Source: Syntrophaceae bacterium | Lineage (GTDB): Bacteria > Desulfobacterota > Syntrophia > Syntrophales > PHBD01 | Length of the DNA: 64,000 nucleotides | Assembly: GCA_013177825.1 (NCBI GenBank) | Contig: JABLXX010000001.1 | Span: 782,936 to 846,935, forward strand | Direction: 5' to 3' | In this document: piece after piece, positions 1 to 64,000 of the stretch | Layout: each line of letters starts with the position of its first letter | Position numbering within the stretch: the stretch's first letter is position 1 | Notes under the pieces: model-generated | The model's database searches: none | What the model was told of the DNA's origin: nothing | What the model saw: the letters and a program-made list of their open reading frames with translations, nothing else | Program-made: the position numbers and the translations under genes

Positions 1-204
1 AGCGGAATCCGCTTCGGAGACACGCGCTGCACCGGCGGACAGGCGCCGCCGGGACGGGAATCCGTTTGCCCGGACAACGGCGGGCCGATTCGGGATCAGG
101 GAAATTCGTTGACTCCCTCCCGTGGTTTTGGGTAAGAGGAGCCGTTTCTTGCCGAAAATCTTCCGGGAGTCTGGATCATCGCGAATCGTTTCTCAAATGG
201 GCGT
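1..204. other. Window edge upstream of the AMP ligase
   Basis: No complete gene is visible here. Two plus-strand reading frames are open from the window edge, one closing at a TGA at 110-112 and one at a TAA at 133-135. Either could be the C-terminal tail of a gene that starts outside the window, and codon bias does not decide between them. A purine-rich stretch at 134-141 looks like a ribosome binding site, but no ATG, GTG or TTG in the ligase frame lies at a suitable distance from it. Confidence 0.3.
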
Positions 205-1554
205 TTGGAGAATTGCCTTCGGCAGCGCTTTGGCGAAGGGGGGATGCTTCTTCCCCCGGAGGACGAAGGGGGAAACCTGTTCGAACTGGCCGAGGGAATC
301 AAGAGGAGCCTCCCGCCGGGAGCCGGACCGGGGGACGTTCTTTGCCTCGCCACGGGGAGCCGCCAGCTGACCGCGGCGGCCGTTGTGGCGTCTCTGACCG
401 GCGGCCCCCGGCTTGTCCTGCCCCATGCCCTTTCCGCAGCCGTGATTCGGGAGATCCACGACTGCCGTCCCCTGCTGGCGGTCCTGGCGGACGAGGCCCT
501 GGAGGTTCCTCCGGGGGTGCCCCTCCTCCGGGAAGTGAAAAAAGCGCCGGCGGAGACGCCGCTCCTGGTTCGGGACGCCGACGAGCCCTTCCTCCATCTC
601 TTCACCGGTGGTTCCACCGGCAGTCCCCGTCTCTGGAGCAAAACTCCGGGCAACCTGTTCGGCGAGGCCTTCTATCTGGCCGAGAAGTTTGGGATCGAGG
701 GAACGGACCGGATCCTGGCCACCGTCCCCCCCGTTCATATCTACGGACTTCTTTTCTCGATCCTCCTGCCCCTGGTGACGGGTGCCCGGGTCGTTGACGC
801 CATGCCGTCTTTCCCCGGTGAGATCGCCGGAGCCCTCCGGGAGACAGCGGCGACCGTCCTGGTGAGCGTCCCCGTTCACTACCGGGTCCTCCGGACGGCT
901 CCCCTCCACGGCCATTCCCTGCGCTCCGCGTTTTCGTCGGCGGGCATGCTCGAAGCGTCCGACAGCCTGCAGTTTCACGATGAGACGGACGTCGGCATCA
1001 CGGAGGTATACGGTTCCACCGAAACGGGGGGCATCGCCCTCCGGAATCGCTCCGTCGATGGTCCCTGCTGGCATGCCTTCGGGGTCGTGGACTGGAAGAT
1101 CGAGGGCGAACTCCTGCACGTCCGCTCCCCCTTCCTGTCGCCGGAGATGGAGCGGGACGCAGACGGTTTTGTCGCCACCGGGGATCGCGTCGAGGCCGCC
1201 GGGGCGGGGTCCTTCGACCTGCTGGGCCGGATGGACGGGATCGTCAAAGTCGGCGGAAAAAGGGTCGATCTGCGGGAAGTCCTGGAAAAGCTGAAGGGAT
1301 TGGAAGGGGTCTCCGACGCCTACGTGACGGCCCTTCCCGTCGGAACGGGACGGCAGCAGGAAGTGGCGGCCCTCGTGGTGACGGATCACGCAGACGATAC
1401 CCTGAAGGGTGCCCTGGAGGCCATCCTGGAGCCCCCGGCCCGGCCGAGACTCCTGCGATCCGTTCGCCGGATCCCCGTCCTGGCCACGGGAAAACCCGAT
1501 CGCGCCCGCATCGAGGAAATCCTCCGCCACGGCGAGTCCGATGATTCTCATTGA
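205..1554 (+). CDS. AMP-dependent acyl/aryl synthetase (ANL superfamily ligase)
   Basis: This enzyme should activate a carboxylic acid as an acyl-AMP and load it onto CoA or an ACP, supplying a starter to the downstream ketosynthases. The ANL core motifs are present in order: FTGGSTGSPR (residues 133-142), EVYGSTETGG (267-276), ATGD (324-327), GRMDGIVKVGGKRVDL (341-356) and the C-terminal catalytic lysine in ATGKPDR (K430). At 449 aa it is short for the family, like the compact ligases of aryl-polyene clusters. The listed start is a TTG with a poor ribosome site. An in-frame ATG at 244 has a purine-rich stretch (gaagggggg) just upstream and may be the true start. The 3' end overlaps the ABC ATPase gene by 14 bp, so the two are probably co-transcribed. 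The substrate cannot be told from sequence; fatty or aromatic acids are both possible. Confidence 0.85.
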   Translation: MENCLRQRFGEGGMLLPPEDEGGNLFELAEGIKRSLPPGAGPGDVLCLATGSRQLTAAAVVASLTGGPRLVLPHALSAAVIREIHDCRPLLAVLADEALEVPPGVPLLREVKKAPAETPLLVRDADEPFLHLFTGGSTGSPRLWSKTPGNLFGEAFYLAEKFGIEGTDRILATVPPVHIYGLLFSILLPLVTGARVVDAMPSFPGEIAGALRETAATVLVSVPVHYRVLRTAPLHGHSLRSAFSSAGMLEASDSLQFHDETDVGITEVYGSTETGGIALRNRSVDGPCWHAFGVVDWKIEGELLHVRSPFLSPEMERDADGFVATGDRVEAAGAGSFDLLGRMDGIVKVGGKRVDLREVLEKLKGLEGVSDAYVTALPVGTGRQQEVAALVVTDHADDTLKGALEAILEPPARPRLLRSVRRIPVLATGKPDRARIEEILRHGESDDSH

Positions 1555-2461
1555 GAGCCTGTCGAAATCCTATGGTCCACAGAAGGCCCTGGACAGTCTG
1601 AGCCTTGCTTTCCGGGAAGGGGCCGTCACGGGCCTCCTCGGGCCGAATGGAGCCGGCAAGACGACGCTGGTCTCCATCCTCATGGGGATTCTCCCGAAGG
1701 ACCGCGGGCGGGTGGTCGTGGGCGGGTACGACCTGGACGACGGACTGGAAGAAGTCCGCCGGATTTCCTGCCTGGTGCCCCAGAACCTGGCCTTCTATTC
1801 CACTCTCACGGCCCGGGAGAACCTGTCCTTTTTCGGATCCGTCTGCGGCTTCTCCGGAAAGGCGCTCATGGAACGCATGGAGGCCGCCGTCGCCGCCGCG
1901 AGCCTGGAGTCCTTCCTCGACAAGCGGGCGGAGACCTATTCCGGAGGCATGAAGCGGCGTCTGAACCTGGCCATCGGGCTGATGGGGCGCCCCCGGGTCC
2001 TGTACCTGGACGAGCCGACGGTCGGTGTGGACGCCCAGTCCCGGACCTGGATCCTCGAGACGATCCGCCGGATCAACCGGGAAGAGGGCGTGACGGTCGT
2101 CTATGCGTCCCATTACATGGACGAAGTGGAGCAGGTAGCCGACGATCTCGTGATTCTGGACGAGGGGAAGGTCGTCCTGGCGGGCGGCCGCGACAGGATC
2201 CTGGCGGAGGCGGGCGCCCCGGTCCTGGAGGTGGTGGGGATGGATCCCGTCCTCCGGGAGCGCATCCGCGGAATCGACGGCATCACCGTGAAGGAATCGG
2301 CCGTGATCATCGACGCCGGCCCCGATCTGGCCGTCTCCCTGAAACGGGTCCTCCTGGCCCTGGAAGGGACGGAAGCCCGGATCGCCGGTGTGAAGGGCGG
2401 CAGCCGCACCCTGGAGGACCTGTTCCTGCGGCTCACCTCGCGGGCGCTGAGGGACGAATGA
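1541..2461 (+). CDS. ABC-2 type exporter, ATP-binding subunit
   Basis: This is the ATPase of an ABC-2 family exporter and should power export of the cluster's product, or translocation of a lipid intermediate, through the permease encoded next. It has Walker A GPNGAGKTT (residues 34-42), signature YSGGMKRR (133-140), Walker B VLYLDEP followed by T-VGVD (153-164), and a switch histidine in ASHYMDE. The 306-aa length is usual for the NodI/CcmA/DrrA-like class. The ATG at 1541 lies inside the end of the ligase gene. An upstream extension to 1409 in this frame is just the ligase read out of frame. The permease gene overlaps by ATGA, so the two subunits are translationally coupled. Confidence 0.9.
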   Translation: MILIESLSKSYGPQKALDSLSLAFREGAVTGLLGPNGAGKTTLVSILMGILPKDRGRVVVGGYDLDDGLEEVRRISCLVPQNLAFYSTLTARENLSFFGSVCGFSGKALMERMEAAVAAASLESFLDKRAETYSGGMKRRLNLAIGLMGRPRVLYLDEPTVGVDAQSRTWILETIRRINREEGVTVVYASHYMDEVEQVADDLVILDEGKVVLAGGRDRILAEAGAPVLEVVGMDPVLRERIRGIDGITVKESAVIIDAGPDLAVSLKRVLLALEGTEARIAGVKGGSRTLEDLFLRLTSRALRDE

Positions 2462-3699
2462 ACCGGCTCATCGCCATCCTTCGGAAGGAATTCCTCGTTC
2501 TTGGCCGCGACCGCGTGTCGCTCATGGTTCTGTTCTTTCTGCCCGCCGTCTTCATCCTCATCATGTCCCTGGCGATGGGGGAGCTCTTTTCCGGCCACTC
2601 CCGGGTGTGGATCCCCGTGATGGTCGTCAACGGGGACGAGGGGCCGCGGGGCGCCGCCCTGGTGGAGATCCTGAAGCAGGCCGGACCCTTCGAAATCAGG
2701 ACGGGCGCCGCCGGGACAGATCCGGTAGAGGTGAAAAGACTTCTGAAATCGGGCGAGATCCGGTTTGCCTGTCTCGTCCGGAAGGACTTTTCCGCCGCCG
2801 TCGCCGCCCGGAACGGGCGGGAGGCGCCCGGTTCGATCCACCTGATCATGGATCCCACGGTTCACCGGCAGGCCCAGGAGCTCTTTCGCACGGCCGTGCT
2901 GGGGGCCGTCGGCAAGGTCCGGCTGGCCGCGTTCCTGGAGGGAATCGGTCCGCTCCTGGACGTCGCCGGCGTAGATCGGGCGGCCCTGGCCGACCGGACA
3001 GCGTCCGCCGGCGATCCGGCCGTGGCGGTCTCCTATGTTGCCGGGGACGCGAAGAAAAGCCAGGTGCCGAACGCCGTCCAGCAGAGCGTACCCTCCTGGA
3101 TCGTGTTCGCCGTTTTCTTCATTGTGCTGCCCATCGGGAACGCCTTTATCGCCGAGCGCACCCAGGGCACCTTTTCCCGCCTTGCGGGGATGAACGTGTC
3201 GTTCGGACTGCTCCTCATGGGGAAGACGGTTCCCTATTTCCTGGTGAACCAGATCCAGGTGGCGGCGATGCTGGCCGTCGGCGTCTGGGTCGTTCCCCTT
3301 CTGGGCGGCACTGCCTTGAGCCTGGGCAATTCACCGGCTGGACTGGCCCTCGTGTCCGCAAGCCTCAGCCTGTGCGCCATCGCCATGGCGCTGCTGGTGG
3401 CCGCGCTCGGGCGGACCCCGGAACAGGCCAGCACGGTCGGGGGAATCCTGAACCTGCTCCTGGGAGCCATGGGCGGCGTCATGGTGCCCGTCTTCGTGAT
3501 GCCGCGCACCCTCCAGGTGCTCTCGAACCTGTCGCCCATGTCCTGGGGGCTTCAGGGCTATCTGGATCTCTTCCTCCGCGGCGGGGGGGTGCGGGACGTG
3601 CTGCCCGAGGCGGCTCTCCTTTTGGCCTGCGCGGCGGTCTTCCTGGTGGCGGCTTTTGCCGTTCTCCGGAGAAAGGCGGGGCGGGGCGGGTTTGCGTGA
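2458..3699 (+). CDS. ABC-2 type exporter, permease subunit
   Basis: This is the inner-membrane partner of the preceding ATPase. The 413-aa protein has one N-terminal hydrophobic segment (about residues 22-42), a large extracytoplasmic domain of about 170 residues, and five or six membrane segments from about residue 215 to 405. That layout is typical of the ABC2_membrane_3 (YhhJ/YadH-like) subtype, which exports hydrophobic molecules. A 93-bp spacer separates it from the first acyl carrier protein gene. Its position beside a ligase, an ACP and ketosynthases points to export or flipping of the cluster product; this is inferred from context. Confidence 0.88.
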   Translation: MNRLIAILRKEFLVLGRDRVSLMVLFFLPAVFILIMSLAMGELFSGHSRVWIPVMVVNGDEGPRGAALVEILKQAGPFEIRTGAAGTDPVEVKRLLKSGEIRFACLVRKDFSAAVAARNGREAPGSIHLIMDPTVHRQAQELFRTAVLGAVGKVRLAAFLEGIGPLLDVAGVDRAALADRTASAGDPAVAVSYVAGDAKKSQVPNAVQQSVPSWIVFAVFFIVLPIGNAFIAERTQGTFSRLAGMNVSFGLLLMGKTVPYFLVNQIQVAAMLAVGVWVVPLLGGTALSLGNSPAGLALVSASLSLCAIAMALLVAALGRTPEQASTVGGILNLLLGAMGGVMVPVFVMPRTLQVLSNLSPMSWGLQGYLDLFLRGGGVRDVLPEAALLLACAAVFLVAAFAVLRRKAGRGGFA

Positions 3700-3792
3700 A
3701 CGGAAGGGCGGCGGGAAAGGCATGCTCCGGAGGCAGGTGCGACCGGACATGAACGGAAACGGCAGAATCATGAAGACTAAAGGAATGCAAGG

Positions 3793-4062
3793 ATGAAAGG
3801 ATCCCTGGACAAGGCCTTCAAACAGGAAATCAAGGAACTGATCATCGAGGAGTGCGACCTGGCGGACCGCTTCCGCCCCGGGGACATCCGCGACGACGAG
3901 CCCCTTTTCGGACGGGACTCCCGCATCGGCCTCGATTCCATTGACGCCCTGCAGATCTCCATCGCCGTACAGCGCTACAACGTCAACATCACCGACAGCA
4001 AGGTCATGCGGCGCGTCATGACCTCCATCAGCGCCTTTGCCGATTACCTCCGGCCGGAGTAG
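3793..4062 (+). CDS. Acyl carrier protein 1
   Basis: This 89-aa acyl carrier protein carries the phosphopantetheine attachment motif GLDSIDAL with the acceptor serine at about residue 49. The LFGRDSRIGLDSIDALQ segment resembles the ACPs that accompany ketosynthase pairs in aryl-polyene-type clusters more than housekeeping AcpP. An AAGGA stretch about 9 nt upstream supports the start. The gene ends 4 bp before the ketosynthase gene and is likely the dedicated carrier for that KS/CLF pair. The basic N-terminus (MKGSLDKAFKQ) is unusual for an ACP. Confidence 0.88.
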   Translation: MKGSLDKAFKQEIKELIIEECDLADRFRPGDIRDDEPLFGRDSRIGLDSIDALQISIAVQRYNVNITDSKVMRRVMTSISAFADYLRPE

Positions 4063-4066
4063 ATGC

Positions 4067-5230
4067 ATGGAACGAAAGGCCTGCATCCGGGGAGGCGCCC
4101 TGTCGTGCTCCCTCGGGACGGAGATGGACGCCGTCATCGGCGCCGTGCGGGACGGGTGCACGCCCTTTGAAATGGTGCCCCTGGACCTGGCGGGCCTCCC
4201 CTACGGCCGTCCCTATTACCGGCTTCCCTTTCGGGACGGACGGCGCGACGCCGACGTGGAGCGGTTTTTCTACGACGTCCTTTTCGATACGGTGGCCCGG
4301 GCCGTTGCCGGCGCCGGCTGGACGGGCCGGGAACTGGAAGGTGCGGCGTTCCTCTTCGGGTCCACGTCCATCGACATTCCCATCTACGAGGCCGCCTATG
4401 CCCGCTCGGAGGAGAACGGGATCCATTTCTTCGTTCACGCCTCCCTCGGCTACGGTTCCATCGCCCATGCGGCTGCGGACCGGTTCGGCATCGGCGGACC
4501 CTGCACGACCTTCACCACGGCCTGCACATCCTCGGCCAACGCTATCCTGTATGGGGCCGGCCTGATCGAGACCGGTGTCGTCAACCGTGTCGTTGCAGTC
4601 GGGTACGATCTCTACAACGCCACCGGTTTCTATGGTTTCGAATCACTCCGCCTCATGGCACCCGAGCGCTACCGGCCTTTTGATGTGGACCGGGACGGGA
4701 TTATCATGGGTGAGGGGTGCGGCGTCGTTCTCCTGGAGCGGGGCGATCCTGCGAACGGTGGGTTCATCTTCCGCGGCGGCGCCAACCGGTGCGATCCCTT
4801 CAATGTCACGACCCACGAGGAGAACGGGGTGATCATCGCCGCCACCATGAGGCAGGCCCTGGCCGACGCCGGGGTGCCAGCGGATGAGATCGACGCCGTC
4901 AAGGCCCACGCCACGGGGAGCGACCTCAACGACCGGACGGAATGCGCAGGCATGCGGACCGTCTTCGGCGACCGCCTGCCTCCCGTCACGGCCGTGAAGC
5001 CCTATGTCGGCCACACCGTCGGTGCCTCAGGGGCGATCGAACTGCTGTTGATCACGGAGTCCCTGCGGAGGGGTTTTCTGCCTGCCACACCGGGATTCGA
5101 GAAAGAGGATCCGGATCTGGGCGTCAGCCCCCTGAAGGAGCCCCTGCCCATGAAAAAGGCGACGGTCATGCTCAATTACTTCGGGTTCGGGGGCAACTGC
5201 ACGTCCCTGATCGTGTCCGGCGGAGGCTGA
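4067..5230 (+). CDS. Beta-ketoacyl-ACP synthase (active KS of a KS/CLF pair)
   Basis: This condensing enzyme of the thiolase fold should carry out decarboxylative Claisen chain extension on ACP-bound intermediates. The triad is intact: Cys153 in TACTSS, His281 in KAHATGSD and His316 in KPYVGHTVGAS. The glycine-rich end GFGGNCTSLI is also present. At 387 aa it is slightly shorter than FabF. The next gene, two bases downstream, encodes a ketosynthase homologue without the active cysteine, so the two probably form a KS-CLF heterodimer as in aryl-polyene (ApeO/ApeC) or type II polyketide systems. The ATG at 4067 was chosen over an in-frame upstream codon at 4037 that overlaps the ACP gene. Confidence 0.88.
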   Translation: MERKACIRGGALSCSLGTEMDAVIGAVRDGCTPFEMVPLDLAGLPYGRPYYRLPFRDGRRDADVERFFYDVLFDTVARAVAGAGWTGRELEGAAFLFGSTSIDIPIYEAAYARSEENGIHFFVHASLGYGSIAHAAADRFGIGGPCTTFTTACTSSANAILYGAGLIETGVVNRVVAVGYDLYNATGFYGFESLRLMAPERYRPFDVDRDGIIMGEGCGVVLLERGDPANGGFIFRGGANRCDPFNVTTHEENGVIIAATMRQALADAGVPADEIDAVKAHATGSDLNDRTECAGMRTVFGDRLPPVTAVKPYVGHTVGASGAIELLLITESLRRGFLPATPGFEKEDPDLGVSPLKEPLPMKKATVMLNYFGFGGNCTSLIVSGGG

Positions 5231-5232
5231 CC

Positions 5233-6108
5233 ATGTACATCCACGGTGCCTCGGCCTTCATCACCGAACCGGGAACCCCGGCGCAGATCCTCAAGGAGGA
5301 ACTGGCCCGGGTATCCACGGCCTATTTCCGGCGGATCAACCGCTACATCCTCCTCTCCCTCATCGGCGCCCACCGCTGCGTAGCCGGCCGGACCGTTCCG
5401 GCGGACACGGCGGTATACCTGACGACGGAGCGGGGAAACCTGGGCGAGACGGAAGCGGTGCTGCGACAGATCTTCCGCCAGCACTCCCTTCCCATGCCCT
5501 ACAGTTTCATCAACACCATGTCGAACACGGCATCCTTCTACGTGGCCCAGGGGCTGGGCGCAGCGGGCCCGAACCTCTCGATTTCGGACCGCCTCCTGTC
5601 CTTCGAGCGGGGAATCGAGCTCCTGACCGTGGATTTCAGGCGAGGAAGGGCCCGAAGCGCCCTGCTCGGCGGCGTGGACGAAGCCAATCCCTCGGCGGTT
5701 CATTTCGAGCGGACTTATGGGATCCCGGCGGGATCGGTCCGGGGTGTCGAGGGGAGTGCCTGGCTCTGGGTGACGGACGAACCGGAAGGATCCATCGGCC
5801 GGATCCTGGGAACAGGTGCGGTCCGGGACGCAGCGGAAGGGGCGATCTGGCTGAGGGAGCGGACCGGCAGGTCCCCCGTTATCGCCTACGGCCTCTCCGT
5901 GCCGGCGGCGGCCCGTGAGGCCTGGAGCCGGACCGTCGGGGCGGTGGACGAGTTTGACTACCTCTCCGGGCACGGCTGGTTCGATTCGGCGACGGCCCTG
6001 GGGATCAGCCGGTTCGTCCAGGACTGTCCGGGCCGCCTTCTCCTTCACGTGACCTGCGACCGTCCGGGGCGCTACACACTGGCGGCCGTAGAGACCGCCG
6101 CGAAATAG
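5233..6108 (+). CDS. Degenerate ketosynthase-like protein (chain-length-factor analogue)
   Basis: This 291-aa protein keeps the ketosynthase-like segment around GAAGPNLSISDRLLSF. The residue aligned with the nucleophilic Cys of its neighbour is Leu121, so it cannot form an acyl-enzyme. The NAHGT-type first histidine is not found, whereas an SGHGWFDSATAL segment near residue 238 matches the second-histidine region. The protein is about 100 residues shorter than an active KS. These features fit the beta-ketoacyl synthase chain-length-factor group found in aryl-polyene and related clusters, where the partner shapes the product tunnel. The ATG at 5233 follows the KS stop by 2 bp. It is the last gene before a strong terminator and the opposite-strand arsM pair. 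Confidence 0.75.
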   Translation: MYIHGASAFITEPGTPAQILKEELARVSTAYFRRINRYILLSLIGAHRCVAGRTVPADTAVYLTTERGNLGETEAVLRQIFRQHSLPMPYSFINTMSNTASFYVAQGLGAAGPNLSISDRLLSFERGIELLTVDFRRGRARSALLGGVDEANPSAVHFERTYGIPAGSVRGVEGSAWLWVTDEPEGSIGRILGTGAVRDAAEGAIWLRERTGRSPVIAYGLSVPAAAREAWSRTVGAVDEFDYLSGHGWFDSATALGISRFVQDCPGRLLLHVTCDRPGRYTLAAVETAAK

Positions 6109-6114
6109 CCCTTT

Positions 6115-6143
6115 CCCCGCCGGGACTCCGGAGCCCGGCGGGG
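6115..6143 (+). terminator. Hairpin terminator after the first biosynthetic operon
   Basis: A perfect 10-bp GC-rich stem (ccccgccggg at 6115-6124 and cccggcgggg at 6134-6143) encloses a 9-nt loop and is followed by a T-containing stretch (gacgtttctt). It lies 7 bp after the CLF-like gene and about 30 bp before the convergent stop of arsM. It can work as a terminator for the plus-strand operon and, being symmetrical, possibly for arsM as well. Confidence 0.7.
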
Positions 6144-6176
6144 GACGTTTCTTATGGGTTGCCCGGGTAGAGGAAC

Positions 6177-7013
6177 TCAGTGCGCCGGCCGGACGGCGGA
6201 CACCCGGATGCTGACCGCCGTGGCGGCGAGATCCGACAGCTCCTCCCGGGAAAGCCCCAGATCGCGGACCATGGTCTGGACCGTGGGATCGTTAAGCAGG
6301 AAGTCCACCGGGAAGACGTTTTGCCCGACAACCTCGACGTCCATGAATCCCGCGGCGGCGATCGCTCCCAGGTAATCGTCTTTCCGCGCGGCTCCGGCCA
6401 CGCAGCCGATCCAGGCGGTGAGTGACGCCTTGATCGCCTCCGGAAGATCCTTCGTCAGGACGATGTCCGAGACCATCAGCCGCCCCCCCGGTTTAAGGAC
6501 TCGGAAGGCCTCCCGGAAAACCTGCTGCTTGTCGGGCGAGAGGTTGATGACGCAGTTCGAGATGATTGCGTCGGCCTCCCCGTCCGCCACGGGCAGGTGC
6601 TCGATCTCGCCCAGGCGGAAAGCCACGTTTTCGTAACCCCCCTTCCGGGCGTTTTCCCGCGCCTTATCGAGCATCTCCGGCGTCATGTCCACGCCGATGA
6701 CCCGTCCCGAAGGTCCCACCTGCCAGGACGCCAGGAAGGCGTCGAAGCCGGCGCCGGACCCGAGGTCCACGACCGTTTCCCCTTCCCGTAGGGAGGCCAG
6801 GGCGACGGGGTTGCCGCAGCCGAGTCCGAGGTTCGCCCCCTCCGGGACGGCGGCTAGGTCCTCATCCGAGTAGCCGACGGCCTTGCCGATTGCCGCCGCC
6901 TGCTGTGTGCCTCCGCAGCAGCCCGCGATGGGCAGGCTGCAGCAGGAATTTCCCGTGACGGCGATCTTTCCGTACCCTTCCCGGACGCTGGTCCGGATGT
7001 CTTCGTTTTTCAT
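6177..7013 (-). CDS. arsM: Arsenite S-adenosylmethionine methyltransferase
   Basis: This class I SAM-dependent methyltransferase should methylate As(III). The SAM-binding motif [13 protein letters not shown] is followed by GVDMTPEML. The conserved arsenic-binding cysteines are recognisable in [12 protein letters not shown] and WIGCVAGA, and the N-terminus has extra Cys pairs (NSCCSL and GCCGG). At 278 aa it matches bacterial ArsM. A GGAGGATATTCG sequence directly upstream fixes the ATG at 7013; the longer frame to 7073 is not needed. It lies downstream of the AbrB-like gene on the same strand and probably shares its promoter. It interrupts the lipid cluster on the opposite strand and has no evident role in it. 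Confidence 0.92.
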
Positions 7014-7119
7014 CGAATATCCTCCATAATTATAATTGCTTTCGTGCAATAGGATGCAACGGCGGCATTGCATCCGGAATGCCGTTTCCGTTCAATTCTG
7101 CGTGTCCGCCCGGGTGCCT

Positions 7120-7401
7120 TCAGCCCGTCAGGTCTCCCAGGACGGGTCCCAGGAATTCCCGGACCCCCTGGGCCAGGGCGTCCGCCTTGATCAGGGTCAG
7201 GCAGCAGACCTCGCCGTCCTTTTCCCAACTGACAAGGGCCAGTTTGTCCCCCGTCCGGATGTTTGCCCGCTCCCGGATGTCCTTGGGCAGGACCATCTGT
7301 CCCCGCTCGTCGACTCCGAGAAGGGCCTCGACCCGGCAGCAGCCCTTACCGCTCCGGGACGACGGACAGCATTCCTTTTCACTGCTTGTCTTGTCGGTCA
7401 T
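7120..7401 (-). CDS. Cysteine-rich AbrB/SpoVT-type small protein, probable regulator
   Basis: The 93-aa protein contains a swapped-hairpin AbrB-like core (VDERGQMVLPKDIRERANI, then GDKLALVSW) and three Cys-Cys pairs: two near the N-terminus and one in GEVCCLTLIK. Such proteins occur beside arsenite methyltransferases and, as I recall, in families named for association with the mercury-methylation genes hgcAB. The cysteine pairs suggest a thiol- or metalloid-responsive DNA-binding protein, but that is inference. GGAGC precedes the ATG. Just upstream lie a consensus promoter and an imperfect palindrome, consistent with autoregulation. arsM follows on the same strand about 106 bp downstream. Confidence 0.75.
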   Translation of the reverse strand: MTDKTSSEKECCPSSRSGKGCCRVEALLGVDERGQMVLPKDIRERANIRTGDKLALVSWEKDGEVCCLTLIKADALAQGVREFLGPVLGDLTG

Positions 7402-7424
7402 CGTTGCTCCGTAATGAGTGGATT

Positions 7425-7451
7425 AATCAGATTATTCTGAATGATCTGAAT
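7425..7451 (-). promoter_or_regulatory. Candidate operator palindrome at the arsM-operon start site
   Basis: AATCAGAT at 7425-7432 and ATCTGAAT at 7444-7451 form an inverted repeat with 7 of 8 positions matching. An inner perfect repeat, TCAGA-TTAT-TCTGA, lies at 7427-7440. It touches the -10 box and covers the expected transcription start, which is a classical repressor position. The likely ligand is the AbrB-like product or an unlinked ArsR-type repressor; the sequence does not decide. Confidence 0.5.
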
Positions 7452-7477
7452 TATAGGTATCGATCTCGAATTGTCAA
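7450..7477 (-). promoter_or_regulatory. Consensus sigma-70 promoter for the AbrB-like gene and arsM
   Basis: On the minus strand, TTGACA (7477-7472) and TATAAT (7455-7450) are separated by 16 bp, so both hexamers match the consensus perfectly. The predicted start near 7443 leaves a leader of about 40 nt. A promoter this strong normally needs a repressor, which fits the palindrome overlapping its downstream edge. Confidence 0.8.
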
Positions 7478-7526
7478 GGGGAATCGCGCCGGGTTTTTCC
7501 GTTTGCCAAGGAGCCGTCAAACCAGT

Positions 7527-8930
7527 ATGATCCCGGAACATTTCCATGCAGTTAACCAATCTCAAGATACAGGTGCCGATCCCTTGAACGTCTTGCTTGT
7601 TTCCTTCAATCGCTTGACGGCTCCCTATCCGGTGTATCCCCTGGGGCTGGACTACGTGGCGGGATCCGTTCGCGACCGCCACGACGTCCGGATCGTCGAT
7701 CTGGCCACGTCATCGCCGGAAGGTCTTCTCGAAGAGATCCGGCGCTTTGCGCCTGCCGTGGTCGGCATTTCGATCCGTAACATCGACAACACGGATGCCT
7801 CGGCCCCCCGGGCATTCGTCGAGGATTACCGGGAGATCGCGTCGGAGATCCGCTCCGTCTTCCCGGGCCCCCTCGTTCTCGGGGGAAGTGGCTTTACGAT
7901 TTTCCCGGATGAGCTGATGTCCCGGCTCGGGGCGGATTACGGAATCCTCGGCGAGGGAGAGCGCTTCCGCCTGCTCCTGGATGCCCTGGAAGAAGGCCGG
8001 GATCCGTCGGGCCTGCCGGGTGTCGTTGTGAAGGACGGCCCGGCTCCGGTGCCGGAGTCCTGGAACGGTCCCCTGGTCCGGCATTTTGAAGGCTCCGCCC
8101 TTCACGTTGTGGCATATCTCGCCCGCGGGGGCATGATGAACCTGGAGACAAAGCGGGGCTGTCCCCACGACTGCCTGTACTGCACCTACCCCCACATCGA
8201 CGGCCGGACACTCCGCCGGCGTGACCCGGAGGAGGTGGCGGAGGAGGCGCGGATGCTCCAGGAAAAGGGGGCCCGTTTCCTTTTCCTGACCGACTCCACC
8301 TTCAATACGGACCTTTCCCATTCCCTGGAGGTGGCCCGTAGCTTCCGGAGAGCCGGCCTGTCCATTCCCTGGACGGCCTTTTTCGCCCCCTTCCGGGTGC
8401 CGACGGACTACTGGCGGGAAATGAAGGATGCGGGGCTGAGCCACGTGGAGTTCGGCACCGAGGCCCTCTCGGACCGGATACTGGCCTCGTACCGGAAACC
8501 CTTCCGGACCGCCGACGTCCTCCAGACCCATGAAGCGGCAGTGGATGCGGGCCTTCACGTGGCCCACTACCTCCTCCTGGGGGGACCCGGCGAGGACGGC
8601 CGGACCCTGGAGGAGACCCTGGGCCGGGCCGAGGGACTGCGCAAGGCCGTGTTTTTCCTGTTCCCGGGGATCCGTATCTATCCCCATACGGGACTGCACG
8701 AGGTCGCCCTTCGCGAGGGATGCCTGCAGGCCTCGGACGACCTCCTGGAGCCGAGGTTTTACATTTCCCCCGTCTTCGGGGAAGGGGAGCTGGAGCGGCT
8801 GGTGAGGCGCCACGCGGCGGGGAGGGGAAACTGGGTCGTGGGGGCCGGCGGGGCGGAGACGGCCTCTGTCGTCACGCGCCTCCACCGGCGCGGATGGAAG
8901 GGGCCGCTCTGGGAGCACCTGATCCCATGA
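7527..8930 (+). CDS. Radical SAM protein with N-terminal B12-binding-like domain (first copy)
   Basis: The 467-aa protein has an N-terminal Rossmann-like domain of the cobalamin-binding radical-SAM type (about residues 20-150, ending in YGILGEGE). It is followed by a radical-SAM barrel with CPHDCLYC (Cys212, 216, 219) that ligates a 4Fe-4S cluster. Such enzymes perform methylations, cyclisations or rearrangements on lipids, pigments and antibiotics. The histidine of the classic DxHxxG cobalamin motif is not seen, so B12 use is uncertain. The ATG at 7527 has AAGGAG about 13 nt upstream; the frame upstream overlaps the ars promoter and is not coding. The gene is coupled by ATGA to the polysaccharide deacetylase. 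Its substrate is unknown. Confidence 0.82.
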   Translation: MIPEHFHAVNQSQDTGADPLNVLLVSFNRLTAPYPVYPLGLDYVAGSVRDRHDVRIVDLATSSPEGLLEEIRRFAPAVVGISIRNIDNTDASAPRAFVEDYREIASEIRSVFPGPLVLGGSGFTIFPDELMSRLGADYGILGEGERFRLLLDALEEGRDPSGLPGVVVKDGPAPVPESWNGPLVRHFEGSALHVVAYLARGGMMNLETKRGCPHDCLYCTYPHIDGRTLRRRDPEEVAEEARMLQEKGARFLFLTDSTFNTDLSHSLEVARSFRRAGLSIPWTAFFAPFRVPTDYWREMKDAGLSHVEFGTEALSDRILASYRKPFRTADVLQTHEAAVDAGLHVAHYLLLGGPGEDGRTLEETLGRAEGLRKAVFFLFPGIRIYPHTGLHEVALREGCLQASDDLLEPRFYISPVFGEGELERLVRRHAAGRGNWVVGAGGAETASVVTRLHRRGWKGPLWEHLIP

Positions 8931-9769
8931 AGGCGGTGCCTTCCCCCTGGTCGCCGGCCCATCGGACCGGTATCGCCTCCCTGCTGCTGGCGGCAGGCGC
9001 GGCCGCCGTGGAGCCCCTGTGGGCGGTTGTTCCCCTGGCGTCTTTCCTGCTCCTCTGCGCCGTGCTGCCGTTCTTTTCCCGATCATCATTCTTTCTTCCC
9101 GTCATAAGTAGTGGCAATCCGGATGGAAACGCCGTTTCGCTCACCTTCGACGATGGGCCGGATCCCCGGGTCACGCCCCGTCTCCTGGAACTTCTGGCCG
9201 CGGCGGAGGTTCCGGCGGCCTTTTTCGTGACGGGGGAACGGGCGGCCCGATATCCGGAACTGATCCGGGCGATCCTCTCAGCGGGGCATGAGGTGGGGAA
9301 CCATTCGTGGCGACACGATCCGCTGCTGATGCTCCGCCCGATGTCCGTCCTGCGGCGGGAAGTCGAAGAAGCCCAGCAAATCTTCGCGGAGGCGGGAATC
9401 CGCCCGCGGGCTTTCCGTCCGCCCGTCGGGATCACGAATCCGCGCCTTCCGCTCGCACTCCGCGAATCGGGCATGATCTGCGTCACCTTCAGTCGCCGGG
9501 GCGCCGACTGGGGAAACCGGCGGGTGGCGGGATTGGCGGGGCGCCTTCTGCAACGGGTCCGCCCCGGTGACATCCTGCTGCTCCATGACGTCTCGCCCCC
9601 CGGGACTGGTGGAGTCGACCGTTGGCTGGCGGAAGTCGGAGCCCTTCTCCGGGGGCTCCGGGCGCGGTCGCTCCGGGCGGTTCTTCTATCCGATCTGATT
9701 GGACAATCCGTCATGGAGAGGACGTGCGGACCGGGGAAAAAAGGTTTTGATCCTCCGGGGCAAGAGTGA
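8927..9769 (+). CDS. Membrane-anchored NodB-type polysaccharide deacetylase
   Basis: This 280-aa protein belongs to carbohydrate esterase family 4. Two hydrophobic segments (about residues 16-29 and 31-50) should hold it in the inner membrane. The NodB domain follows, with SLTFDDGPDP (catalytic and metal Asp75/76), NHSWRHDP (metal His126 and His130) and RAFRPPVG. Family members remove N-acetyl groups from amino sugars of glycans or glycolipids. Its start overlaps the stop of the radical-SAM gene (ATGA), so it is translated with it. A promoter-like sequence separates it from the following dehydratase gene. Within this cluster it could deacetylate a sugar headgroup, but no glycosyltransferase is visible here. 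Confidence 0.85.
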   Translation: MKAVPSPWSPAHRTGIASLLLAAGAAAVEPLWAVVPLASFLLLCAVLPFFSRSSFFLPVISSGNPDGNAVSLTFDDGPDPRVTPRLLELLAAAEVPAAFFVTGERAARYPELIRAILSAGHEVGNHSWRHDPLLMLRPMSVLRREVEEAQQIFAEAGIRPRAFRPPVGITNPRLPLALRESGMICVTFSRRGADWGNRRVAGLAGRLLQRVRPGDILLLHDVSPPGTGGVDRWLAEVGALLRGLRARSLRAVLLSDLIGQSVMERTCGPGKKGFDPPGQE

Positions 9770-9797
9770 TATAGAATCACGCTTTCATCGGCTTCCC

Positions 9798-9828
9798 TTG
9801 ACAGGGTTCGGGCGGGAAATCATATCAA
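9798..9828 (+). promoter_or_regulatory. Candidate promoter for the dehydratase-ACP-radical SAM operon
   Basis: A perfect TTGACA at 9798-9803 is followed at 17-19 bp by an AT-rich catatcaa stretch that offers only partial -10 matches (catatc or tatcaa). It lies about 45-70 bp upstream of the dehydratase start, and the preceding gene ends at 9769, so a fresh transcript start here is plausible. Confidence 0.45.
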
Positions 9829-9871
9829 GAGTTCTCTTCAGGTTCCGGGACATCCATTGCAATGGAGGAAC

Positions 9872-10255
9872 ATGACCGAATACTGGCAGGACCTGAAGCT
9901 GATAGGGAAAGAAGCCTCCGGCAGGATTGTCGCGGAAGCACGGTTCTCCCCGGAGTCGCTCTGGTTTTCCGGTCATTTCCCCGGGCATCCCATCGTCCCG
10001 GGCGTGGCGCTGTTATACCTGGTGGCGGAGGTTCTTCGCCGGGGCGAGGCCGGAGAAGATAGGGTGATCGTGGAATCCATCCGGAGGGTTCGTTTCCGCC
10101 AGCCTGCTCGTCCGGGTGACAATCTGACCGTTCATGTTGCCCCGGAACAGGGGGACATGGAAGGGGAGTACCTGTTCCGGCTTCTCTCGGGAGCGGAAAC
10201 GGTCTGCAGCGGATCCATCCGGACGCGCCGTGACCGGTCCGGGAATGCGTGTTGA
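9872..10255 (+). CDS. FabZ-like 3-hydroxyacyl-ACP dehydratase (hot-dog fold)
   Basis: This small hot-dog protein (127 aa) carries the FabZ/FabA-type active-site segment FSGHFPGHPIVPGVALL, with the catalytic histidine at about residue 35. It should dehydrate 3-hydroxyacyl-ACP to a trans-2-enoyl-ACP and so introduce double bonds into the chain. The start is set by a strong ggagga ribosome site before the ATG at 9872 rather than an in-frame codon at 9857. The ACP gene follows 29 bp later. With the PKS-type dehydratase at 16.7 kb it gives the cluster two unrelated dehydratases. The glutamate normally aligned with FabZ's second catalytic residue may be the one in LVAEVLR. Confidence 0.82.
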   Translation: MTEYWQDLKLIGKEASGRIVAEARFSPESLWFSGHFPGHPIVPGVALLYLVAEVLRRGEAGEDRVIVESIRRVRFRQPARPGDNLTVHVAPEQGDMEGEYLFRLLSGAETVCSGSIRTRRDRSGNAC

Positions 10256-10284
10256 GAATACCGAAGCATCGAGGAGGAAGATTC

Positions 10285-10560
10285 ATGTCTGACGTCAAGG
10301 ACATTGAACAGCATATTCTTCGCATCGCCCAGATTGTCATCGACGAACTGAGGCTGGAGGATGTCACCCAGGAGACCTTCGATCCCGATCTGGATCTCGT
10401 GGATGAACTGGGGATCGACAGCATGGACCTGGCGACCGTGGCGCTCGTCCTTCAGGACGAATACGGCGTGAGCATCGACGAGGACGATTACCCGAAGCTG
10501 AAGACCCTCCGGCTGATCGCGGAATATATCCGGACCCGGCTTCAGGAAAAGGCTGCGTGA
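10285..10560 (+). CDS. Acyl carrier protein 2
   Basis: This 91-aa acyl carrier protein has the phosphopantetheine site LGIDSMDLATV with Ser46 as acceptor, in a strongly acidic protein with the usual four-helix pattern. GAGGAGGAAG upstream of the ATG at 10285 is a clear ribosome site; a frame extension to 10249 overlaps the dehydratase gene and was not used. It sits between the dehydratase and the first twin radical-SAM gene, which suggests it presents substrates to one or both. Confidence 0.9.
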   Translation: MSDVKDIEQHILRIAQIVIDELRLEDVTQETFDPDLDLVDELGIDSMDLATVALVLQDEYGVSIDEDDYPKLKTLRLIAEYIRTRLQEKAA

Positions 10561-10599
10561 TGCAGGAGATGGAAGACGATTCCGGCGAGGGAGGAGCCG

Positions 10600-11682
10600 T
10601 TGACGAATCGAACCGCCCCGGCGGACAAAACGGAAGGAAAATGGAAATTCGGCGATCTTCTTCGTGACGCCCGGGTGAGGGACCGGTGGGAGAAGGTCCG
10701 GAAGTACTTCTTCCTGCGGGAATCCACCTACGACATGACCAATCGCTGCAACATCCGGTGCGACGGTTGTTACTATTACGAGGGAGAAAAGCAGTTTGCC
10801 CCGGAAAACCGGGATCCCGGGTCATGGCGGGATTTGATGCGGCAGGAGAAGGAACGGGGCATCACGTACGTGGTCCTGGCCGGCGCCGAGCCCTCCCTGG
10901 TCCCCGAGCTTCTCGAGACCTGTTTCGAGATCATGCCCCTGGGAAGCATCGCCACGAACGGATTCCGGCTGATCCCACCCGCCGTAGGCTACAAGATCCA
11001 CATCTCCGTCTGGGGGAATGACGAAACGAGCCGGCGGGTCCGCAACGCCGCCAACCTCCTGGAGAGACAGCTGGACAACTACGACGGGGATCCCCGGGCG
11101 GTGTTCGTATACACCTTCACCAGACAGAATGTCCATGAAGTCGGGGAAGTGGCGGAACGGATCGCCGCCCGCAACGGAAAGCTCACGTTCAACGTCTTTT
11201 CAGCCCCTGTCGGCTACGAGGGACCCCTCCGGCACGACCGTTCTTCGCTGCTCCTGACCCGCCGGGCGATGCTGGAGACGATGGAGCGCTATCCGGAATC
11301 CGTTCTGTTTTCATCCTATAACGTCGCGGCCCATACGCACGGGCAGGGGCTGCATGCCCTGTACGGCTGCTCCTATCCCCGCCGGAACGCCTCCACGGAC
11401 ATCGGCCTCGGGCGCTCTTTCCGACAGTACCGGGCCGACCTGACCTGGGACCGGAGCGCGGCCTGCTGCGTTCCCGACACGGATTGCGACGACTGCCGCC
11501 ACTACGCCGCCGGCAGCGCCGTGGTGACGGCCCGCCTTTTCCGGCACGCCGCCGATCCCGACACCTTCCGCTCCTGGCTGGATTACGTGGACACGTATCT
11601 GTCGGTGTGGGTCATGGGTTACGAGAAGGGGGAGAATCTGTGCGACCGGCTGGTGGATCCGCCGGGATTCTCCGTGGAATAA
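10600..11682 (+). CDS. Radical SAM protein with C-terminal cysteine cluster (twin A)
   Basis: The 360-aa protein has TYDMTNRCNIRCDGCYYY near the N-terminus, with Cys50, 54 and 57 as the 4Fe-4S/SAM site. Around residues 289-299 it has a CC-x5-C-x2-C arrangement that looks like ligands for an auxiliary iron-sulfur cluster. It is clearly paralogous to the product of the gene at 12357: both share the cluster motif context, an AGAEPSL or GGEPTL segment and an IATNGFRLIP or CATNGLIRIP segment. The start is a TTG at 10600 preceded by gagggaggag. The function is unknown; its setting between an ACP and a lipoprotein gene suggests modification of an ACP-bound acyl chain or lipid. Confidence 0.83.
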   Translation: MTNRTAPADKTEGKWKFGDLLRDARVRDRWEKVRKYFFLRESTYDMTNRCNIRCDGCYYYEGEKQFAPENRDPGSWRDLMRQEKERGITYVVLAGAEPSLVPELLETCFEIMPLGSIATNGFRLIPPAVGYKIHISVWGNDETSRRVRNAANLLERQLDNYDGDPRAVFVYTFTRQNVHEVGEVAERIAARNGKLTFNVFSAPVGYEGPLRHDRSSLLLTRRAMLETMERYPESVLFSSYNVAAHTHGQGLHALYGCSYPRRNASTDIGLGRSFRQYRADLTWDRSAACCVPDTDCDDCRHYAAGSAVVTARLFRHAADPDTFRSWLDYVDTYLSVWVMGYEKGENLCDRLVDPPGFSVE

Positions 11683-11721
11683 CGGTCCCGGGAGAACCGG
11701 GAATAATAGAAAGGATGGACC

Positions 11722-12357
11722 ATGAAAACGAATTCCACGAGGTTCTGGAAGACCGGAGCCGCACTGCTGATTGCGATGCTGTTTCTCGCCGGCTGCGGGG
11801 CCGCCGGGGGCGTCAAGGTGGCCGTCCAGCAGGATAAATACAGCCCCGGATTCCGGGCCGCCGACGCGGGGCGGCTCAAGGGCAAACGGATCGCCCTGGC
11901 CTCCTTCATCAACCGGGCGGACAATACGAAGACCTGGAACTTCTACAGTCCGGACAAGAAACTGGTTTACGAGACATCGAGCCCGCTGGAGTCGTTCTTC
12001 TGGGAGTGCTACAGCAAGGCCTTCCAGCATGCCGGCGCCCGGCTCGTGGATTATCAGGCCGCCGCCTACCGGGGACCCGGTCCCTGGTGGTGGGGAGCAC
12101 CCCCTCCGGCGGCCGCAGCCGCCCCGAAGGGCGTTCCCGAGATCCAGCTTGTCCTGACCTCCGTCACGGATCAGGAGGTGCGCTTCCAGGTTTACGTTTT
12201 CAGGGACGGCGTCGAGAAATTCAAGAAGGACTATCAGGTAACGATGCCGCCGGGTGCTTCCCAGGACGTCAAGGACCTGGAGAAGCGGGCCTACGCCCTG
12301 GTCGACCTGACCTTCACGACCCTCGTCCGGGACCGGGATTTTCAGAAGGCCCTCTGA
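11722..12357 (+). CDS. Lipoprotein of unknown function between the twin radical SAM genes
   Basis: This 211-aa protein starts with a lipoprotein signal peptide and lipobox (LFLAGC, Cys at about residue 25), so it should be lipid-anchored in the inner or outer membrane. The mature part has an ASFINRADNTKTWNFYSP segment and an unusual Trp/Pro/Ala-rich stretch (PGPWWWGAPPPAAAAA) near residues 115-130. No catalytic motif is recognised. Its stop overlaps the next radical-SAM start (TGATG), so it is translationally coupled to an apparently cytoplasmic enzyme, an unusual arrangement. It may bind or transport the lipid product. Confidence 0.75.
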   Translation: MKTNSTRFWKTGAALLIAMLFLAGCGAAGGVKVAVQQDKYSPGFRAADAGRLKGKRIALASFINRADNTKTWNFYSPDKKLVYETSSPLESFFWECYSKAFQHAGARLVDYQAAAYRGPGPWWWGAPPPAAAAAPKGVPEIQLVLTSVTDQEVRFQVYVFRDGVEKFKKDYQVTMPPGASQDVKDLEKRAYALVDLTFTTLVRDRDFQKAL

Positions 12358-13355
12358 TGCAGACCGTCAGTTCCCTCCTCGACAGCGACTGGTATGAGCG
12401 GTACCGGCGGATCTCGCGTCTGAACATCCGCAGTTCCATTTACGACGTGACGAACCGGTGCAACCTGCGCTGCAAGGGATGTTTCTTCTTCTCCTCCGGG
12501 GAGCACGAGGCCGCGGCGGACGAGGAAGACATCCGCCAATGGGAGTCTTTCATCGATCGGGAGAAGGCCCGGGGAGTGAACATGGCCATCCTGATCGGCG
12601 GCGAGCCGACCCTCTTTCTGGACCGGGTGGAGGCCTTCTACCGGCGGCTCCCGACCTACTGTGCCACCAACGGCCTGATCCGCATTCCCCGGGACCGCTT
12701 CCCCGGCATGCTGGTGGGGATCTCCCTCTGGGGAGACGAGGAGGACGAGAAGGCCCTTCGCGGACGGGACGTCTTCAGCGTCTCGCGGAAGAACTACGAG
12801 GGTGACAGCCACACCTATTACCTGTACACCATCACCCCGAAGCAGATCGGCCGGACGGAGAAAATCATCCGGAAGATCGCCGATTCGGGGCTGAAAGTGC
12901 ACATGCAGCTCCTCACCAACGACGAGCAGGTGGAAGGCTTTCACTGGACCCCGGAGGCCCTGCGGGACGTCCGGGCGGAGATGGACGCGATGCTGGAGAG
13001 CTATCCCCGGACGGTCATCTCCTGTCGGTATTACCACGAGATCATCTGCACGGGGATGATGATGGGCCGCCCCTTCGGCTGGAACGAATGCCCCTCCGTG
13101 ACGGAGACCATGGACGACCGGGATCCGCGGCCGAAGCGGCTCATCCGGTTCATACGCTGGGCCGCCGACCTCCGGACGACGCACCGCTGTTGCACCTCCG
13201 CCACCCGGGACTGTTCCATCTGCAAGGACGGAGCCGCCCATATGAGCTGGGTCATGGTGAACAAACGCGAACACATGCGCTCAACCAGGGATCTCCAGAA
13301 CTGGATCGAAGTGTACGAGATGTTCGCCAAGCTCTACGGCTTCATTCCCTGGTGA
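12357..13355 (+). CDS. Radical SAM protein with C-terminal cysteine cluster (twin B)
   Basis: This 332-aa paralogue of the protein at 10600 has YDVTNRCNLRCKGCFFF (Cys35, 39, 42) as the SAM-cluster site and a C-terminal CC-x6-C-x2-C group (Cys278, 279, 286, 289) that may hold an auxiliary cluster. The ATG at 12357 overlaps the lipoprotein stop; the frame upstream is the lipoprotein gene in another phase. The gap to the next ketosynthase is 37 bp. Two divergent copies in one operon suggest successive or heteromeric steps in one pathway. The SPASM and PqqE/NifB families share the layout but I cannot assign a reaction. Confidence 0.83.
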   Translation: MQTVSSLLDSDWYERYRRISRLNIRSSIYDVTNRCNLRCKGCFFFSSGEHEAAADEEDIRQWESFIDREKARGVNMAILIGGEPTLFLDRVEAFYRRLPTYCATNGLIRIPRDRFPGMLVGISLWGDEEDEKALRGRDVFSVSRKNYEGDSHTYYLYTITPKQIGRTEKIIRKIADSGLKVHMQLLTNDEQVEGFHWTPEALRDVRAEMDAMLESYPRTVISCRYYHEIICTGMMMGRPFGWNECPSVTETMDDRDPRPKRLIRFIRWAADLRTTHRCCTSATRDCSICKDGAAHMSWVMVNKREHMRSTRDLQNWIEVYEMFAKLYGFIPW

Positions 13356-13392
13356 CGGCCCGCCGAACCGCTTTACGAATCTTAAGGACGGC

Positions 13393-14646
13393 ATGCATCC
13401 CGATCAGAGACCGGTCATTCTCGGATACGACGCCGTTTCCCCCCTGGGAATCGAGTGGGAGGACCAGTGGCGGCGGGCCGTCAGGGGCGAAAGCGGCATC
13501 GGTCCCCTGACCCGCTTTCCCCTCCGGGAGGGTTTCCCCGTCCGGGTGGCTGGCCAGGTCGACGATTTCGACGAGACGCCCTATCCCTTTCTGAAGCCCC
13601 GGGAGATGGCCCACTGGACCTCTCCGATCTTCCGGCACGCCATGCTGGTGGTGCACCGGGCGCTCCGGCGGGCCGGCCTACCGATCACGCCGGAGGAAGC
13701 GCCCCGGGTGGCGGTCACCTTCAGCACCGCCGTGGGCGGCCTCGACGCCGTCATTTCCGCCGACCGCCTCCTCGTATCGGAAGGCCGTCTCCCCCATCCC
13801 TTCACGAACGCCAATTCCTGCGTCAACATGGTGGGCGGCAAGGTGTCGATCCTGACGGGGGCCACCGGACCCATCTGCTCCCCCATCACGGCCTGTGCCA
13901 CCGGATCCTCCTCCCTGATTCTGGGGGCGATGTTCCTGCAGCAGGGCATGGCCGACGCGGCGATCTGCGGGGCTGTGGACTTCTCCCTCGTGGAGCCGAT
14001 CGTCGCCGGATTCGCCACGATGAACGGGGCCTACCGCCCCAAGGAGGGCCGGCCGGAGGAGGATCCCTGTGCCGTGAGCCGTCCCTTTTCACGGAACCGG
14101 CGGGGATTTGTCATCTCCGAGGGCGCCGGCTGCTTCATCCTGGCCACGAAGGCCTTTGCCCGAGCCCATGGCATTCCCTGGCGGATCGAGGTGGCCGGCT
14201 GGGGGATGACCTCCGACGCCTACCACTTTGTGGCCCCCAAGCGGGAAACGATCCGGCGCTGCATGGCCGAGGCGATCGAGCACGCGGGCATCGCGCCCGG
14301 CGACGTGTCCGCCGTGAACGCCCATGCCGCGTCCACCCGGGTGGGCGACAAGGTGGAGGCGGAGGCCCTGGGGGATCTTTTCGGAGACGGGATTCCCCCC
14401 GTTTCGGCGAACAAGTCCCAGATCGGCCACGCCATGGGGGCCTCCAGCGCCGTCGAGGCGATCCTGGGCATGGAGGGGATGCTCCGGGACACACTCCTGC
14501 CGACGATCAATTACGACCCGGATCCGGAGATCGTTCTCGACTGCGTGCCCGGGGTGGCCCGGCTCAAGGAGCAGGAGTTTCTCCTGAAGAACGCCTTCGG
14601 CTTCGGCGGCTGCAACGCCTGCCTCGTCTTCAAAAGAGTGGCGTGA
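13393..14646 (+). CDS. FabF-like beta-ketoacyl-ACP synthase (KS 3)
   Basis: This 417-aa condensing enzyme has Cys168 in TACATGSSS, His311 in NAHAAST and His346 in QIGHAMGA, so the Cys-His-His triad is intact. The GFGGCNACLVF end is typical of the family. AAGGACGGC precedes the ATG. It is followed by a palindromic element and then a second FabF-like gene with similar architecture, so the pair probably arose by duplication, and each may serve a different chain-length or substrate step. In its first-histidine motif the usual HGT/HAT is HAA, a small deviation. Confidence 0.87.
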   Translation: MHPDQRPVILGYDAVSPLGIEWEDQWRRAVRGESGIGPLTRFPLREGFPVRVAGQVDDFDETPYPFLKPREMAHWTSPIFRHAMLVVHRALRRAGLPITPEEAPRVAVTFSTAVGGLDAVISADRLLVSEGRLPHPFTNANSCVNMVGGKVSILTGATGPICSPITACATGSSSLILGAMFLQQGMADAAICGAVDFSLVEPIVAGFATMNGAYRPKEGRPEEDPCAVSRPFSRNRRGFVISEGAGCFILATKAFARAHGIPWRIEVAGWGMTSDAYHFVAPKRETIRRCMAEAIEHAGIAPGDVSAVNAHAASTRVGDKVEAEALGDLFGDGIPPVSANKSQIGHAMGASSAVEAILGMEGMLRDTLLPTINYDPDPEIVLDCVPGVARLKEQEFLLKNAFGFGGCNACLVFKRVA

Positions 14647-14647
14647 G

Positions 14648-14823
14648 CGGAAATGGGTTTTATCGACGGCTCAGAAATTTTTCGCCGACCATGCTCCTGC
14701 TCGCTGCGCTGCAGGCGCCAAACTGGCGCCGGCGCGCTTCGGACATGGCGCCTGCGGACGCTCTGCTGCGCGGGCATGGGACCCGGGAAAAATTTGATTC
14801 GCCGCCATCAAAACCCATTTCCG
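14648..14823. repeat. 176-bp imperfect palindromic element between two KS genes
   Basis: The segment begins right after the stop of the upstream KS gene. Its ends are perfect 14-bp inverted copies (cggaaatgggtttt at 14648-14661, complement at 14810-14823). Further in, the arms keep pairing imperfectly: an AAATTTTT block, a CCATGC block and, near the centre, CAGGCGCCA against TGGCGCCTG. The whole element can fold into one long hairpin. Its AT-rich ends differ from the surrounding coding DNA. It encodes nothing convincing and resembles a MITE or REP/BIME-like dispersed element; only one copy was noticed in this window. Confidence 0.75.
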
Positions 14824-14874
14824 GAGTGGGTGGAAAAGGAAAAAGGGAATCACGGTCATGAGGAAGCTTGATCC

Positions 14875-16140
14875 ATGAGGCCCCCGCGGAACAGACGGGT
14901 CTTCGTCGTCGGGTACGGCGCCGCCACGCCCCTGGGTGGGACCCTTGCCCGGACCTGGGAACGGGCCGTCCGGGGCGAGGCGGGGTTCCGGATCATCACC
15001 CGCTGCCCGGTGGAAACCGCCTCGAACGTGGTCGGCGAGATTCCCGACTGGGACCCCCGGTCCTACCGCTTTGCCAGCGCCAAGGAGGTTTACAACTGGA
15101 ACGCCGCCTTCGTGCTGCTTACCATGGCCCTCTGTAAGGATGCCTTGGAGGACGCCGGCCTGGACATGGATGCCGGGACGGCGCCGCGGACGGCCTGCCT
15201 CGTCGGCTCGGCCCTCAACGGGACGGACGCGTTCCGGGTCGCTGTGGAGCAGCTCCGTGAACGGGGGCCCCTCCGGGTGAGTCCCTACCTGCTGCCCAAC
15301 CTCTGCGCCAACCTGCCTTCCGGTAAGGCGGGGATCCTCCTGGGCTTCACCGGACCCATCTTTTCCCCGCAGGGGGCCTGCGCCTCGGGAAACCACGCCA
15401 TCGGTCTCGGAGCCCGGATGATCCGGGACGGGGACTGCGATTTCGTCCTCGCCGGGGGCGTGGACATGCCGATCCTGCCGGAACTGGTGCATGGCTTCGA
15501 GAACATGAACGCCACCATCAAAATCGGCCCGAAGGACAGGGCCTGGAACGATCCGTCCAAGGCATCGAGGCCCTTCAGCCGGGACCGGCGGGGCTTCGTC
15601 CTGGCGGAGGGCGGGGCCGTCCTTGTCCTGGCGGCGGAGGACTGCCTCGGGCCGCAGGGACTGACGCCCCGGGCGGAGGTCCTCGGGGTGGGCTGGACCT
15701 CCGACGCCTTCCACTTCACGAATCCGAGACAGGAGACCATCGTCCGGGCGATCCGGGAGGCCATCGAAGACGGAGGCATTTCACCGGCAGACGTGCAGTA
15801 TGTCAACGCCCACGGAACGTCCACACCGAAGGGAGATGCAGCGGAAATCGCCTGCCTCCGGGAGGTCTTCGGCGGCCACCTGAAAAAGATGGCCGTATCG
15901 TCCAACAAGTCGCAGATCGGCCACACCCTCGGGGCGGCGGCGGCCATCGAGGCGGTCCTCACCATCGAGGGCATGCGGCAGGGGGTGATCCTGCCCACCA
16001 TCAACCACATTCCCGATCCCACCCTGGAAGACGTGGACGTCGTGCCCGACGTGGCGAGGAAACAGAGGGTGGAGATCACCCTTTCCAATGCCTTCGGATT
16101 CGGCGGCACCAACTGCTGCATCCTCTTCCGGGGGACATGA
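14875..16140 (+). CDS. FabF-like beta-ketoacyl-ACP synthase (KS 4)
   Basis: The 421-aa protein has Cys169 in QGACASGNHA, His313 in NAHGTSTPKG and His350 in QIGHTLGA, so the full condensing-enzyme triad is present, with the GFGGTNCCILF end. A GAGGA ribosome site lies 9 nt before the ATG. It shares the SRPFSR-RRGFV segment and overall plan with KS 3 immediately upstream, from which it is separated only by the palindromic element. The thioesterase gene follows after 81 bp. Together the genes from 13393 to 17552 form a KS-KS-TE-DH unit. Confidence 0.88.
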   Translation: MRPPRNRRVFVVGYGAATPLGGTLARTWERAVRGEAGFRIITRCPVETASNVVGEIPDWDPRSYRFASAKEVYNWNAAFVLLTMALCKDALEDAGLDMDAGTAPRTACLVGSALNGTDAFRVAVEQLRERGPLRVSPYLLPNLCANLPSGKAGILLGFTGPIFSPQGACASGNHAIGLGARMIRDGDCDFVLAGGVDMPILPELVHGFENMNATIKIGPKDRAWNDPSKASRPFSRDRRGFVLAEGGAVLVLAAEDCLGPQGLTPRAEVLGVGWTSDAFHFTNPRQETIVRAIREAIEDGGISPADVQYVNAHGTSTPKGDAAEIACLREVFGGHLKKMAVSSNKSQIGHTLGAAAAIEAVLTIEGMRQGVILPTINHIPDPTLEDVDVVPDVARKQRVEITLSNAFGFGGTNCCILFRGT

Positions 16141-16221
16141 GAAGAAGGACGGCGCCGGGAAGAACCCGGCATAACGATCAGGAGAAGGCGCCACGAATAT
16201 TCGATCACGGGAAAATCCGAC

Positions 16222-16698
16222 ATGAAACCGAAACCCTTCCATCCGGAGCCGCTGGAGGACGAGCGGTTCGTCCGGGACCGGACTTCGGGGCTGGTCTGGC
16301 ACCGCTGCACCAACCGGACCCTGTACGCCGACACGGACCGCTCCTCTGTGGTCTACCACTCGAATTACCTCCGCTATTTCGAGATGGGGCGGGCATCCCT
16401 GATGCGCGACGCTGCCTACCCGTACCGGGAGATCGAGGAGAGCGGTTTCGTTTACCCCATCATCGATCTCGGGCTCCAGTTCTTCCAGCCGCTGCGCTAC
16501 GACGATCCCATGTGGATCCACACACGCCCGGGCGATCTGGAGCGTGTCCGCCTCCGGTTCGATTACGTCGTTACACATGCCGAAACAGGCGTCCTTGTCT
16601 GCAAGGGTCACACGCGTCACTGTGCACTGAACCGGGCGGGAAGGCCCGTGGCCGTGGACCCCAAAACGGTCCACCTGTGGAAGAGTTTTCCGTCATGA
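16222..16698 (+). CDS. 4HBT-family acyl-thioesterase
   Basis: This 158-aa hot-dog protein has YADTDRSSVVYHSNYLRYFE (about residues 35-54), the signature of the YbgC/4-hydroxybenzoyl-CoA thioesterase family, including the usual catalytic Asp region and Tyr/His positions. It should release or edit acyl chains bound to ACP or CoA. It overlaps the next gene by ATGA and follows KS 4, matching thioesterases seen in aryl-polyene-type clusters (ApeK-like). Whether it frees the final product or removes aberrant chains cannot be told from sequence. Confidence 0.85.
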   Translation: MKPKPFHPEPLEDERFVRDRTSGLVWHRCTNRTLYADTDRSSVVYHSNYLRYFEMGRASLMRDAAYPYREIEESGFVYPIIDLGLQFFQPLRYDDPMWIHTRPGDLERVRLRFDYVVTHAETGVLVCKGHTRHCALNRAGRPVAVDPKTVHLWKSFPS

Positions 16699-17552
16699 CG
16701 TCGAGGGAGGGGCAAGCGGTGCGAATCGCCTTCCCGGATGATTTCCTGGATCATGCCTTTGACGGCCGGGCAATCCTGCCTGCCGTGGAGATCCTGGAGA
16801 TCCTGGCCGGCTCCGTGCAGTGCCGCTTTCCGGATGTATCCGTGCGGATCATGGAGGAGGCCCTTTTCCCCCGGTTTCTCGTTCTCGATCCCGGATCGAC
16901 CGCCCTGGAGGCCCGAATTGAACGGCAGCCCCTCGATGCCGGCCGCGTGAAGGCGGTTCTCGGCATGGCGGTCCGTTCCCGCTCGGGGGCTATCGGCCGG
17001 TTGGCGGTGCACGGAACGGTTGTCTTCGGAGGGGAGAAGAAGACGGAGCCGTTCCCGGGAATGGACCGGGAGCCGGATCGGTCGGATCGGTTCGCCGTTC
17101 CAGCCGAGCGGCTTTATCGGGATCTGGTTCCCTTCGGACCGGCCTATCGGAACGCCAGGGACCCCATTGAGATCTGGGAGGAAGGCGCGAAGGCCGTTGT
17201 GGAGGCCCCGACCGGAGGAGATTCCCGGCGGTTTCTCGGATCTCCCTTCCCGCTGGATGCAGCCTTGCACGTTGCCTGCGCCTGGTGCCAGCGCTACGGC
17301 GACACGGTGGCGCTCCCCGTCGGTTTCGGGAGCCGGCGAATCGTCCGGCCGGTCGAACCCGGCGAGTCCTGCCGGGCGTGGATCGCTGCAAAAGGCTTAT
17401 CGGAGGGGGTGTTCCTCTTCGACATCCTGATCCTGGATTCCGGCGATCGTCTGCGGGAGGAGCTGTCGGGAGTCCGGATGCGGGACGTGACCCGGGGCCG
17501 TATCAGGCCGCCGGCGTGGATTCGGGAAGGATTCGGACGATCCGCCGGATGA
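16695..17552 (+). CDS. Stand-alone PKS-type dehydratase (double hot-dog)
   Basis: The 285-aa protein matches the dehydratase domain of modular polyketide synthases. The N-terminal hot-dog has DHAFDGRAILPAVE, fitting the HxxxGxxxxP catalytic motif (His20). The C-terminal hot-dog has LYRDLVPFGPAYRNA near residue 145 (GPxY/F-like) and FPLDAALHVACAW with the acid Asp188 followed by His192, fitting the DxxxQ/H motif. It should dehydrate 3-hydroxyacyl thioesters. As a discrete polypeptide it resembles the PS-DH proteins of iterative type II lipid or polyene systems. The ATG at 16695 overlaps the thioesterase stop. A 144-bp spacer with a possible promoter follows. Confidence 0.8.
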   Translation: MTSREGQAVRIAFPDDFLDHAFDGRAILPAVEILEILAGSVQCRFPDVSVRIMEEALFPRFLVLDPGSTALEARIERQPLDAGRVKAVLGMAVRSRSGAIGRLAVHGTVVFGGEKKTEPFPGMDREPDRSDRFAVPAERLYRDLVPFGPAYRNARDPIEIWEEGAKAVVEAPTGGDSRRFLGSPFPLDAALHVACAWCQRYGDTVALPVGFGSRRIVRPVEPGESCRAWIAAKGLSEGVFLFDILILDSGDRLREELSGVRMRDVTRGRIRPPAWIREGFGRSAG

Positions 17553-17577
17553 TTCGCCGATAAACCGGAGCCCCTGC

Positions 17578-17605
17578 TTGACTTTTCGGGGAACGGAACG
17601 ATACA
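17578..17605 (+). promoter_or_regulatory. Candidate promoter upstream of ACP 3
   Basis: TTGACT at 17578-17583 is followed at 16 bp by gataca (17600-17605), a 3-of-6 match to the -10 consensus. It lies in the only sizeable gap of this part of the cluster, about 90 bp before ACP 3, where an internal start of transcription would be expected. Confidence 0.35.
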
Positions 17606-17696
17606 AGGAGCCGGGGAATCGGGAGGAGGCGACAGCCTCTCCTGCGATGGAAATCCGGGAGGCGATCCCGAAAGATCCCGATTTCAGAAAGGTGTT

Positions 17697-18008
17697 TTGG
17701 ACAGGATCATGACGCGTGAGGCGATCGAAGCCGAAATCCGGCGGATTTTTCTTCAGGAGTTCGAGATAGAAGACCCGGCCATGGACGTGGATCTCCGGGA
17801 GGCCTACCAGTTCGACAGCATCGACGCCATCGAGCTGCTGGTGGAGATCGAGCGGTTTCTGGGTTCCGAGCTGACCATGGAGGAGAAGAAGCGGGCCATG
17901 GACATCCGAACGGTCCGCCAGATCTGTTCTTACGTGGAAGAACTCGTGCGGGCCCGCCGACCCGGCGGAAGCCTTCCCATCGGAGACTTATGCAAAGAAG
18001 GGTCGTAA
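17697..18008 (+). CDS. Acyl carrier protein 3
   Basis: This acyl carrier protein (103 aa from TTG at 17697, 99 aa from the ATG at 17709) has the attachment site QFDSIDAIELL, with the serine at about residue 41 of the longer form. AGAAAGGTG lies at a suitable distance for the TTG, so that start is listed, but the ATG is an equally possible choice. The 3' end overlaps the next ketosynthase gene by 19 bp. That coupling suggests it is the cognate carrier of that KS. It has a C-terminal extension (about 15 residues) beyond the usual ACP length, produced by the overlap. Confidence 0.87.
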   Translation: MDRIMTREAIEAEIRRIFLQEFEIEDPAMDVDLREAYQFDSIDAIELLVEIERFLGSELTMEEKKRAMDIRTVRQICSYVEELVRARRPGGSLPIGDLCKEGS

Positions 18009-19225
18009 TCACCGCAGCCTCCGCCATTACACCCATCGGCCACGGCCGGGAGGATATCCTGCGCAGCCTCCGCGAGGGCTACTCCGGCGTGAAGCCCCTC
18101 CGGCAGGACGATCTCCTGGCGCCCTTCATCCATTCCCAGGTCTTTGGCACCGTCGATTACCCCATTCCCTTCGACTTCAAGCGGGTCAACCGGAAGACCA
18201 TGGGACCCGTCAGCTACTACGCATGCCAGGTGGCGAAAGAGGTCCTCGAGGCCTCCGGCCTGGAGCAGGAATTCATCACCTCCGGCCGGCTGGGCGTGGC
18301 CTTCGGATCCACCCATGGCAGTCCCACGGTGCAGCGGGACATCTACAAGGTCTTTCACAGCAGGGATCGGGCGGGCGTTTCCTCCATCGGGGCGGTGGAC
18401 TACCTGAAGTCCATGGTCCATACGACAGCTGTGAACATCACCAAGATGTTCGGCATCACCGGTCGTGTCATTGCCTCGTCGACAGCCTGTACCACCAGCA
18501 GCCAGTCCATCGGGTTCGGGTACGAGGCTGTCCGGTACGGCATGCAGGACGCCATGCTCTGCGGTGGGGCGGACGAATACGACACCACCACGGTGGCCGT
18601 CTTCGACAACCTTCTTGCCTGTTCCACCGCCTTCAATGACGAGCCCGGCCGGACGCCCCGTCCCTTCGACGTCCGCCGCGACGGCCTCGTGGTGGGAGAG
18701 GGGGCGGGAGCGGTTCTCCTGGAGGAATACGAGTCCGCCCGGAGGCGGGGAGCGACCATCCTGGCGGAGGTGGTCGGGTTCGCCTGCAACAACAACGGCG
18801 GGGACCTGATCCTGCCGAACCTGGCGGGAATCCGCGAGACGCTGCGCCTGGCGCTCCGGGATGCCGACATGGCGCCCGACGAGATCGATCTTGTCAGCGC
18901 CCACGCGACGGCCACGAAGATGGGGGACATCATCGAGGCCCAGGCCATTTCCGCCGTCTACGGCGACCGTCCCCTCGTCACGGCCCTGAAGAGCTACATG
19001 GGGCACACCATGGCCTCCTGCGGGGTGATCGAGACGATCCTGATTCTCTATATGATGCAGGAGGGGTTTGTCGCCCCGACCCTGAACCTGGAGGAGGTGG
19101 ATGAGCGGTGCGCCATGATCCGTCATGTCCCCTCTCTCGTGAAGACTCCCGTTCGGGCTGCGGCCGTCCAGAACTTCGCCTTCGGAGGGGTCAATACGGG
19201 CCTCATCCTCCGGAAGGAACCGTGA
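17990..19225 (+). CDS. FabF-like beta-ketoacyl-ACP synthase (KS 5)
   Basis: The 411-aa condensing enzyme has Cys167 in SSTACTTSSQS, His305 in SAHATATK and His339 in SYMGHTMAS, and a FAFGGVNTGLIL end, so it should be active. Its sequence around the active site (YKVFHSRD, VHTTAVNITKMFG) differs from KS 3 and KS 4 and recalls the aryl-polyene ApeR/FabF-like branch. It starts inside the ACP 3 gene and is followed 22 bp later by the PlsC-like acyltransferase. It might make starter chains or extend the finished chain; the sequence does not decide. Confidence 0.87.
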   Translation: MQRRVVITAASAITPIGHGREDILRSLREGYSGVKPLRQDDLLAPFIHSQVFGTVDYPIPFDFKRVNRKTMGPVSYYACQVAKEVLEASGLEQEFITSGRLGVAFGSTHGSPTVQRDIYKVFHSRDRAGVSSIGAVDYLKSMVHTTAVNITKMFGITGRVIASSTACTTSSQSIGFGYEAVRYGMQDAMLCGGADEYDTTTVAVFDNLLACSTAFNDEPGRTPRPFDVRRDGLVVGEGAGAVLLEEYESARRRGATILAEVVGFACNNNGGDLILPNLAGIRETLRLALRDADMAPDEIDLVSAHATATKMGDIIEAQAISAVYGDRPLVTALKSYMGHTMASCGVIETILILYMMQEGFVAPTLNLEEVDERCAMIRHVPSLVKTPVRAAAVQNFAFGGVNTGLILRKEP

Positions 19226-19247
19226 TTTCCCCTCCCGGACGGTGCAG

Positions 19248-20105
19248 ATGAATGCAACGCGACCCATGAACCCCCGCCGCTCCGTTTCCAGGGCGCTGAT
19301 CGACCTCCTGGTGACGCTCCTGCTATGGGTATATTTTCTGGCGGGCACGCTGATTCTGCCTTTCTATGGACTGGCGCACCTGTTCTCGAACGACCGGGAA
19401 GCGACGTTCCAGGGGATGAACAGCCGTTTCTACCGGGGTTTCTTCCGCCTGGTCCAGTGGCTGATCCCCGGGCTTTCCCTCCGGATCGGGGCGGACGTCC
19501 GCACGCTTCGCTCGACGGTGATCGTCTCGAATCACCTGTCCTATCTCGATCCGATTCTGTTCCTCTCCATCTTCGACCGGCAGAAGACGATCGTCCGGAG
19601 CGATTTTTTCCACTATCCGCTTTTCGGTTGGGTCCTGAAAACGGCGGGCTACCTCCCCTCCTCTGCGAACGGGGATCTCTTCTCAACCCTCATGATCAAG
19701 CGGGTTGAGGACATGGACCGGTACCTCTCCACGGGCGGGAATCTCTTCATTTTCCCCGAGGGGACGCGGAGCCGGGACGGCCTCCGGCGCCCCTTCAGCC
19801 GGGGGGCCTTCCGGATCGCCGCCCGCTGCCGCGCGCCGCTCGGTGTAGTCAGGATCGCGAACACCCACCGGCTGTTCCCGCCGGACCGATTTCTCTTTCG
19901 TACGGGCATCCGGGAGCCGGTAACGATCGAGTTGCTGGCGCTTTTGCACCCCGACTGGGATGCACCGGACTTTTCACTCAATGACCTGATCGGCCGGGTT
20001 CAGGCCCTGTACGACGAGCGGGAGCTTCAGGAACAGGAGAGGGTTTTTGCGGAAGCAGCCTGCCCCGACGGAGAGCGGCCGGCAGAAGGGACAGGGACGC
20101 CGTGA
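19248..20105 (+). CDS. PlsC-like 1-acyl-glycerol-3-phosphate acyltransferase
   Basis: This 285-aa membrane-associated acyltransferase of the LPLAT family has the HX4D motif in SNHLSYLDP (His96, Asp101) and the substrate-binding IFPEGTRS at about 168-175. A hydrophobic N-terminal segment (about residues 18-45) anchors it. It should transfer an acyl chain from ACP or CoA to lysophosphatidate or a related acceptor. It precedes a PlsY-like gene, so both acylation steps of phosphatidate synthesis are represented inside the cluster. An extra GTG start 6 bp upstream is possible. Related acyltransferases in aryl-polyene clusters acylate other acceptors, so the true acceptor is uncertain. Confidence 0.82.
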   Translation: MNATRPMNPRRSVSRALIDLLVTLLLWVYFLAGTLILPFYGLAHLFSNDREATFQGMNSRFYRGFFRLVQWLIPGLSLRIGADVRTLRSTVIVSNHLSYLDPILFLSIFDRQKTIVRSDFFHYPLFGWVLKTAGYLPSSANGDLFSTLMIKRVEDMDRYLSTGGNLFIFPEGTRSRDGLRRPFSRGAFRIAARCRAPLGVVRIANTHRLFPPDRFLFRTGIREPVTIELLALLHPDWDAPDFSLNDLIGRVQALYDERELQEQERVFAEAACPDGERPAEGTGTP

Positions 20106-20728
20106 CGGACTGCCTGCTATGGGCGGGGGCCGTCTATGCCGCCGCCTCGGTGAACTTCGCCATCCTCGTTCTTGCCATTCTGGGGAAGGGGGATCCCCGG
20201 GGTCGCTTCAGCGGAAACGCCGGAACTACCAATGTGTACCGGATGGCCGGTCCCTTCTGGGCGGCGGCGGTCCTGCTTCTGGACGTGGGGCGGGCCGTGG
20301 CCGCGGCGATTCTGGGAATGATGTTCCTGCCCCCGGAACAGGTCCCCTGGCTGGGGCTCGCGCTGGTGGCGGGCAACCGGTTCCCCTGCTTCCATGGTTT
20401 CCGCGGCGGAAAGGGCGTGGCCGCCTACCTGGGATTCGCAGGAGCCCTGGCACCCTGGGCGGCGGTCCTGGCGGCGGCGCTCTGGGTGTTTGTCTTCTCG
20501 GTCGCTCGGGTGCCCTTTGTGGCTTCCTTTTTCATGATCGCCGCCTTGGCGGCGGGGGAAGGACTGGCCGCCGGAGGGTCTGCAGGAACCGCGGTCGCCG
20601 TCACGGCGACGGTTCTTCTGATCCTGGCGGGCCACCGGCGGAACCTGCGGGAAGTCCGGGGAGGACAGAAGGCGGAGGCTTCCGCGATCGAGTCGGAGAC
20701 AGGAAAAACCGGCCCGGAGGCGGGCTGA
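20102..20728 (+). CDS. PlsY-like glycerol-3-phosphate acyltransferase, membrane
   Basis: The 208-aa protein is very hydrophobic, with about five membrane segments, and carries the PlsY signature loops SGNAGTTNVYRM (about residues 37-48) and FRGGKGVAAYLG (about 100-111). PlsY uses acyl-phosphate made by PlsX to acylate glycerol-3-phosphate; no PlsX is seen here. The gene starts with GTG overlapping the PlsC-like stop (GTGA), so the two are coupled. The first loop reads SGNAGTTN where many PlsY enzymes have GSGNxGATN. This may be a dedicated copy distinct from the housekeeping plsY. Confidence 0.82.
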   Translation: MTDCLLWAGAVYAAASVNFAILVLAILGKGDPRGRFSGNAGTTNVYRMAGPFWAAAVLLLDVGRAVAAAILGMMFLPPEQVPWLGLALVAGNRFPCFHGFRGGKGVAAYLGFAGALAPWAAVLAAALWVFVFSVARVPFVASFFMIAALAAGEGLAAGGSAGTAVAVTATVLLILAGHRRNLREVRGGQKAEASAIESETGKTGPEAG

Positions 20729-20741
20729 CGGGAGGAACATC

Positions 20742-21260
20742 ATGAAGAAAGGGGACGTGCCACAGGACGACATCCGCCATTTCCGGACCGCCCGCAAGGC
20801 GGCCTATGCCGTGGACGAGGAGGGGCATTACACGACCGTTCCGACCACCGGCTGGGACGTGGAGGAGGTGATCCTGTACCAGGCCATCGAAGAATTCGAG
20901 GAGCAGGCGGAGGCGTGCCGGCAGCGCGTCGCCCTCGGGGAGGACTCGCCCATCGCCTATTTCATGTTCAAGCGCTGCATGGATCCGACGGTCCTGGCTC
21001 AGGCCATGGGCCTGCCGCGATGGCGGGTCAGGCGCCACTTGAAGGGAAAAGTCTTCGACCGGCTGGGAGAGGGGATGCTGAGGGAATACGCCAGGGTCCT
21101 GCGGGTCCCCCCGGACGCCCTCAAGCCGTTCCGGCCCGACGTGCTGGAACGGGAGACCTACGAGCTGCCCCCCGGTCTCTCCACCGATGATCGGGAGGCC
21201 GGACGAACCCCCGGCCCGGAATCGACGGCCCGCAAATCTTCCCGAAGGAGCATCCCTTGA
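20742..21260 (+). CDS. HTH-like conserved protein of unknown function
   Basis: The 172-aa soluble protein is rich in charged residues. Residues about 88-125 (AQAMGLPRWRVRRHLKG, then REYARVLRVPPDAL) have the pattern of a Cro/XRE-like helix-turn-helix. The C-terminal 30 residues are Pro/Arg/Ser-rich and probably disordered. GGGAGGAAC precedes the ATG. Its stop overlaps the TTG start of the BtrH-like gene. Placement inside the operon suggests either a local regulator or an accessory protein for the BtrH-like enzyme; neither is shown by sequence. Confidence 0.65.
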   Translation: MKKGDVPQDDIRHFRTARKAAYAVDEEGHYTTVPTTGWDVEEVILYQAIEEFEEQAEACRQRVALGEDSPIAYFMFKRCMDPTVLAQAMGLPRWRVRRHLKGKVFDRLGEGMLREYARVLRVPPDALKPFRPDVLERETYELPPGLSTDDREAGRTPGPESTARKSSRRSIP

Positions 21261-22255
21261 AGCACGTCATCGACTTCGAACACCGTCATTACGGGCACTG
21301 CGAGAGCGGCGTCGTTTCGGGTCTTCTCCGGCACAGCGGGCTCGACCTCTCGGAGGCGATGGTTTTCGGGCTCGCCAGTGCCATCATGTTTGCCTACATC
21401 CCGTTCCTCCGGATGAACAACATGCCCACCATCTCCTACCGGATCCTCCCCCGGACCATCATCAGCGGCATCCAGAGCCGCCTCGGCGTTCCCTTCCGGA
21501 AGCGGACCTACCGGGACCCCCGCCGGGCGATGGAGGAACTGGTCGATTTCATGCGGAGAGGTCAGATCGTGGGGCTCCAGACCTCGGCGTACTGGCTCAC
21601 GTACTTCCCCCCGGAGATGCGATTCCAGTTCAACGTCCACAACCTGATCGTATTCGGGGTCGAAGACGGAGAGTTCCTGGTGAGCGATCCCGTTTTCGAG
21701 CATCCCGTCCGCATCCCGGCGGCGGACCTGGAGAATGCCCGTTTCGCCCGGGGCGTCATGGCCCCGAAGGGTTTCGTCTACCACCCCGAAGGGGTCCCGT
21801 CGTCGGTCGACCTGCCGGTCCTGATCCGGAAAGCGATTGCCCGGACCCTCTTCATGATGCTTTCCTCGCCGCCGCCCTTCGGGATCCGCGGGATCTTCTA
21901 CCTGGCCCGGAAGATCGAACGGATGGAGCGGAGCAAAGACGGCCGCTATATTCGCCTGTTCCTCGGGCACATGGTGCGGATGCAGGAGGAGATCGGAACC
22001 GGGGGGGGAGGCTTTCGCTTCATGTATGCCGCTTTTCTCCAGGAGGCGGCGGATATCCTGCACTCGGCCCTCCTGGGAGAGGCGTCCTGGAAAATGACCG
22101 AGGCAGGGGACCAGTGGCGGACCTTCGCCCTGGCTTGCGCCCGGATCATCCGGCAGCGCGACGGTGCTCCGGATCTGAAGGAAATCGCTGCACTGCTCCG
22201 CCGCTGCGGCGAGGTGGAGCGGGACGTGTATGTCCTGCTGAAAAAGGGAATCTGA
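21257..22255 (+). CDS. BtrH-like acyltransferase (BtrH N-terminal family)
   Basis: The 332-aa protein begins with DFEHRHYGHCESGVV, matching the start of the butirosin BtrH family with the His14-Cys15 pair and a following SEAMVFGLASAIMF segment. In butirosin synthesis BtrH moves the acyl chain from an acyl carrier protein to the aminoglycoside amine. By analogy this enzyme could transfer an ACP-bound chain to an amine or hydroxyl acceptor. The TTG start at 21257 overlaps the preceding TGA and has AAGGAG 6 nt upstream. The C-terminal half has no motif I recognise. It is the best candidate for the off-loading or conjugation step of the cluster. Confidence 0.72.
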   Translation: MKHVIDFEHRHYGHCESGVVSGLLRHSGLDLSEAMVFGLASAIMFAYIPFLRMNNMPTISYRILPRTIISGIQSRLGVPFRKRTYRDPRRAMEELVDFMRRGQIVGLQTSAYWLTYFPPEMRFQFNVHNLIVFGVEDGEFLVSDPVFEHPVRIPAADLENARFARGVMAPKGFVYHPEGVPSSVDLPVLIRKAIARTLFMMLSSPPPFGIRGIFYLARKIERMERSKDGRYIRLFLGHMVRMQEEIGTGGGGFRFMYAAFLQEAADILHSALLGEASWKMTEAGDQWRTFALACARIIRQRDGAPDLKEIAALLRRCGEVERDVYVLLKKGI

Positions 22256-22276
22256 TTTCAGCGCGGGGGATTGTCG

Positions 22277-23716
22277 ATGCGCATCGCCCTGGTCCAGCCG
22301 GCGGGGTCCAACTGGGTCCGGGGCCGGCGGGACATGGCCGCCGTGGCCAACCGGATGGCTCCGCTGGGCCTCCTCTCCATTGCCGCCTGGCTCGAGCGAG
22401 AGGGGCACGAGGTGTCCGTCTTGGACTGCCTGGGGCCCGGTGCCGCGCCGGGTGCGGAGGCGGTAGTCCGGAGCCTGCTTGGATTCCACCCCGACCTGGT
22501 GGGATTCTCCACCACAACATCCAGCTTTCTCGACGGCCATGCCCTGGCGGTGCGCCTGAAGGAGGCCGATCCGGGGATCCGGACCGTCTTTGGGGGCGTT
22601 CACGTATCGGCCGTCGGCGGGGCGCTCCTGGAGCGATTCGCGGCCATCGATTATCTCTGCCCCGGCGAGGGGGAGGTCACGCTGGCGGCACTGGCCGGTG
22701 GCGGGGATCCACAGGAGATCGACGGCCTCATCCGGCGCGACGGGGAACGCGTCGTCGCCAACCGGGACCGCAAACCGCTGGAGGACCTGGATTGCCTTCC
22801 TTTCCCCGCTTATCACCTGCTCCGGGGGTTTCCGAGGGGCTATAACCTGCCTCTCTTCAGCCACATCCGGACGCCGGGGGCCACCCTGGTGACAAGCCGC
22901 GGCTGTCCCTACCGCTGCAGCTACTGCGACCGGTCCGTCTTCCGGCAGTCCTACCGCATGAACTCGCCGGAATACATCCACGAGCACCTGGGCCACCTGC
23001 GGCGGCATTTCGGCGTGCGCCATGTCAATATTTACGACGATCTTTTTACGGCCCATCGCCCGCGGATCGCCGAACTCTGCCGGCTTCTGTGCTCCCGGCC
23101 CCTGGGGATCCAGTTCAACTGCGCCGTCCGGGCGGGCCATACGGACAGGGAACTGCTCAAGATGCTCAAGGAGGCGGGGTGCCTGATGGTTTCCGTGGGT
23201 GTCGAGTCGGGGGAGCCGGAGCTCTTGGCCCGTCACAAGGCCGGGGTGACCCTGGAAGAGATCCGTGAGACCGTGGCCATGATCCGGGAGAGCGGTCTTC
23301 GGGCAAAGGGGCTGTTCATGATGGGACTCCCCGGCGAGACCGAGGAATCGATCCGGAAGACCAGCGACTTCTGCCTGTCCTTGGGACTGGACGACATGAA
23401 CATGGCCAAGTTCACCCCGTTCCCGGGAGCGCCCGTCTGGAGCACCATCCGGGAGGAGGGGACCTTCGAGGAGGACTGGCCGCTGATGAACTGCCTGAAC
23501 TTCGTCTTCGTTCCCCGGGGCATCGCCTCGCGGGATCGCCTCGACGAGCTGTACAACCGGCACGTGAAGCGGTTCTACACCGATCCAGGCTGGCGGCGCC
23601 GTTTGATTCGCCGGACATGGCAGCACCGCTGGAGCCTCTGGTACCTGTTCATCCACCTGCCCCAGTTCTGGACGGCGAAGAACTCCTTTGAACCGAAGGG
23701 AGAACCGCCCTCGTAA
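22277..23716 (+). CDS. B12-binding-type radical SAM protein (second copy)
   Basis: The 479-aa protein has an N-terminal cobalamin-binding-like Rossmann domain (residues about 1-165, with TVFGGVHVSAV and YLCPGEGE) and a radical-SAM barrel with RGCPYRCSYCDRS (Cys210, 214, 217). It ends with a basic tail near the C-terminus. GGGGGAT lies upstream of the ATG at 22277. It is of the same general class as the protein at 7527 but is more typical, and resembles the BchE/HpnJ-like group acting on lipids and pigments. It closes the plus-strand cluster and converges on the ACP 4 gene. The substrate is unknown. Confidence 0.83.
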   Translation: MRIALVQPAGSNWVRGRRDMAAVANRMAPLGLLSIAAWLEREGHEVSVLDCLGPGAAPGAEAVVRSLLGFHPDLVGFSTTTSSFLDGHALAVRLKEADPGIRTVFGGVHVSAVGGALLERFAAIDYLCPGEGEVTLAALAGGGDPQEIDGLIRRDGERVVANRDRKPLEDLDCLPFPAYHLLRGFPRGYNLPLFSHIRTPGATLVTSRGCPYRCSYCDRSVFRQSYRMNSPEYIHEHLGHLRRHFGVRHVNIYDDLFTAHRPRIAELCRLLCSRPLGIQFNCAVRAGHTDRELLKMLKEAGCLMVSVGVESGEPELLARHKAGVTLEEIRETVAMIRESGLRAKGLFMMGLPGETEESIRKTSDFCLSLGLDDMNMAKFTPFPGAPVWSTIREEGTFEEDWPLMNCLNFVFVPRGIASRDRLDELYNRHVKRFYTDPGWRRRLIRRTWQHRWSLWYLFIHLPQFWTAKNSFEPKGEPPS

Positions 23717-23759
23717 CCCGCGGCAAATCGCTCCGCCGTCTCATCGGCCGACAGGGGCG

Positions 23760-24017
23760 CTATTTCGTCCGGTTCTCGATAATGTATGCGGCCAGGGCGT
23801 TGAGGGAGGCAAAGACCTTGACTCCCAGTTCCTTGTTGTCGATCTTGACCCCGTAATCCTTCTCGATCATCATCACCAGTTCGAGCACGTCGATGGAGTC
23901 CAGACCCAGGTCCCCACCGACCAGCGCACCAGCTTCGTCGATATCCTCCGGGCCCACATCCATCAGGCCCAGTGTGGAAATAATCTTCGTTTTCAGTTCC
24001 TGCTTCAGATTGTCCAT
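23760..24017 (-). CDS. Acyl carrier protein 4
   Basis: This 85-aa acyl carrier protein has LGLDSIDVLELVMMIEKDYGVKI, with Ser41 as the phosphopantetheine acceptor, and is closer to AcpP in pattern than the other three. It is the last gene of a minus-strand group that also encodes a small membrane protein and a large exported coiled-coil protein. It converges with the end of the biosynthetic operon across about 40 bp. It might still supply the ketosynthases nearby. Confidence 0.88.
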   Translation of the reverse strand: MDNLKQELKTKIISTLGLMDVGPEDIDEAGALVGGDLGLDSIDVLELVMMIEKDYGVKIDNKELGVKVFASLNALAAYIIENRTK

Positions 24018-24068
24018 TTCCTTCTTTCTTCTCCTTGCCTTGAATAACGTTGCACCTTCGCGGGTGCA

Positions 24069-24464
24069 TTACTCTTCTCCGTTCCGACCGTCCAGGGGCT
24101 TCGTGACGGTGCGGCCGTTCCGGAGGAAAATCTTTCCCATGGCCCTCCCGGTGACATGCTTCGTGAGCAGCCGGATGTACTGCGCGCCCGCGAGCCACGC
24201 CCCGGCGAGGAACATCAGGTGGGACAGCCCGTACGTCAGGGGTCCCCCGATGGCGACGATCAGGGGTTCCCGGAACCAGGCGGCCAGCACCCCGAAGACG
24301 GCCACCGCCGGCCAGCCGATGATGTAACTGAGGCCGACGAGGAAAAGGCCGGCCCATACCCGGGGTGAGGGTTTTCTGCGAATTTCCCGCAGGTCCGCGG
24401 GATGCTCGAGGGCGTCCCGGACATACTCCGTCCGGGCCAGGCGCTCCGCGATCTTCCGGATCAT
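24069..24464 (-). CDS. Small membrane protein of unknown function
   Basis: The 131-aa protein has a charged N-terminal third (residues 1-35) and about three predicted hydrophobic segments between residues 37 and 95, followed by a basic C-terminal tail. No family motif is recognised. It lies 22 bp downstream of the coiled-coil gene and 51 bp upstream of ACP 4 on the same strand. A large overlapping minus-strand frame at 23575-24357 was judged to be a shadow. Confidence 0.65.
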   Translation of the reverse strand: MIRKIAERLARTEYVRDALEHPADLREIRRKPSPRVWAGLFLVGLSYIIGWPAVAVFGVLAAWFREPLIVAIGGPLTYGLSHLMFLAGAWLAGAQYIRLLTKHVTGRAMGKIFLRNGRTVTKPLDGRNGEE

Positions 24465-24486
24465 GCCCAGACCTGTCTTCTGCGCG

Positions 24487-26592
24487 TCACCGGGACACTC
24501 GGACGTTCTGAAAGGCGAAATCGAACTCCTGCCAGGACCAGAAAACCTTGCGGTGATAAACGTAGGGATGAATCGTCAGCTTGCGAATGGATCTCGTGCC
24601 CGGGACCTGCTTGAAGTGCATCAGGACGCTTTTGGTTGCCCGGCCTTCAAGGGGCACCCCCCTGCTCCCGGCACTGTACATGGTCGTCTTTTCGCTCCCG
24701 CTATAGAACGTGACTTCCGACACGTTGTGTTCCTTTCCCTCCGAATCGGTAATCCGGGACTTGGTCCAGCGGTAGGCCTGATCGTACAGAGCCACGCTGC
24801 GGATCGAATCCTCCGTCATGTTGGTGATGTCCACCCGGACCAGGAGGTCCTTGCCTGCTGATTTCACGCTGATCAGCTCGAACAGGACATCGTTGCCCTC
24901 GTGGGAACCGATGGCGTGCGGATTTCGCCGGACCGGAGCCGGTGCGGCGGGCTTTTCGACATCCCGGGACGGCTCCGGTGACGGCAGGATCCGGGCGAAG
25001 AAGCCGTCATCCTTGTCTTTCTCCTCGGGAGGAGGCTTGGCAGCCGGTGTGCGGTCAAGGGGTCTTCGATCTGCGGGTTTCCGTTCGGCCGGCCTGTAAT
25101 CCGCCACCCGTTTCCCGTCGTTCGCGCTCTCCTCCAGGACAGTCCGCACCCGGAACGCCATCTTCACCCGGACGCTGTCCCCCTCGTTGATGAAGGAAAT
25201 GAGGCGCACGGACAGGATCCGGGCCTCCGTCACGGCCTGGTGGGACGACTCGTTGGTGACGGTGAAATTCGTCACTTCCGTGGTGGATGTCGAGTGTTGT
25301 GTCTTGGCGTCGTTTCTTACCTCCGCCAGCTTGTCGATGATCGCCAGCGCCGAGGCCTCGGCCGGCGTCTGGGATCCCCGGGCCGTCGCCAGCGCGGTTT
25401 TGAAGATGATGGATTCACGGACCCGCTTGGTGTCGTGGACGGCCTGCTGGGCATCCCGGAAGGCCCGGTCCGCCTCTTCTTTCTGGGATTGAACGGTGGC
25501 CGCCTCCTGGGATATCTTGTCCAGCTCCAGTTCCCGGCGTTTCAGGATGGACGACTGACTTTCCTTGTCTGCCTGGGCCTCCCGAATCCTCTTCTGGAGG
25601 GAGGCGATGCGGTCCTGGTAGGACTTGACCTGCTCCCGGAGCCCTTCCTCGGCGGCGGTGTTCATCTGCGTGGTCTCGCGGATCATCCGGTAGGCGCGGT
25701 CGAGGTCATGTGCGGTGGGGGTATAGCGGTTCTCGACGAGGAAATTGTCCAGGTCCTTCTTGCTGGTCACGACGACCGCCCGGATGCCCCGGGAGGCCGG
25801 CGGTGGCTTGACGCGCCCCGCCTTTGGCGCCTGGAATGGATAGAGCTCGTAGCGCTTCAGCCGGAGATAGGTCGTTCCCCGGGCTCCCTTTTCCATTTCG
25901 TAGCGGAGGGGCTCCTCGTTGTTCCACTTGGCTGTACCCTCCTCGATGGCGCGGATAAAGTCCACCGACAGGACCGTGTTAATGACCTTCGAAAAGGATT
26001 GGATGTAGGTTCCCATGTAATGGGCCATCAGAGGGGAGGAGGCCTGATCGGCCAGGGCCTCCAGCGTATGGGCCTTGTCCTTGAAGCCCCGGGTGAACAG
26101 GACCGCCACGGCGGCCTCTCCCTGCTTCTCGGTCTGGAGCCATTTCTTGAGGGATGCCTGCTGGGCCTGGATGTCCTGGTTGTAGCGGGCGATCTGGCTG
26201 TCCAGGTTTTCGATGCCGGTCCGGATGGTTCGGACGTTTTTCTGCTGCTCTTCCCGTTCCGAAAAAACGGCCTGGTATCGGCTCGTCAGGTCGTCCCGTT
26301 TCTTCTTGGCCCGGATGAACTCGCGGTTCGCATTGGAGACCGCCTTCTTGTAGGTGGAGTCATCCCGCTCTTTTTCATCCTCCGCGGACTTCAGATTCGC
26401 CCTTTCCTCCTGGGACGTCGAAAAGCCCTCCCGCTTGTCCACCTCCGAGCGAATGGTCTCCCTGACTGCGCCGGAATCGTCGGAACGGAGCGTCACCCAT
26501 TTGCTCAGGGGAATGGAGGTCGCAGCGAGGGCCGGTCCTGCCAGGAGCAGTATGAACAGGACCAGAATCCTTTTTCGGAATTCAGAAGGCAT
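24487..26592 (-). CDS. Large exported coiled-coil protein of unknown function
   Basis: The 701-aa protein starts with a clear signal peptide (hydrophobic residues about 9-24, ending ALAATS). Two long coiled-coil regions follow, roughly residues 55-160 and 305-390, separated by a globular part. A linker rich in Pro, Arg and Lys lies around residues 500-555, and a beta-rich C-terminal domain of about 130 residues completes it. It is probably periplasmic. No catalytic signature is seen. AGGAAAGG lies about 11 nt before the ATG. It heads the minus-strand group containing the small membrane protein and ACP 4, and has no obvious functional link to acyl carriers. Confidence 0.78.
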   Translation of the reverse strand: MPSEFRKRILVLFILLLAGPALAATSIPLSKWVTLRSDDSGAVRETIRSEVDKREGFSTSQEERANLKSAEDEKERDDSTYKKAVSNANREFIRAKKKRDDLTSRYQAVFSEREEQQKNVRTIRTGIENLDSQIARYNQDIQAQQASLKKWLQTEKQGEAAVAVLFTRGFKDKAHTLEALADQASSPLMAHYMGTYIQSFSKVINTVLSVDFIRAIEEGTAKWNNEEPLRYEMEKGARGTTYLRLKRYELYPFQAPKAGRVKPPPASRGIRAVVVTSKKDLDNFLVENRYTPTAHDLDRAYRMIRETTQMNTAAEEGLREQVKSYQDRIASLQKRIREAQADKESQSSILKRRELELDKISQEAATVQSQKEEADRAFRDAQQAVHDTKRVRESIIFKTALATARGSQTPAEASALAIIDKLAEVRNDAKTQHSTSTTEVTNFTVTNESSHQAVTEARILSVRLISFINEGDSVRVKMAFRVRTVLEESANDGKRVADYRPAERKPADRRPLDRTPAAKPPPEEKDKDDGFFARILPSPEPSRDVEKPAAPAPVRRNPHAIGSHEGNDVLFELISVKSAGKDLLVRVDITNMTEDSIRSVALYDQAYRWTKSRITDSEGKEHNVSEVTFYSGSEKTTMYSAGSRGVPLEGRATKSVLMHFKQVPGTRSIRKLTIHPYVYHRKVFWSWQEFDFAFQNVRVSR

Positions 26593-26764
26593 CGACGATG
26601 GTCCTTTCCTGTCTTGTACCCGGTAACGGGCTGGAAATTCGAAAAACCGCAGGGACCCAATACCCCTGTACGGGGGGTGATCCCTTCCTCCGGGCAGGGC
26701 GTAATCTAATGGATCGATTGCCTGATGTCAAATCATTTTCAGCGATTACGGGGGAACAATCCTG

Positions 26765-26793
26765 TTGACAGTGGTTATGGTGCATGTTAGGAA
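26765..26793 (+). promoter_or_regulatory. Candidate promoter for glyQ-glyS
   Basis: A perfect TTGACA at 26765-26770 is followed after 17 bp by taggaa (26788-26793), a weak -10 with 3 of 6 matches. It would give a leader of about 135 nt before glyQ. No better candidate is seen in the gap. Confidence 0.4.
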
Positions 26794-26893
26794 TGACGAC
26801 CTTTGGGAAAGCAGGCAACGGCGCGGTTTTGAGCCTCTGCCACGGGCCGGAGGCGCCAGTGGGCGGAGCGGGCCGCCGATACATTTTCGGGAA

Positions 26894-26916
26894 CCCTGCG
26901 GCAATCCTTCGCAGGG
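26894..26916 (+). promoter_or_regulatory. Leader hairpin before the glyQ ribosome site
   Basis: A perfect 7-bp stem, ccctgcg and cgcaggg, with a 9-nt loop lies immediately before the gtgaggag ribosome binding site of glyQ. It is not followed by a T run, so it looks more like a translational or stability element than a terminator. Confidence 0.4.
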
Positions 26917-26932
26917 ACGTGAGGAGGCATGA

Positions 26933-27817
26933 ATGACCTTTCAAGAGCTTGTCCTGGCCCTCGAGCACTATTGGGCCGGCAAGGGCTGCGTCATCCAGCA
27001 GCCCTATGACCTGGAGGTCGGTGCGGGAACCTTCAATCCGGCCACGTTTCTCCGCTCCCTGGGGCCGGAGCCGTGGAACGTGGCCTACGTGGAACCGTCC
27101 CGGAGGCCCACCGACGGGCGCTACGGGGAAAATCCGAACCGCCTGCAGCATTACTACCAGTACCAGGTGATCATGAAGCCCTCTCCCCTGAACATCCAGG
27201 AACTTTATCTGGATTCGCTCCGCAGCTTCGGGATCGATCCCCTGGACCACGACATCCGTTTTGTGGAAGACGACTGGGAGTCCCCCACCGTCGGGGCCTG
27301 GGGGCTTGGCTGGGAGGTCTGGCTGGATGGGATGGAAATCACCCAGTTCACCTATTTCCAGCAGGTGGGGGGCTTCGATCTCAAGCCCGTTTGCGCGGAG
27401 ATTACCTACGGCATCGAGCGGATCGCCATGTACATCCAGGGGGTGGACAACGTCTACGACCTGAAGTGGAACGAGTCGGTCACTTACGGCGATGTGCATC
27501 ACCGGGGTGAAGTGGAGTGGTCCGTCTATAATTTCGAGAAGGCCGATACGGCCATGCTGAGGACGCTGTTCGACATGTACGAGGCGGAGGGAATCCGGGC
27601 CGCAGGCCAGGACCTTGTCCTGCCGACGTACGACTGCTGCCTGAAGTGTTCGCACACCTTCAACATGCTCAATGCCCGGGGGGCCATCAGCACCGCCGAG
27701 CGGACGAGTTACATCGGCCGGGTACGCAACCTTGCCCGGCTCAGCGCCGAGGGATACCTGAAACAGCGGGAGACAATGGGATTCCCTCTGCTGGACCGGA
27801 AGTGGAACGCTTCCTGA
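26933..27817 (+). CDS. glyQ: Glycyl-tRNA synthetase, alpha subunit
   Basis: This 294-aa catalytic subunit of the bacterial alpha2beta2 glycyl-tRNA synthetase activates glycine and charges tRNA-Gly. Family signatures are obvious throughout, for example [19 protein letters not shown] near the N-terminus, [20 protein letters not shown] in the middle and [18 protein letters not shown] near the C-terminus. The length is normal. A GAGGAG ribosome site lies just before; two ATGs four bases apart are available and the second, in frame with the family N-terminus MTFQEL, is used. glyS follows 203 bp downstream. Confidence 0.98.
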
Positions 27818-28020
27818 GCGGGCAGTTCTGATCATGCCGTTGAACCAGGCTGGAAAAATAAGCCCGAAAGCCGAATATCCGGGATCCTGAGTCGTGGGGC
27901 GTGTCGTCCGGCGTGTCGGATGACGCGAAGGACAAAGGATGAAGGAAGTGAGGCGGTTGGGCGTTTCCCGTCAGCCTGTGGGGAGCGGTTACGCGGATAC
28001 GCTGGATACGGGAGATAAAC

Positions 28021-30093
28021 ATGGGCAAGGAATTGCTGCTGGAAATCGGAACGGAGGAAATCCCCGCGGGCTTCCTGCCGAAAGCCATCGCCGATCTCGA
28101 AGAGATGAGCCGGAAGGCCTTCGCCGGCGAGAGAATTTCTCACGGACCGGTACGGGCTCTCGCCACGCCGCGCCGCCTTTGTCTGACCGTGGCGGATGTG
28201 TCGGAACGGCAGGAGGACCAGCTGGTGGAGAAGATGGGGCCGGCCCGCAAGGTCGCCTATGACGAGGCTGGAAATCCCACGAAGGCCCTGCTCGGGTTTG
28301 CCCGGGGACAGGGGCTGGACGTCGCGCAACTGGAGGTGGTTTCCACGGAGAAGGGCGAGTATTTCTGCGCCCGCAGGAGGATCGCCGGGGTGGAGACGGC
28401 ATCGATTCTCCCGGGCCTCCTGGCGAAGCTGCTGGTTTCCATTCCCTTCAAGAAAACCATGCGCTGGTCTTCCTTCGACCTTCGCTTTCCAAGGCCCATC
28501 CACTGGATCGTGGCCCTGTTCGGCGGCGAGGTGGTGCCGTTGACCGTCGAGAACATCGTGAGCGGCCGGGAAACCCGGGGACATCGCTTCGTAAGTCCCG
28601 ATCCGGCCCCCGTGAAGGGGTTCGATGACTATCTGGAGGTCCTCCGGAACAAGTGCGTGATCGTCGATCCGGAGGAGCGCAAGCGCATCATCCGGGAGGA
28701 GAGCCGCAAGGCGGCCGCAGCCGTCGGCGGGCAACCCCTGGAGAATGACGATCTCCTGGATACGGTGACGTTTCTGGTCGAGTATCCGACGGTCGTGTGC
28801 GGCAGTTACGACCCGGCCTACCTGGCCCTCCCCGGAGAGGTGCTCATCACCTCCATGATGTCCCATCAGAAGTACTTCCCCGTCGTGGACGCAGGGGGAA
28901 AGCTCCTGGCCCACTTCCTGACGGTGAACAACACGCCGGCGCGGGACCCCGCTGTGGTTACCCGGGGCAATGAGAAGGTCATTCGGGCCCGCCTCTCCGA
29001 TGCCCGGTTCTTCTTCGACGAGGATCAGAAGATCCCCCTCGACCGGCGCGTGGAGGATCTCCGCAAGGTCGTGTATCACAGCCTGCTGGGGACGTCCTTC
29101 GACAAGGTGGAGCGCTTCCGGGCGCTGGCGTCGGTCATCGCCGGCCGGGTCTGCCCGGCAAAGAAAGAGACCGTCGACCGGACGGCCTGGCTCGCCAAGG
29201 CGGACCTGGATACACAGATGGTCGGGGAGTTTCCGGAGCTGCAGGGCGTCATGGGACGGGAGTACAGTCTGCTTGCGGGCGAGGAGCCCTCCGTGGCCCG
29301 CGGGATCTACGAACACTACCTTCCGGTGGTCGCCGGCGGTGACCTGCCCGGGACGGACGAAGGGGCCGTCGTCAGCATCGCCGACAAGCTGGACACGATC
29401 GTCGGCTTTTTCGGAGTCAACGTCGTTCCCACGGGAACGGCCGATCCCTATGCCCTGCGCCGGCAGGCCCTGGGCATCCTGAACATCATCCTGGAAAGGG
29501 GCTACGCCCTCGACCTCGGCGATCTCGTGGACGAGAGCCTCTCCATCCTGGGCCCCCTGGTGAAGCGGCCCCCGGCGGAGGTGAAGGCCGACGTCCTGTC
29601 GTTCTTCCAGGCCCGTTTCCAGAACCAGCTCATGACCCAGGGCTACGCCTATGACGTGGTCGACGCCGTCCTAGCCGCCGGGGCGACCGACGCCGTGCAG
29701 GTCCTCCTGCGGGTCAAGGCCATGGACGTCTTCAAGTCCCACGAGGCCTATCGGCCCCTGGCGACGGCCTTCAAGCGGGCGGGCAACATCATCCGCGACT
29801 TTCAGGGAGGGAGCGTGGATCCCTCTCTTTTCGAGGGCGAGGAGGAAAAGACGCTCCATGAGGCCTTCCTGTCCATGAAGGAAAAGGCCCAGTCGGGCAT
29901 CTCCCGGCACGATTATATGGCGGCCCTTTCGGAAATGGCCGGGATCCGCGGACCGGTGGATGCCTTCTTCGAGAAGGTTCTGGTCATGGCGAAAGACGAC
30001 CGGATCCGTTTCAACCGCCTGTCGCTGCTCAGCGAGATCTCCTCCTTTTTCCGGCAGGTGGCCGATTTCTCGAAGATTGTTACGGAGTCGTGA
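28021..30093 (+). CDS. glyS: Glycyl-tRNA synthetase, beta subunit
   Basis: This 690-aa beta subunit is needed for tRNA recognition in the tetrameric glycyl-tRNA synthetase. The N-terminus MGKELLLEIGTEEIPAGFLP and segments such as MRWSSFDLRFPRPIHWIVAL are diagnostic, and the length is normal. The C-terminal part carries the DALR-like anticodon-binding helices. GGGAGATAAAC precedes the ATG. It is separated from glyQ by about 200 bp with no gene, so it may use the same transcript. Confidence 0.97.
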   Translation: MGKELLLEIGTEEIPAGFLPKAIADLEEMSRKAFAGERISHGPVRALATPRRLCLTVADVSERQEDQLVEKMGPARKVAYDEAGNPTKALLGFARGQGLDVAQLEVVSTEKGEYFCARRRIAGVETASILPGLLAKLLVSIPFKKTMRWSSFDLRFPRPIHWIVALFGGEVVPLTVENIVSGRETRGHRFVSPDPAPVKGFDDYLEVLRNKCVIVDPEERKRIIREESRKAAAAVGGQPLENDDLLDTVTFLVEYPTVVCGSYDPAYLALPGEVLITSMMSHQKYFPVVDAGGKLLAHFLTVNNTPARDPAVVTRGNEKVIRARLSDARFFFDEDQKIPLDRRVEDLRKVVYHSLLGTSFDKVERFRALASVIAGRVCPAKKETVDRTAWLAKADLDTQMVGEFPELQGVMGREYSLLAGEEPSVARGIYEHYLPVVAGGDLPGTDEGAVVSIADKLDTIVGFFGVNVVPTGTADPYALRRQALGILNIILERGYALDLGDLVDESLSILGPLVKRPPAEVKADVLSFFQARFQNQLMTQGYAYDVVDAVLAAGATDAVQVLLRVKAMDVFKSHEAYRPLATAFKRAGNIIRDFQGGSVDPSLFEGEEEKTLHEAFLSMKEKAQSGISRHDYMAALSEMAGIRGPVDAFFEKVLVMAKDDRIRFNRLSLLSEISSFFRQVADFSKIVTES

Positions 30094-30272
30094 AACGGGG
30101 GAAGAAGCCCGGAAGGGACGGCGGATTCCCGCGTGCCTTGACCCCGTTTCCATGGGGAGCAACAATGCCGGTGCCCGCGGATCGGCCGCGGAGCCGGCCT
30201 TGACAGAAAAAGGAACAGCCGGTCTGCAGGCGTCCGATCGGGAATGCGTGCGGACCGGCGGGAGTGAATAAT

Positions 30273-32570
30273 ATGGCGTCGGATCCCGTCAGCAGCAAAA
30301 AAATCTCCGAGCTCGAAGAGAAGCTCATCCTCCGCAAGCAGCTTCAGGACATCACCAACCGCATCCATGCAGCCCAGAACCTGAAACAAATCCTGGTGGA
30401 CCTGAAGGACGGCATCCTCACGCTGTTCGACGCCCATTCCGTCACGATCTATGTCGTGGACAAGATCCGCAACGAAATCTACTCCATGTTTCTCAGCGGA
30501 ACGGAGCTCAGGGACATCCGCGTTCCCATCAGCAACAAGAGCATCGCCGGCTTTGTGGCCAACACGGGCAAGACGGTGAACATCGCGGACGCCTATGACG
30601 TGGAGGAACTCGGGAAGATCGACAAGAATCTGAACTTCGACCCGAGCTGGGACAAGAAGACGGGGTTCCGGACCCGACAGATCCTGGCCATGCCGGTTCT
30701 GTACAGCAATACCGTGATGGGGGTGGTCCAGATCATCAACCGCAGGGGCGCGACGGGCAAGTTTTCCGAGGATGAAGAGAATTTTCTGAAGGAAATCGCC
30801 CAGGTTCTCGGAGTCTCCTTCTTCAACCAGGAGCGGTTCGCCAGGAGGCGGAAGACCAAGTTCGACTATCTCGTCGTTCGTGGACTTCTGAAGGAGGAAG
30901 AACTGGATGGCTCCTGGGACGAGGCCCGGGAACAGAAGGAGACCATGGAAAACTTCCTGATGAAGAAGTTCAAGGTCTCCAGGGAAGACATCGGGAAATC
31001 CTACGAAGAATTCTACCGCTGCCGCTTCATCCAGTTCAACGACAAGCTCCCCATTCCGGGGGAGCTCCTGAAAAACCTCAAGCCCGAATACCTTCGCCGG
31101 GAGCTGTGGGTGCCCATCGAGAAGATCGACGGCCAGATTCATGTCATCGTCGACGACCCGAACAACATCCTCAAGCGGGACACCATCGAAAGCCTCCTGA
31201 AGACCAAAGCCGTCAAGTACGACGTCTCCCTGCCGGAGGACATCATCAAGTACATCGCCCAGTTTTTCCATTCCACGGTGGACGAGACCTCCATCTCGGA
31301 GATTCTGGGCAGGATGGACGCCCCGGATGAGGAGGCGTTCGAGGAGGGTGAGGAGGTCGTCACCGAGTCGGACAGCGCCATCATGCAACTGGTGAACAAG
31401 ATCATCAACGATGCCTACCACCGGCGGACTTCGGATATTCACATCGAGCCGAACGTGACCAAGAAGAACGTGGAGATCCGCCTTCGCGTCGACGGCGACT
31501 GCGGTCTCTACCAGACCGTTCCCTTCAGTTATCGGAACGCCCTCGTTTCAAGAATCAAGATCATGTCCAACCTGGACATCACCGTGAAGCGGATCCCCCA
31601 GGACGGCAAGATCAAGTTCCGCCGTGCCGGCGGCGACGAGATCGAGCTCCGCGTCGCCACCATCCCGACCCAGGGCGGGGTGGAGGACGTCGTCATGCGC
31701 ATCCTCGCCAAGGGGGAGACCCTTCCCCTCGAGGCCATGGGCATGCTGCCCCGGAATTACAAGGAACTGGTCAACTCCTGCGAAAAGCCCTACGGGATGG
31801 TCCTGGTGGTGGGACCGACCGGATCCGGGAAGACCACGACCCTCCACGCGGCGCTGAAGCACATCAATACCCCCGACCGCAAGATCTGGACGGCCGAGGA
31901 CCCGGTGGAAATCACCCAGTACGGACTCCGGCAGGTCCAGGTCCAGCCCAAGATCGGCTTCGATTTCGCCGCCGCCATGCGGGCCTTTCTCCGGGCCGAT
32001 CCGGACGTGATCATGGTCGGGGAAATGCGCGACTTCGAGACGGCCAAGACGGGCGTTGAGGCCTCCCTGACGGGTCATCTCGTCTTCAGCACCCTCCATA
32101 CGAACAGTGCGCCGGAGACGATCACCCGCCTCCTGGACATGGGGATCGATCCCCTCAATTTCGCCGACGCCCTCCTGGCCATTCTGGCCCAGCGACTGGT
32201 GCGGACCCTCTGCAAAAACTGCAAGGAGGCATACCATCCGACCCAGGCGGAGTTTGAGGAGATCGTCATGAGTTACGGGCAGGAGGATTTCGGGAAACTC
32301 AATGTGCCCTACAGTGAAGGTCTGACCCTTTATCGGCCGAAGGGATGCCCCGCCTGCGACGGGTCGGGATACAAGGGCCGGATGGGGATCCACGAGCTTC
32401 TGCTGGGGACGGACGAAATGAAGCGGCTCGTTCAGAAACATGCCACCATCGAGGAAATGCGGGCTCTGGCCATGGACCAGGGGATGACCACCCTGCTCCA
32501 GGACGGCATCCAGAAAGCCATCCAGGGAGTGACCGATTTCAAGCAGGTCAGGAGAGTTTGCATCAAGTAG
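30273..32570 (+). CDS. GspE/PilB-family secretion ATPase with N-terminal GAF domain
   Basis: The 765-aa protein starts with a GAF-like sensory domain (about residues 15-190), followed by an MshE_N-like segment (about 205-330) and a type II/IV secretion ATPase domain. The ATPase has Walker A VVGPTGSGKTTTLHA (about residue 513), an Asp box TAEDPVEI, Walker B DPDVIMVGEMRD and a tetracysteine metal site (CKNCKE and CPACDG). It should assemble or power a pseudopilus or pilus. No pilin, secretin or PilC gene is near. The ATG at 30273 has GGGAG upstream. GAF plus ATPase suggests ligand-controlled motor activity. Confidence 0.88.
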   Translation: MASDPVSSKKISELEEKLILRKQLQDITNRIHAAQNLKQILVDLKDGILTLFDAHSVTIYVVDKIRNEIYSMFLSGTELRDIRVPISNKSIAGFVANTGKTVNIADAYDVEELGKIDKNLNFDPSWDKKTGFRTRQILAMPVLYSNTVMGVVQIINRRGATGKFSEDEENFLKEIAQVLGVSFFNQERFARRRKTKFDYLVVRGLLKEEELDGSWDEAREQKETMENFLMKKFKVSREDIGKSYEEFYRCRFIQFNDKLPIPGELLKNLKPEYLRRELWVPIEKIDGQIHVIVDDPNNILKRDTIESLLKTKAVKYDVSLPEDIIKYIAQFFHSTVDETSISEILGRMDAPDEEAFEEGEEVVTESDSAIMQLVNKIINDAYHRRTSDIHIEPNVTKKNVEIRLRVDGDCGLYQTVPFSYRNALVSRIKIMSNLDITVKRIPQDGKIKFRRAGGDEIELRVATIPTQGGVEDVVMRILAKGETLPLEAMGMLPRNYKELVNSCEKPYGMVLVVGPTGSGKTTTLHAALKHINTPDRKIWTAEDPVEITQYGLRQVQVQPKIGFDFAAAMRAFLRADPDVIMVGEMRDFETAKTGVEASLTGHLVFSTLHTNSAPETITRLLDMGIDPLNFADALLAILAQRLVRTLCKNCKEAYHPTQAEFEEIVMSYGQEDFGKLNVPYSEGLTLYRPKGCPACDGSGYKGRMGIHELLLGTDEMKRLVQKHATIEEMRALAMDQGMTTLLQDGIQKAIQGVTDFKQVRRVCIK

Positions 32571-32599
32571 CCTGCCAAGGGCTTGAAATGATAAAAAGA

Positions 32600-32628
32600 T
32601 TGTAACTGCTGGCCGTTTTTTGTATATT
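32600..32628 (+). promoter_or_regulatory. Promoter for the CHASE2 kinase operon
   Basis: TTGTAA (32600-32605) and TATATT (32623-32628) are separated by exactly 17 bp in a locally AT-rich island within very GC-rich DNA. The -10 matches 5 of 6 and the -35 matches 4 of 6 consensus bases. It lies in the 179-bp gap after the GspE-like gene, about 115 bp before the kinase start. Confidence 0.65.
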
Positions 32629-32749
32629 TTTGTGAATTTTTCTCGTGCATGAGATCTCGCAGCGCAGGCGGAATCAGGGGCGCACGCCGGGAAGAATCCA
32701 CAGGCGGCCGGTTTAGGAGAGGCATGATGCAAGCGGGCAGGGGAGTGCA

Positions 32750-35224
32750 ATGAGCAAGTGGAAGGGTTCGTTCGCGGCCGATGCCGCAATCGGCCTTGTT
32801 CTGACCGTCCTGGCGCTTCTGGCCCTTTATTTTCAATGGGGTCCCCTGGAACGGATCAATTACGGCGCTTACGACCTGGGGCTCTCCCTGCGGCAGAATC
32901 CCTCCGCCCGGACGGCTCCCTCTCCCGTCGTCGTCGTGGCCATCGACGATGCCAGCATCGCCGGTATCGGCCGATGGCCCTGGCCCCGCCACTACATTGC
33001 CCAGATGATCTGGTTTCTCCGGCAGGCCGAGGCCAAGGTCGTAGGGGTAAACATCATCTACTCCGAGCCGGACCTGAATCAGGGTCTGATCGAAATCCGG
33101 AACATCCTCAAGGAATTCGAGAGCGGCGCCGCCCAGGCCGGCCAGCTCTTCACCATGCTGAAGGAAGCGGAGAGCCGCCTCGACAACGATGCCCGGCTTG
33201 CCGCGAGCCTGGATGAGAGCAAGCGGGTGGTCCTGCCCCTGTATTTTCAGCTCGGAAACGCCTTCGGCGGCGAACGGAAGGACATGCCGGAGGTGCTGAA
33301 GCGGAATTCGGTATCCATTCCCGGCCTCGCCAGCGGGTTGACGGCCGTCGAGATCACGCCCCCCATCCCGGAGTTTGCCGAGAAGGCCGCGGCCCTCGGC
33401 CATCTGAATATCATGGCCGACCGGGACGGCGCCGTCAGGACCGAGCCTCTCCTGATCAACTACGAGAACCGCTTTTTCCCGTCCCTGTCGCTGCAGCTCA
33501 CCCTGAAATACCTGAATTACGACATCAAGGACCTGACCGCCCGGGAAGGACTCCGCATCGGCCGCCTCGTGATCCCCGTCCAGCCGGATAACCGCATGTT
33601 TGTGAGCTATTCCCAGCTCCCCACGGTCTATTCGTTCGTGGACGTGGTCGGCAACAAGGTTCCGCCGGAGGCGTTCAGGGACAAGATCGTCCTCATCGCC
33701 CTCAATGCGGTGGGTATGGGAGCGCTCCAGGTGACCCCGCTTGGTCCGAACGTCCCGTCTTTTGTCGGGCTCTCGAACGTGATCACCGACATCATCAACA
33801 ACCGTGATTTTGTGGTTCGTCCCGACTGGGCCTTCTGGGTCGAGATCGCCGTGGCGATTCTCTTCGGCCTCTTCCTGGCCTTCGCCATTCCCCGCATGAA
33901 GGCCTGGCTGAGCGCCATGATTTCCCTGCTTCTGCTCGTGGCATGGTGCGGAACGTCCATGTTCCTCCTCGTGTCACAGGGGTGGTGGATCAAGATGTTT
34001 TATCCCGCCGTGCTGCTCCTGGCGGGCTACATCGTGATCGTATCGAAGCGGTTCCTGTGGACGGAGAAGACCAAGGAGCACATGGAGGCGGACGGCATCG
34101 AAACGAACAAGATGCTCGGGCTGTCCTTCCAGGGCCAGGGAATGCTGGACATGGCCTTCGACAAGTTCCGGAAGTGCCCCGTGGAGGACGAGTCGGTGAA
34201 GGAACTTGTCTACAACCTGGGCCTCGATTTCGAGCGCAAGCGGATGTTCAACAAGGCTGTGGCGGCCTACGAGCATATCCGTACCGCCGGTGCCTTCAAG
34301 GATGTGGACGACCGCATCCGGAAGCTCAAGGTGGCCGGCGAGACAATGATCTTCGGTCTCGGCGGAGCCAAGAAGGACGGGACCGTCCTGATCGACAGTG
34401 CCGAGACGAAACCCACGCTGGGCCGGTACGAGGTCGTGAAGGAGCTTGGACGCGGCGCCATGGGGACCGTATACTTGGGGAAAGATCCCAAGATCAACCG
34501 GGAGGTGGCCATCAAGACCCTCCGGTACGAGGATATCGACGAAGAGCAGCTGGCGGAAGTGAAGAAGCGTTTCTTCCGCGAGGCCGAGGCCGCCGGGCGG
34601 CTGTCCCACCCGAACATCGTCACGATCTATGATGTCGGCGAGGACTATGAAATCGCCTATATGGCCATGGAGCTTCTCTCCGGCTCGGATCTGACGAAAT
34701 ACTGCCAGAAGGAAAACCTCCTGCCTCTTCACGAGGTGGTCCGGATCGTTGCGGCTACGGCGAACGCCCTCGATTACGCCCATGAGCACGACGTCGTCCA
34801 CCGCGACATCAAGCCGGCGAACATCATGATCCTCAAGAACGGCGAGGTCCGGGTCGCCGACTTCGGCATCGCCCGGGTGGTCACGACTTCGAAGACCCAG
34901 ACGGGAGTGGTCCTGGGGACGCCCAGCTACATGTCGCCCGAGCAGATTGCCGGCCAGAAGGTGGACGGGCGGTCCGATCTGTTTTCCCTGGGGGTTGTGC
35001 TATTCGAGCTGCTTACGGGTGCCAAGCCTTTCCAGGGAGACAGCATTGCTACCCTGATGTTCAACATCACGACAGGGGTGCCCCCCCGGGTGGTCGAACT
35101 GGTTCCGGACATATCGCCCGCCCTTCAGGCCGTTCTGGACAAGGCCCTGGCCAAGGATCGCGAACAGCGGTACCAGAAGGGCTCGGAAATGGCCGAGGAC
35201 CTTGTGCAGGCTCTTAAATCGTAA
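32750..35224 (+). CDS. CHASE2-domain Ser/Thr protein kinase
   Basis: This 824-aa transmembrane kinase has one N-terminal membrane segment (about residues 11-29) and an extracytoplasmic CHASE2 sensor (about 40-330). Three membrane segments follow (about 360-432), then a helical region with TPR-like character and a Hanks-type kinase domain from about residue 560. Kinase motifs are LGRGAMGTVYLG (glycine loop), VAIKTL (Lys), HRDIKPANI (about 683) and DFGIAR (about 704). It should phosphorylate Ser/Thr residues in response to an envelope signal. The adjoining genes for a PP2C phosphatase and an FHA protein make a complete phosphorylation module. GGGAG precedes the ATG. Confidence 0.92.
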   Translation: MSKWKGSFAADAAIGLVLTVLALLALYFQWGPLERINYGAYDLGLSLRQNPSARTAPSPVVVVAIDDASIAGIGRWPWPRHYIAQMIWFLRQAEAKVVGVNIIYSEPDLNQGLIEIRNILKEFESGAAQAGQLFTMLKEAESRLDNDARLAASLDESKRVVLPLYFQLGNAFGGERKDMPEVLKRNSVSIPGLASGLTAVEITPPIPEFAEKAAALGHLNIMADRDGAVRTEPLLINYENRFFPSLSLQLTLKYLNYDIKDLTAREGLRIGRLVIPVQPDNRMFVSYSQLPTVYSFVDVVGNKVPPEAFRDKIVLIALNAVGMGALQVTPLGPNVPSFVGLSNVITDIINNRDFVVRPDWAFWVEIAVAILFGLFLAFAIPRMKAWLSAMISLLLLVAWCGTSMFLLVSQGWWIKMFYPAVLLLAGYIVIVSKRFLWTEKTKEHMEADGIETNKMLGLSFQGQGMLDMAFDKFRKCPVEDESVKELVYNLGLDFERKRMFNKAVAAYEHIRTAGAFKDVDDRIRKLKVAGETMIFGLGGAKKDGTVLIDSAETKPTLGRYEVVKELGRGAMGTVYLGKDPKINREVAIKTLRYEDIDEEQLAEVKKRFFREAEAAGRLSHPNIVTIYDVGEDYEIAYMAMELLSGSDLTKYCQKENLLPLHEVVRIVAATANALDYAHEHDVVHRDIKPANIMILKNGEVRVADFGIARVVTTSKTQTGVVLGTPSYMSPEQIAGQKVDGRSDLFSLGVVLFELLTGAKPFQGDSIATLMFNITTGVPPRVVELVPDISPALQAVLDKALAKDREQRYQKGSEMAEDLVQALKS

Positions 35225-35239
35225 GGAGGAGACTCGCGG

Positions 35240-36046
35240 ATGCTCCGGATTGCCGGACGGACCGATCAGGGACGCGTCAGGGCCAATAACGAGGATAGTT
35301 TCTATGTCCGCGAGGACAAGGGCCTCCTCGTCGTGGCCGACGGCATGGGAGGGCATGCCTCCGGGGAGGTTGCGAGCCGGATAGCCGTAGACATCATCCG
35401 GGATTATTTCGACGATGCGGCGGGCGCGAAGGCCTTCGTCGGTGATTTCGATCCGGGTTTTCTGGAGGGAACGAACCGGTTGGGAGCGGCCATCCGGCTG
35501 GCCAACATGGCCATTTTCGAGGCAGCAGGCAGCCAGGCAAAGTATGCCGGCATGGGAACGACGGTTGCAGCGGTGCTTATTCAGGACAACCGCATGGGTA
35601 TCGCCCACGTGGGGGACAGCCGCGTCTACCTGGCCCGGGCCGGGGACCTGGCCCAGCTGACGGACGATCACTCCCTGGTGGCGGAACAGGTCAAAAGGGA
35701 GATGATCAGCCCCGAGGAGGCCCGGGAGGCGGAGAACCGAAACATCCTGACCCGGGCGTTGGGAATCGCTCCGGAGGTCAAGGTGGATCTCAATGAGATG
35801 ACCCTCGCCGACGGGGACCGGATTGTCCTCTGTTCCGACGGGTTGAGTACCATGGCTTCCGATGAGGACATCCTGGCTGTCGTCCGGACGGCGGAGGATT
35901 TGGAGAAGGCCTGCAGCGAGCTGATCGGGATGGCCAACGACCGCGGCGGCCGGGACAACATCACCGTGGTTCTGGCTGAAATCAGGAAAAAGAAGGGGCT
36001 GGTCGCGTCCATGTGGGACGTTTTGACATCATGGTTCAGGAGGTGA
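35240..36046 (+). CDS. PP2C-family protein phosphatase (PrpC/Stp-like)
   Basis: The 268-aa protein is a metal-dependent Ser/Thr phosphatase of the PPM family. Signatures include RTDQGRVRANNEDSF, VVADGMGGHASGEVAS, MGTTVAAVLI, AHVGDSRVYL and DRGGRDNITVV, which hold the metal-binding Asp residues. It should dephosphorylate the kinase encoded 15 bp upstream and its targets. AAGGAGGAG gives a strong ribosome site. The C-terminal basic and hydrophobic tail (KKKGLVASMWDVLTSW) may peripherally bind the membrane. Confidence 0.94.
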   Translation: MLRIAGRTDQGRVRANNEDSFYVREDKGLLVVADGMGGHASGEVASRIAVDIIRDYFDDAAGAKAFVGDFDPGFLEGTNRLGAAIRLANMAIFEAAGSQAKYAGMGTTVAAVLIQDNRMGIAHVGDSRVYLARAGDLAQLTDDHSLVAEQVKREMISPEEAREAENRNILTRALGIAPEVKVDLNEMTLADGDRIVLCSDGLSTMASDEDILAVVRTAEDLEKACSELIGMANDRGGRDNITVVLAEIRKKKGLVASMWDVLTSWFRR

Positions 36047-36049
36047 GGT

Positions 36050-36748
36050 ATGGCAAGGGTTCTGCTGAAGTTCAAGGAGGCCTTGATCAAAGAGATCCCG
36101 CTTGACAAGCCTGTGACCACCATCGGCAGAAAGGCGGAAAACGATATCGTCATCGACAACCAGGCCGTCTCGGGCTTTCATGCCAAGATCCTGGCCGATG
36201 GCGAGGCATTTGCCATCGAGGATCTCGGAAGCCTCAACGGCACCTTCGTGAACGGGCAGCGGGTGACGAAGGTCGACCTGGACAACGGCGACATCGTTCT
36301 GATCGGGATCCACAGCCTGGAGGTGGACTGCCCGTCCCGCAGGGAAGCGGACAGGCAAAGCCAGGCCGTGCGGGGACGATCCATGGACGAGACCATGGTG
36401 ATCGATCCGGCGTCGCAGAAGCGCATGCTGGAGGCCACGACCAAGGCCGAGGACGTCCTGGGAGGCTTCGTCGTCGTCGAGGGTTCCGCAGAGAAGCGGG
36501 AGTACGAGCTCAAGGACCGGGTCGTGACGATCGGGAAGGACGAGAGCGCCGCCATCCGCCTGAAGGGATTTTTCGCCCCCGCCGTAGCCGCCCTGGTGAA
36601 TCGCCGCAAAGAGGGATACTTCATGACGCCCGCCAGCGGAAAATCCTTCAAGGTGAACGGGCAGGACGTGAAAACCCGGTACGACCTGAAGGATGGCGAC
36701 CTCGTGGAGGTCGGCAACCTGAAGATGCAATTCTTTATCAAGGAGTGA
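36050..36748 (+). CDS. FHA-domain protein
   Basis: The 232-aa protein has an N-terminal FHA domain (about residues 1-90) with TIGRKAENDI, VSGFHAKI and LGSLNGTFVNG, the phosphothreonine-binding loops. A linker with TMVI around residues 118-122 looks like a candidate phosphoacceptor site. A second, more divergent FHA-like fold occupies about 145-232. It should bind phosphorylated partners made by the kinase upstream. An excellent AGGAGGTGAGG ribosome site lies just before the ATG, 3 bp after the phosphatase stop. Confidence 0.87.
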   Translation: MARVLLKFKEALIKEIPLDKPVTTIGRKAENDIVIDNQAVSGFHAKILADGEAFAIEDLGSLNGTFVNGQRVTKVDLDNGDIVLIGIHSLEVDCPSRREADRQSQAVRGRSMDETMVIDPASQKRMLEATTKAEDVLGGFVVVEGSAEKREYELKDRVVTIGKDESAAIRLKGFFAPAVAALVNRRKEGYFMTPASGKSFKVNGQDVKTRYDLKDGDLVEVGNLKMQFFIKE

Positions 36749-36752
36749 TTCC

Positions 36753-37508
36753 ATGAAAAAAGACGCGTTCGTCAAGTTGGCGCTGATTGCAGCCGCTCTT
36801 CTTGTGCTCCCGGCTCTGACGGGGTGCATGGTCAAGGAAAGCACATACCTGAAAAAGGTTGCGGAACAGGAGGCCCTTCAACAGAAGTACAATCAGCTGG
36901 ACAAGGAAAAGGCCGATCTCCTCCAGAAGAAAATGGAGTGCGACCGCGACCTGAAATCATCCTCCGACGAGTTGAAGCGGAGCATCGCCGAACTCCGGCA
37001 GAAGAACGCCGATCTCCAGTCGCTGCAGAAGAAAAAGGAGGAGATCCAGACGGAAAGCCAGGCCTATAAGGACCTTCTCCGGGAAATGAAAGGTGAGATG
37101 GCCCGGGGGCAGGTGACCATCGAGGAGCTGAAGGGAAAGCTGACACTCGGTCTGGCGGACCAGATCCTCTTCGACTCGGGCCAGTCGGAGGTGAAGAAGG
37201 ACGGCCTGGCAATCCTCAAGCGGATCGTGGACATCCTCGGCAAGGTGCAGGACAAGGCCATCCGCGTCGAGGGGCACACGGACAACGTGAAAATCTCGGG
37301 ACGGCTGGCCCAGCGTTTCCCCACCAACTGGGAGCTTTCGGCCGCCCGGGCCATCAATGTCGCCCGTTTCCTTGAAGAAAACGGGATCGACCCGAAGATC
37401 CTGTCGGCCGCTGCCTACGGTGAATACAAGCCCGTCGCGGACAACAGCACGCCGGAGGGCCGCCAGAAAAACCGGCGGATCGCCATCATTCTCCTGCCGA
37501 AGGACTGA
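36753..37508 (+). CDS. OmpA-family peptidoglycan-binding lipoprotein
   Basis: The 251-aa protein has a lipoprotein signal (PALTGC, Cys at about residue 28), a long coiled coil (about residues 30-125) and a C-terminal OmpA-like domain (about 133-250) containing LFDSGQSEV, VEGHTDNVKI, NWELSAARAINVARFL and RQKNRRIAI. It probably links the outer membrane to peptidoglycan. It is the last gene of the kinase-phosphatase-FHA operon, 4 bp after the FHA gene, so it may be an output or a structural partner of that signalling module. AAGGAG lies before the ATG. Confidence 0.9.
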   Translation: MKKDAFVKLALIAAALLVLPALTGCMVKESTYLKKVAEQEALQQKYNQLDKEKADLLQKKMECDRDLKSSSDELKRSIAELRQKNADLQSLQKKKEEIQTESQAYKDLLREMKGEMARGQVTIEELKGKLTLGLADQILFDSGQSEVKKDGLAILKRIVDILGKVQDKAIRVEGHTDNVKISGRLAQRFPTNWELSAARAINVARFLEENGIDPKILSAAAYGEYKPVADNSTPEGRQKNRRIAIILLPKD

Positions 37509-37621
37509 AGCGGGAGGCGGACGAAGATCAATCATGAAGGGGTTGGAGGTGAGGGGGAATGCCGGGCACCCCGCCTCTGACCCCTTCCTGTTTTCGAATC
37601 AGGGAGCATCATAGACGAGCC

Positions 37622-39562
37622 ATGCCGGGAAAAACGATCACCGAGAAGATCATCGGCGACCACCTGGTCGAGGGGCGATTCGGCCCCGACGAGGAGATCG
37701 CCATCCGCATCGACCAGACCCTGACCCAGGACGCCACGGGAACCATGGCCTACCTGCAGTTCGAATCGATGGGCATTCTCCGGGTCCGGACAGAGCTGTC
37801 CGTCAGCTACATCGATCACAACACCGTGCAGATCGGTTTCGAAAACGCCGACGACCACCGCTATCTCCAGACGGTGGCCCGGCGCTACGGCATCCACCTC
37901 TCCCGGGCGGGAAACGGGATCTGCCACCAGGTGCACCTGGAGCGGTTCGGCCGCCCCGGGAAGACCCTGGTCGGCTCCGACAGCCACACCCCGACCGGAG
38001 GCGGGCTGGGCATGCTGGCCATCGGTGTGGGCGGGCTGGACGTGGCGCTGGCCATGGCCGGGGAGTCCTTCTGGCTGACCTGCCCCCGGGTCGTCGGGAT
38101 CCGGCTGTCCGGGAAGCTCAGGCCCTGGGTCTCCGCCAAGGACATCATCCTGAAAGTACTGGAGATCTTCTCCGCCAAGGGGAACGTCGGCACGGTCTTC
38201 GAGTACGGGGGGGAAGGCCTGGCGGGACTCGCCGTTCCCGAGCGGGCGACCATCGCCAACATGGGAGCCGAGTGCGGCGTCACGACCTCCGTCTTCCCCA
38301 GCGACGAGCAGACCCGGCGCTTTCTCGCGGCCCAGGGACGGGAGTCCGCCTGGGTCCCCCTGGCGTCGGATCCCGACGCTGCATATGAGCGCGTGGTCGA
38401 GATCGACCTGTCCGCGCTGGAGCCGCTGGCAGCCAAGCCCCACAGTCCCGACAACGTCAGCCCCGTCCGGGAGATCGCCGGGATCGGGGTGGACCAGGTC
38501 TGTCTCGGCAGCTGCACAAACTCTTCCTACCGCGACCTGGCGACGGTGGCCCGCATCCTGAAAGGCCGGTCCGTCCATCCCGACGTCAGCTTCGTCATCG
38601 CGCCGGGTTCCCGGCAGGTCCTGGAAAACCTGCTCCGGGACGGCTACCTGGAAGACCTGCTCGCCTCCGGCGCCCGGCTCATGGAAAACGCCTGCGGCTT
38701 CTGCATCGGTAGCGGCCAGAGTCCCCGGTCGGACGCCGTTTCCCTGCGGACCTCGAACCGGAATTTCTTCGGCCGGTCCGGGACGAAGGACGCCCGGGTT
38801 TACCTGGTGAGCCCCGAGACGGCGGCGGCCGCCGCACTCACCGGCCGCATTACGGACCCCCGGGAGCTGTCTGTCCCCTACCCGGAGATCGCTCTCCCGG
38901 AACGGTTCCACATCGACGATGCGCTGATCCTGGTTCCTCCAGACGCCGGCGCGACCCGGACGGTGGAGGTCTATCGCGGTCCCAACATCGGGGAGCCGCC
39001 GGCGAACACGCCGCTTCCGGAGGATCTCCGGATGGAGGCGACCATCAAGGTGGGGGACGCCATCACGACGGATCACATCATTCCGGCGGGGGACCGGATG
39101 AAGTACCGGTCGAACATTCCCAAATATTCGGAGTACGTCTTCGAAATCGTGGACAGTGAGTTCCACCGGAGGGCGCGGAAGATCCAGGGCGAGAGAAGGC
39201 AGAACGCCATCGTCGCCGGCGTTTCCTACGGCCAGGGCTCGTCCCGGGAACACGCCGCCATCTGTCCCATGTATCTGGGGGTGCGGGCCGTCATCGCGAA
39301 GTCCTTTGAGCGGATTCATGCGGCGAACCTGGTCAATTTCGGGATCCTGCCGCTCGTTTTCGCCGACGGGCGGGACTACGACGGCGTCGATCAGGGAGAC
39401 CGCCTGGAGGTACCGGCGATCCGGAAATCCCTGCTGGAAAACGGATCGCTGGTGGTGGAGAATCGGACGAAGGGAACCTCTTTCCGGGTGACCTGTGACT
39501 TGACAGACCGCCAGAAGCGGATGATCCTGGCCGGCGGGGCCCTGAACCTGCGCAACGGCTGA
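37622..39562 (+). CDS. acn: Aconitate hydratase
   Basis: This enzyme isomerises citrate to isocitrate through cis-aconitate using a 4Fe-4S cluster. The cysteine ligands are visible in [10 protein letters not shown] (about residue 296) and [14 protein letters not shown] (about 355-368). [16 protein letters not shown] and the swivel-domain [12 protein letters not shown] are diagnostic. At 646 aa it is the shorter mitochondrial-like or homoaconitase-like form common in deltaproteobacterial and Thermus-type genomes. An in-frame start at 37559 is possible, but the ATG at 37622 matches the family N-terminus. It is followed by the next TCA-cycle enzyme. Confidence 0.93.
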
Positions 39563-39638
39563 AGAACGGGAACGGGACTCCCGGCGGGAAGCGCCGACCC
39601 GGGTCCGGGAAATCAATAAAGAAGTGGAGATGTCGTAC

Positions 39639-40862
39639 ATGGCCAAGGCAGGAAAAATCGTCGTAAAAACGCCCCTTGTCGAGATGGACGGGGACGAGAT
39701 GACCCGCGTCATGTGGGCGATCGTGAAGGAGAAACTGCTGTTTCCCTTCCTGGATATTCCCCTGGATTACTACGATCTGCACCTGAAACACCGGGACGAC
39801 ACGGACGACCGCGTGACGGTGGAGGCTGCCCGGGCCGTGGCGAGGCTGGGCGTCGGCGTCAAGTGCGCCACCATCACCGCCAACGAGGACCGCGTCCGGG
39901 AATATTCGCTGAAGAAGGCCTGGAAGAGCCCCAACGCCACCATCCGGGCCTTCCTGGACGGGACGGTGTTCCGGACGCCCATCCTCGTCAAGAACATCCG
40001 GCCCTCCGTGGCTTCCTGGAGACGGCCCATCATCATCGGGCGCCATGCCTACGGAGACGTCTACAGCGGAGTCGAGATCCGCGTCCCCGGAGAGGGGACA
40101 ACGGAGATCGTGTTCACCCCCTCTGACGGCGGGGAGCCTCTCCGGAAGACCATTCACGCCTTTACGGGCCCCGGCATCATCCAGGGAATCCACAATACCG
40201 ATGCCTCCATCGAGAGCTTCGCCCGGGCCTGTTTCACCTATGCCCTGGACCGGAAGGTGGATGTCTGGTTCAGCACCAAGGACACCATTTCCCAGACCTA
40301 CGATGCCCGGTTCCGGGAGATCTTCCAGCGGGAGTACGACGCAAACTGGAAGCAGGCCTTCGAGAAGGAGGGAAGGGAGTACTTCTTCACCCTCATCGAC
40401 GACGCGGTGGCGCGGGTCATGAAGTCCGAGGGCGGGATGCTCTGGGCCCTGAAAAATTATGACGGCGACGTCCTGTCCGACATGGTCGCCTCCGCCTGCG
40501 GCAGCCTGGCCATGATGACCTCCGTCCTCGTGTCGCCCAGGGGCTGGTACGAGTTCGAGGCGGCCCACGGGACGGTGCAGAAGCACTATTACAAACACCT
40601 CAAGGGGGAGGTGACGTCCACCAACTCGATGGCCCTCATCTTCGCCTGGACGGGAGCCCTCCGGAAACGGGGGGAGATGGACGGGACCCCCGACGTCGCC
40701 GCTTTTGCCGACGCCGTGGAGAAGGCGGCCATCGGGACCATCGAGGACGGAGTCATGACGGGCGATCTCCTGGTCCTGGCCGATTCGGGGCCGCAGAACC
40801 GGAAGGTGACCACCGAGGGATTCATCGACGCCGTGGCGGAGCGGCTGGCGAGGGAATGGTAG
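39639..40862 (+). CDS. icd: Isocitrate dehydrogenase, NADP-type
   Basis: The 407-aa protein belongs to the eukaryote-like NADP-dependent isocitrate dehydrogenase group. It begins [20 protein letters not shown] and has [23 protein letters not shown] and [14 protein letters not shown]. It oxidatively decarboxylates isocitrate to 2-oxoglutarate. Several in-frame starts exist (GTG 39624, ATG 39630, ATG 39639); the last one follows a GGAG at good spacing and fits the family N-terminus. It lies 76 bp after aconitase, so both steps from citrate to 2-oxoglutarate are encoded together. Confidence 0.94.
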
Positions 40863-40896
40863 TCTTTCCTCCGAGGCCTTCCCGGCAGGGAGTTCC

Positions 40897-41964
40897 ATGG
40901 AAAAGCCGAATCTCCGGGACATGACGCTGGACGAGCTGGAGGCCTTCATCGCCGGGATGGGGAAGGAGCGCTACCGGGCCCGCCAGATCATGAAGTGGAT
41001 GTACAACACGCCGGCGGCGTCCTTCGGCGAGATGACCACCCTGTCGCGTCCGTTCCGGGAGCAGATGGAGGTTCAGGCCTCCCTGGACCAGCCGGAGATC
41101 GCCGGCGAGCAGGTCTCCCGGGACGGGACGAAAAAAATCCTCTTCCGGCTTCGGGACGGGCGGTTCATCGAGAGCGTCCTGATCCCGGGAAAGAACCACT
41201 GGACCGCCTGCGTGTCCACCCAGGCGGGCTGCGCCATGGGCTGCCGGTTCTGTCTGACGGGGAAGACGGGGCTTGGGCGCGATCTCCGGCCGTCGGAGAT
41301 CACGGGGCAGTTGACGCGCCTGAAGTTTTTCACTCCCGAGGGGCCGGACGTGAAAAACATCGTCCTCATGGGAATGGGAGAGCCCCTCGCCAACTACGGG
41401 AACACGATCAAGGCCCTGAAAAACCTGACCTCCGATCACGGGCTGGGATTCTCAACCCGGAAAATCACGGTGTCCACCTGCGGCCTGCCGCCCCAGATCG
41501 TCCGGCTCGGGGAAGAACTCTGCGTGAACCTTGCCGTCTCGCTGAACGCGCCGGACGACCGGCGCCGTGATGAGTTGATGCCAGTAAACCGGAAGTACCC
41601 CCTGGATGTTCTCCTCAAGGCGTGCCGCGACTATCCCATGCCGGGGCGGCGGATGCTGACCTTCGAATACATCCTCATCGGCGGTGTCAACGATGCACCG
41701 GCCGACGCGGAGATGCTTGCCCGGCTTCTCCGGGGGCTCCGCTGCAAAATCAACCTGATCGCCTTCAATGAATTCCCCGGCTCCCCCTATCGAAGCCCCT
41801 CGGAAGAGGCGGTGCAGACCTTCCGGGACATCCTCATCCGCCGGCATTACACGGCTATCCTCCGGGCCAGCAAGGGAAGCGACATCCTCGCCGCCTGCGG
41901 CCAGCTGAGCGGCCGGGCGGCGGACGAGGGCGGACCTCCGCCTTCTCAATCCTCCAGCGCATAA
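40897..41964 (+). CDS. rlmN: Dual-specificity 23S rRNA / tRNA adenine C2-methyltransferase RlmN
   Basis: The 355-aa radical-SAM methyltransferase modifies A2503 of 23S rRNA and A37 of some tRNAs. The radical-SAM motif is CAMGCRFC (about residues 112-119), the methyl-carrying cysteine is in ILAACGQL near residue 333, and MGMGEPLANYGNT is diagnostic. GGGAG lies before the ATG. The last 19 bp overlap the convergent end of the PEP carboxykinase gene. The C-terminal tail is Ser/Pro-rich and probably not needed for activity. Confidence 0.96.
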   Translation: MEKPNLRDMTLDELEAFIAGMGKERYRARQIMKWMYNTPAASFGEMTTLSRPFREQMEVQASLDQPEIAGEQVSRDGTKKILFRLRDGRFIESVLIPGKNHWTACVSTQAGCAMGCRFCLTGKTGLGRDLRPSEITGQLTRLKFFTPEGPDVKNIVLMGMGEPLANYGNTIKALKNLTSDHGLGFSTRKITVSTCGLPPQIVRLGEELCVNLAVSLNAPDDRRRDELMPVNRKYPLDVLLKACRDYPMPGRRMLTFEYILIGGVNDAPADAEMLARLLRGLRCKINLIAFNEFPGSPYRSPSEEAVQTFRDILIRRHYTAILRASKGSDILAACGQLSGRAADEGGPPPSQSSSA

Positions 41965-43571
41965 GGCAGCGATTCCCGGATACTTTCCGGGATCCGGCCG
42001 TAGGCTCCCTCGAACTCCTCCAGGAAGGCCTGCCGTCCCCGGAAGAAATCCTCAACCTTCTTTCTCAATACCGCCGGATCTTCGTACAGCCTGGAGGCGA
42101 CCATCATGTCCAGGTTCGCCCGGTCGCACTGGATGGGGTAGGAATATCCCAGAACGTCCGCATCGGAACTGAAGCGGATCTGGCGGCGCACCAGGTCGTT
42201 GTAGGACGCCAGGGACTGGCGGAGGGTGACCTTCCGCTCGAAGGCGCCGATGGTGCCCGTGTTGGCCAGGTAACACCGGACGGGGTTCTTCATCAGGATT
42301 TCGTAGAAGAGCAAGGCGTGTTCCAGCCGGTTTCCCGTCAGGAAAGGGTCGAGAAAGATCTCCCGCTTGAACTTGCCCGCTTCCTCGGGATTGCCGCCGC
42401 TCGATTCGATCGACTCGCCGTAGAGAAACTGCATGACCGCCTGCTCGGGGGTGAGGCGGGAGAGGGCGTTGGCGAGGGGATTCCGGGTCAGGATGATGAT
42501 GTTGTGGATCCGGTCCGCCCGGAGACCGGGACTGGCGATCTCCAGGTTGGCCCGGGTGACGATGGCCCGGCCGTTGCCCGTCTTGGACGTATCCCGGAAA
42601 TCGGGAGTGTAGGGATATTTCGTGATGGCCACGTTTTCCAGGAAGGCGTCCCGGGACTCGGCGGCCCGGAGGATCTCCGGCTGGCTTTCGTCAAGGCCTT
42701 CCGTCTTCACGTAGAGCCCGCCCATCTCGAAGGCCTCGTAACCGCCGTCGTGACTGAAGGTCCCGCCGTCATCGCCGATCATCTCCGAAGACTCCCGGGG
42801 CAGGCGGGCGAAGGAGCGGCAGAGGGTGGTGGTTTTTCCCGTGGCGGTGAGGCCGGACACGGCGGTGACGACCTCCGTCAGCTCCGGCCGGTCCGTCTCG
42901 GGGCAGAAGACCCACAGCATGTCCCGGCGCGCCCCGGCGTGAAGGAAAACGCCCGTCCGGTCGATGGCCTTGACGCGCCAGTTCTCGAAATGGAACACGC
43001 CTTTCTTTCCCTCTCCAAGGTACATGGTATTGCGGCAGATCTTGACCTGCTCCCCCCGGCGGCTTCCCATCATCAGGCGGACCGTCAGGTCCTTGTCGAG
43101 GAGCTTCCGGCAGCGGTTGAGCCGGAAGGCCTCGTCGGTGAAAAAGAGGATTGTGTAGGTCGGATCCTCCACCTGCCGCGGTGTCGGGGAGTCGTCGAAG
43201 AGGAGCTTCAGGCCGTAGGCGATCTGGGTAAAGGGCTCCGGGATCAGGAAACGGCAGGACACCCCGTCCCGGCCGTCGCCGACGAATACGTCCAGGGAGA
43301 CGATCCGCTCCGTCCGGAGGCACGAGACCGCCTGCTCCGCCAGGGCGTTTTCCTCCTCTCCGAAGGCGTCGTCGACGCTGTTCTTCGTGTGCGGGGCCGA
43401 CCGGTTCATGGGCTCCGAATCGGAGGCCAGGGAGCCGTAGGACGTGCGGACGACGTCCTCCTGACGCATCGCGATATCCTTGATCTCGGAGAGGGAACGG
43501 CCCTCCAGTAGCCGTCCGTCCCTCCGGGCTTCTTCGAAAATCCGCCGGGTCGCATTTGTGAAAATGTTCAT
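41946..43571 (-). CDS. pckA: Phosphoenolpyruvate carboxykinase, ATP type
   Basis: The 541-aa protein is an ATP-dependent PEP carboxykinase that interconverts oxaloacetate with PEP and CO2. The kinase-1a P-loop reads SGLTATGKTTT (about residue 240), followed by IGDDGG and FEMGGLYVKTEGLD. It is of normal length. The sequence is rather divergent, for example in the N-terminal 100 residues, but the nucleotide and metal motifs are present. The gene ends inside rlmN and starts 53 bp from the divergent ferredoxin gene. Confidence 0.88.
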   Translation of the reverse strand: MNIFTNATRRIFEEARRDGRLLEGRSLSEIKDIAMRQEDVVRTSYGSLASDSEPMNRSAPHTKNSVDDAFGEEENALAEQAVSCLRTERIVSLDVFVGDGRDGVSCRFLIPEPFTQIAYGLKLLFDDSPTPRQVEDPTYTILFFTDEAFRLNRCRKLLDKDLTVRLMMGSRRGEQVKICRNTMYLGEGKKGVFHFENWRVKAIDRTGVFLHAGARRDMLWVFCPETDRPELTEVVTAVSGLTATGKTTTLCRSFARLPRESSEMIGDDGGTFSHDGGYEAFEMGGLYVKTEGLDESQPEILRAAESRDAFLENVAITKYPYTPDFRDTSKTGNGRAIVTRANLEIASPGLRADRIHNIIILTRNPLANALSRLTPEQAVMQFLYGESIESSGGNPEEAGKFKREIFLDPFLTGNRLEHALLFYEILMKNPVRCYLANTGTIGAFERKVTLRQSLASYNDLVRRQIRFSSDADVLGYSYPIQCDRANLDMMVASRLYEDPAVLRKKVEDFFRGRQAFLEEFEGAYGRIPESIRESLPYALED

Positions 43572-43624
43572 TCCATACCTCCAGAGTTGACAACAGCTGG
43601 TATCCTGTCATACCGGTAGCAGCG

Positions 43625-44575
43625 ATGAAACCGTTTCTCTCTTTCCTTTCCAGACTGCCGATGAAGCCGTCCACCCGGGACTTTCTCCGGGAAGCGGAAA
43701 CGGTGCCGGGCTTCGGGTTCCTGGACTTCGTTCATGGATACGTCTACGGCCGCTGGCCCGCTCTGTACGTTGGCATTGCAACGGGGTGCCATCCCCTGGC
43801 CCGGACACTCGGTCCGCCCGCCCGGTGGCTTCTCGATCAGTATGAGCGGGCCGCCCGGAGCCCGGGCGCCGGCGCCCGGGAAAACGGCAGTCCCCGGGCC
43901 AGGGGAGGCTTTGCCGACGTGTATCACGGCAAGGTGATGCCGCTGGAGGGCGCGTCCCGCCTCGTGTCCGTCCGGCGGGAGGTTCGCCTTGCAGGTCTGG
44001 AATCGGTCGTTCCCTATCTCGTGGCCCGTGATCTGATCCTCCGGGAGCCCGACCGGATCGTCGCCCTTGAGTGCCCCTGCCGGGCCTATCGTGCCGACCC
44101 GTGCAAACCCCTGGACGTTTGCCTCGTTGTCGGGGAGCCCTTTGCCTCCTTCGCCCGGGAGCACAACCCGCGGAAGAGCCGCTGGATCAATCAGGAGGAA
44201 GCGGCATCGATCCTGAAGGCGGAGCACCAGCGGGGGCACGTTCACCACGCCTTCTTCAAGGACGCCATGCTGGACCGCTTCTATGCCATCTGCAACTGCT
44301 GCTCCTGCTGCTGCGGAGCCATGGGGGCCTACAGGGACGGGAGCCCTATGCTGGCCTCCTCCGGGTATGTTTGCAGGATCGACGAGGGACTCTGCGCCGG
44401 ATGCGGGACCTGCGTCGGAACCTGTCCCTTCCGAGCGATTAGCCTGGACGGCGAAGCCGCCGTTATCGATCCGGTCTCCTGCATGGGATGCGGAGTCTGT
44501 GTCGACGGCTGCCCCACCGGGGCCCTGGCCCTGGTTCGGGATTTTTCCCGGAGCGATCCCCTGGAAATCCCCTGA
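43625..44575 (+). CDS. 4Fe-4S ferredoxin-domain protein with cysteine-rich CNCCSCCCGA motif
   Basis: The 316-aa protein ends in a two-cluster ferredoxin domain with CAGCGTCVGTCP and CMGCGVCVDGCP (about residues 255-300). Before it, around residues 223-232, is the dense cysteine run CNCCSCCCGA, and earlier an ALECPCRAYRADPCKPLDVC segment (about 140-160), so several further metal sites are likely. It resembles 4Fe-4S proteins of deltaproteobacteria and methanogens of unknown role. No clear ribosome site was seen before the ATG at 43625; an ATG at 43661 is an alternative. It heads a group of redox genes. Confidence 0.8.
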   Translation: MKPFLSFLSRLPMKPSTRDFLREAETVPGFGFLDFVHGYVYGRWPALYVGIATGCHPLARTLGPPARWLLDQYERAARSPGAGARENGSPRARGGFADVYHGKVMPLEGASRLVSVRREVRLAGLESVVPYLVARDLILREPDRIVALECPCRAYRADPCKPLDVCLVVGEPFASFAREHNPRKSRWINQEEAASILKAEHQRGHVHHAFFKDAMLDRFYAICNCCSCCCGAMGAYRDGSPMLASSGYVCRIDEGLCAGCGTCVGTCPFRAISLDGEAAVIDPVSCMGCGVCVDGCPTGALALVRDFSRSDPLEIP

Positions 44576-44725
44576 AGCGGTCAATTCTGCGGCCTTTTCA
44601 GTCTGTTTCCCACATTCTGCCGGCCCGGTCAAGGAAGACCCGGATGGAGCGGGCAATTGGGGACTTCTTTGGTTTCCCCGGATGTGATAGGATGTGCCAT
44701 CCACGCCCGGAAAGGAGGGTGAGCC

Positions 44726-44905
44726 ATGGCGGAGAGCAACAAGCTGCCCGATACGTGGTGGAAATGCAGCAACTGCGGCAATACGATCCAGGTGGAAAAA
44801 CCGCCGGAGGAATGTCCGGCGTGCCGACAAAAGTGCGAATTCCTGAATGTGACCTGTTATCAGCCCGACTGCGGTTTTACCGGGATCGATCCACGGCTGA
44901 AGTGA
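44726..44905 (+). CDS. Rubredoxin-like / rubrerythrin-like mini-protein
   Basis: The gene encodes 59 residues and was found by direct reading. AAGGAGGGTGAGCC is a near-ideal ribosome site before the ATG. The protein has Cys14-x2-Cys17 (KCSNCGN) and Cys30-x2-Cys33 (ECPACRQ), the iron-binding spacing of rubredoxin-like domains, plus three more cysteines at 37, 44 and 49. Trp12-Trp13 precedes the first knuckle, as in rubrerythrin C-terminal domains. It may carry electrons for the neighbouring glutaredoxin or reductase; it is not a canonical rubredoxin. Confidence 0.7.
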
Positions 44906-44970
44906 TCCCGGCGGACGGGCGGTCGGACGGGACGGGAGAGGAAAGACACCAGGCCATGCAATGAGGTGAG

Positions 44971-45255
44971 ATGATGACCGTTGAGCACGTGGAAGGGGAA
45001 AACCTGGGAAGCATCATGCTGTACGCCCTGAGCACCTGCGGTTGGTGCAAGAAGACCAAAGCGCTGCTGGGCGAGATGAAGGTGGCCTATGATTACACGG
45101 ATGTGGATCTTCTGGGCAAGGAGGAGAGGCGGGAGGCCATGGAGGAAGTGAAGAAATGGAATCCCGCCTGTTCGTTTCCGTCCATGGTGATCAACGGGAG
45201 CCAGTGCATCGTCGGCTTCAATGAAGCCAAGATCCGGGAAAGCCTGAAAAAATGA
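44971..45255 (+). CDS. Glutaredoxin-family protein
   Basis: This 94-aa thioredoxin-fold protein has the active-site motif [10 protein letters not shown] with CGWC at about residues 23-26, and a cis-Pro segment in [10 protein letters not shown]. It should reduce disulfides or carry electrons, and probably works with the ferredoxin:thioredoxin-type reductase encoded immediately downstream. An in-frame ATG lies 3 bp after the listed one. Its stop overlaps the next start by ATGA. Confidence 0.88.
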
Positions 45256-45749
45256 ATCCAGCGGATATTGAAAAGGTGTGCGCCCGCCTGAGACGGGAGG
45301 GCGAAGCCGCCGGGTATCATTTGAATTCCGACGAAGCCTTTGTCCGGGACCTTGTGGAAGGGCTTCTCACCAACGAGGAGCGCTACGGCTACCGGGCCTG
45401 TCCCTGCCGTCTTGCCTCCGGGGTGCGGGAGGATGACCTGGACATCGTCTGTCCCTGCGACTACCGGGATCCGGACCTGAACGACTTCGGCGCCTGTTAC
45501 TGCGCCCTCTATGTGTCCGACGAGATCCTCAACGGAACCCGCGAACTGGAATCGATTCCGGACCGCCGTCCTCCGGGAGGTCCGGGAGCAGAGCCTACCG
45601 CTCCGGAGCCGGCAGCAGCTCCGGCCGGAGTTCTGGCCCATCCTGTCTGGCGGTGCCGGGTCTGCGGCTACCTGTGTGCCCGCGAGGAGCCTCCGGGTGT
45701 TTGTCCGATCTGCAAAGCCAAAAAGGAACGCTTCGAGAAGTTCATGTGA
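45252..45749 (+). CDS. Ferredoxin:thioredoxin reductase catalytic subunit fused to rubredoxin
   Basis: The 165-aa protein has the FTR catalytic-chain cysteine pattern CPC (50-52), CPC (67-69) and CYC (82-84), which binds a 4Fe-4S cluster next to a redox-active disulfide. A Pro/Ala-rich linker (about 105-128) leads to a rubredoxin-type domain, CRVCGYLC (135-142) and CPICK (151-155), as the C-terminal half. FTR passes electrons from ferredoxin to thioredoxin-fold disulfides. The fused rubredoxin could feed electrons directly to the FTR cluster. The coupled upstream glutaredoxin is the likely partner, so a ferredoxin/rubredoxin-FTR-glutaredoxin path is inferred. Confidence 0.85.
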
Positions 45750-45841
45750 GTCCGGTTTTCGCTGTGCCGGGAGCGGCGGGTACATCCCGTTCCGCGGACC
45801 GGACGGCGGGTGAACTGACAATCCGCCTGAGAATCTCCAAT

Positions 45842-45878
45842 AAAAAAGAGGGGCGATCCCGGACCGCCCCTCTTTTTT
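45842..45878. terminator. Bidirectional intrinsic terminator
   Basis: A perfect 14-bp stem (aaaaaagaggggcg at 45842-45855 and cgcccctctttttt at 45865-45878) with a 9-nt loop has T runs on both strands. It ends the plus-strand redox operon and the minus-strand NlpC/P60 gene, whose stop lies at 45901. Confidence 0.9.
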
Positions 45879-45900
45879 CAGATTGCCTGCGAAACCGGTT

Positions 45901-46932
45901 TTAAACGCTTCCGTTTCCCGTTTTTGCCTGTTCTTTTTCCTTGCCCTTCAGCCGGACGGCCTTTACGAACCGTTTGCTGTAATAAGGTTCGTCCAGATTG
46001 CTGATGCTGACCTCGCGCTTCTTTCCCGCCGCCGCGTGGATGAACTGATTGTTGCCGATGTAAATGCCGACATGGCCGAAGGCGCGGCGCGTATTGAAGA
46101 AAACGAGATCTCCCACATCCAGGTTGTCCTTGTCCACATTCATCCCCACCCGGGACTGCTCACGGGCCGTGCGGGGCAGGTTGACGTCGAAGAACTGGTA
46201 GATCTTGGCCACGAAGCCTGAGCAGTCGATGCCGCGCACGGTCGAACCGCCGAACCGGTAAGGAGCGCCCAGAAAACCTTTGACGACCTTGACGAACAGC
46301 CGCTGCTCTTCGGGATCTTTCCAGTTCCCAAGAAGCTCGGCGCTGGAGATCATATCCTTCTCAACCTCGGCGACGTCCTCCTGAGAATCCGCCGTCAGGC
46401 CGTCGTCCTCTTCCATCTCGCCCTCGTCCCGAATGGCGGCTGCCAACCGGCGCGACTCATCCCGCTCGGAATGCTGTGCACCCGATGCTGCCCTTGCCAG
46501 AACGATCCTGTCCCCGGGTTTCAGTCTGTTTGCCCGGAGATGATTGAGTTTCTTGAGTTGCGCCAAGGGGATGCCGGTTTTTTTGGAAATGCCGGCGAGC
46601 GTGTCGCCCGACTTGATCGTGTAGGTCTTTGTCTTGGCCGTTGCCGTCTTGCCGGCGGTAGAGACCTTGGTGCTTTTTACCGAGGCCCTGGATGCTCGTT
46701 TCGAACTTTTCGAAGGGATGGTGAGAACCTGGCCGGGCTTGAGCCGGTCAGAGGAGAGATTGTTGGCCTGTCGGATGGCGTCAACGGAAACACCGTGCTT
46801 TTTCGCGATGCTGTATAGGTTGCTGCCGGACTTGACCCGGTACGTCGAGTCGGCAAGGCACTCCGTATGGATTGCCAGAACGGAGAGCAGGACGATCAGT
46901 CCTAGTGATGAATAGAGCTGCCGTCTCATCAT
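45901..46932 (-). CDS. LysM-NlpC/P60 cell-wall peptidase
   Basis: The 343-aa protein has a signal peptide (about residues 1-30), two LysM repeats (YRVKSGSNLYSIAKKHGVSV and YTIKSGDTLAGISKKTGIPL, about 32-75 and 103-150) that bind peptidoglycan, an acidic linker, and a C-terminal NlpC/P60 domain (about 210-340). The catalytic Cys is in GIDCSGFVAK (about residue 234), with His in FGHVGIYIG and FIHAAAG. It should cut peptide stems in peptidoglycan. A GAAGGAGGTACTTCC site fixes the ATG at 46932. A long leader of about 100 nt precedes it. It is divergent from mtgA. Confidence 0.92.
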   Translation of the reverse strand: MMRRQLYSSLGLIVLLSVLAIHTECLADSTYRVKSGSNLYSIAKKHGVSVDAIRQANNLSSDRLKPGQVLTIPSKSSKRASRASVKSTKVSTAGKTATAKTKTYTIKSGDTLAGISKKTGIPLAQLKKLNHLRANRLKPGDRIVLARAASGAQHSERDESRRLAAAIRDEGEMEEDDGLTADSQEDVAEVEKDMISSAELLGNWKDPEEQRLFVKVVKGFLGAPYRFGGSTVRGIDCSGFVAKIYQFFDVNLPRTAREQSRVGMNVDKDNLDVGDLVFFNTRRAFGHVGIYIGNNQFIHAAAGKKREVSISNLDEPYYSKRFVKAVRLKGKEKEQAKTGNGSV

Positions 46933-47033
46933 GGAAGTACCTCCTTCTTGGAAGTCGGGGGATGCCCCACTAAGAGGCGGTGCACAGGTTTCGGCAGTGA
47001 ATGAACTGTACACGCATTGATGTGTGGGCACCC

Positions 47034-47061
47034 TTGTATCCGAATAAGCATCCCAAGTCAA
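47034..47061 (-). promoter_or_regulatory. Candidate promoter for the NlpC/P60 gene
   Basis: On the minus strand TTGACT (47061-47056) is followed after 15-16 bp by gataca or atacaa (47040-47034), a moderate -10. The predicted start leaves about 95 nt of leader. It lies in the 280-bp gap between the NlpC/P60 gene and mtgA; no equally good promoter was seen for the plus strand. Confidence 0.45.
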
Positions 47062-47212
47062 ATTTTTTTTGGTCCCATCCCTCCTCGAAAGGCAGAAAGC
47101 TCTGCGATTACGAAGAATCCTGCTATGCAAACGAGGTGTCTTGAGGTATGAAGGGACCCCCGGCGACGCCATCGGGCGGGCCGGGATATCGTTTCGGGCG
47201 GATCGGCGGGAC

Positions 47213-48169
47213 ATGAGAAAAAGGACGAAGAAAAAACGGAACAGGAAGTGGATCTGGCTGCTCCTGGCGATTCCCGTCGTGTGGATGACCGGCAGCATCG
47301 GTCTCTCCTTTGTCTGGCCCGACGTCTCGAAGCTCCGGAAGACGAACCCCGTGAAAACATCCTTTATGGAATATCGGGAAGACGAGTGGAAGAGCGAGGG
47401 GAAGAACATCCGGATCCGCCAGCGCTGGGTCCCGCTGGGGAGGATTTCCCCTTACGTGATCAAGGCGGTGATCATTGCCGAGGATGACAAGTTCTGGCGA
47501 CACGAAGGATTCGACTACGCCGCCATCCAGAAGGCCGTCGAAAAAGACCTGAAACAGCGAAAGTTCAAGGTCGGCGGCAGCACCATCAGCCAGCAGTTGG
47601 CGAAAAACCTGTTTCTTACTCCGTCGAAGAACCCCGTCCGGAAGGTTCGCGAAGCCGTTTACACCTGGCGTATGGAGCAGAATCTGTCGAAAAAGCGGAT
47701 CATCGAACTGTATCTCAACGTTGCTGAATGGGGGCAGGGAATCTTCGGAATCGAGATGGCCGCCCAGCATCATTTCGGGAAGTCCGCAGCGGCCCTGTCG
47801 GCCATGGAGGCGGCCCGCCTTGCCGCTGTCCTTCCCAATCCGCGCCTCTACAGCCCCACCGGGAATTCACGGTATGTAACCTATCGATCCGAAAAGATAT
47901 ATGGAATCATGGTGAGGCGGGGCATCGTCATCGAGGAATACGAGGAGGTTCTTCAGGATCCCCGGGAGACGGGCATCGACCCGGCGGCAGGGGCACCCGT
48001 AACGGTCGGGCAGGACGAAAAGACAACGGCCGCATCTCCCGCGAATCCCGTTCCGGGGAACTCCGGGAGTCCGCCGGCCCCTGTGCCGGAGGCATCGACG
48101 CAAGGGCAGAAACCGCCGTCGGCAAACCTTCCCGGGGAACCGCAGCCGCCCCGCCATGCGGGACCGTGA
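47213..48169 (+). CDS. mtgA: Monofunctional biosynthetic peptidoglycan transglycosylase
   Basis: The 318-aa inner-membrane GT51 enzyme polymerises lipid II into glycan strands. A basic N-terminus and single membrane anchor (about residues 13-33) precede the GT51 domain, with EDDKFWRHEGFD (about 89-100, catalytic Glu), GGSTISQQLAKNLFL (about 119-133) and ELYLNVAEWGQGIFG. No transpeptidase domain follows; instead the C-terminus is a Pro/Ala/Gly-rich tail of about 70 residues. The ATG at 47213 was chosen by family length; the frame is open 48 codons further upstream. Confidence 0.9.
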   Translation: MRKRTKKKRNRKWIWLLLAIPVVWMTGSIGLSFVWPDVSKLRKTNPVKTSFMEYREDEWKSEGKNIRIRQRWVPLGRISPYVIKAVIIAEDDKFWRHEGFDYAAIQKAVEKDLKQRKFKVGGSTISQQLAKNLFLTPSKNPVRKVREAVYTWRMEQNLSKKRIIELYLNVAEWGQGIFGIEMAAQHHFGKSAAALSAMEAARLAAVLPNPRLYSPTGNSRYVTYRSEKIYGIMVRRGIVIEEYEEVLQDPRETGIDPAAGAPVTVGQDEKTTAASPANPVPGNSGSPPAPVPEASTQGQKPPSANLPGEPQPPRHAGP

Positions 48170-48224
48170 TTCCCTCGTCCCGTCCCGGCCCATCGCACGC
48201 CTCGATGTCGTTAACATATTAAAA

Positions 48225-48239
48225 ATGATTGAGAATCAT
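48225..48239. promoter_or_regulatory. ATGATT-GAG-AATCAT inverted repeat, Fur-like
   Basis: A perfect 6-bp inverted repeat with a 3-bp centre lies between mtgA and rpmH. The TGAGAATCAT part matches 9 of 10 positions of half of the Fur-type consensus TGATAATCAT, but the whole 19-bp Fur box is not present. It sits about 45 bp upstream of the rpmH -35 box. Identity of the binding protein is unproven. Confidence 0.35.
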
Positions 48240-48284
48240 CCTCGCGAGCAATGGGGTATCCGGATGTCACCGGTTGAATAAACC

Positions 48285-48315
48285 TTGACAAGGGGTGGTG
48301 ATTATGGTTTATCAC
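48285..48315 (+). promoter_or_regulatory. rpmH promoter with overlapping palindrome
   Basis: TTGACA at 48285-48290 is followed after 17 bp by tttatc (48308-48313). The sequence GTGAT-N8-ATCAC (48298-48315) is an inverted repeat covering the spacer end and -10. It is suited to drive rpmH-rnpA-yidD-yidC-jag-mnmE. The -10 matches only 3 of 6 bases. Confidence 0.45.
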
Positions 48316-48347
48316 ACGACCTATTTCAATTTCCGGGAAATGACACG

Positions 48348-48485
48348 ATGAAAAAAACACTAACGAATACAACGAATAAGAAGAGAAAGAGGACCCACGG
48401 TTTCCGGGCTCGCATGTCTACCCGGGGGGGCCGGCAGGTCTTGAGCAGGAGGAGAGCCAAGGGCAGGAAGCGCCTGGCGGTGTGA
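48348..48485 (+). CDS. rpmH: 50S ribosomal protein L34
   Basis: The 45-aa basic protein has the invariant [15 protein letters not shown] core and [12 protein letters not shown] end of L34. Its first nine residues (MKKTLTNTT) differ from the usual MKRTFQPS-type start. A longer in-frame start at 48285 was rejected because it lies in the promoter. It begins the conserved rpmH-rnpA-yidD-yidC-jag-mnmE order, but dnaA is not upstream here. Confidence 0.97.
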
Positions 48486-48548
48486 CACCGGGATACGGAC
48501 GAGGAGAGCAGGGTGGCGGAGCCCGGCGGGTGAAATCATCCGCAGAGC

Positions 48549-48896
48549 ATGACCAGACAAACCTTTCGCAGAAACGAGCGGATTCGCAGGAAAAAAGAGT
48601 ACGATACCGTTTACCGCCAGGGGATTCGCCGCCACTCGGCTCACTTTACCGTCATAACAACCCGTTGTTCCTCCGGTGTCAGCAGGCTGGGACTCACCGT
48701 CAGCAGGAAAGTTGGAAACGCGGTCAAACGGAACCGCATCAAACGGCTCTTGAGAGAATTTTTCAGGCTCAACCGATCCAGATTTCCCGTTCCCTTAGAC
48801 ATTGTTATCATTCCGAAGCGGAACCTGCCGCCGCTTACGTTCGCCGATGTGGCAAGGGAACTGGAAAGTCTGCTGATTTCGAGAACTGATGTCTGA
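48549..48896 (+). CDS. rnpA: Ribonuclease P protein component
   Basis: The 115-aa basic protein component of RNase P matures tRNA 5' ends together with the RNA subunit. Diagnostic segments are [33 protein letters not shown] (the RNR motif) and LREFFRLN. It lies 63 bp after rpmH and overlaps yidD by 8 bp. Confidence 0.96.
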
Positions 48897-49125
48897 CCGT
48901 CCAATCAGAAACTCGCTGGCCAAGGCCTTTGTCCTTGCCATCCGGTTCTACCAGACCGCCATTTCACCCTTCCTGGCCCCCTCTTGCCGTTTCCACCCGA
49001 GCTGTTCCGAATACGCCCGTACGGCCATCGAACGGTACGGCCCGTTCCGCGGAACCTGGCTCGGTCTGAAGAGGCTGGCCCGTTGCCATCCATTTCACCC
49101 CGGCGGGTTCGATCCCGTTCGGTAA
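48889..49125 (+). CDS. yidD: Membrane protein insertion efficiency factor YidD
   Basis: The 78-aa protein has the family signature [20 protein letters not shown] and [12 protein letters not shown], and [15 protein letters not shown] near the C-terminus. An amphipathic N-terminal helix should bind the inner membrane. It assists YidC-dependent insertion. Its start lies within the end of rnpA, and yidC follows 21 bp later. Confidence 0.95.
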
Positions 49126-49146
49126 CAGCCCATCGAGAGGCCAATC

Positions 49147-50778
49147 ATGGACAAGAAAACCATTCTCGCTATTGTCTTATCTGTGCTGGTAGTACTTATC
49201 TATCAGATATTTTTCATGAAACCGCCTGCAAAAACACCGCCGGCGGCGCAGACGGCAACCAGACAGGAAACGCCGGCGGCGGGCAAAACGACGGGAGCCG
49301 CCCCCGCTGCCGTTACAGCCGCGCCGAATGCAACAGCGACCCAGGCCACGGCATCACTGCAGCCGGCTTCCGCTCCGGAAAAGGATGTCCGCGTCGTAAC
49401 CCCCCTCTATACTGCTGTCTTCTCGACCCGGGGAGCTGCGCTCAAGTCATTGAAGCTGAAGGGATACCGCGAGACGATCAAGCAGGACTCGGATCTCATT
49501 GAACTGGTGGACGTGAAGACGGGGATGCCGCGTCCCCTGACGATGACGTTTCCCGAGTCGGATCTGAACGTGCCGGCGGAAAGCCCTTTCGAGGCGAACG
49601 CTGCGTCCCTGGATCTGACGACCGTCCGGGAAAGCCGTTCCCTGACCTTCAGCGTCACCTATCCGGGGGAGATCCGCATCGACAAGACCTTCACGTTTCA
49701 TCCGGAGAAGTATGTCATCGACTTGGAGGTGAAGGCGACCAACCTGTCGGGGCGACCCCTGACCCAGAACGGATCCCTCAACTGGACCCAGTACGTGGAT
49801 CCCAAGACGGAAACGGATAGTTACACACATGTGGGCCCCATCACCATGGCGGACAAGAGCGTGGAGCTCCAGGAGCTCAAGAAGCTCGATACGACCCGCC
49901 TTCTGGGGCCGAACATCGCCTGGACGGGTTTCGAGAGTAAATATTTCATTGCTGCCATGATTCCCCAGAATCCGTCCCTGTCCGCCGTGTCGCTCTCGAA
50001 GGACGGACGGGACATGACAACGGTGAGTCTCCGGGGGCCCAAGAATCTCATCCCTCCCGGACAGGCGGGATACTTTATCTACAACGTGTTTCTAGGTCCC
50101 AAGGATCATGAGCTTTTGAAGGCCCAGGGTGTAGGGCTCGAGGACTCGGTGGATTTCGGCTCCTGGCTCAAGTGGCTGGCCATGCCGCTCCTGTGGGTCC
50201 TGAAGTTCATCTACAAGTACCTGCCCAATTACGGAATTGCCATCATCGTACTGACTCTGATCATCAAACTTATTTTCTGGCCGCTGGGAAACATCAGCTA
50301 CCGGTCCATGAAGGAGATGCAGAAGCTGCAGCCGAAGATGAAGGAGATACAGGAGAAGTTCAAGAACGACCGGCAGCGCCTCAGCCAGGAAACCATGGCC
50401 CTGTACAAGGCCCACAAAATCAACCCCATGAGCGGCTGCCTTCCCATGCTCATCCAGATTCCCGTCTTTTTCGGGCTCTACAAGGCGCTGATGTACGCCA
50501 TCGAACTCAGGCATTCGCCGCTCATCTGGTGGATACAGGACCTCTCGGCGAAGGATCCCTATTACATCACCCCGGTCATCATGGGCGCAACCATGTGGCT
50601 TCAGCAGAAGATGACCCCCTCCACGGGCGATGCCATGCAGCAGAAGATCATGCTGTGGATGCCCGTGATCTTCACGTTCCTGTTTCTGAACTTCCCTTCG
50701 GGTCTGGTCATCTACTGGCTCTTCAACAACATCTTCAGCATCGGCCAGCAGTACTACATCAACAAGAAGGTCGCGTAA
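49147..50778 (+). CDS. yidC: Membrane protein insertase YidC
   Basis: The 543-aa inner-membrane insertase has an N-terminal membrane segment, an Ala/Pro/Thr-rich linker (residues about 25-80), the large periplasmic beta-super-sandwich domain of Gram-negative YidC (about 80-330) and the conserved C-terminal five-helix core (about 345-540). The core includes NISYRSMKEMQKLQPKM and MSGCLPMLIQIPVFFGLY. It inserts and folds membrane proteins alone or with SecYEG. The large periplasmic domain supports a Gram-negative origin. Confidence 0.97.
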   Translation: MDKKTILAIVLSVLVVLIYQIFFMKPPAKTPPAAQTATRQETPAAGKTTGAAPAAVTAAPNATATQATASLQPASAPEKDVRVVTPLYTAVFSTRGAALKSLKLKGYRETIKQDSDLIELVDVKTGMPRPLTMTFPESDLNVPAESPFEANAASLDLTTVRESRSLTFSVTYPGEIRIDKTFTFHPEKYVIDLEVKATNLSGRPLTQNGSLNWTQYVDPKTETDSYTHVGPITMADKSVELQELKKLDTTRLLGPNIAWTGFESKYFIAAMIPQNPSLSAVSLSKDGRDMTTVSLRGPKNLIPPGQAGYFIYNVFLGPKDHELLKAQGVGLEDSVDFGSWLKWLAMPLLWVLKFIYKYLPNYGIAIIVLTLIIKLIFWPLGNISYRSMKEMQKLQPKMKEIQEKFKNDRQRLSQETMALYKAHKINPMSGCLPMLIQIPVFFGLYKALMYAIELRHSPLIWWIQDLSAKDPYYITPVIMGATMWLQQKMTPSTGDAMQQKIMLWMPVIFTFLFLNFPSGLVIYWLFNNIFSIGQQYYINKKVA

Positions 50779-50792
50779 CGAGAGGTGTCCAT

Positions 50793-51653
50793 ATGGAAAC
50801 ACTCGAAATTGAAGCAAAAACCATCGACGAGGCGATCGAGAAGGCCTGCCGGGAATTCGATGTTCCCCGGGAAAAGCTGAACATCGAGATCATCTCCGAG
50901 GGCGTGTCGGGATTTCTGGGATTCGGGCAGAAAAAGGCGAAAATCAGGGCGGGGCTTCTCTCCATTGACCGGGCCCTGGAGGAGGTTTTCCTGGACGAAA
51001 GGCCGGAACGGGCCCGCAGGGACAAGCCGCGAGAGAAGCCCCATGTCCGGGAACCCGAGGTCCCGGTGCCGCCGTTACGGGTGACGGAGGTTGAAAAACC
51101 TGCGATCCGGCCGGCGGCGGATGCCCCCATGGAGCATCAGGATGCCCAGCCGGCGAGGCCTCCTGTTGTCTTCGATGCGGAGTTCGCACAGAAAGCCAGG
51201 GAACTTCTCACGGGAATCCTCGTCCGGATGGACCTGGAGTATCCCGTGACCGTCGAAGAAACGGAAACAGCAATCCGTCTCAACATTCAGGGAGAGTGCA
51301 GCGGCCTTCTCATCGGCAAGCACGGACAGAACCTGGACGCCATCCAGTACATCGTCAACAAGGCCCTCCACAAGGGAAGCAACGGGGGCAAACCCGTCGT
51401 CATCGATATCGAGGCCTACCGGAAGCGGCGGGAGGAGTCCCTCGTCACCCTGGCGGCCAAGCTTGGCGAGAAGGTCAAGAAAACCAGGAAAGCCGTCACG
51501 GTCAGCAACATGAACGCCCATGACCGGCGGATCATTCACCTGGCCCTGCAGAACGACTCGGCCCTGGTGACGAAGAGCCGGGGCGAAGGGGAATACCGCA
51601 AGATCGTCATCATGCCTTCCCGGAAGGGCCGTCCTCTCCGGAACGAGGGCTGA
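50793..51653 (+). CDS. jag: Jag/KhpB RNA-binding protein
   Basis: The 286-aa protein has an N-terminal Jag_N domain (about 1-50, IEAKTIDEAIEKAC, then GFLGFGQKKAKI), a charged Pro-rich linker (about 60-125), a KH domain with LIGKHGQNLDAIQYIVN (about 170-187) and an R3H domain with NAHDRRIIHLAL near the C-terminus. It binds RNA and is encoded beside yidC in many bacteria. The ATG at 50793 follows the yidC stop by 14 bp; the frame is open upstream only through overlap with yidC. Confidence 0.94.
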   Translation: METLEIEAKTIDEAIEKACREFDVPREKLNIEIISEGVSGFLGFGQKKAKIRAGLLSIDRALEEVFLDERPERARRDKPREKPHVREPEVPVPPLRVTEVEKPAIRPAADAPMEHQDAQPARPPVVFDAEFAQKARELLTGILVRMDLEYPVTVEETETAIRLNIQGECSGLLIGKHGQNLDAIQYIVNKALHKGSNGGKPVVIDIEAYRKRREESLVTLAAKLGEKVKKTRKAVTVSNMNAHDRRIIHLALQNDSALVTKSRGEGEYRKIVIMPSRKGRPLRNEG

Positions 51654-51671
51654 ACACCGGACGGAGCCGCC

Positions 51672-53048
51672 GTGTCTGCAACCGACACCATTGTCTCCAT
51701 CGCCACCCCGCCGGGAGCGGGAGCGATCGGCATCATCCGTCTCAGCGGACCTGAGAGTCTGCCCATCGCGAAGAGCTTCTTTCAGCCGTCGAACGCCCGG
51801 GCGCAGTGGAAAAGCCATCACCTGCTGCACGGCCGCGTGCTTTCCCACGCGGGCGATTTCCTCGACGAAGTACTGCTCTGCTGGATGCGCGGGCCCCGTT
51901 CCTGCACAGGCGAAGACGTCGTGGAGATCCATTGTCACGGCGGCCCGGTCATTCTCCAGTCGGTCCTGGCGGAGGTGATTCACGCCGGAGGCCGTCCCGC
52001 GGAGCCCGGCGAGTTCACGAAACGGGCCTTTCTGAACGGCCGCATCGACCTGGCCCAGGCGGAGGCCGTGGCCGACATGATCGCCGCCCGGACCGAAGCA
52101 GCCCTGAAGGTTGCCGCCTCCCAGCTGAAGGGAGAGCTGTCCCGCCGCATTGAATCCCTCCGGAACAGTCTGACGGATGTGCTTGTTTACCTGGAAGCGG
52201 AGATCGATTTCAGCGACGAAGACCTGGAGCCGGTTCAGCCGGAGGCGCTTGCGGAACGCGTGATGGCCATCCGGGACGGGGTCGGGAATCTGCTGGATAC
52301 CTGGAACGAAGGCCGGCTCTACCGGAACGGGGCCTCCGTGGTCATTGCCGGGCGGTCCAACGTCGGCAAGTCCAGCCTCCTCAACCGGCTCCTGGGGGAG
52401 GAGCGGGCCATCGTGACGCCCGCGCCGGGTACGACCCGGGACTTCATCGAGGAATGGATTTCCCTGGAGGGGATCCCGGTGAAGCTGGCCGATACGGCGG
52501 GCGTCCGGGACACGGAAGATCCGGCCGAGACGGAGGGCATCCGGCGGGTATGGGAAAAAATCTCCGCCGCCGACCGGGTGATCGTTCTCCTGGACGGCAG
52601 CGAGCCGCTGACGGAAGAGGACGGGCGGATCGCCCGGGAAGTGGGCAGTCGGAAAGGGTTTCCGGTGATCAACAAGGCGGACCTGACGCCCATGATCGAG
52701 ACGGAGGAAGTGGAGGCGCTCTTTGACGGGCAGGTTCCCCTGTGGATATCGGCAAAACGGGGCGACGGCATCCCGGAGCTGATGAAATCCCTTCACCGTT
52801 TTTTCCTGCAGAGCAGTGGTTCGGGGGAATTCGAGGGACTCCTGTCGAATGCCCGCCATAAGGCCGCCCTGGAGGGCGCCCAGTTTTTTCTCTCCCAGGC
52901 TGCATCCGCTCTTGCGGCGGGATGCTCGCCCGAAGTCGCCGCCTGTGATGTTCAGGATGCGCTGGACCGACTCGGGGACGTGGTGGGAAAGACGACGGTG
53001 GAGCAGGTGCTGGAGCGGATATTTTCCACGTTCTGCATCGGAAAGTAG
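51672..53048 (+). CDS. mnmE: tRNA modification GTPase MnmE
   Basis: The 458-aa protein is the GTPase that, with MnmG, makes 5-carboxymethylaminomethyluridine at tRNA wobble positions. The N-terminal formyl-THF-binding domain starts TIVSIATPPGAGAIGIIRLSG. The inserted G domain has GRSNVGKSSLLN (about 227-238), the DTAG switch in LADTAGVRDTED and an NKAD box. The C-terminal FCIGK motif is intact. The start is GTG at 51672. Confidence 0.97.
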   Translation: MSATDTIVSIATPPGAGAIGIIRLSGPESLPIAKSFFQPSNARAQWKSHHLLHGRVLSHAGDFLDEVLLCWMRGPRSCTGEDVVEIHCHGGPVILQSVLAEVIHAGGRPAEPGEFTKRAFLNGRIDLAQAEAVADMIAARTEAALKVAASQLKGELSRRIESLRNSLTDVLVYLEAEIDFSDEDLEPVQPEALAERVMAIRDGVGNLLDTWNEGRLYRNGASVVIAGRSNVGKSSLLNRLLGEERAIVTPAPGTTRDFIEEWISLEGIPVKLADTAGVRDTEDPAETEGIRRVWEKISAADRVIVLLDGSEPLTEEDGRIAREVGSRKGFPVINKADLTPMIETEEVEALFDGQVPLWISAKRGDGIPELMKSLHRFFLQSSGSGEFEGLLSNARHKAALEGAQFFLSQAASALAAGCSPEVAACDVQDALDRLGDVVGKTTVEQVLERIFSTFCIGK

Positions 53049-53155
53049 GAACGCCCGGGAAGCGGATGCGGAACCGGGCCGGAAGGACGGATCGTCCGCC
53101 TGCAGCCACAGGCGACGGATGGATACGGCAAAAGCGATTGCAAGGAGATCCGGAA

Positions 53156-53512
53156 ATGACAGCAGGGCAGGTGCAGGATCGGGAAGAGGACCACGTTCAT
53201 CTGGAGTTGGATCAGGTATTTGAATTCATCAGCGGCTCCTACTCGCTGGCGGAGGAAGGCCGGTTGCCGTACAAGGGTCGCGAGGTTCTGTACACGGTCG
53301 GGGTTGCTGTGCTTGACCGCTCATGCTGCGGGAGCGGAGGATGCCGCTTCCTGAGCGTACCCGGTTATCTTCTCCGTTGGCAGTACCGGACCGGCGAGGC
53401 CGGCCGACCGGTGAGCCGGGTCGAACCGATCCTGGACGAGAGCGAGCGGACGGAGGTCCGGAGGCTCCTGGAACGGGCCTTTCCCCATTCACAGGTGAAC
53501 TTCCTTCCCTGA
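53156..53512 (+). CDS. Conserved hypothetical protein with CCGSGGC motif
   Basis: The 118-aa soluble protein has no signal peptide and shows DRSCCGSGGCRFLSVPGY near residue 55, a possible metal-binding cysteine group. No family is recognised with confidence. CAAGGAGATCCGGAA upstream gives a good ribosome site for the ATG at 53156; a longer start at 53066 was rejected. It follows mnmE by about 107 bp and may be part of its transcript. Confidence 0.7.
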   Translation: MTAGQVQDREEDHVHLELDQVFEFISGSYSLAEEGRLPYKGREVLYTVGVAVLDRSCCGSGGCRFLSVPGYLLRWQYRTGEAGRPVSRVEPILDESERTEVRRLLERAFPHSQVNFLP

Positions 53513-53683
53513 CGACGGATGCGCTTCCAAGCGTTACGTTCCATAAGGAACAGGCAGGCGTGCGAGGCAAGGGCAGAGATTTTCGGAAACCGTCATGATC
53601 GCGGCGGGATGCCGGAGAAGGCGGCCAGGGTGTTCCGGCCGGACGGGCGCCTTGAAATAAACGGCGGGGGTATGCTAGGGTCC

Positions 53684-54526
53684 ATGACCACGATCAAAGA
53701 GGAAAAAAGATTGGAGTCCCTTCAAGACACGGCGCGAAACCTGCGCATCCGAATCCTGCGTATGCTCCATGAGTCGAAATCGGGGCACACGGGTGGTTCC
53801 CTTTCCGCGGCGGACATCATCACCGCCCTGTACTTCCAGGTTATGAGACACCGTCCGGAAGATCCGCACTGGGAAGGGCGGGACCGCTTCGTCCTTTCCA
53901 AGGGCCATGCCGCGCCGGCGCTCTACGCCGCCCTCGCCCTGTCGGGCTACTTCGAGGAAGGCCTCCTTGGCACCCTCCGCAAGGTTCACAGCTGCCTCCA
54001 GGGACACCCGAATGCCCGCTGCACCCCCGGTGTGGACGCCACCTCCGGCTCCCTGGGGCAGGGGCTGTCGGTGGCCAACGGCATCGCCCTGGGGCTGCGC
54101 CTCGATGGGAACGAGGCTTCCGTGTACGCACTCTTGGGGGATGGCGAGGTGCAGGAGGGACAGGTCTGGGAAGCCGCCATGACGGCGGCGCACCGCCGGC
54201 TCGGGAAGGTGCTGGCGATCGTCGACAACAACGGGCTGCAGATCGACGGCTTTGTCAAGGACGTGAAAGGGATCGAGCCACTGGCCGACAAGTGGCGGTC
54301 CTTCGGATGGGATGTCCGGGTCGTGGACGGCCACGATTTCGGTTCCCTGCTCCCGGCCCTTGAATCGGTGAAGGGAAAACCCCTCGTGGACACTCCAACC
54401 ATGGTGATTGCGCGGACCGTGAAGGGCAAGGGAGTCTCCATTTTCGAGAATCAGGCAAAATACCACGGCGTGGCGCCCTCGGACGACGAGCTGTCGAGGG
54501 CGCTGCAGGAACTGGGGGCGGCATGA
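53684..54526 (+). CDS. Transketolase, N-terminal (TPP-binding) subunit
   Basis: The 280-aa protein is the thiamin-pyrophosphate-binding half of a split transketolase. Signatures are ESKSGHTGGSLSAADI, DRFVLSKGHAAPALYA, SGSLGQGLSVANG and the TPP motif GDGEVQEGQVWEA with IVDNNGLQ. It should move two-carbon units between sugar phosphates in non-oxidative pentose metabolism. Its stop overlaps the C-terminal subunit start (ATGA). The ATG at 53684 was chosen by family N-terminus; an ATG 12 bp upstream is possible. Confidence 0.93.
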   Translation: MTTIKEEKRLESLQDTARNLRIRILRMLHESKSGHTGGSLSAADIITALYFQVMRHRPEDPHWEGRDRFVLSKGHAAPALYAALALSGYFEEGLLGTLRKVHSCLQGHPNARCTPGVDATSGSLGQGLSVANGIALGLRLDGNEASVYALLGDGEVQEGQVWEAAMTAAHRRLGKVLAIVDNNGLQIDGFVKDVKGIEPLADKWRSFGWDVRVVDGHDFGSLLPALESVKGKPLVDTPTMVIARTVKGKGVSIFENQAKYHGVAPSDDELSRALQELGAA

Positions 54527-55464
54527 CGGAAACCCTGGGCATACGGGAAGCATACGGCGAGGCCCTGGTGGAGCTGGGGCGGGAGAACCGGGATATCGTT
54601 GTCCTGGACGCGGATCTTTCCGGATCCACCATGACGAAGCTTTTCGCCCGGGACTACCCGGAGCGTTTCTTCGACATGGGGGTGGCCGAGCAGGACATGG
54701 TGGGTACCGCCGCGGGGCTCGCCCTGGCGGGGAAGACTGCCTTTGCCAGCACCTTCGCCGTCTTCGCCACCGGCCGAGCCTGGGAACAGATCCGCCAAGC
54801 CGTTGCATATCCGCAGCTCAACGTCAAGATCGTGGCGAGCCACGGCGGCGTCTCCGTCGGGGAGGACGGGGCGAGCCACCAGATGACGGAAGACCTGGCC
54901 CTCATGCGGGCCATGCCGAACATGCGGGTGATCGTGCCCGCCGACGCTCATGAGACCAGAGCGATCATCCGGGTCGTCGCCGAGACCCCGGGGCCGTTCT
55001 ACGTGCGTACCTCCAGGATGAAGTTCCCCGTGATCTACAAGCCCGATGTATCCTTCCGGATCGGCCGGGGGGACGTGCTCCGTCCCGGGTCGGACGTGTC
55101 GATCATTGCCTGCGGATACATGGTGCATCAGGCCCTCCAGGCGGCGGAATCGCTCCAGGCCGGGGGAATATCCGCCCGGGTGGTGAACATGCCGACCCTC
55201 AAGCCCATCGACGAAGGGCTGATCCTGGCCTGCGCCCGGGAGACGAAGGGCATCGTCACCGCCGAGGAGCATTCCATCATCGGCGGCCTGGGCAGCGCCG
55301 TCTGCGAGGTCCTGGCCGAAAACCGTCCTGCACCCGTCCGGCGCGTGGGAGTGCGGGACCAGTTCTGCTCCTCCGGCACGGCGGCAGATCTGTTCAAGGA
55401 ATATGGACTGACGGCCGAGGATATTGCCCGGACCGCGGAAGAAATGCTCCGGACCTCGCCCTGA
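54523..55464 (+). CDS. Transketolase, C-terminal subunit
   Basis: The 313-aa protein is the other half of the split transketolase, containing the pyrimidine-binding domain with the catalytic Glu in DMGVAEQDMVGTAAG (about residue 55), FASTFAVFATGRAWEQIR, and a C-terminal transketolase domain with IIACGYMVHQAL and EEHSIIGGLGSAV. Split transketolases of this size are usual in anaerobes and archaea. It forms a heterotetramer with the preceding subunit. Confidence 0.93.
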   Translation: MTETLGIREAYGEALVELGRENRDIVVLDADLSGSTMTKLFARDYPERFFDMGVAEQDMVGTAAGLALAGKTAFASTFAVFATGRAWEQIRQAVAYPQLNVKIVASHGGVSVGEDGASHQMTEDLALMRAMPNMRVIVPADAHETRAIIRVVAETPGPFYVRTSRMKFPVIYKPDVSFRIGRGDVLRPGSDVSIIACGYMVHQALQAAESLQAGGISARVVNMPTLKPIDEGLILACARETKGIVTAEEHSIIGGLGSAVCEVLAENRPAPVRRVGVRDQFCSSGTAADLFKEYGLTAEDIARTAEEMLRTSP

Positions 55465-55567
55465 TTCCCGGCTCCCATTTTCCGAATGCCGGCCTCGGCC
55501 GGTAAGAATCCCCTTGATTCTCCCCTTCCGTTGTGGGAAATTCGCGCCTGATTCTGAGGGGGCTCTT

Positions 55568-56656
55568 ATGATAAACATCCATCCTTTCCTGATCGGCCGG
55601 CGACGCGTTGCCGGGATCATCTTTGCAACCATCCTCTTGTTTTCCCTCTGTCTTGCCCTGTCCGGCTGCGCTACCAAGGTCCGGGTGAACATGCTGCAGC
55701 CTGCCGAGTTTCATCAGGCATCGCTGACCAAGTCGGTGGCCGTTGTCCCATTCAGCGGACCCAACGGCGCCGACTTCGCCGCCGAGATCGAGGGGGTCCT
55801 GGCCAGCATCAACATCGACGACCGGCCCTATTTTTCCCTGGTAGACCGTCAGTCCCTCGACCGGATCATCAGCGAACAGAAATTTTCCCAGAGCGGGCTC
55901 GTGGATCCGAATACGGCCGCCCGGTTGGGCCGGATGGTGGGAGCCCAGGGAATCTACACGGGTGCCGTGACGGCCTCGGAGGTGAAGGACCATCGCTACA
56001 CGGAGCAGCGACGGGAGTGCATCAAGTACGAGGAGCAAAAGAAGGACGCCAAGTGGTATGAAGCAGCCAAATGTCTCAAGTATCGAGATTATACGGTCCG
56101 CTGTCTGAAACGGGATGCGGTCTTTTCCGTCACACCCAAGCTCATCGACGTATCGACGGGCCGTGTCCTCTATTCCCGGAACCTGGGCGATTCGGCCAGT
56201 TCCTCCGGCTGCGACGATAGATCGCCCGCCGTGGGTCGGGAGGAACTCCTGGAGAAAGTGAAGGGAACGACAAAGGCCAGGTTCCGCAAGGATGTGGCCC
56301 CCTTCTATGTGACGGTGGAGATCGGGCTCATGGATACGACCGACGGGATCCCCACCGCGGAGCCCAAGGACGCCCTGAAGAGGGGGATCGAGTACGCAGA
56401 CCGGGGCAGACTCGACGCGGCCTGCGAGCTTTGGGGCTCCGCGCGGATCCAGGCCCCCGCCTCGCCGGCCCTGCTGTATAACCTTGGTGTCTGCGCAGAG
56501 AGCCGAGGCGACGCCGAGGCCGCCCTGTCCCTCTACCGTCAGGCCGACAAGCTTTTGGGAAAGCCCGATGACGACATCACGGCGGCCCTGAACCGAGTGT
56601 CCGCGGTGATCAAGAACCGCAAGAAACTGGAGCAGCAGCTGCGTCCGCAGGGTTGA
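55568..56656 (+). CDS. CsgG-like lipoprotein with TPR-like C-terminus
   Basis: The 362-aa protein has a lipoprotein signal (LALSGC, Cys at about residue 35). Residues about 55-140 show VAVVPFSGPNG, FSLVDRQSLDRIISEQKF and LVDPNTAARLGRMVGAQG, the layout of CsgG-type domains. The C-terminal 90 residues have a TPR-like repeat (YNLGVCAESRGDAEAALSLY). A YEEQKK...Cys-rich insertion lies in the middle. It should sit at the outer membrane facing the periplasm. GAGGGGG precedes the ATG. It starts a three-gene group with a FlgT-like protein and a second CsgG-like lipoprotein. Confidence 0.8.
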   Translation: MINIHPFLIGRRRVAGIIFATILLFSLCLALSGCATKVRVNMLQPAEFHQASLTKSVAVVPFSGPNGADFAAEIEGVLASINIDDRPYFSLVDRQSLDRIISEQKFSQSGLVDPNTAARLGRMVGAQGIYTGAVTASEVKDHRYTEQRRECIKYEEQKKDAKWYEAAKCLKYRDYTVRCLKRDAVFSVTPKLIDVSTGRVLYSRNLGDSASSSGCDDRSPAVGREELLEKVKGTTKARFRKDVAPFYVTVEIGLMDTTDGIPTAEPKDALKRGIEYADRGRLDAACELWGSARIQAPASPALLYNLGVCAESRGDAEAALSLYRQADKLLGKPDDDITAALNRVSAVIKNRKKLEQQLRPQG

Positions 56657-56688
56657 GCCGGTCCGTTTAAGAGAGGAGGGAGGCACGT

Positions 56689-57834
56689 ATGCGCAGGGTT
56701 TTTGGGTGGATGATCGGTTTGTGGATCCTGTTGGCGGTACCGGGCATGAACGTTGAGGCGGCCGCCCAGCAGAAATGCGTCCATGCCGACGGGGAAGCGG
56801 TTGTCATCAATAACGACCAGCCCTCGGCCCGGCTGGAGGCCATTGCACGCGCCAAATGGGCCGCCATTGAGAAAACCGTCGGCATCGACGTCAAGGCATC
56901 GAGTTTCGTGTCCAACTTCACCCTGGTAGAAGACGTCATGAAGACGAAGGTCGGCGGTTCCGTCAAGAGCTTCAAGGTTCTCGGGCAGAATCGCCAGGGC
57001 GAGACCCTGACGGTCACCATCAATGCCTGTATCGAACCGGCAAAGGCCCAGGATGCCATCTCGTCCGAACTGGCCCTGAACAACGGCATCGCCCTGTTCA
57101 TTCCGGCCCGGAAGCCCTCCGCCTCGGGCGGGGATCAGTTCGAGGAGACCAACATCCTGTCGGAGAAGCTCATCGGAAAGCTGACGGACCAGAACTTCAA
57201 GGTCATCGACGCGGCGCCTTCCGTTCCGTCCGATGCCGTGGCCATCGAAAGAATGGCGAGAAGCGGCAGCACCATGGCCGTCCGGAGCATGCTCTACAAA
57301 TATCTTTCCAACGTCGTCATCGTCGGGAAGATCGATTACACGATCTCGACGAAGAAGGGAGAGGATATCGGCTACGGCCTGTCCATGCCATTCAACAACG
57401 TGACGGTGCGCCTTACCTATCGGATGCTGGCGAAGAACAACAGGACGGGGAACATGGAGGTCCTGACGGCCGACGCCGTCTCCGGCAGGGGGCTGGCGAA
57501 CAACGTCGAAGACGCCGCCGCCCGCGGTATGGAGGACCTGGTGGAGAAGCTGTCTCCGAAGGTGCTCGATACGGCGTTCAAGTTCATCCGGGGAAACGTC
57601 AGGAAAGTCCGCGTGAAGGTGAACGGCGTCAAGGACCTGGACACGAACATCGAAGTGAAGGGGGCCCTCCAGAACACCGTGTGGGTGACCGATGTCGAGG
57701 AAAATGAAATGGGCGAGTTCACTGTAAGCTACCCGGAGAATTCCCTGTATCTGGCCAACAGCCTCCGTCAGAAAGGGGATTTCACCCTCGTGAACTTTAC
57801 TCCCTATTCGCTCACCTTCAACTACCATCGCTGA
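56689..57834 (+). CDS. FlgT-like (LPP20-type) exported protein
   Basis: The 381-aa protein has a signal peptide (about residues 1-27). Its N-terminal domain (about 45-115; ARLEAIARAKWAAIEKTVG and a KVLGQNRQGETLTVTI segment) matches the pattern of flagellar assembly protein T N-terminal or LPP20-like domains. The middle has a CsgG-like segment (LSEKLIGKLTDQNFKVIDAAP). It is periplasmic or outer-membrane associated. GGAGGGAGG upstream is a strong ribosome site. No flagellar genes are near, so a flagellar role is unlikely; it probably acts with its two neighbours. Confidence 0.75.
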   Translation: MRRVFGWMIGLWILLAVPGMNVEAAAQQKCVHADGEAVVINNDQPSARLEAIARAKWAAIEKTVGIDVKASSFVSNFTLVEDVMKTKVGGSVKSFKVLGQNRQGETLTVTINACIEPAKAQDAISSELALNNGIALFIPARKPSASGGDQFEETNILSEKLIGKLTDQNFKVIDAAPSVPSDAVAIERMARSGSTMAVRSMLYKYLSNVVIVGKIDYTISTKKGEDIGYGLSMPFNNVTVRLTYRMLAKNNRTGNMEVLTADAVSGRGLANNVEDAAARGMEDLVEKLSPKVLDTAFKFIRGNVRKVRVKVNGVKDLDTNIEVKGALQNTVWVTDVEENEMGEFTVSYPENSLYLANSLRQKGDFTLVNFTPYSLTFNYHR

Positions 57835-57844
57835 AGAGGGCCTC

Positions 57845-59056
57845 ATGTACCGGAGAGCATGGAAAATTCTGTCCCTGGCGATTCTTCTGGCCGGCTGCGT
57901 CGCGGGGGGGACGGCGGTGCAGATCGATTCCGCCGCGTTCCTTCCCGACCAGGGATCCAAGGAGATTGTGCCAAACGTCTGCAGGTCTCTCTATGACACG
58001 GCCTCCACGCGTGTAGCCATCGCCCCCTTTTCGAACAATACGACATTTGACTATGCGAAAGAGGTTCAGGTCAACGTGTCTGGAGCGTCGGAACGACAGG
58101 TCCGGGGCGCCGCCGCCGGCAGGGCGACACGGCGCGGAGCCGGCGTCGTCTGGGGGACCGATGAGCGTCGTCGGTTTCAACAGGACACCCGGATGACCCA
58201 GCAGGAGATGAACTCGAAACTGAGCGAGTCTCTGGAAGACGCCGTCCTGGACCAGATCAGGGGAATCCCGGGAATCCGCGTTTACGCCCGGAAGGAACTG
58301 AGCAAGGTTTTCGATGAAATGAAACTCCAGCAGTCGGGTATGGTGGATCAGGCCACGGCGGTCCAGCTCGGGAAACTGGCCGGGGCCAGGTTCATTGTCA
58401 CCGGGTCCTTCAACAACATCGCTCTCTCTTATCGGAGTACCGAGTCCATCCAGAAGGGTGGCCGCGACATCGGTCGGCGGGCCGCGGACCAGCGCAAGGG
58501 AGACGACGCACTCTGGGCGGCCCTGGCGGGTCATGCCGTGGCGGCGGTTGCCGAAGCCGCCGAAGGCTGGACGGTCGAGGCGGAAGTCCTGGTTCGCGTT
58601 CTTGATGTGGAAAGTGGAGAGGTGATCTTTTCCAAGCGGTTCGCCGGCAAGGAGGGCCTGGGAAAGATTCCGTATCCGGGCTTTGCCGAGGTCGTCGGCG
58701 GAGTCAAGAAGGCGGGGACGAAGAACCTGGAGGACCTGAGGCCGGCCCTCTCCAGGCAATTCTCCGCCCGCGGCTACATTTTCCAGACGAAGACCAGCCC
58801 CGACGGGAAGCAGCGCATCGCTCTCGTCAACCTGGGAAGCAAGGCGGGCGTGACGGAGAGTACACAGCTGTCCGTCTATGCCTTCGCGGAAGTGGAGGAC
58901 CCCATCAGCGGCCAGAAGACCTGCGACCAGTCCCGGCTGCCGGTGGTCCTGAAAATGACGGACCAGATCCAGCCGGACAAGGCCTGGGTCAGGATCGAGG
59001 GGGAACCGGACTGCGTAAAGCGGGTGAAGGCCGGGCAGTTCGTGCAGACGCGGTGA
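57845..59056 (+). CDS. CsgG-like lipoprotein, second copy
   Basis: The 403-aa protein has a lipoprotein signal (ILLAGC, Cys at about residue 18). A TRVAIAPFSNNTTF strand leads, after a basic insertion of about 45 residues, into IRVYARKELSKVFDEM and VDQATAVQLGKLAGARFIVTGSF, the CsgG-domain pattern also seen in the first gene of this group. The C-terminal third is beta-rich with ALVNLGSKAGVTESTQLSVY. It lies 10 bp after the FlgT-like gene. The group may form an envelope complex of unknown purpose. Confidence 0.78.
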   Translation: MYRRAWKILSLAILLAGCVAGGTAVQIDSAAFLPDQGSKEIVPNVCRSLYDTASTRVAIAPFSNNTTFDYAKEVQVNVSGASERQVRGAAAGRATRRGAGVVWGTDERRRFQQDTRMTQQEMNSKLSESLEDAVLDQIRGIPGIRVYARKELSKVFDEMKLQQSGMVDQATAVQLGKLAGARFIVTGSFNNIALSYRSTESIQKGGRDIGRRAADQRKGDDALWAALAGHAVAAVAEAAEGWTVEAEVLVRVLDVESGEVIFSKRFAGKEGLGKIPYPGFAEVVGGVKKAGTKNLEDLRPALSRQFSARGYIFQTKTSPDGKQRIALVNLGSKAGVTESTQLSVYAFAEVEDPISGQKTCDQSRLPVVLKMTDQIQPDKAWVRIEGEPDCVKRVKAGQFVQTR

Positions 59057-59074
59057 TTCCGGCGAGCCGGCCCG

Positions 59075-59437
59075 TCATGCCTCCCGGATGAAGTGGGGCA
59101 TGTTTTCCGGAAGCGGCAGGATCAGCTCGAAAAACCCGGCGTAAACGCCGTTGCGGTACCAGGGGGACTGGAAGATCAATCTTCGGGTCCCTTTCTTTTC
59201 CACGGTGTACACGTTCTGTTCCCGCTGCTCCATGATCGTCCGGAGCTTAGTCCGCGCCGGCTCGGGGTGGCAGTCGAGGACGTTCGAGCCTACCAGCGCC
59301 TTCCCTCCCTGCGATTCGAAAGAGCGGTCCGCCCGGTTGTTCATGTAGAGGATCGTTCCCTTTTCGTCGCAGACCGTCAGGGAAAAGGGCAATCCCTGGA
59401 GCCACGGCTCCAGGTTCTTCAGGAATTCTTCCGGCAC
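59075..59437 (-). CDS. Single PAS-domain protein
   Basis: The 120-aa protein consists of one PAS fold with LTVCDEKGTILYMNNRADRSF near the N-terminus and a C-terminal WYRNGVYAGFFEL strand. No output domain is attached. The start is GTG at 59437, preceded by GGGAGG. It could be a stand-alone sensor or part of a broken larger protein. Its stop is 19 bp from the end of the CsgG-like gene. Confidence 0.8.
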   Translation of the reverse strand: MPEEFLKNLEPWLQGLPFSLTVCDEKGTILYMNNRADRSFESQGGKALVGSNVLDCHPEPARTKLRTIMEQREQNVYTVEKKGTRRLIFQSPWYRNGVYAGFFELILPLPENMPHFIREA

Positions 59438-59579
59438 AGCGTTCTGACCTCCCTGATGGAACGGGCGACGGATTTCCCCTGTCGTTCATGCGTTTTCAGA
59501 AACGGGGCCGGCCGGCGTTGAATCTCCGCCAGGCGCGTTTCCTCCGGTGGACCCTGCCTTCGCCCCGTTGCCCGGGTTC

Positions 59580-60017
59580 TCACAACTCCGACGTGCAGTG
59601 GGGACAGCGGACTGCCTTGACGGGGATCTCGGTGCAACACTTCGGGCATTCCTTCGTGGTTGCTTCCGCCTGGGCTTCCCTTTTCAGCCGGTTCATCCCC
59701 CGGATGAGCAGGAACACCGAGAAGGCGACGATAACGAAACTGAGGATTGTATTGATGAAAAGACCGTAGTTGACGGTCACCGCGCCGGCCTTCTTCGCCT
59801 CCGCCAGCGCTGCATAGGGACCCGCCACGGCCCCGTCCTTCAGAACCACGTACAGGTTCGAGAAGTCCACGTTGCCCATGAGCATCCCGATGGGGGGCAT
59901 GATGACATCATCCACCAGGGATTTCACGATCGCCCCGAAAGCCGCTCCGATGATGATGCCCACCGCCATGTCCACGACGTTGCCCCGCATGGCGAATTCT
60001 TTGAATTCCTTCAGCAT
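59580..60017 (-). CDS. mscL: Large-conductance mechanosensitive channel with zinc-ribbon-like tail
   Basis: The 145-aa inner-membrane channel opens under membrane tension to release solutes. It has [20 protein letters not shown] at the start and the two membrane helices (about 17-45 and 77-107) of MscL. The C-terminal 25 residues are unusual for the family: CPKCCTEI and RCPHCTSEL give two CxxC knuckles that look like a zinc ribbon. AAGGAGGAGATC precedes the ATG. Its neighbour on the same strand is the flavin reductase. Confidence 0.95.
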
Positions 60018-60074
60018 GATCTCCTCCTTGAGGTTGAAGGCATGCCGGCTGAAAAGCAGGCAGGAGTCGGGCGG

Positions 60075-60656
60075 TCAGGATTTTCCCTTCCGCCGTTTCA
60101 ACAGATCCGCCCCGGCTCCCCAAGCCCTGCCCGCCTCCGGACCCACCGTCCAGTAGCGGTTGTCCGGCATGGTCAGGAGCAGGGGGTTGATCTTGCGGAT
60201 GTCCGGCTTGCCGTCCGTCAGGCAGGCATCCTCGATCCAGGAGGAGACGATCTCGCCGATGAACCAGTCGTTGGTCGGCAGATCCATGGTCTGGACCAGC
60301 CTGCATTCCAGGCAGAGAGGACAGGCGTCGATCAGCGGGGCGGTTTTCAGGACCCCGAAGAAGCACTCGAAGACGCCGGACTTGTCGGTCTTGCTTCCTG
60401 ACACCAGGCCACAGTAATCCGTTTCTTCCATCATGTCGGCCGATGGGAAATTCACGCTGAAGGTGCCGTTTTCAAGAATCCCTCTGGTCGAGTGGTGTCC
60501 CCGGTTGACGCCGATGCCGATCCAGGGAGGGTCCGCATTCACCCGGGACACCCAGCCCAGCGGCATGAAGTTGACTCTTCCCTCCACCATCGTCCCCAGC
60601 AGGGTGACAGGGTTCGGGTATAAGTAAACGTTGGTGCCGATGGACACCTTTCCCAT
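60075..60656 (-). CDS. Flavin reductase domain protein
   Basis: The 193-aa protein matches the flavin-reductase-like FMN-binding split-barrel fold, with NPVTLLGTMVEGRVNFMPLG, an IGIGVNRGHHS segment and NFPSADMMEETDYCG. Such anaerobe proteins bind FMN and act in electron transfer. An AAGGAGGGCC ribosome site lies before the ATG at 60656; the longer frame to 60716 is not needed. It lies 57 bp upstream of mscL on the same strand and is divergent from the ABC ATPase gene. Confidence 0.88.
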   Translation of the reverse strand: MGKVSIGTNVYLYPNPVTLLGTMVEGRVNFMPLGWVSRVNADPPWIGIGVNRGHHSTRGILENGTFSVNFPSADMMEETDYCGLVSGSKTDKSGVFECFFGVLKTAPLIDACPLCLECRLVQTMDLPTNDWFIGEIVSSWIEDACLTDGKPDIRKINPLLLTMPDNRYWTVGPEAGRAWGAGADLLKRRKGKS

Positions 60657-60797
60657 GACATGGCCCTCCTTGGGAGTCCAATACGGCAGTCGCCGGACTG
60701 ACCGGATATGTTGCAATTATCCTTTAAATCAGCTAGGAGTCAAGCAATACCATGCCTTTGCAGGATGATCCCCGCCGGTGGTGATGCCTTGTCCGAC

Positions 60798-61694
60798 ATG
60801 ATTCTTCGTACCGTCAACCTGACCAAGCGCTACGGGACCCGCCTGGCCGTAAACGGCCTGAACATCGAGGTCCGCCGCGGCGACGTCTTTGGGTTCCTGG
60901 GGCCCAACGGTGCCGGCAAGAGCACGGCCATCCGGATGATCCTCCGCCTTGTTTTTCCCACGGAGGGCGACGTGGAGCTGTTCGGCCGTTCTCTTAACAG
61001 GGAGGGCCAGCGGGTTCTCGACCGGGTTGGAGCCATCGTCGAAAAACCGGCCTTCTACGGCCACCTGTCGGCATACCGGAACCTGGAGATCCTCGGGGGG
61101 CTGCGGCGACGTATGCCCCGGCATCGCATCCTGGAGGGGCTGGAGCGGGTGGGTCTGCTGGACCGGGCGGATGACCGGGTGAAGACCTTTTCCCATGGCA
61201 TGAACCAGCGCCTGGGGCTGGCCCTGGCCCTGCTTTCAGAACCCGAGCTGATCATTCTCGACGAGCCCACGACGGGGCTGGATCCGCAGGGTGTGAAGGA
61301 CGTCCGCGACCTGATCCGGGAGCTTGCCCGGGAACGGGGCATGACGGTCTTCCTCTCTTCGCACCTCCTCCATGAGGTGGAGATGACGGCAACGCGCATG
61401 GCCGTCATCCACCAGGGCGTTCTCCGGGTCGAAGGTGCCGTCCGGGAGCTGCTGGGGGACGGCGAAGCGGTCGTGACGGTCCGCACGGACCGGCCGGAGG
61501 AGGCTGCCCGATGGATCGAGGCCCGGGGTGGATACCCGTCGCCGGAGCCCCGCGGGGACGGCTTTACGCTCAAGATGGAGCTCGGCCGCATCCCGGACCT
61601 GAACCGCGACCTCGTCGAGGCGGGATTCCGGGTACAGGCCCTGATCCCGGAGCGCTCCCTGGAAACCTATTTCCTGAACCTGGTGGGGGATTAG
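60798..61694 (+). CDS. ABC transporter ATP-binding protein (second exporter)
   Basis: The 298-aa ABC ATPase has Walker A GPNGAGKSTAIR (about 34-45), signature FSHGMNQRL (about 133-141), Walker B LIILDEPTTGLDP and a switch His in SSHLLHE. It belongs to the BcrA/NatA-like class that partners an ABC-2 permease. There is no clear ribosome site before the ATG at 60798, but the N-terminus MILRTVNLTKRYG fits the family; ATG 60765 would add 11 residues. The permease follows 3 bp after the stop. Confidence 0.92.
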   Translation: MILRTVNLTKRYGTRLAVNGLNIEVRRGDVFGFLGPNGAGKSTAIRMILRLVFPTEGDVELFGRSLNREGQRVLDRVGAIVEKPAFYGHLSAYRNLEILGGLRRRMPRHRILEGLERVGLLDRADDRVKTFSHGMNQRLGLALALLSEPELIILDEPTTGLDPQGVKDVRDLIRELARERGMTVFLSSHLLHEVEMTATRMAVIHQGVLRVEGAVRELLGDGEAVVTVRTDRPEEAARWIEARGGYPSPEPRGDGFTLKMELGRIPDLNRDLVEAGFRVQALIPERSLETYFLNLVGD

Positions 61695-61697
61695 AAC

Positions 61698-62537
61698 ATG
61701 GGCCGGCTGGTCTGGTTCGAGGCGGTCAAGACGTTTACCAAGCTCAGGACCTATATCGGGTTCCTGGCCTTCGGCATCCTGGTTCCCCTTGTCGTGGCGG
61801 GCCTCCGGATGGGGGGCCAGAGGGCCTTTGAGCGCAATCTCCTGGCCGCCCTGGAGCAGGACTTCATCATCGGCGGAAACGTCCTCAACGGCTGGTTCTT
61901 CGGCTTCTTCTTCCTGGGCGCCCTGTGGGTCCACGTGCCCATCGTCCTGACCCTTGTGGCGGGGGACCAGATCGCCGGCGAGGGGAACGCCGGGACGTTC
62001 CGGTTCCTCCTGCCCCGGGCGGAGTCGAGGAACCGGATCATCGTCGCGAAGTTCCTGGTCACGCTTCTTTATACGGCCTTGATGGTGCTTTTTATCGGCG
62101 TCCTCACCCTGGGGCTCTCCCTGGCCGTCTTCGGAGGAGGGGATCTCCTGGTTGTGAAGCGGGGGCTTACAGTCATCCCGGAGGCGGTCCTGCCGGCCCA
62201 TTTTCTCCTAGCCTGGGGCCTCGCCATCCTGAGCATGTTCGTCGTCTCCGCCATGTGCTTTCTTTTCTCCGCCTTCACGGACAACTCCATCGGCCCCATC
62301 GTGGCCACCATGGCCGTCATCATCATCAGTCTCATCATCATCACGCTGCCCTTCGAGCTGTTCCAGGCCATCCGGCCCTGGCTTTTCGTGAACTACTTCG
62401 ATACCTGGCAGAAGGTCTTCGCCGATCCCGTCCCCTGGGATGAGATCATGAGAAACGTCTGGATCCTGCTGGGCTTTACGGTCCTCTTCTTTTCCATGAC
62501 CCTGGCCTGGTTCAACCGCAAGGACATCCTGTCATGA
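61698..62537 (+). CDS. ABC-2 type transporter permease (second exporter)
   Basis: The 279-aa membrane protein has about six hydrophobic segments, the first around residues 18-36. The segment GDQIAGEGNAGTFRFLLPRAESR is the conserved ABC2 loop of NatB/CcmB-like permeases. It is the partner of the ATPase just upstream, and overlaps the LolA-like gene by ATGA, so the three form one unit. Confidence 0.9.
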   Translation: MGRLVWFEAVKTFTKLRTYIGFLAFGILVPLVVAGLRMGGQRAFERNLLAALEQDFIIGGNVLNGWFFGFFFLGALWVHVPIVLTLVAGDQIAGEGNAGTFRFLLPRAESRNRIIVAKFLVTLLYTALMVLFIGVLTLGLSLAVFGGGDLLVVKRGLTVIPEAVLPAHFLLAWGLAILSMFVVSAMCFLFSAFTDNSIGPIVATMAVIIISLIIITLPFELFQAIRPWLFVNYFDTWQKVFADPVPWDEIMRNVWILLGFTVLFFSMTLAWFNRKDILS

Positions 62538-63289
62538 TGAATCCGAAAAGAATGTCACCCATGCTTCTCGCGGCGCTTGTTCTGGCGGCCGTCCTCGGGT
62601 CGGGATGGGTGCCGACGCCTGCGGGGGCCGCCGGGCCGGATCCGGTCAGGACGTTTACGGAGGTTGTCCGTCCCTACGAAGGCATCCGGGATTACACGGT
62701 CCGGATCCAGGCGAAGATCCGGATTCCCGATTTCCGGGTTCCCGACTTTGCCGCCAGGGTCTACTTCAAGCAGCCCGACCGCTTCCATCTGGAGACGAAG
62801 AACTTCGCTCCCCTGCCGCGGGGGGCCGCCCTCTTCGACCCGGCACGCTTCCGGCCGGAGAAGAACCGCATTGTCTGGCTGGACGCCGAAGCGGCGGACG
62901 GTGTTCCGGCGGATGTGTTCCGTGTGGAGCCTCTGGAGGAGAAGGGGCGGATCCGGTCGCACCGGGTCTGGGTCGGCGGGAGTCCGAAACGGATCCTTCA
63001 GGTGGAGAGCCTTTCGGTCCAGGGAGGCAAGGCCCTGGCCAGGATCCGTTATACCCTGGTCCGGCAGGGAGACGAAAGTCTCTGGCTGCCGCAGCGGGTG
63101 GACGTGCAGCTGACCTTCCCGGAGAGAGGCGTCCGTTCGCCTGAAAATCCCTTTTACAGCCAGGACAGCCCTGTCTCCCGGGGCATGGCCCGCCTGGAGA
63201 ACATGCCCGCGGAGGGATCCGTCGCAATCACCTATGCCGGCTGGACCTGGAACACGGGTCTGGACGACGCGCTGTTCAAAAAGAAGTGA
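62534..63289 (+). CDS. LolA-like periplasmic lipoprotein-carrier protein
   Basis: The 251-aa protein has a signal peptide (about residues 10-32) and a beta-rich mature part resembling the LolA/outer-membrane lipoprotein-sorting fold: YEGIRDYTVRIQAKI, VYFKQPDRFHLETKNF and RVWVGGSPKRILQVES. It probably carries a lipid or lipoprotein across the periplasm, receiving cargo from the exporter coupled to it. A second ATG 3 bases into the gene is also usable. It is not the housekeeping LolA. Confidence 0.75.
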   Translation: MMNPKRMSPMLLAALVLAAVLGSGWVPTPAGAAGPDPVRTFTEVVRPYEGIRDYTVRIQAKIRIPDFRVPDFAARVYFKQPDRFHLETKNFAPLPRGAALFDPARFRPEKNRIVWLDAEAADGVPADVFRVEPLEEKGRIRSHRVWVGGSPKRILQVESLSVQGGKALARIRYTLVRQGDESLWLPQRVDVQLTFPERGVRSPENPFYSQDSPVSRGMARLENMPAEGSVAITYAGWTWNTGLDDALFKKK

Positions 63290-63390
63290 CCGCGCCCGGG
63301 TGGCCGGATTGCGCCGGTGATCCCGCGCCCTTCGGATCCGCCTTCGGGAGTCGGTCTTGCGTTCATTAAAAGAATGAAAAGGAGGAACGG

Positions 63391-63882
63391 ATGAAAAGAG
63401 GGTGGCTGGCGATTTCGGTGCTGCTGGTTTTCTGGGCGGGGACGGCCCTGGCAGGGGAACAGATGATCATCACGTTTCAGGACGGGAGGACGCAGAGTTT
63501 CGATACGGGCACGATCCTCCGGATCGAGTTCCAGACGGCCGGCGCATCGTCCGGTTCGATGCCTGCGCTGACGGGTTGCTGGACGGGTCGCTTCCGGGGG
63601 ACCGACACCAGCGGCTATGCCATGGACATCAACCTGAGGGAAACAGACGGCCGGGTCGAAGGGGGATACGCTTACTACCACCGGGGACAGCAGAGACAAG
63701 TGACTGCGGTCATCGCGGATGCCACGATCACGGGTCGAGTCCTCCGGGGGACCTGGAGGCAGGTGTCGGGCATCCCCGCAGAAGGACGTTTCGAATGGAC
63801 ATGGCTGCCGGGATCCGAGTGCCAGGCGTTCGAGGGGAGCTTCGACGGGACCCGGTTCTGGCGGCGGATGACGCGGCAGTAG
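63391..63882 (+). CDS. Small secreted protein of unknown function
   Basis: The 163-aa protein has a signal peptide (about residues 1-21, ending TALAGE) and a beta-rich mature part with MIITFQDGRTQSFDTGTILRIEF and later LTGCWTGRFRGT repeats resembling a lipocalin-like or DUF-type barrel. No function is recognised. AAAAGGAGGAACGG is a strong ribosome site. It lies 101 bp after the LolA-like gene. Confidence 0.8.
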   Translation: MKRGWLAISVLLVFWAGTALAGEQMIITFQDGRTQSFDTGTILRIEFQTAGASSGSMPALTGCWTGRFRGTDTSGYAMDINLRETDGRVEGGYAYYHRGQQRQVTAVIADATITGRVLRGTWRQVSGIPAEGRFEWTWLPGSECQAFEGSFDGTRFWRRMTRQ

Positions 63883-64000
63883 GCGGGCGATGGTGATCCC
63901 CGGTCCCCGTTTGCCCGGGTTCACCGGCTCGTTCAGCACCTGAAGCGTTTGGAAGAAAGGAAGGCATGAATGGGAGCCGACGGACATTCCCACACCCATT
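63883..64000. other. Window edge, possible start of a further gene
   Basis: Nothing complete is present. An ATG at 63966 preceded by GAAGGAAGG could begin a plus-strand gene running out of the window, but only about 11 codons are visible, so this is not supported as a gene. Confidence 0.25.

Follow-up and report, generated by a model that had tools for sequence, protein, structure and literature searches.

The question raised by this locus is which substrate could call for two radical-SAM proteins encoded next to each other between an acyl carrier protein (ACP) and a ketosynthase. The window, that is, the whole analysed stretch of 64,000 nucleotides from the 4.24 Mb genome of a Syntrophaceae bacterium (G000), encodes RS1 (360 amino acids, 10600..11682, TTG start) and RS2 (332 amino acids, 12357..13355, ATG start); all genes for which coordinates are given here lie on the forward strand. 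PF04055 is the sole Pfam family above its cut-off (29.5 bits) in the two proteins (36 bits in RS1 and 33 bits in RS2), which align over approximately their full length with 28% identity (E 2e-31), bearing out the radical-SAM paralogy proposed in a preliminary description of this DNA. The same family is matched by all 74 members of the group compared here and no NCBIfam model is above its cut-off in RS1 or RS2; judging from these sequence comparisons, the two proteins appear to be members of an undescribed radical-SAM family. A literature search, mostly outside subscription papers, returned no paper on the pair, and no family member has a reported biochemistry or metabolite. The interval 10600-13355 contains three genes, not two, the one missing from the earlier account being a gene for a predicted lipoprotein of 211 amino acids with an LFLAGC lipobox and no Pfam family, located between RS1 and RS2 (11722..12357); an open reading frame that starts at 12006 is a mere in-frame extension of RS2. 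The lipoprotein is lineage-specific and lies outside the core module, without a counterpart in most relatives: among the loci read, a match at the same position is found only in L004 and L084, which belong to the same genus, and in L059.

Both proteins contain a CNxRCxGC motif (CNIRCDGC at 50-57 in RS1, CNLRCKGC at 35-42 in RS2) and, close to the C-terminus, a CC-x5/6-C-x2-C group, namely CCVPDTDCDDC at 289-299 in RS1 (CC289/290, C296 and C299) and CCTSATRDCSIC at 278-289 in RS2 (CC278/279, C286 and C289). The presence of these two motifs had been noted before; in conservation alignments of 86 RS1 and 93 RS2 rows, window included, the CX3CX2C triad and the C-terminal group are 100% conserved, as is an upstream cysteine that had not been listed (C257 in RS1, C245 in RS2). 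The spacing in the family is accordingly C-x31/32-CC-x5/6-C-x2-C, with an additional adjacent cysteine. C245, C278, C286 and C289 (RS2 numbering) are invariant in one alignment of 74 sequences that includes distant relatives; in a second alignment, C245 is absent from two of the four distant relatives. C279, the second cysteine of the CC pair, is kept throughout RS1-RS4 (see below for RS3 and RS4) and is replaced by methionine in distant relatives. Given this pattern of conservation, the simplest reading is that C245, C278, C286 and C289 bind a putative four-cysteine auxiliary cluster.

An AlphaFold model of RS2 built from a diverse alignment, with RS1 and distant relatives added, has a pLDDT of 92.4 and places the C-terminal cysteines in a confidently predicted domain; a first run with close RS2 homologues alone was discarded at pLDDT 48. 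The nearest solved folds, mostly those of peptide or nucleotide enzymes, are BlsE (Z 18.0, 258 residues), SkfB (17.4), SuiB (16.4) and anSME (16.2), and the predicted fold of RS1/RS2 resembles that of radical-SAM enzymes bearing auxiliary clusters. With respect to a twitch-type assignment, which calls for four C-terminal cysteines binding one extra [4Fe-4S] cluster, the fold is alike, and C245, C278, C279, C286 and C289 are all invariant in RS1-RS4. The fold and a C-terminal cysteine-rich extension are shared with twitch/SPASM enzymes such as BlsE, SkfB, anSME, MoaA and PqqE; however, RS1 and RS2 have their own cysteine spacing, none of the 74 family members matches the SPASM family PF13186 at E 0.01, and RS1-RS4 contain an extra adjacent cysteine, which the more distant relatives lack. 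The structural matches listed do not include BtrN or any other twitch dehydrogenase, an observation with no bearing either way.

Apart from RS1 and RS2, three further groups were delineated, namely RS3 (L116-L119, Planctomycetota), RS4 (single copies in L170 and L185) and a set of distant singles. In the tree rooted on the latter, which was obtained with FastTree alone and has modest support at some nodes (0.66 for RS1 and 0.72 for RS2+RS3), RS2 groups with RS3 and RS1 groups with RS4, which suggests that the pair originates from an old duplication. The two proteins, previously referred to as twins, are better viewed as old paralogues, each grouping with different solo relatives.

RS1 and RS2 are obligately paired. 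In evenly drawn genome samples, RS2 is carried by 28 of 395 Desulfobacterota and 10 of 296 Spirochaetota, and RS1 is present in every carrier (28/28 and 10/10, respectively, with one Spirochaetota RS2 truncated by a contig end). When 84,980 species genomes were scanned, 239 RS2 relatives were confirmed. The 80 best of these were kept; they derive from Syntrophales and further Desulfobacterota, from MAGs of Spirochaetes and, in one case, from a Planctomycetota contig. Among them, RS2 identity across phyla is 74-97%, and L004, a Deltaproteobacteria MAG, is closest of the named matches (97% identical). Cultured bacteria that carry the module include Desulfogranum japonicum, Desulfofustis glycolicus and Desulfosarcina widdelii. 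Because the identity between phyla is about the same as that inside Desulfobacterota (75-78%) and the spread is patchy, these comparisons suggest that horizontal transfer may have occurred. Among the 392 sampled Planctomycetota genomes, a single one (G041) contains the pair, on a 5.8 kb contig (L038) that was set aside as evidence of spread, being a possible case of misbinning.

The pair belongs to a module of eight genes in the order dehydratase, ACP, RS1, RS2, KS1, KS2, thioesterase, dehydratase. In the window, the module starts with a HotDog/FabZ-like dehydratase (9872..10255; PF07977, 44.3 bits) and the acyl carrier protein ACP2 (10285..10560; PF00550, 41.6 bits), which has a DSM motif with Ser46; RS1 and RS2 are followed by two ketosynthases, KS_1 (13393..14646) and KS_2 (14875..16140), both with PF00109/PF02801, a 4HBT-type thioesterase (16222..16698; PF13279/PF03061) and a polyketide-synthase-type dehydratase (PS-DH, 16695..17552; PF14765) that ends the module. 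The previously described position between an upstream ACP and a downstream ketosynthase is thus confirmed by Pfam on both sides. With shadow-frame open reading frames on the relatives' loci ignored, the HotDog protein, ACP2, RS1, RS2, KS1 and KS2 are encoded in all 37 loci with full flanks, and the thioesterase and PS-DH in 36 of the 37 each. The order deviates in L171 (RS1-KS1-other-RS2-KS2), where all parts are retained. The genes are tightly packed, with median gaps of 24 bp between ACP2 and RS1, 21 bp between RS1 and RS2 (n=79) and 39 bp between RS2 and KS1. The functional residues are fully conserved, namely Asp45-Ser46-Met47 of ACP2 (69/69) and the catalytic Cys-His-His of KS1 (74/74) and KS2 (75/75). 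The median identity to the window proteins is 77% for RS2, 71% for ACP2, 70% for RS1 and KS2, and 67% for KS1, compared with 37% for both dehydratases. The strong constraint on ACP2, RS1, RS2, KS1 and KS2 implies that these five genes are held to a common task. This appears to be a family that always occurs as a pair, within a type II fatty-acid/polyketide operon, in two phyla of anaerobes, Desulfobacterota and Spirochaetota.

Further genes lie around the module in the window. Upstream, there are three aryl-polyene-like elongation genes, for ACP1 (3793-4062, from sequence reading), a ketosynthase of the PRK09185/FabF type (KS_d, 4067-5230) and a ketosynthase-like protein that lacks the active-site cysteine and has no NCBIfam match (5233-6108), as well as a B12-binding radical-SAM protein of the ladderane-locus type (7527..8930; TIGR04072, 389 bits with a cut-off of 360), found in 31 of the 37 loci, and a polysaccharide-deacetylase family protein (8927..9769; NodB/PdaB-type NCBIfam models below cut-off), found in 26 of the 37. 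Downstream are genes for ACP3 (17709-18008) and an acyltransferase-like protein (19242-20105), both from sequence reading, a ketosynthase identified by Pfam (KS_j, 17990-19225), a PlsY-like protein (20102-20728; Pfam, with TIGR00023 PlsY below cut-off), and a dialkylresorcinol/flexirubin-type set comprising a DarG family protein (20742-21260) and DarH (21257-22255), both above the NCBIfam cut-offs (NF053536/NF053550 for DarG/DarH), together with another B12 radical-SAM protein (22271-23716) that is HpnJ/BchE-like below cut-offs. The window also carries a DrrA/NodI-like ABC ATPase and further ketosynthases, and the relatives' loci contain ketoreductase, LolA, MMPL exporter and glycosyltransferase genes around the core.

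The module thus appears to be embedded in an aryl-polyene/dialkylresorcinol-like cluster, and the gene content fits an arcuflavin-type parts list (PMC3949708) when parts other than the aromatic-starter genes and DarA/DarB are compared. Most of the parts that characterise such clusters (a ketosynthase, CLF-like protein, ACP, ketoreductase, dehydratase, LolA, MMPL exporter and acyltransferase) are present across the loci. The RS1/RS2 loci share a ketosynthase, ACP, dehydratase, ketoreductase, LolA, MMPL exporter, deacetylase, acyltransferase and DarG/DarH with the aryl polyene, xanthomonadin, arcuflavin and flexirubin clusters. In contrast, the arcuflavin gene table includes no radical-SAM protein (PMC3949708), whereas the RS1/RS2 loci have a radical-SAM pair at their core.

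The main argument for the role of the pair is the shared constraint on the five core genes, which suggests that RS1 and RS2 act on whatever ACP2 and KS1/KS2 hold. Since an ACP and two ketosynthases are present in every relative with full flanks, an acyl or polyketide chain on the ACP is the best guess for the substrate, and the most likely role of RS1 and RS2 is to modify, by radical chemistry, a fatty or polyene chain attached to the carrier. The acyl or lipid substrate proposed earlier is supported by these partner genes, an acyl-ACP being the probable form. In their genome context, an acyl chain and a different unit attached to the ACP, for instance an aryl starter, would look alike, but an ACP-bound chain is, in our estimate, quite likely to be the substrate. 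Overall, we put at roughly 0.6 the probability of the whole explanation, in which RS1 and RS2 are paired radical-SAM enzymes with one putative auxiliary-cluster domain, belong to a dedicated type II fatty-acid/polyketide module and act on the ACP2-bound chain as described below. Most known radical-SAM enzymes with C-terminal auxiliary clusters act on peptides, cofactors or sugars; if the above reading is correct, carrier-bound acyl chains would join the substrates of such enzymes, and the pair would account for unusual lipids or pigments made by anaerobes in an oxygen-free manner.

Under the reading with an ACP-bound chain, the chain built by KS1/KS2 and held as a thioester on ACP2 would be the substrate of both enzymes; in RS1 as in RS2, SAM would be cleaved at the CX3CX2C site, a hydrogen would be abstracted from the chain, and the auxiliary cluster would accept the electron. 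The outcome would be oxidative, for example oxygen-free desaturation or the formation of a ring or C-C bond, after which the dehydratases and the thioesterase would complete the product. RS1 and RS2 probably would work as a complex or sequentially on one common chain. Among the conceivable reactions, dehydrogenation, ring closure and C-C coupling are preferred because the auxiliary cluster of twitch/SPASM enzymes often serves electron transfer; by this analogy, an oxidative outcome can be proposed tentatively.

The strongest alternative invokes decarboxylation or starter-unit chemistry. Here, RS1 and RS2 would not modify a finished chain but make an unusual starter by rearranging, decarboxylating or coupling a small acid on ACP2, and KS1/KS2 would extend this starter. 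The enzyme with the nearest fold, BlsE, is a radical-SAM decarboxylase, but a similar fold does not reveal which reaction is catalysed; the far better conservation of ACP2-RS1-RS2-KS1-KS2 compared with the dehydratases fits fixed early and varied late steps, whereas the core includes no adenylation or loading gene and an AMP-ligase match is found in only 5 of the 37 loci. This scenario is rather unlikely.

In a more specific version of the oxidative reaction, RS1 and RS2 together would close a ring or couple carbons, without oxygen, on a polyene held by ACP2; the resulting lipid would be strained or carbocyclic, and its route would have nothing to do with the ladderane pair of anammox bacteria. 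This version seems distinctly improbable; if true, it would endow sulfate reducers, syntrophs and anaerobic spirochaetes with such lipids. A precedent for radical-SAM enzymes with auxiliary clusters that act on lipid chains is the tetraether lipid synthase Tes/GDGT-MAS, but its model NF045702 gives only weak, N-terminal matches confined to the SAM core (24.9 and 29.3 bits for RS1/RS2, with a cut-off of 450).

That RS1 and RS2 are maturases of peptides (RiPPs) or proteins, placed in this cluster by chance, is highly unlikely. In a profile search of the PDB, SkfB is the top match, in the SAM core only, other peptide enzymes are also among the closest structures, and there are weak matches to SPASM peptide maturases. 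However, every RiPP model is far below its cut-off and matches the SAM core alone, the median gaps of 21-39 bp leave no space for a precursor peptide gene among the core genes, and in each of the 37 loci with full flanks the pair is accompanied by genes for an ACP and ketosynthases. The placement in an established peptide family that would have spoken against the preliminary description did not materialize, given that no curated family is above its cut-off and there is no room for a precursor gene between the core genes.

The notion that RS1/RS2 are the ladderane-type pair of Kuenenia and Desulfotalea, the cluster making a ladderane-like or PUFA-like lipid with the same enzymes, is hardly tenable and, as a matter of orthology, is ruled out by the different pair in the anammox locus and by the lack of RS1/RS2 in anammox-marker genomes. 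The TIGR04072 family is named after ladderane loci, the radical-SAM proteins of which are Kuste3342/Kuste3343 in Kuenenia and DP1853/DP1855 in Desulfotalea (PMC2649909), and 'ladderane' clusters of unknown function have already been noted in Desulfobacterota in work on the Cariaco Basin (PMC9902471). The window, with its TIGR04072 protein, deacetylase, ACPs and several ketosynthases, is similar in this respect to L137, a locus with the Kuste3335-3352 type of gene order in a Planctomycetota genome with hydrazine synthase (G132). The Kuenenia and Desulfotalea loci likewise have radical-SAM genes by genes for an ACP, multiple ketosynthases, a FabZ-like protein and a deacetylase, and TIGR04072 is the one family shared with the window. 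The radical-SAM genes of L137, however, encode the TIGR04072 protein and a NirJ2/AhbD-like protein, and the latter matches RS2 (37%, E 4e-7) in the SAM core only; likewise, RS1 and RS2 are homologous to the Kuste3343-type protein in the SAM core alone and lack B12 domains. Furthermore, G041 remains the only carrier of the pair among the 392 Planctomycetota genomes, and the anammox-marker genomes in this sample contain no RS1/RS2 orthologues, only weak distant matches or a single RS3. The RS1/RS2 locus has one gene family in common with the ladderane loci and a different central pair. Calls of 'ladderane' clusters in non-anammox bacteria therefore need care, because such loci can carry the ladderane-associated family together with different core enzymes.

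A parallel for two radical-SAM proteins acting jointly on a carrier-bound acyl chain is the LipS1/LipS2 system (PMC10332631). LipS1 and LipS2 are of other families than RS1 and RS2: no match to the LipS1/LipS2 models NF053742/NF053743 is found among all 17 families matched by RS1 or among the 17 listed for RS2 (E 0.001). A relative of RS2 adjoins these proteins. Four Planctomycetota genomes carry RS3, a lone RS2-like protein (with the motif RRCCTGVDRDCDSC in L116), the gene for which follows those of LipS1- and LipS2-like lipoyl synthases. These neighbours do match the models; the families were scanned in L116, and gene neighbours were compared across the four. By analogy, this arrangement suggests that the wider family could work on carrier-bound acyl chains. 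In L117, RS3 is surrounded by genes for two GcvH-like proteins, two lipoate ligases, a DsrE-like protein and Hdr-like subunits, a neighbourhood similar to that of the sulfur-oxidising sHdr-LbpA system with LipS1/LipS2 (PMC10332631).

In four Planctomycetota loci, single radical-SAM genes of the RS2 type (RS3) are located immediately after genes for LipS1-like and LipS2-like lipoyl synthases, as the third radical-SAM gene (L116, 9566-10663, minus strand; L117, 5081-6196; L118, 9581-10738; L119, 9629-10720, minus strand). The surroundings of RS3 in L117 are a sulfur-oxidation-type cluster with GcvH-like carriers. It is possible that RS3 performs an extra step on lipoyl-carrier proteins. The complete RS1/RS2 core carries the Planctomycetota label only once in 392 genomes, on a 5.8 kb contig (L038, G041:C88) that may be misbinned.

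Other single relatives (RS4), encoded in L185 (8759-9844) and L170 (9398-10525), likewise carry the CC-x5-C-x2-C motif and have short-chain dehydrogenase genes close by. A further lipid-type locus (L173, 7120-14767) encodes one distant radical-SAM protein and has, along with it, genes for deacetylase, glycosyltransferase, ACP and B12 radical-SAM proteins.

In the window, a predicted lipoprotein gene with no Pfam match separates RS1 from RS2 (11722-12357); its counterparts occur in loci of this genus and in L059. The cluster additionally includes, on the opposite (minus) strand, an arsenite methyltransferase gene (6177-7013; PRK11873, above cut-off) that is matched only in L004, a locus from the same genus. 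DarG-family and DarH proteins are encoded at 20742-22255, both above the NCBIfam cut-offs, which suggests that a dialkylresorcinol/flexirubin-type pathway is partly present in this anaerobe. The second B12-binding radical-SAM protein, HpnJ/BchE-like and below all cut-offs, is encoded 3' of DarH (22271-23716).
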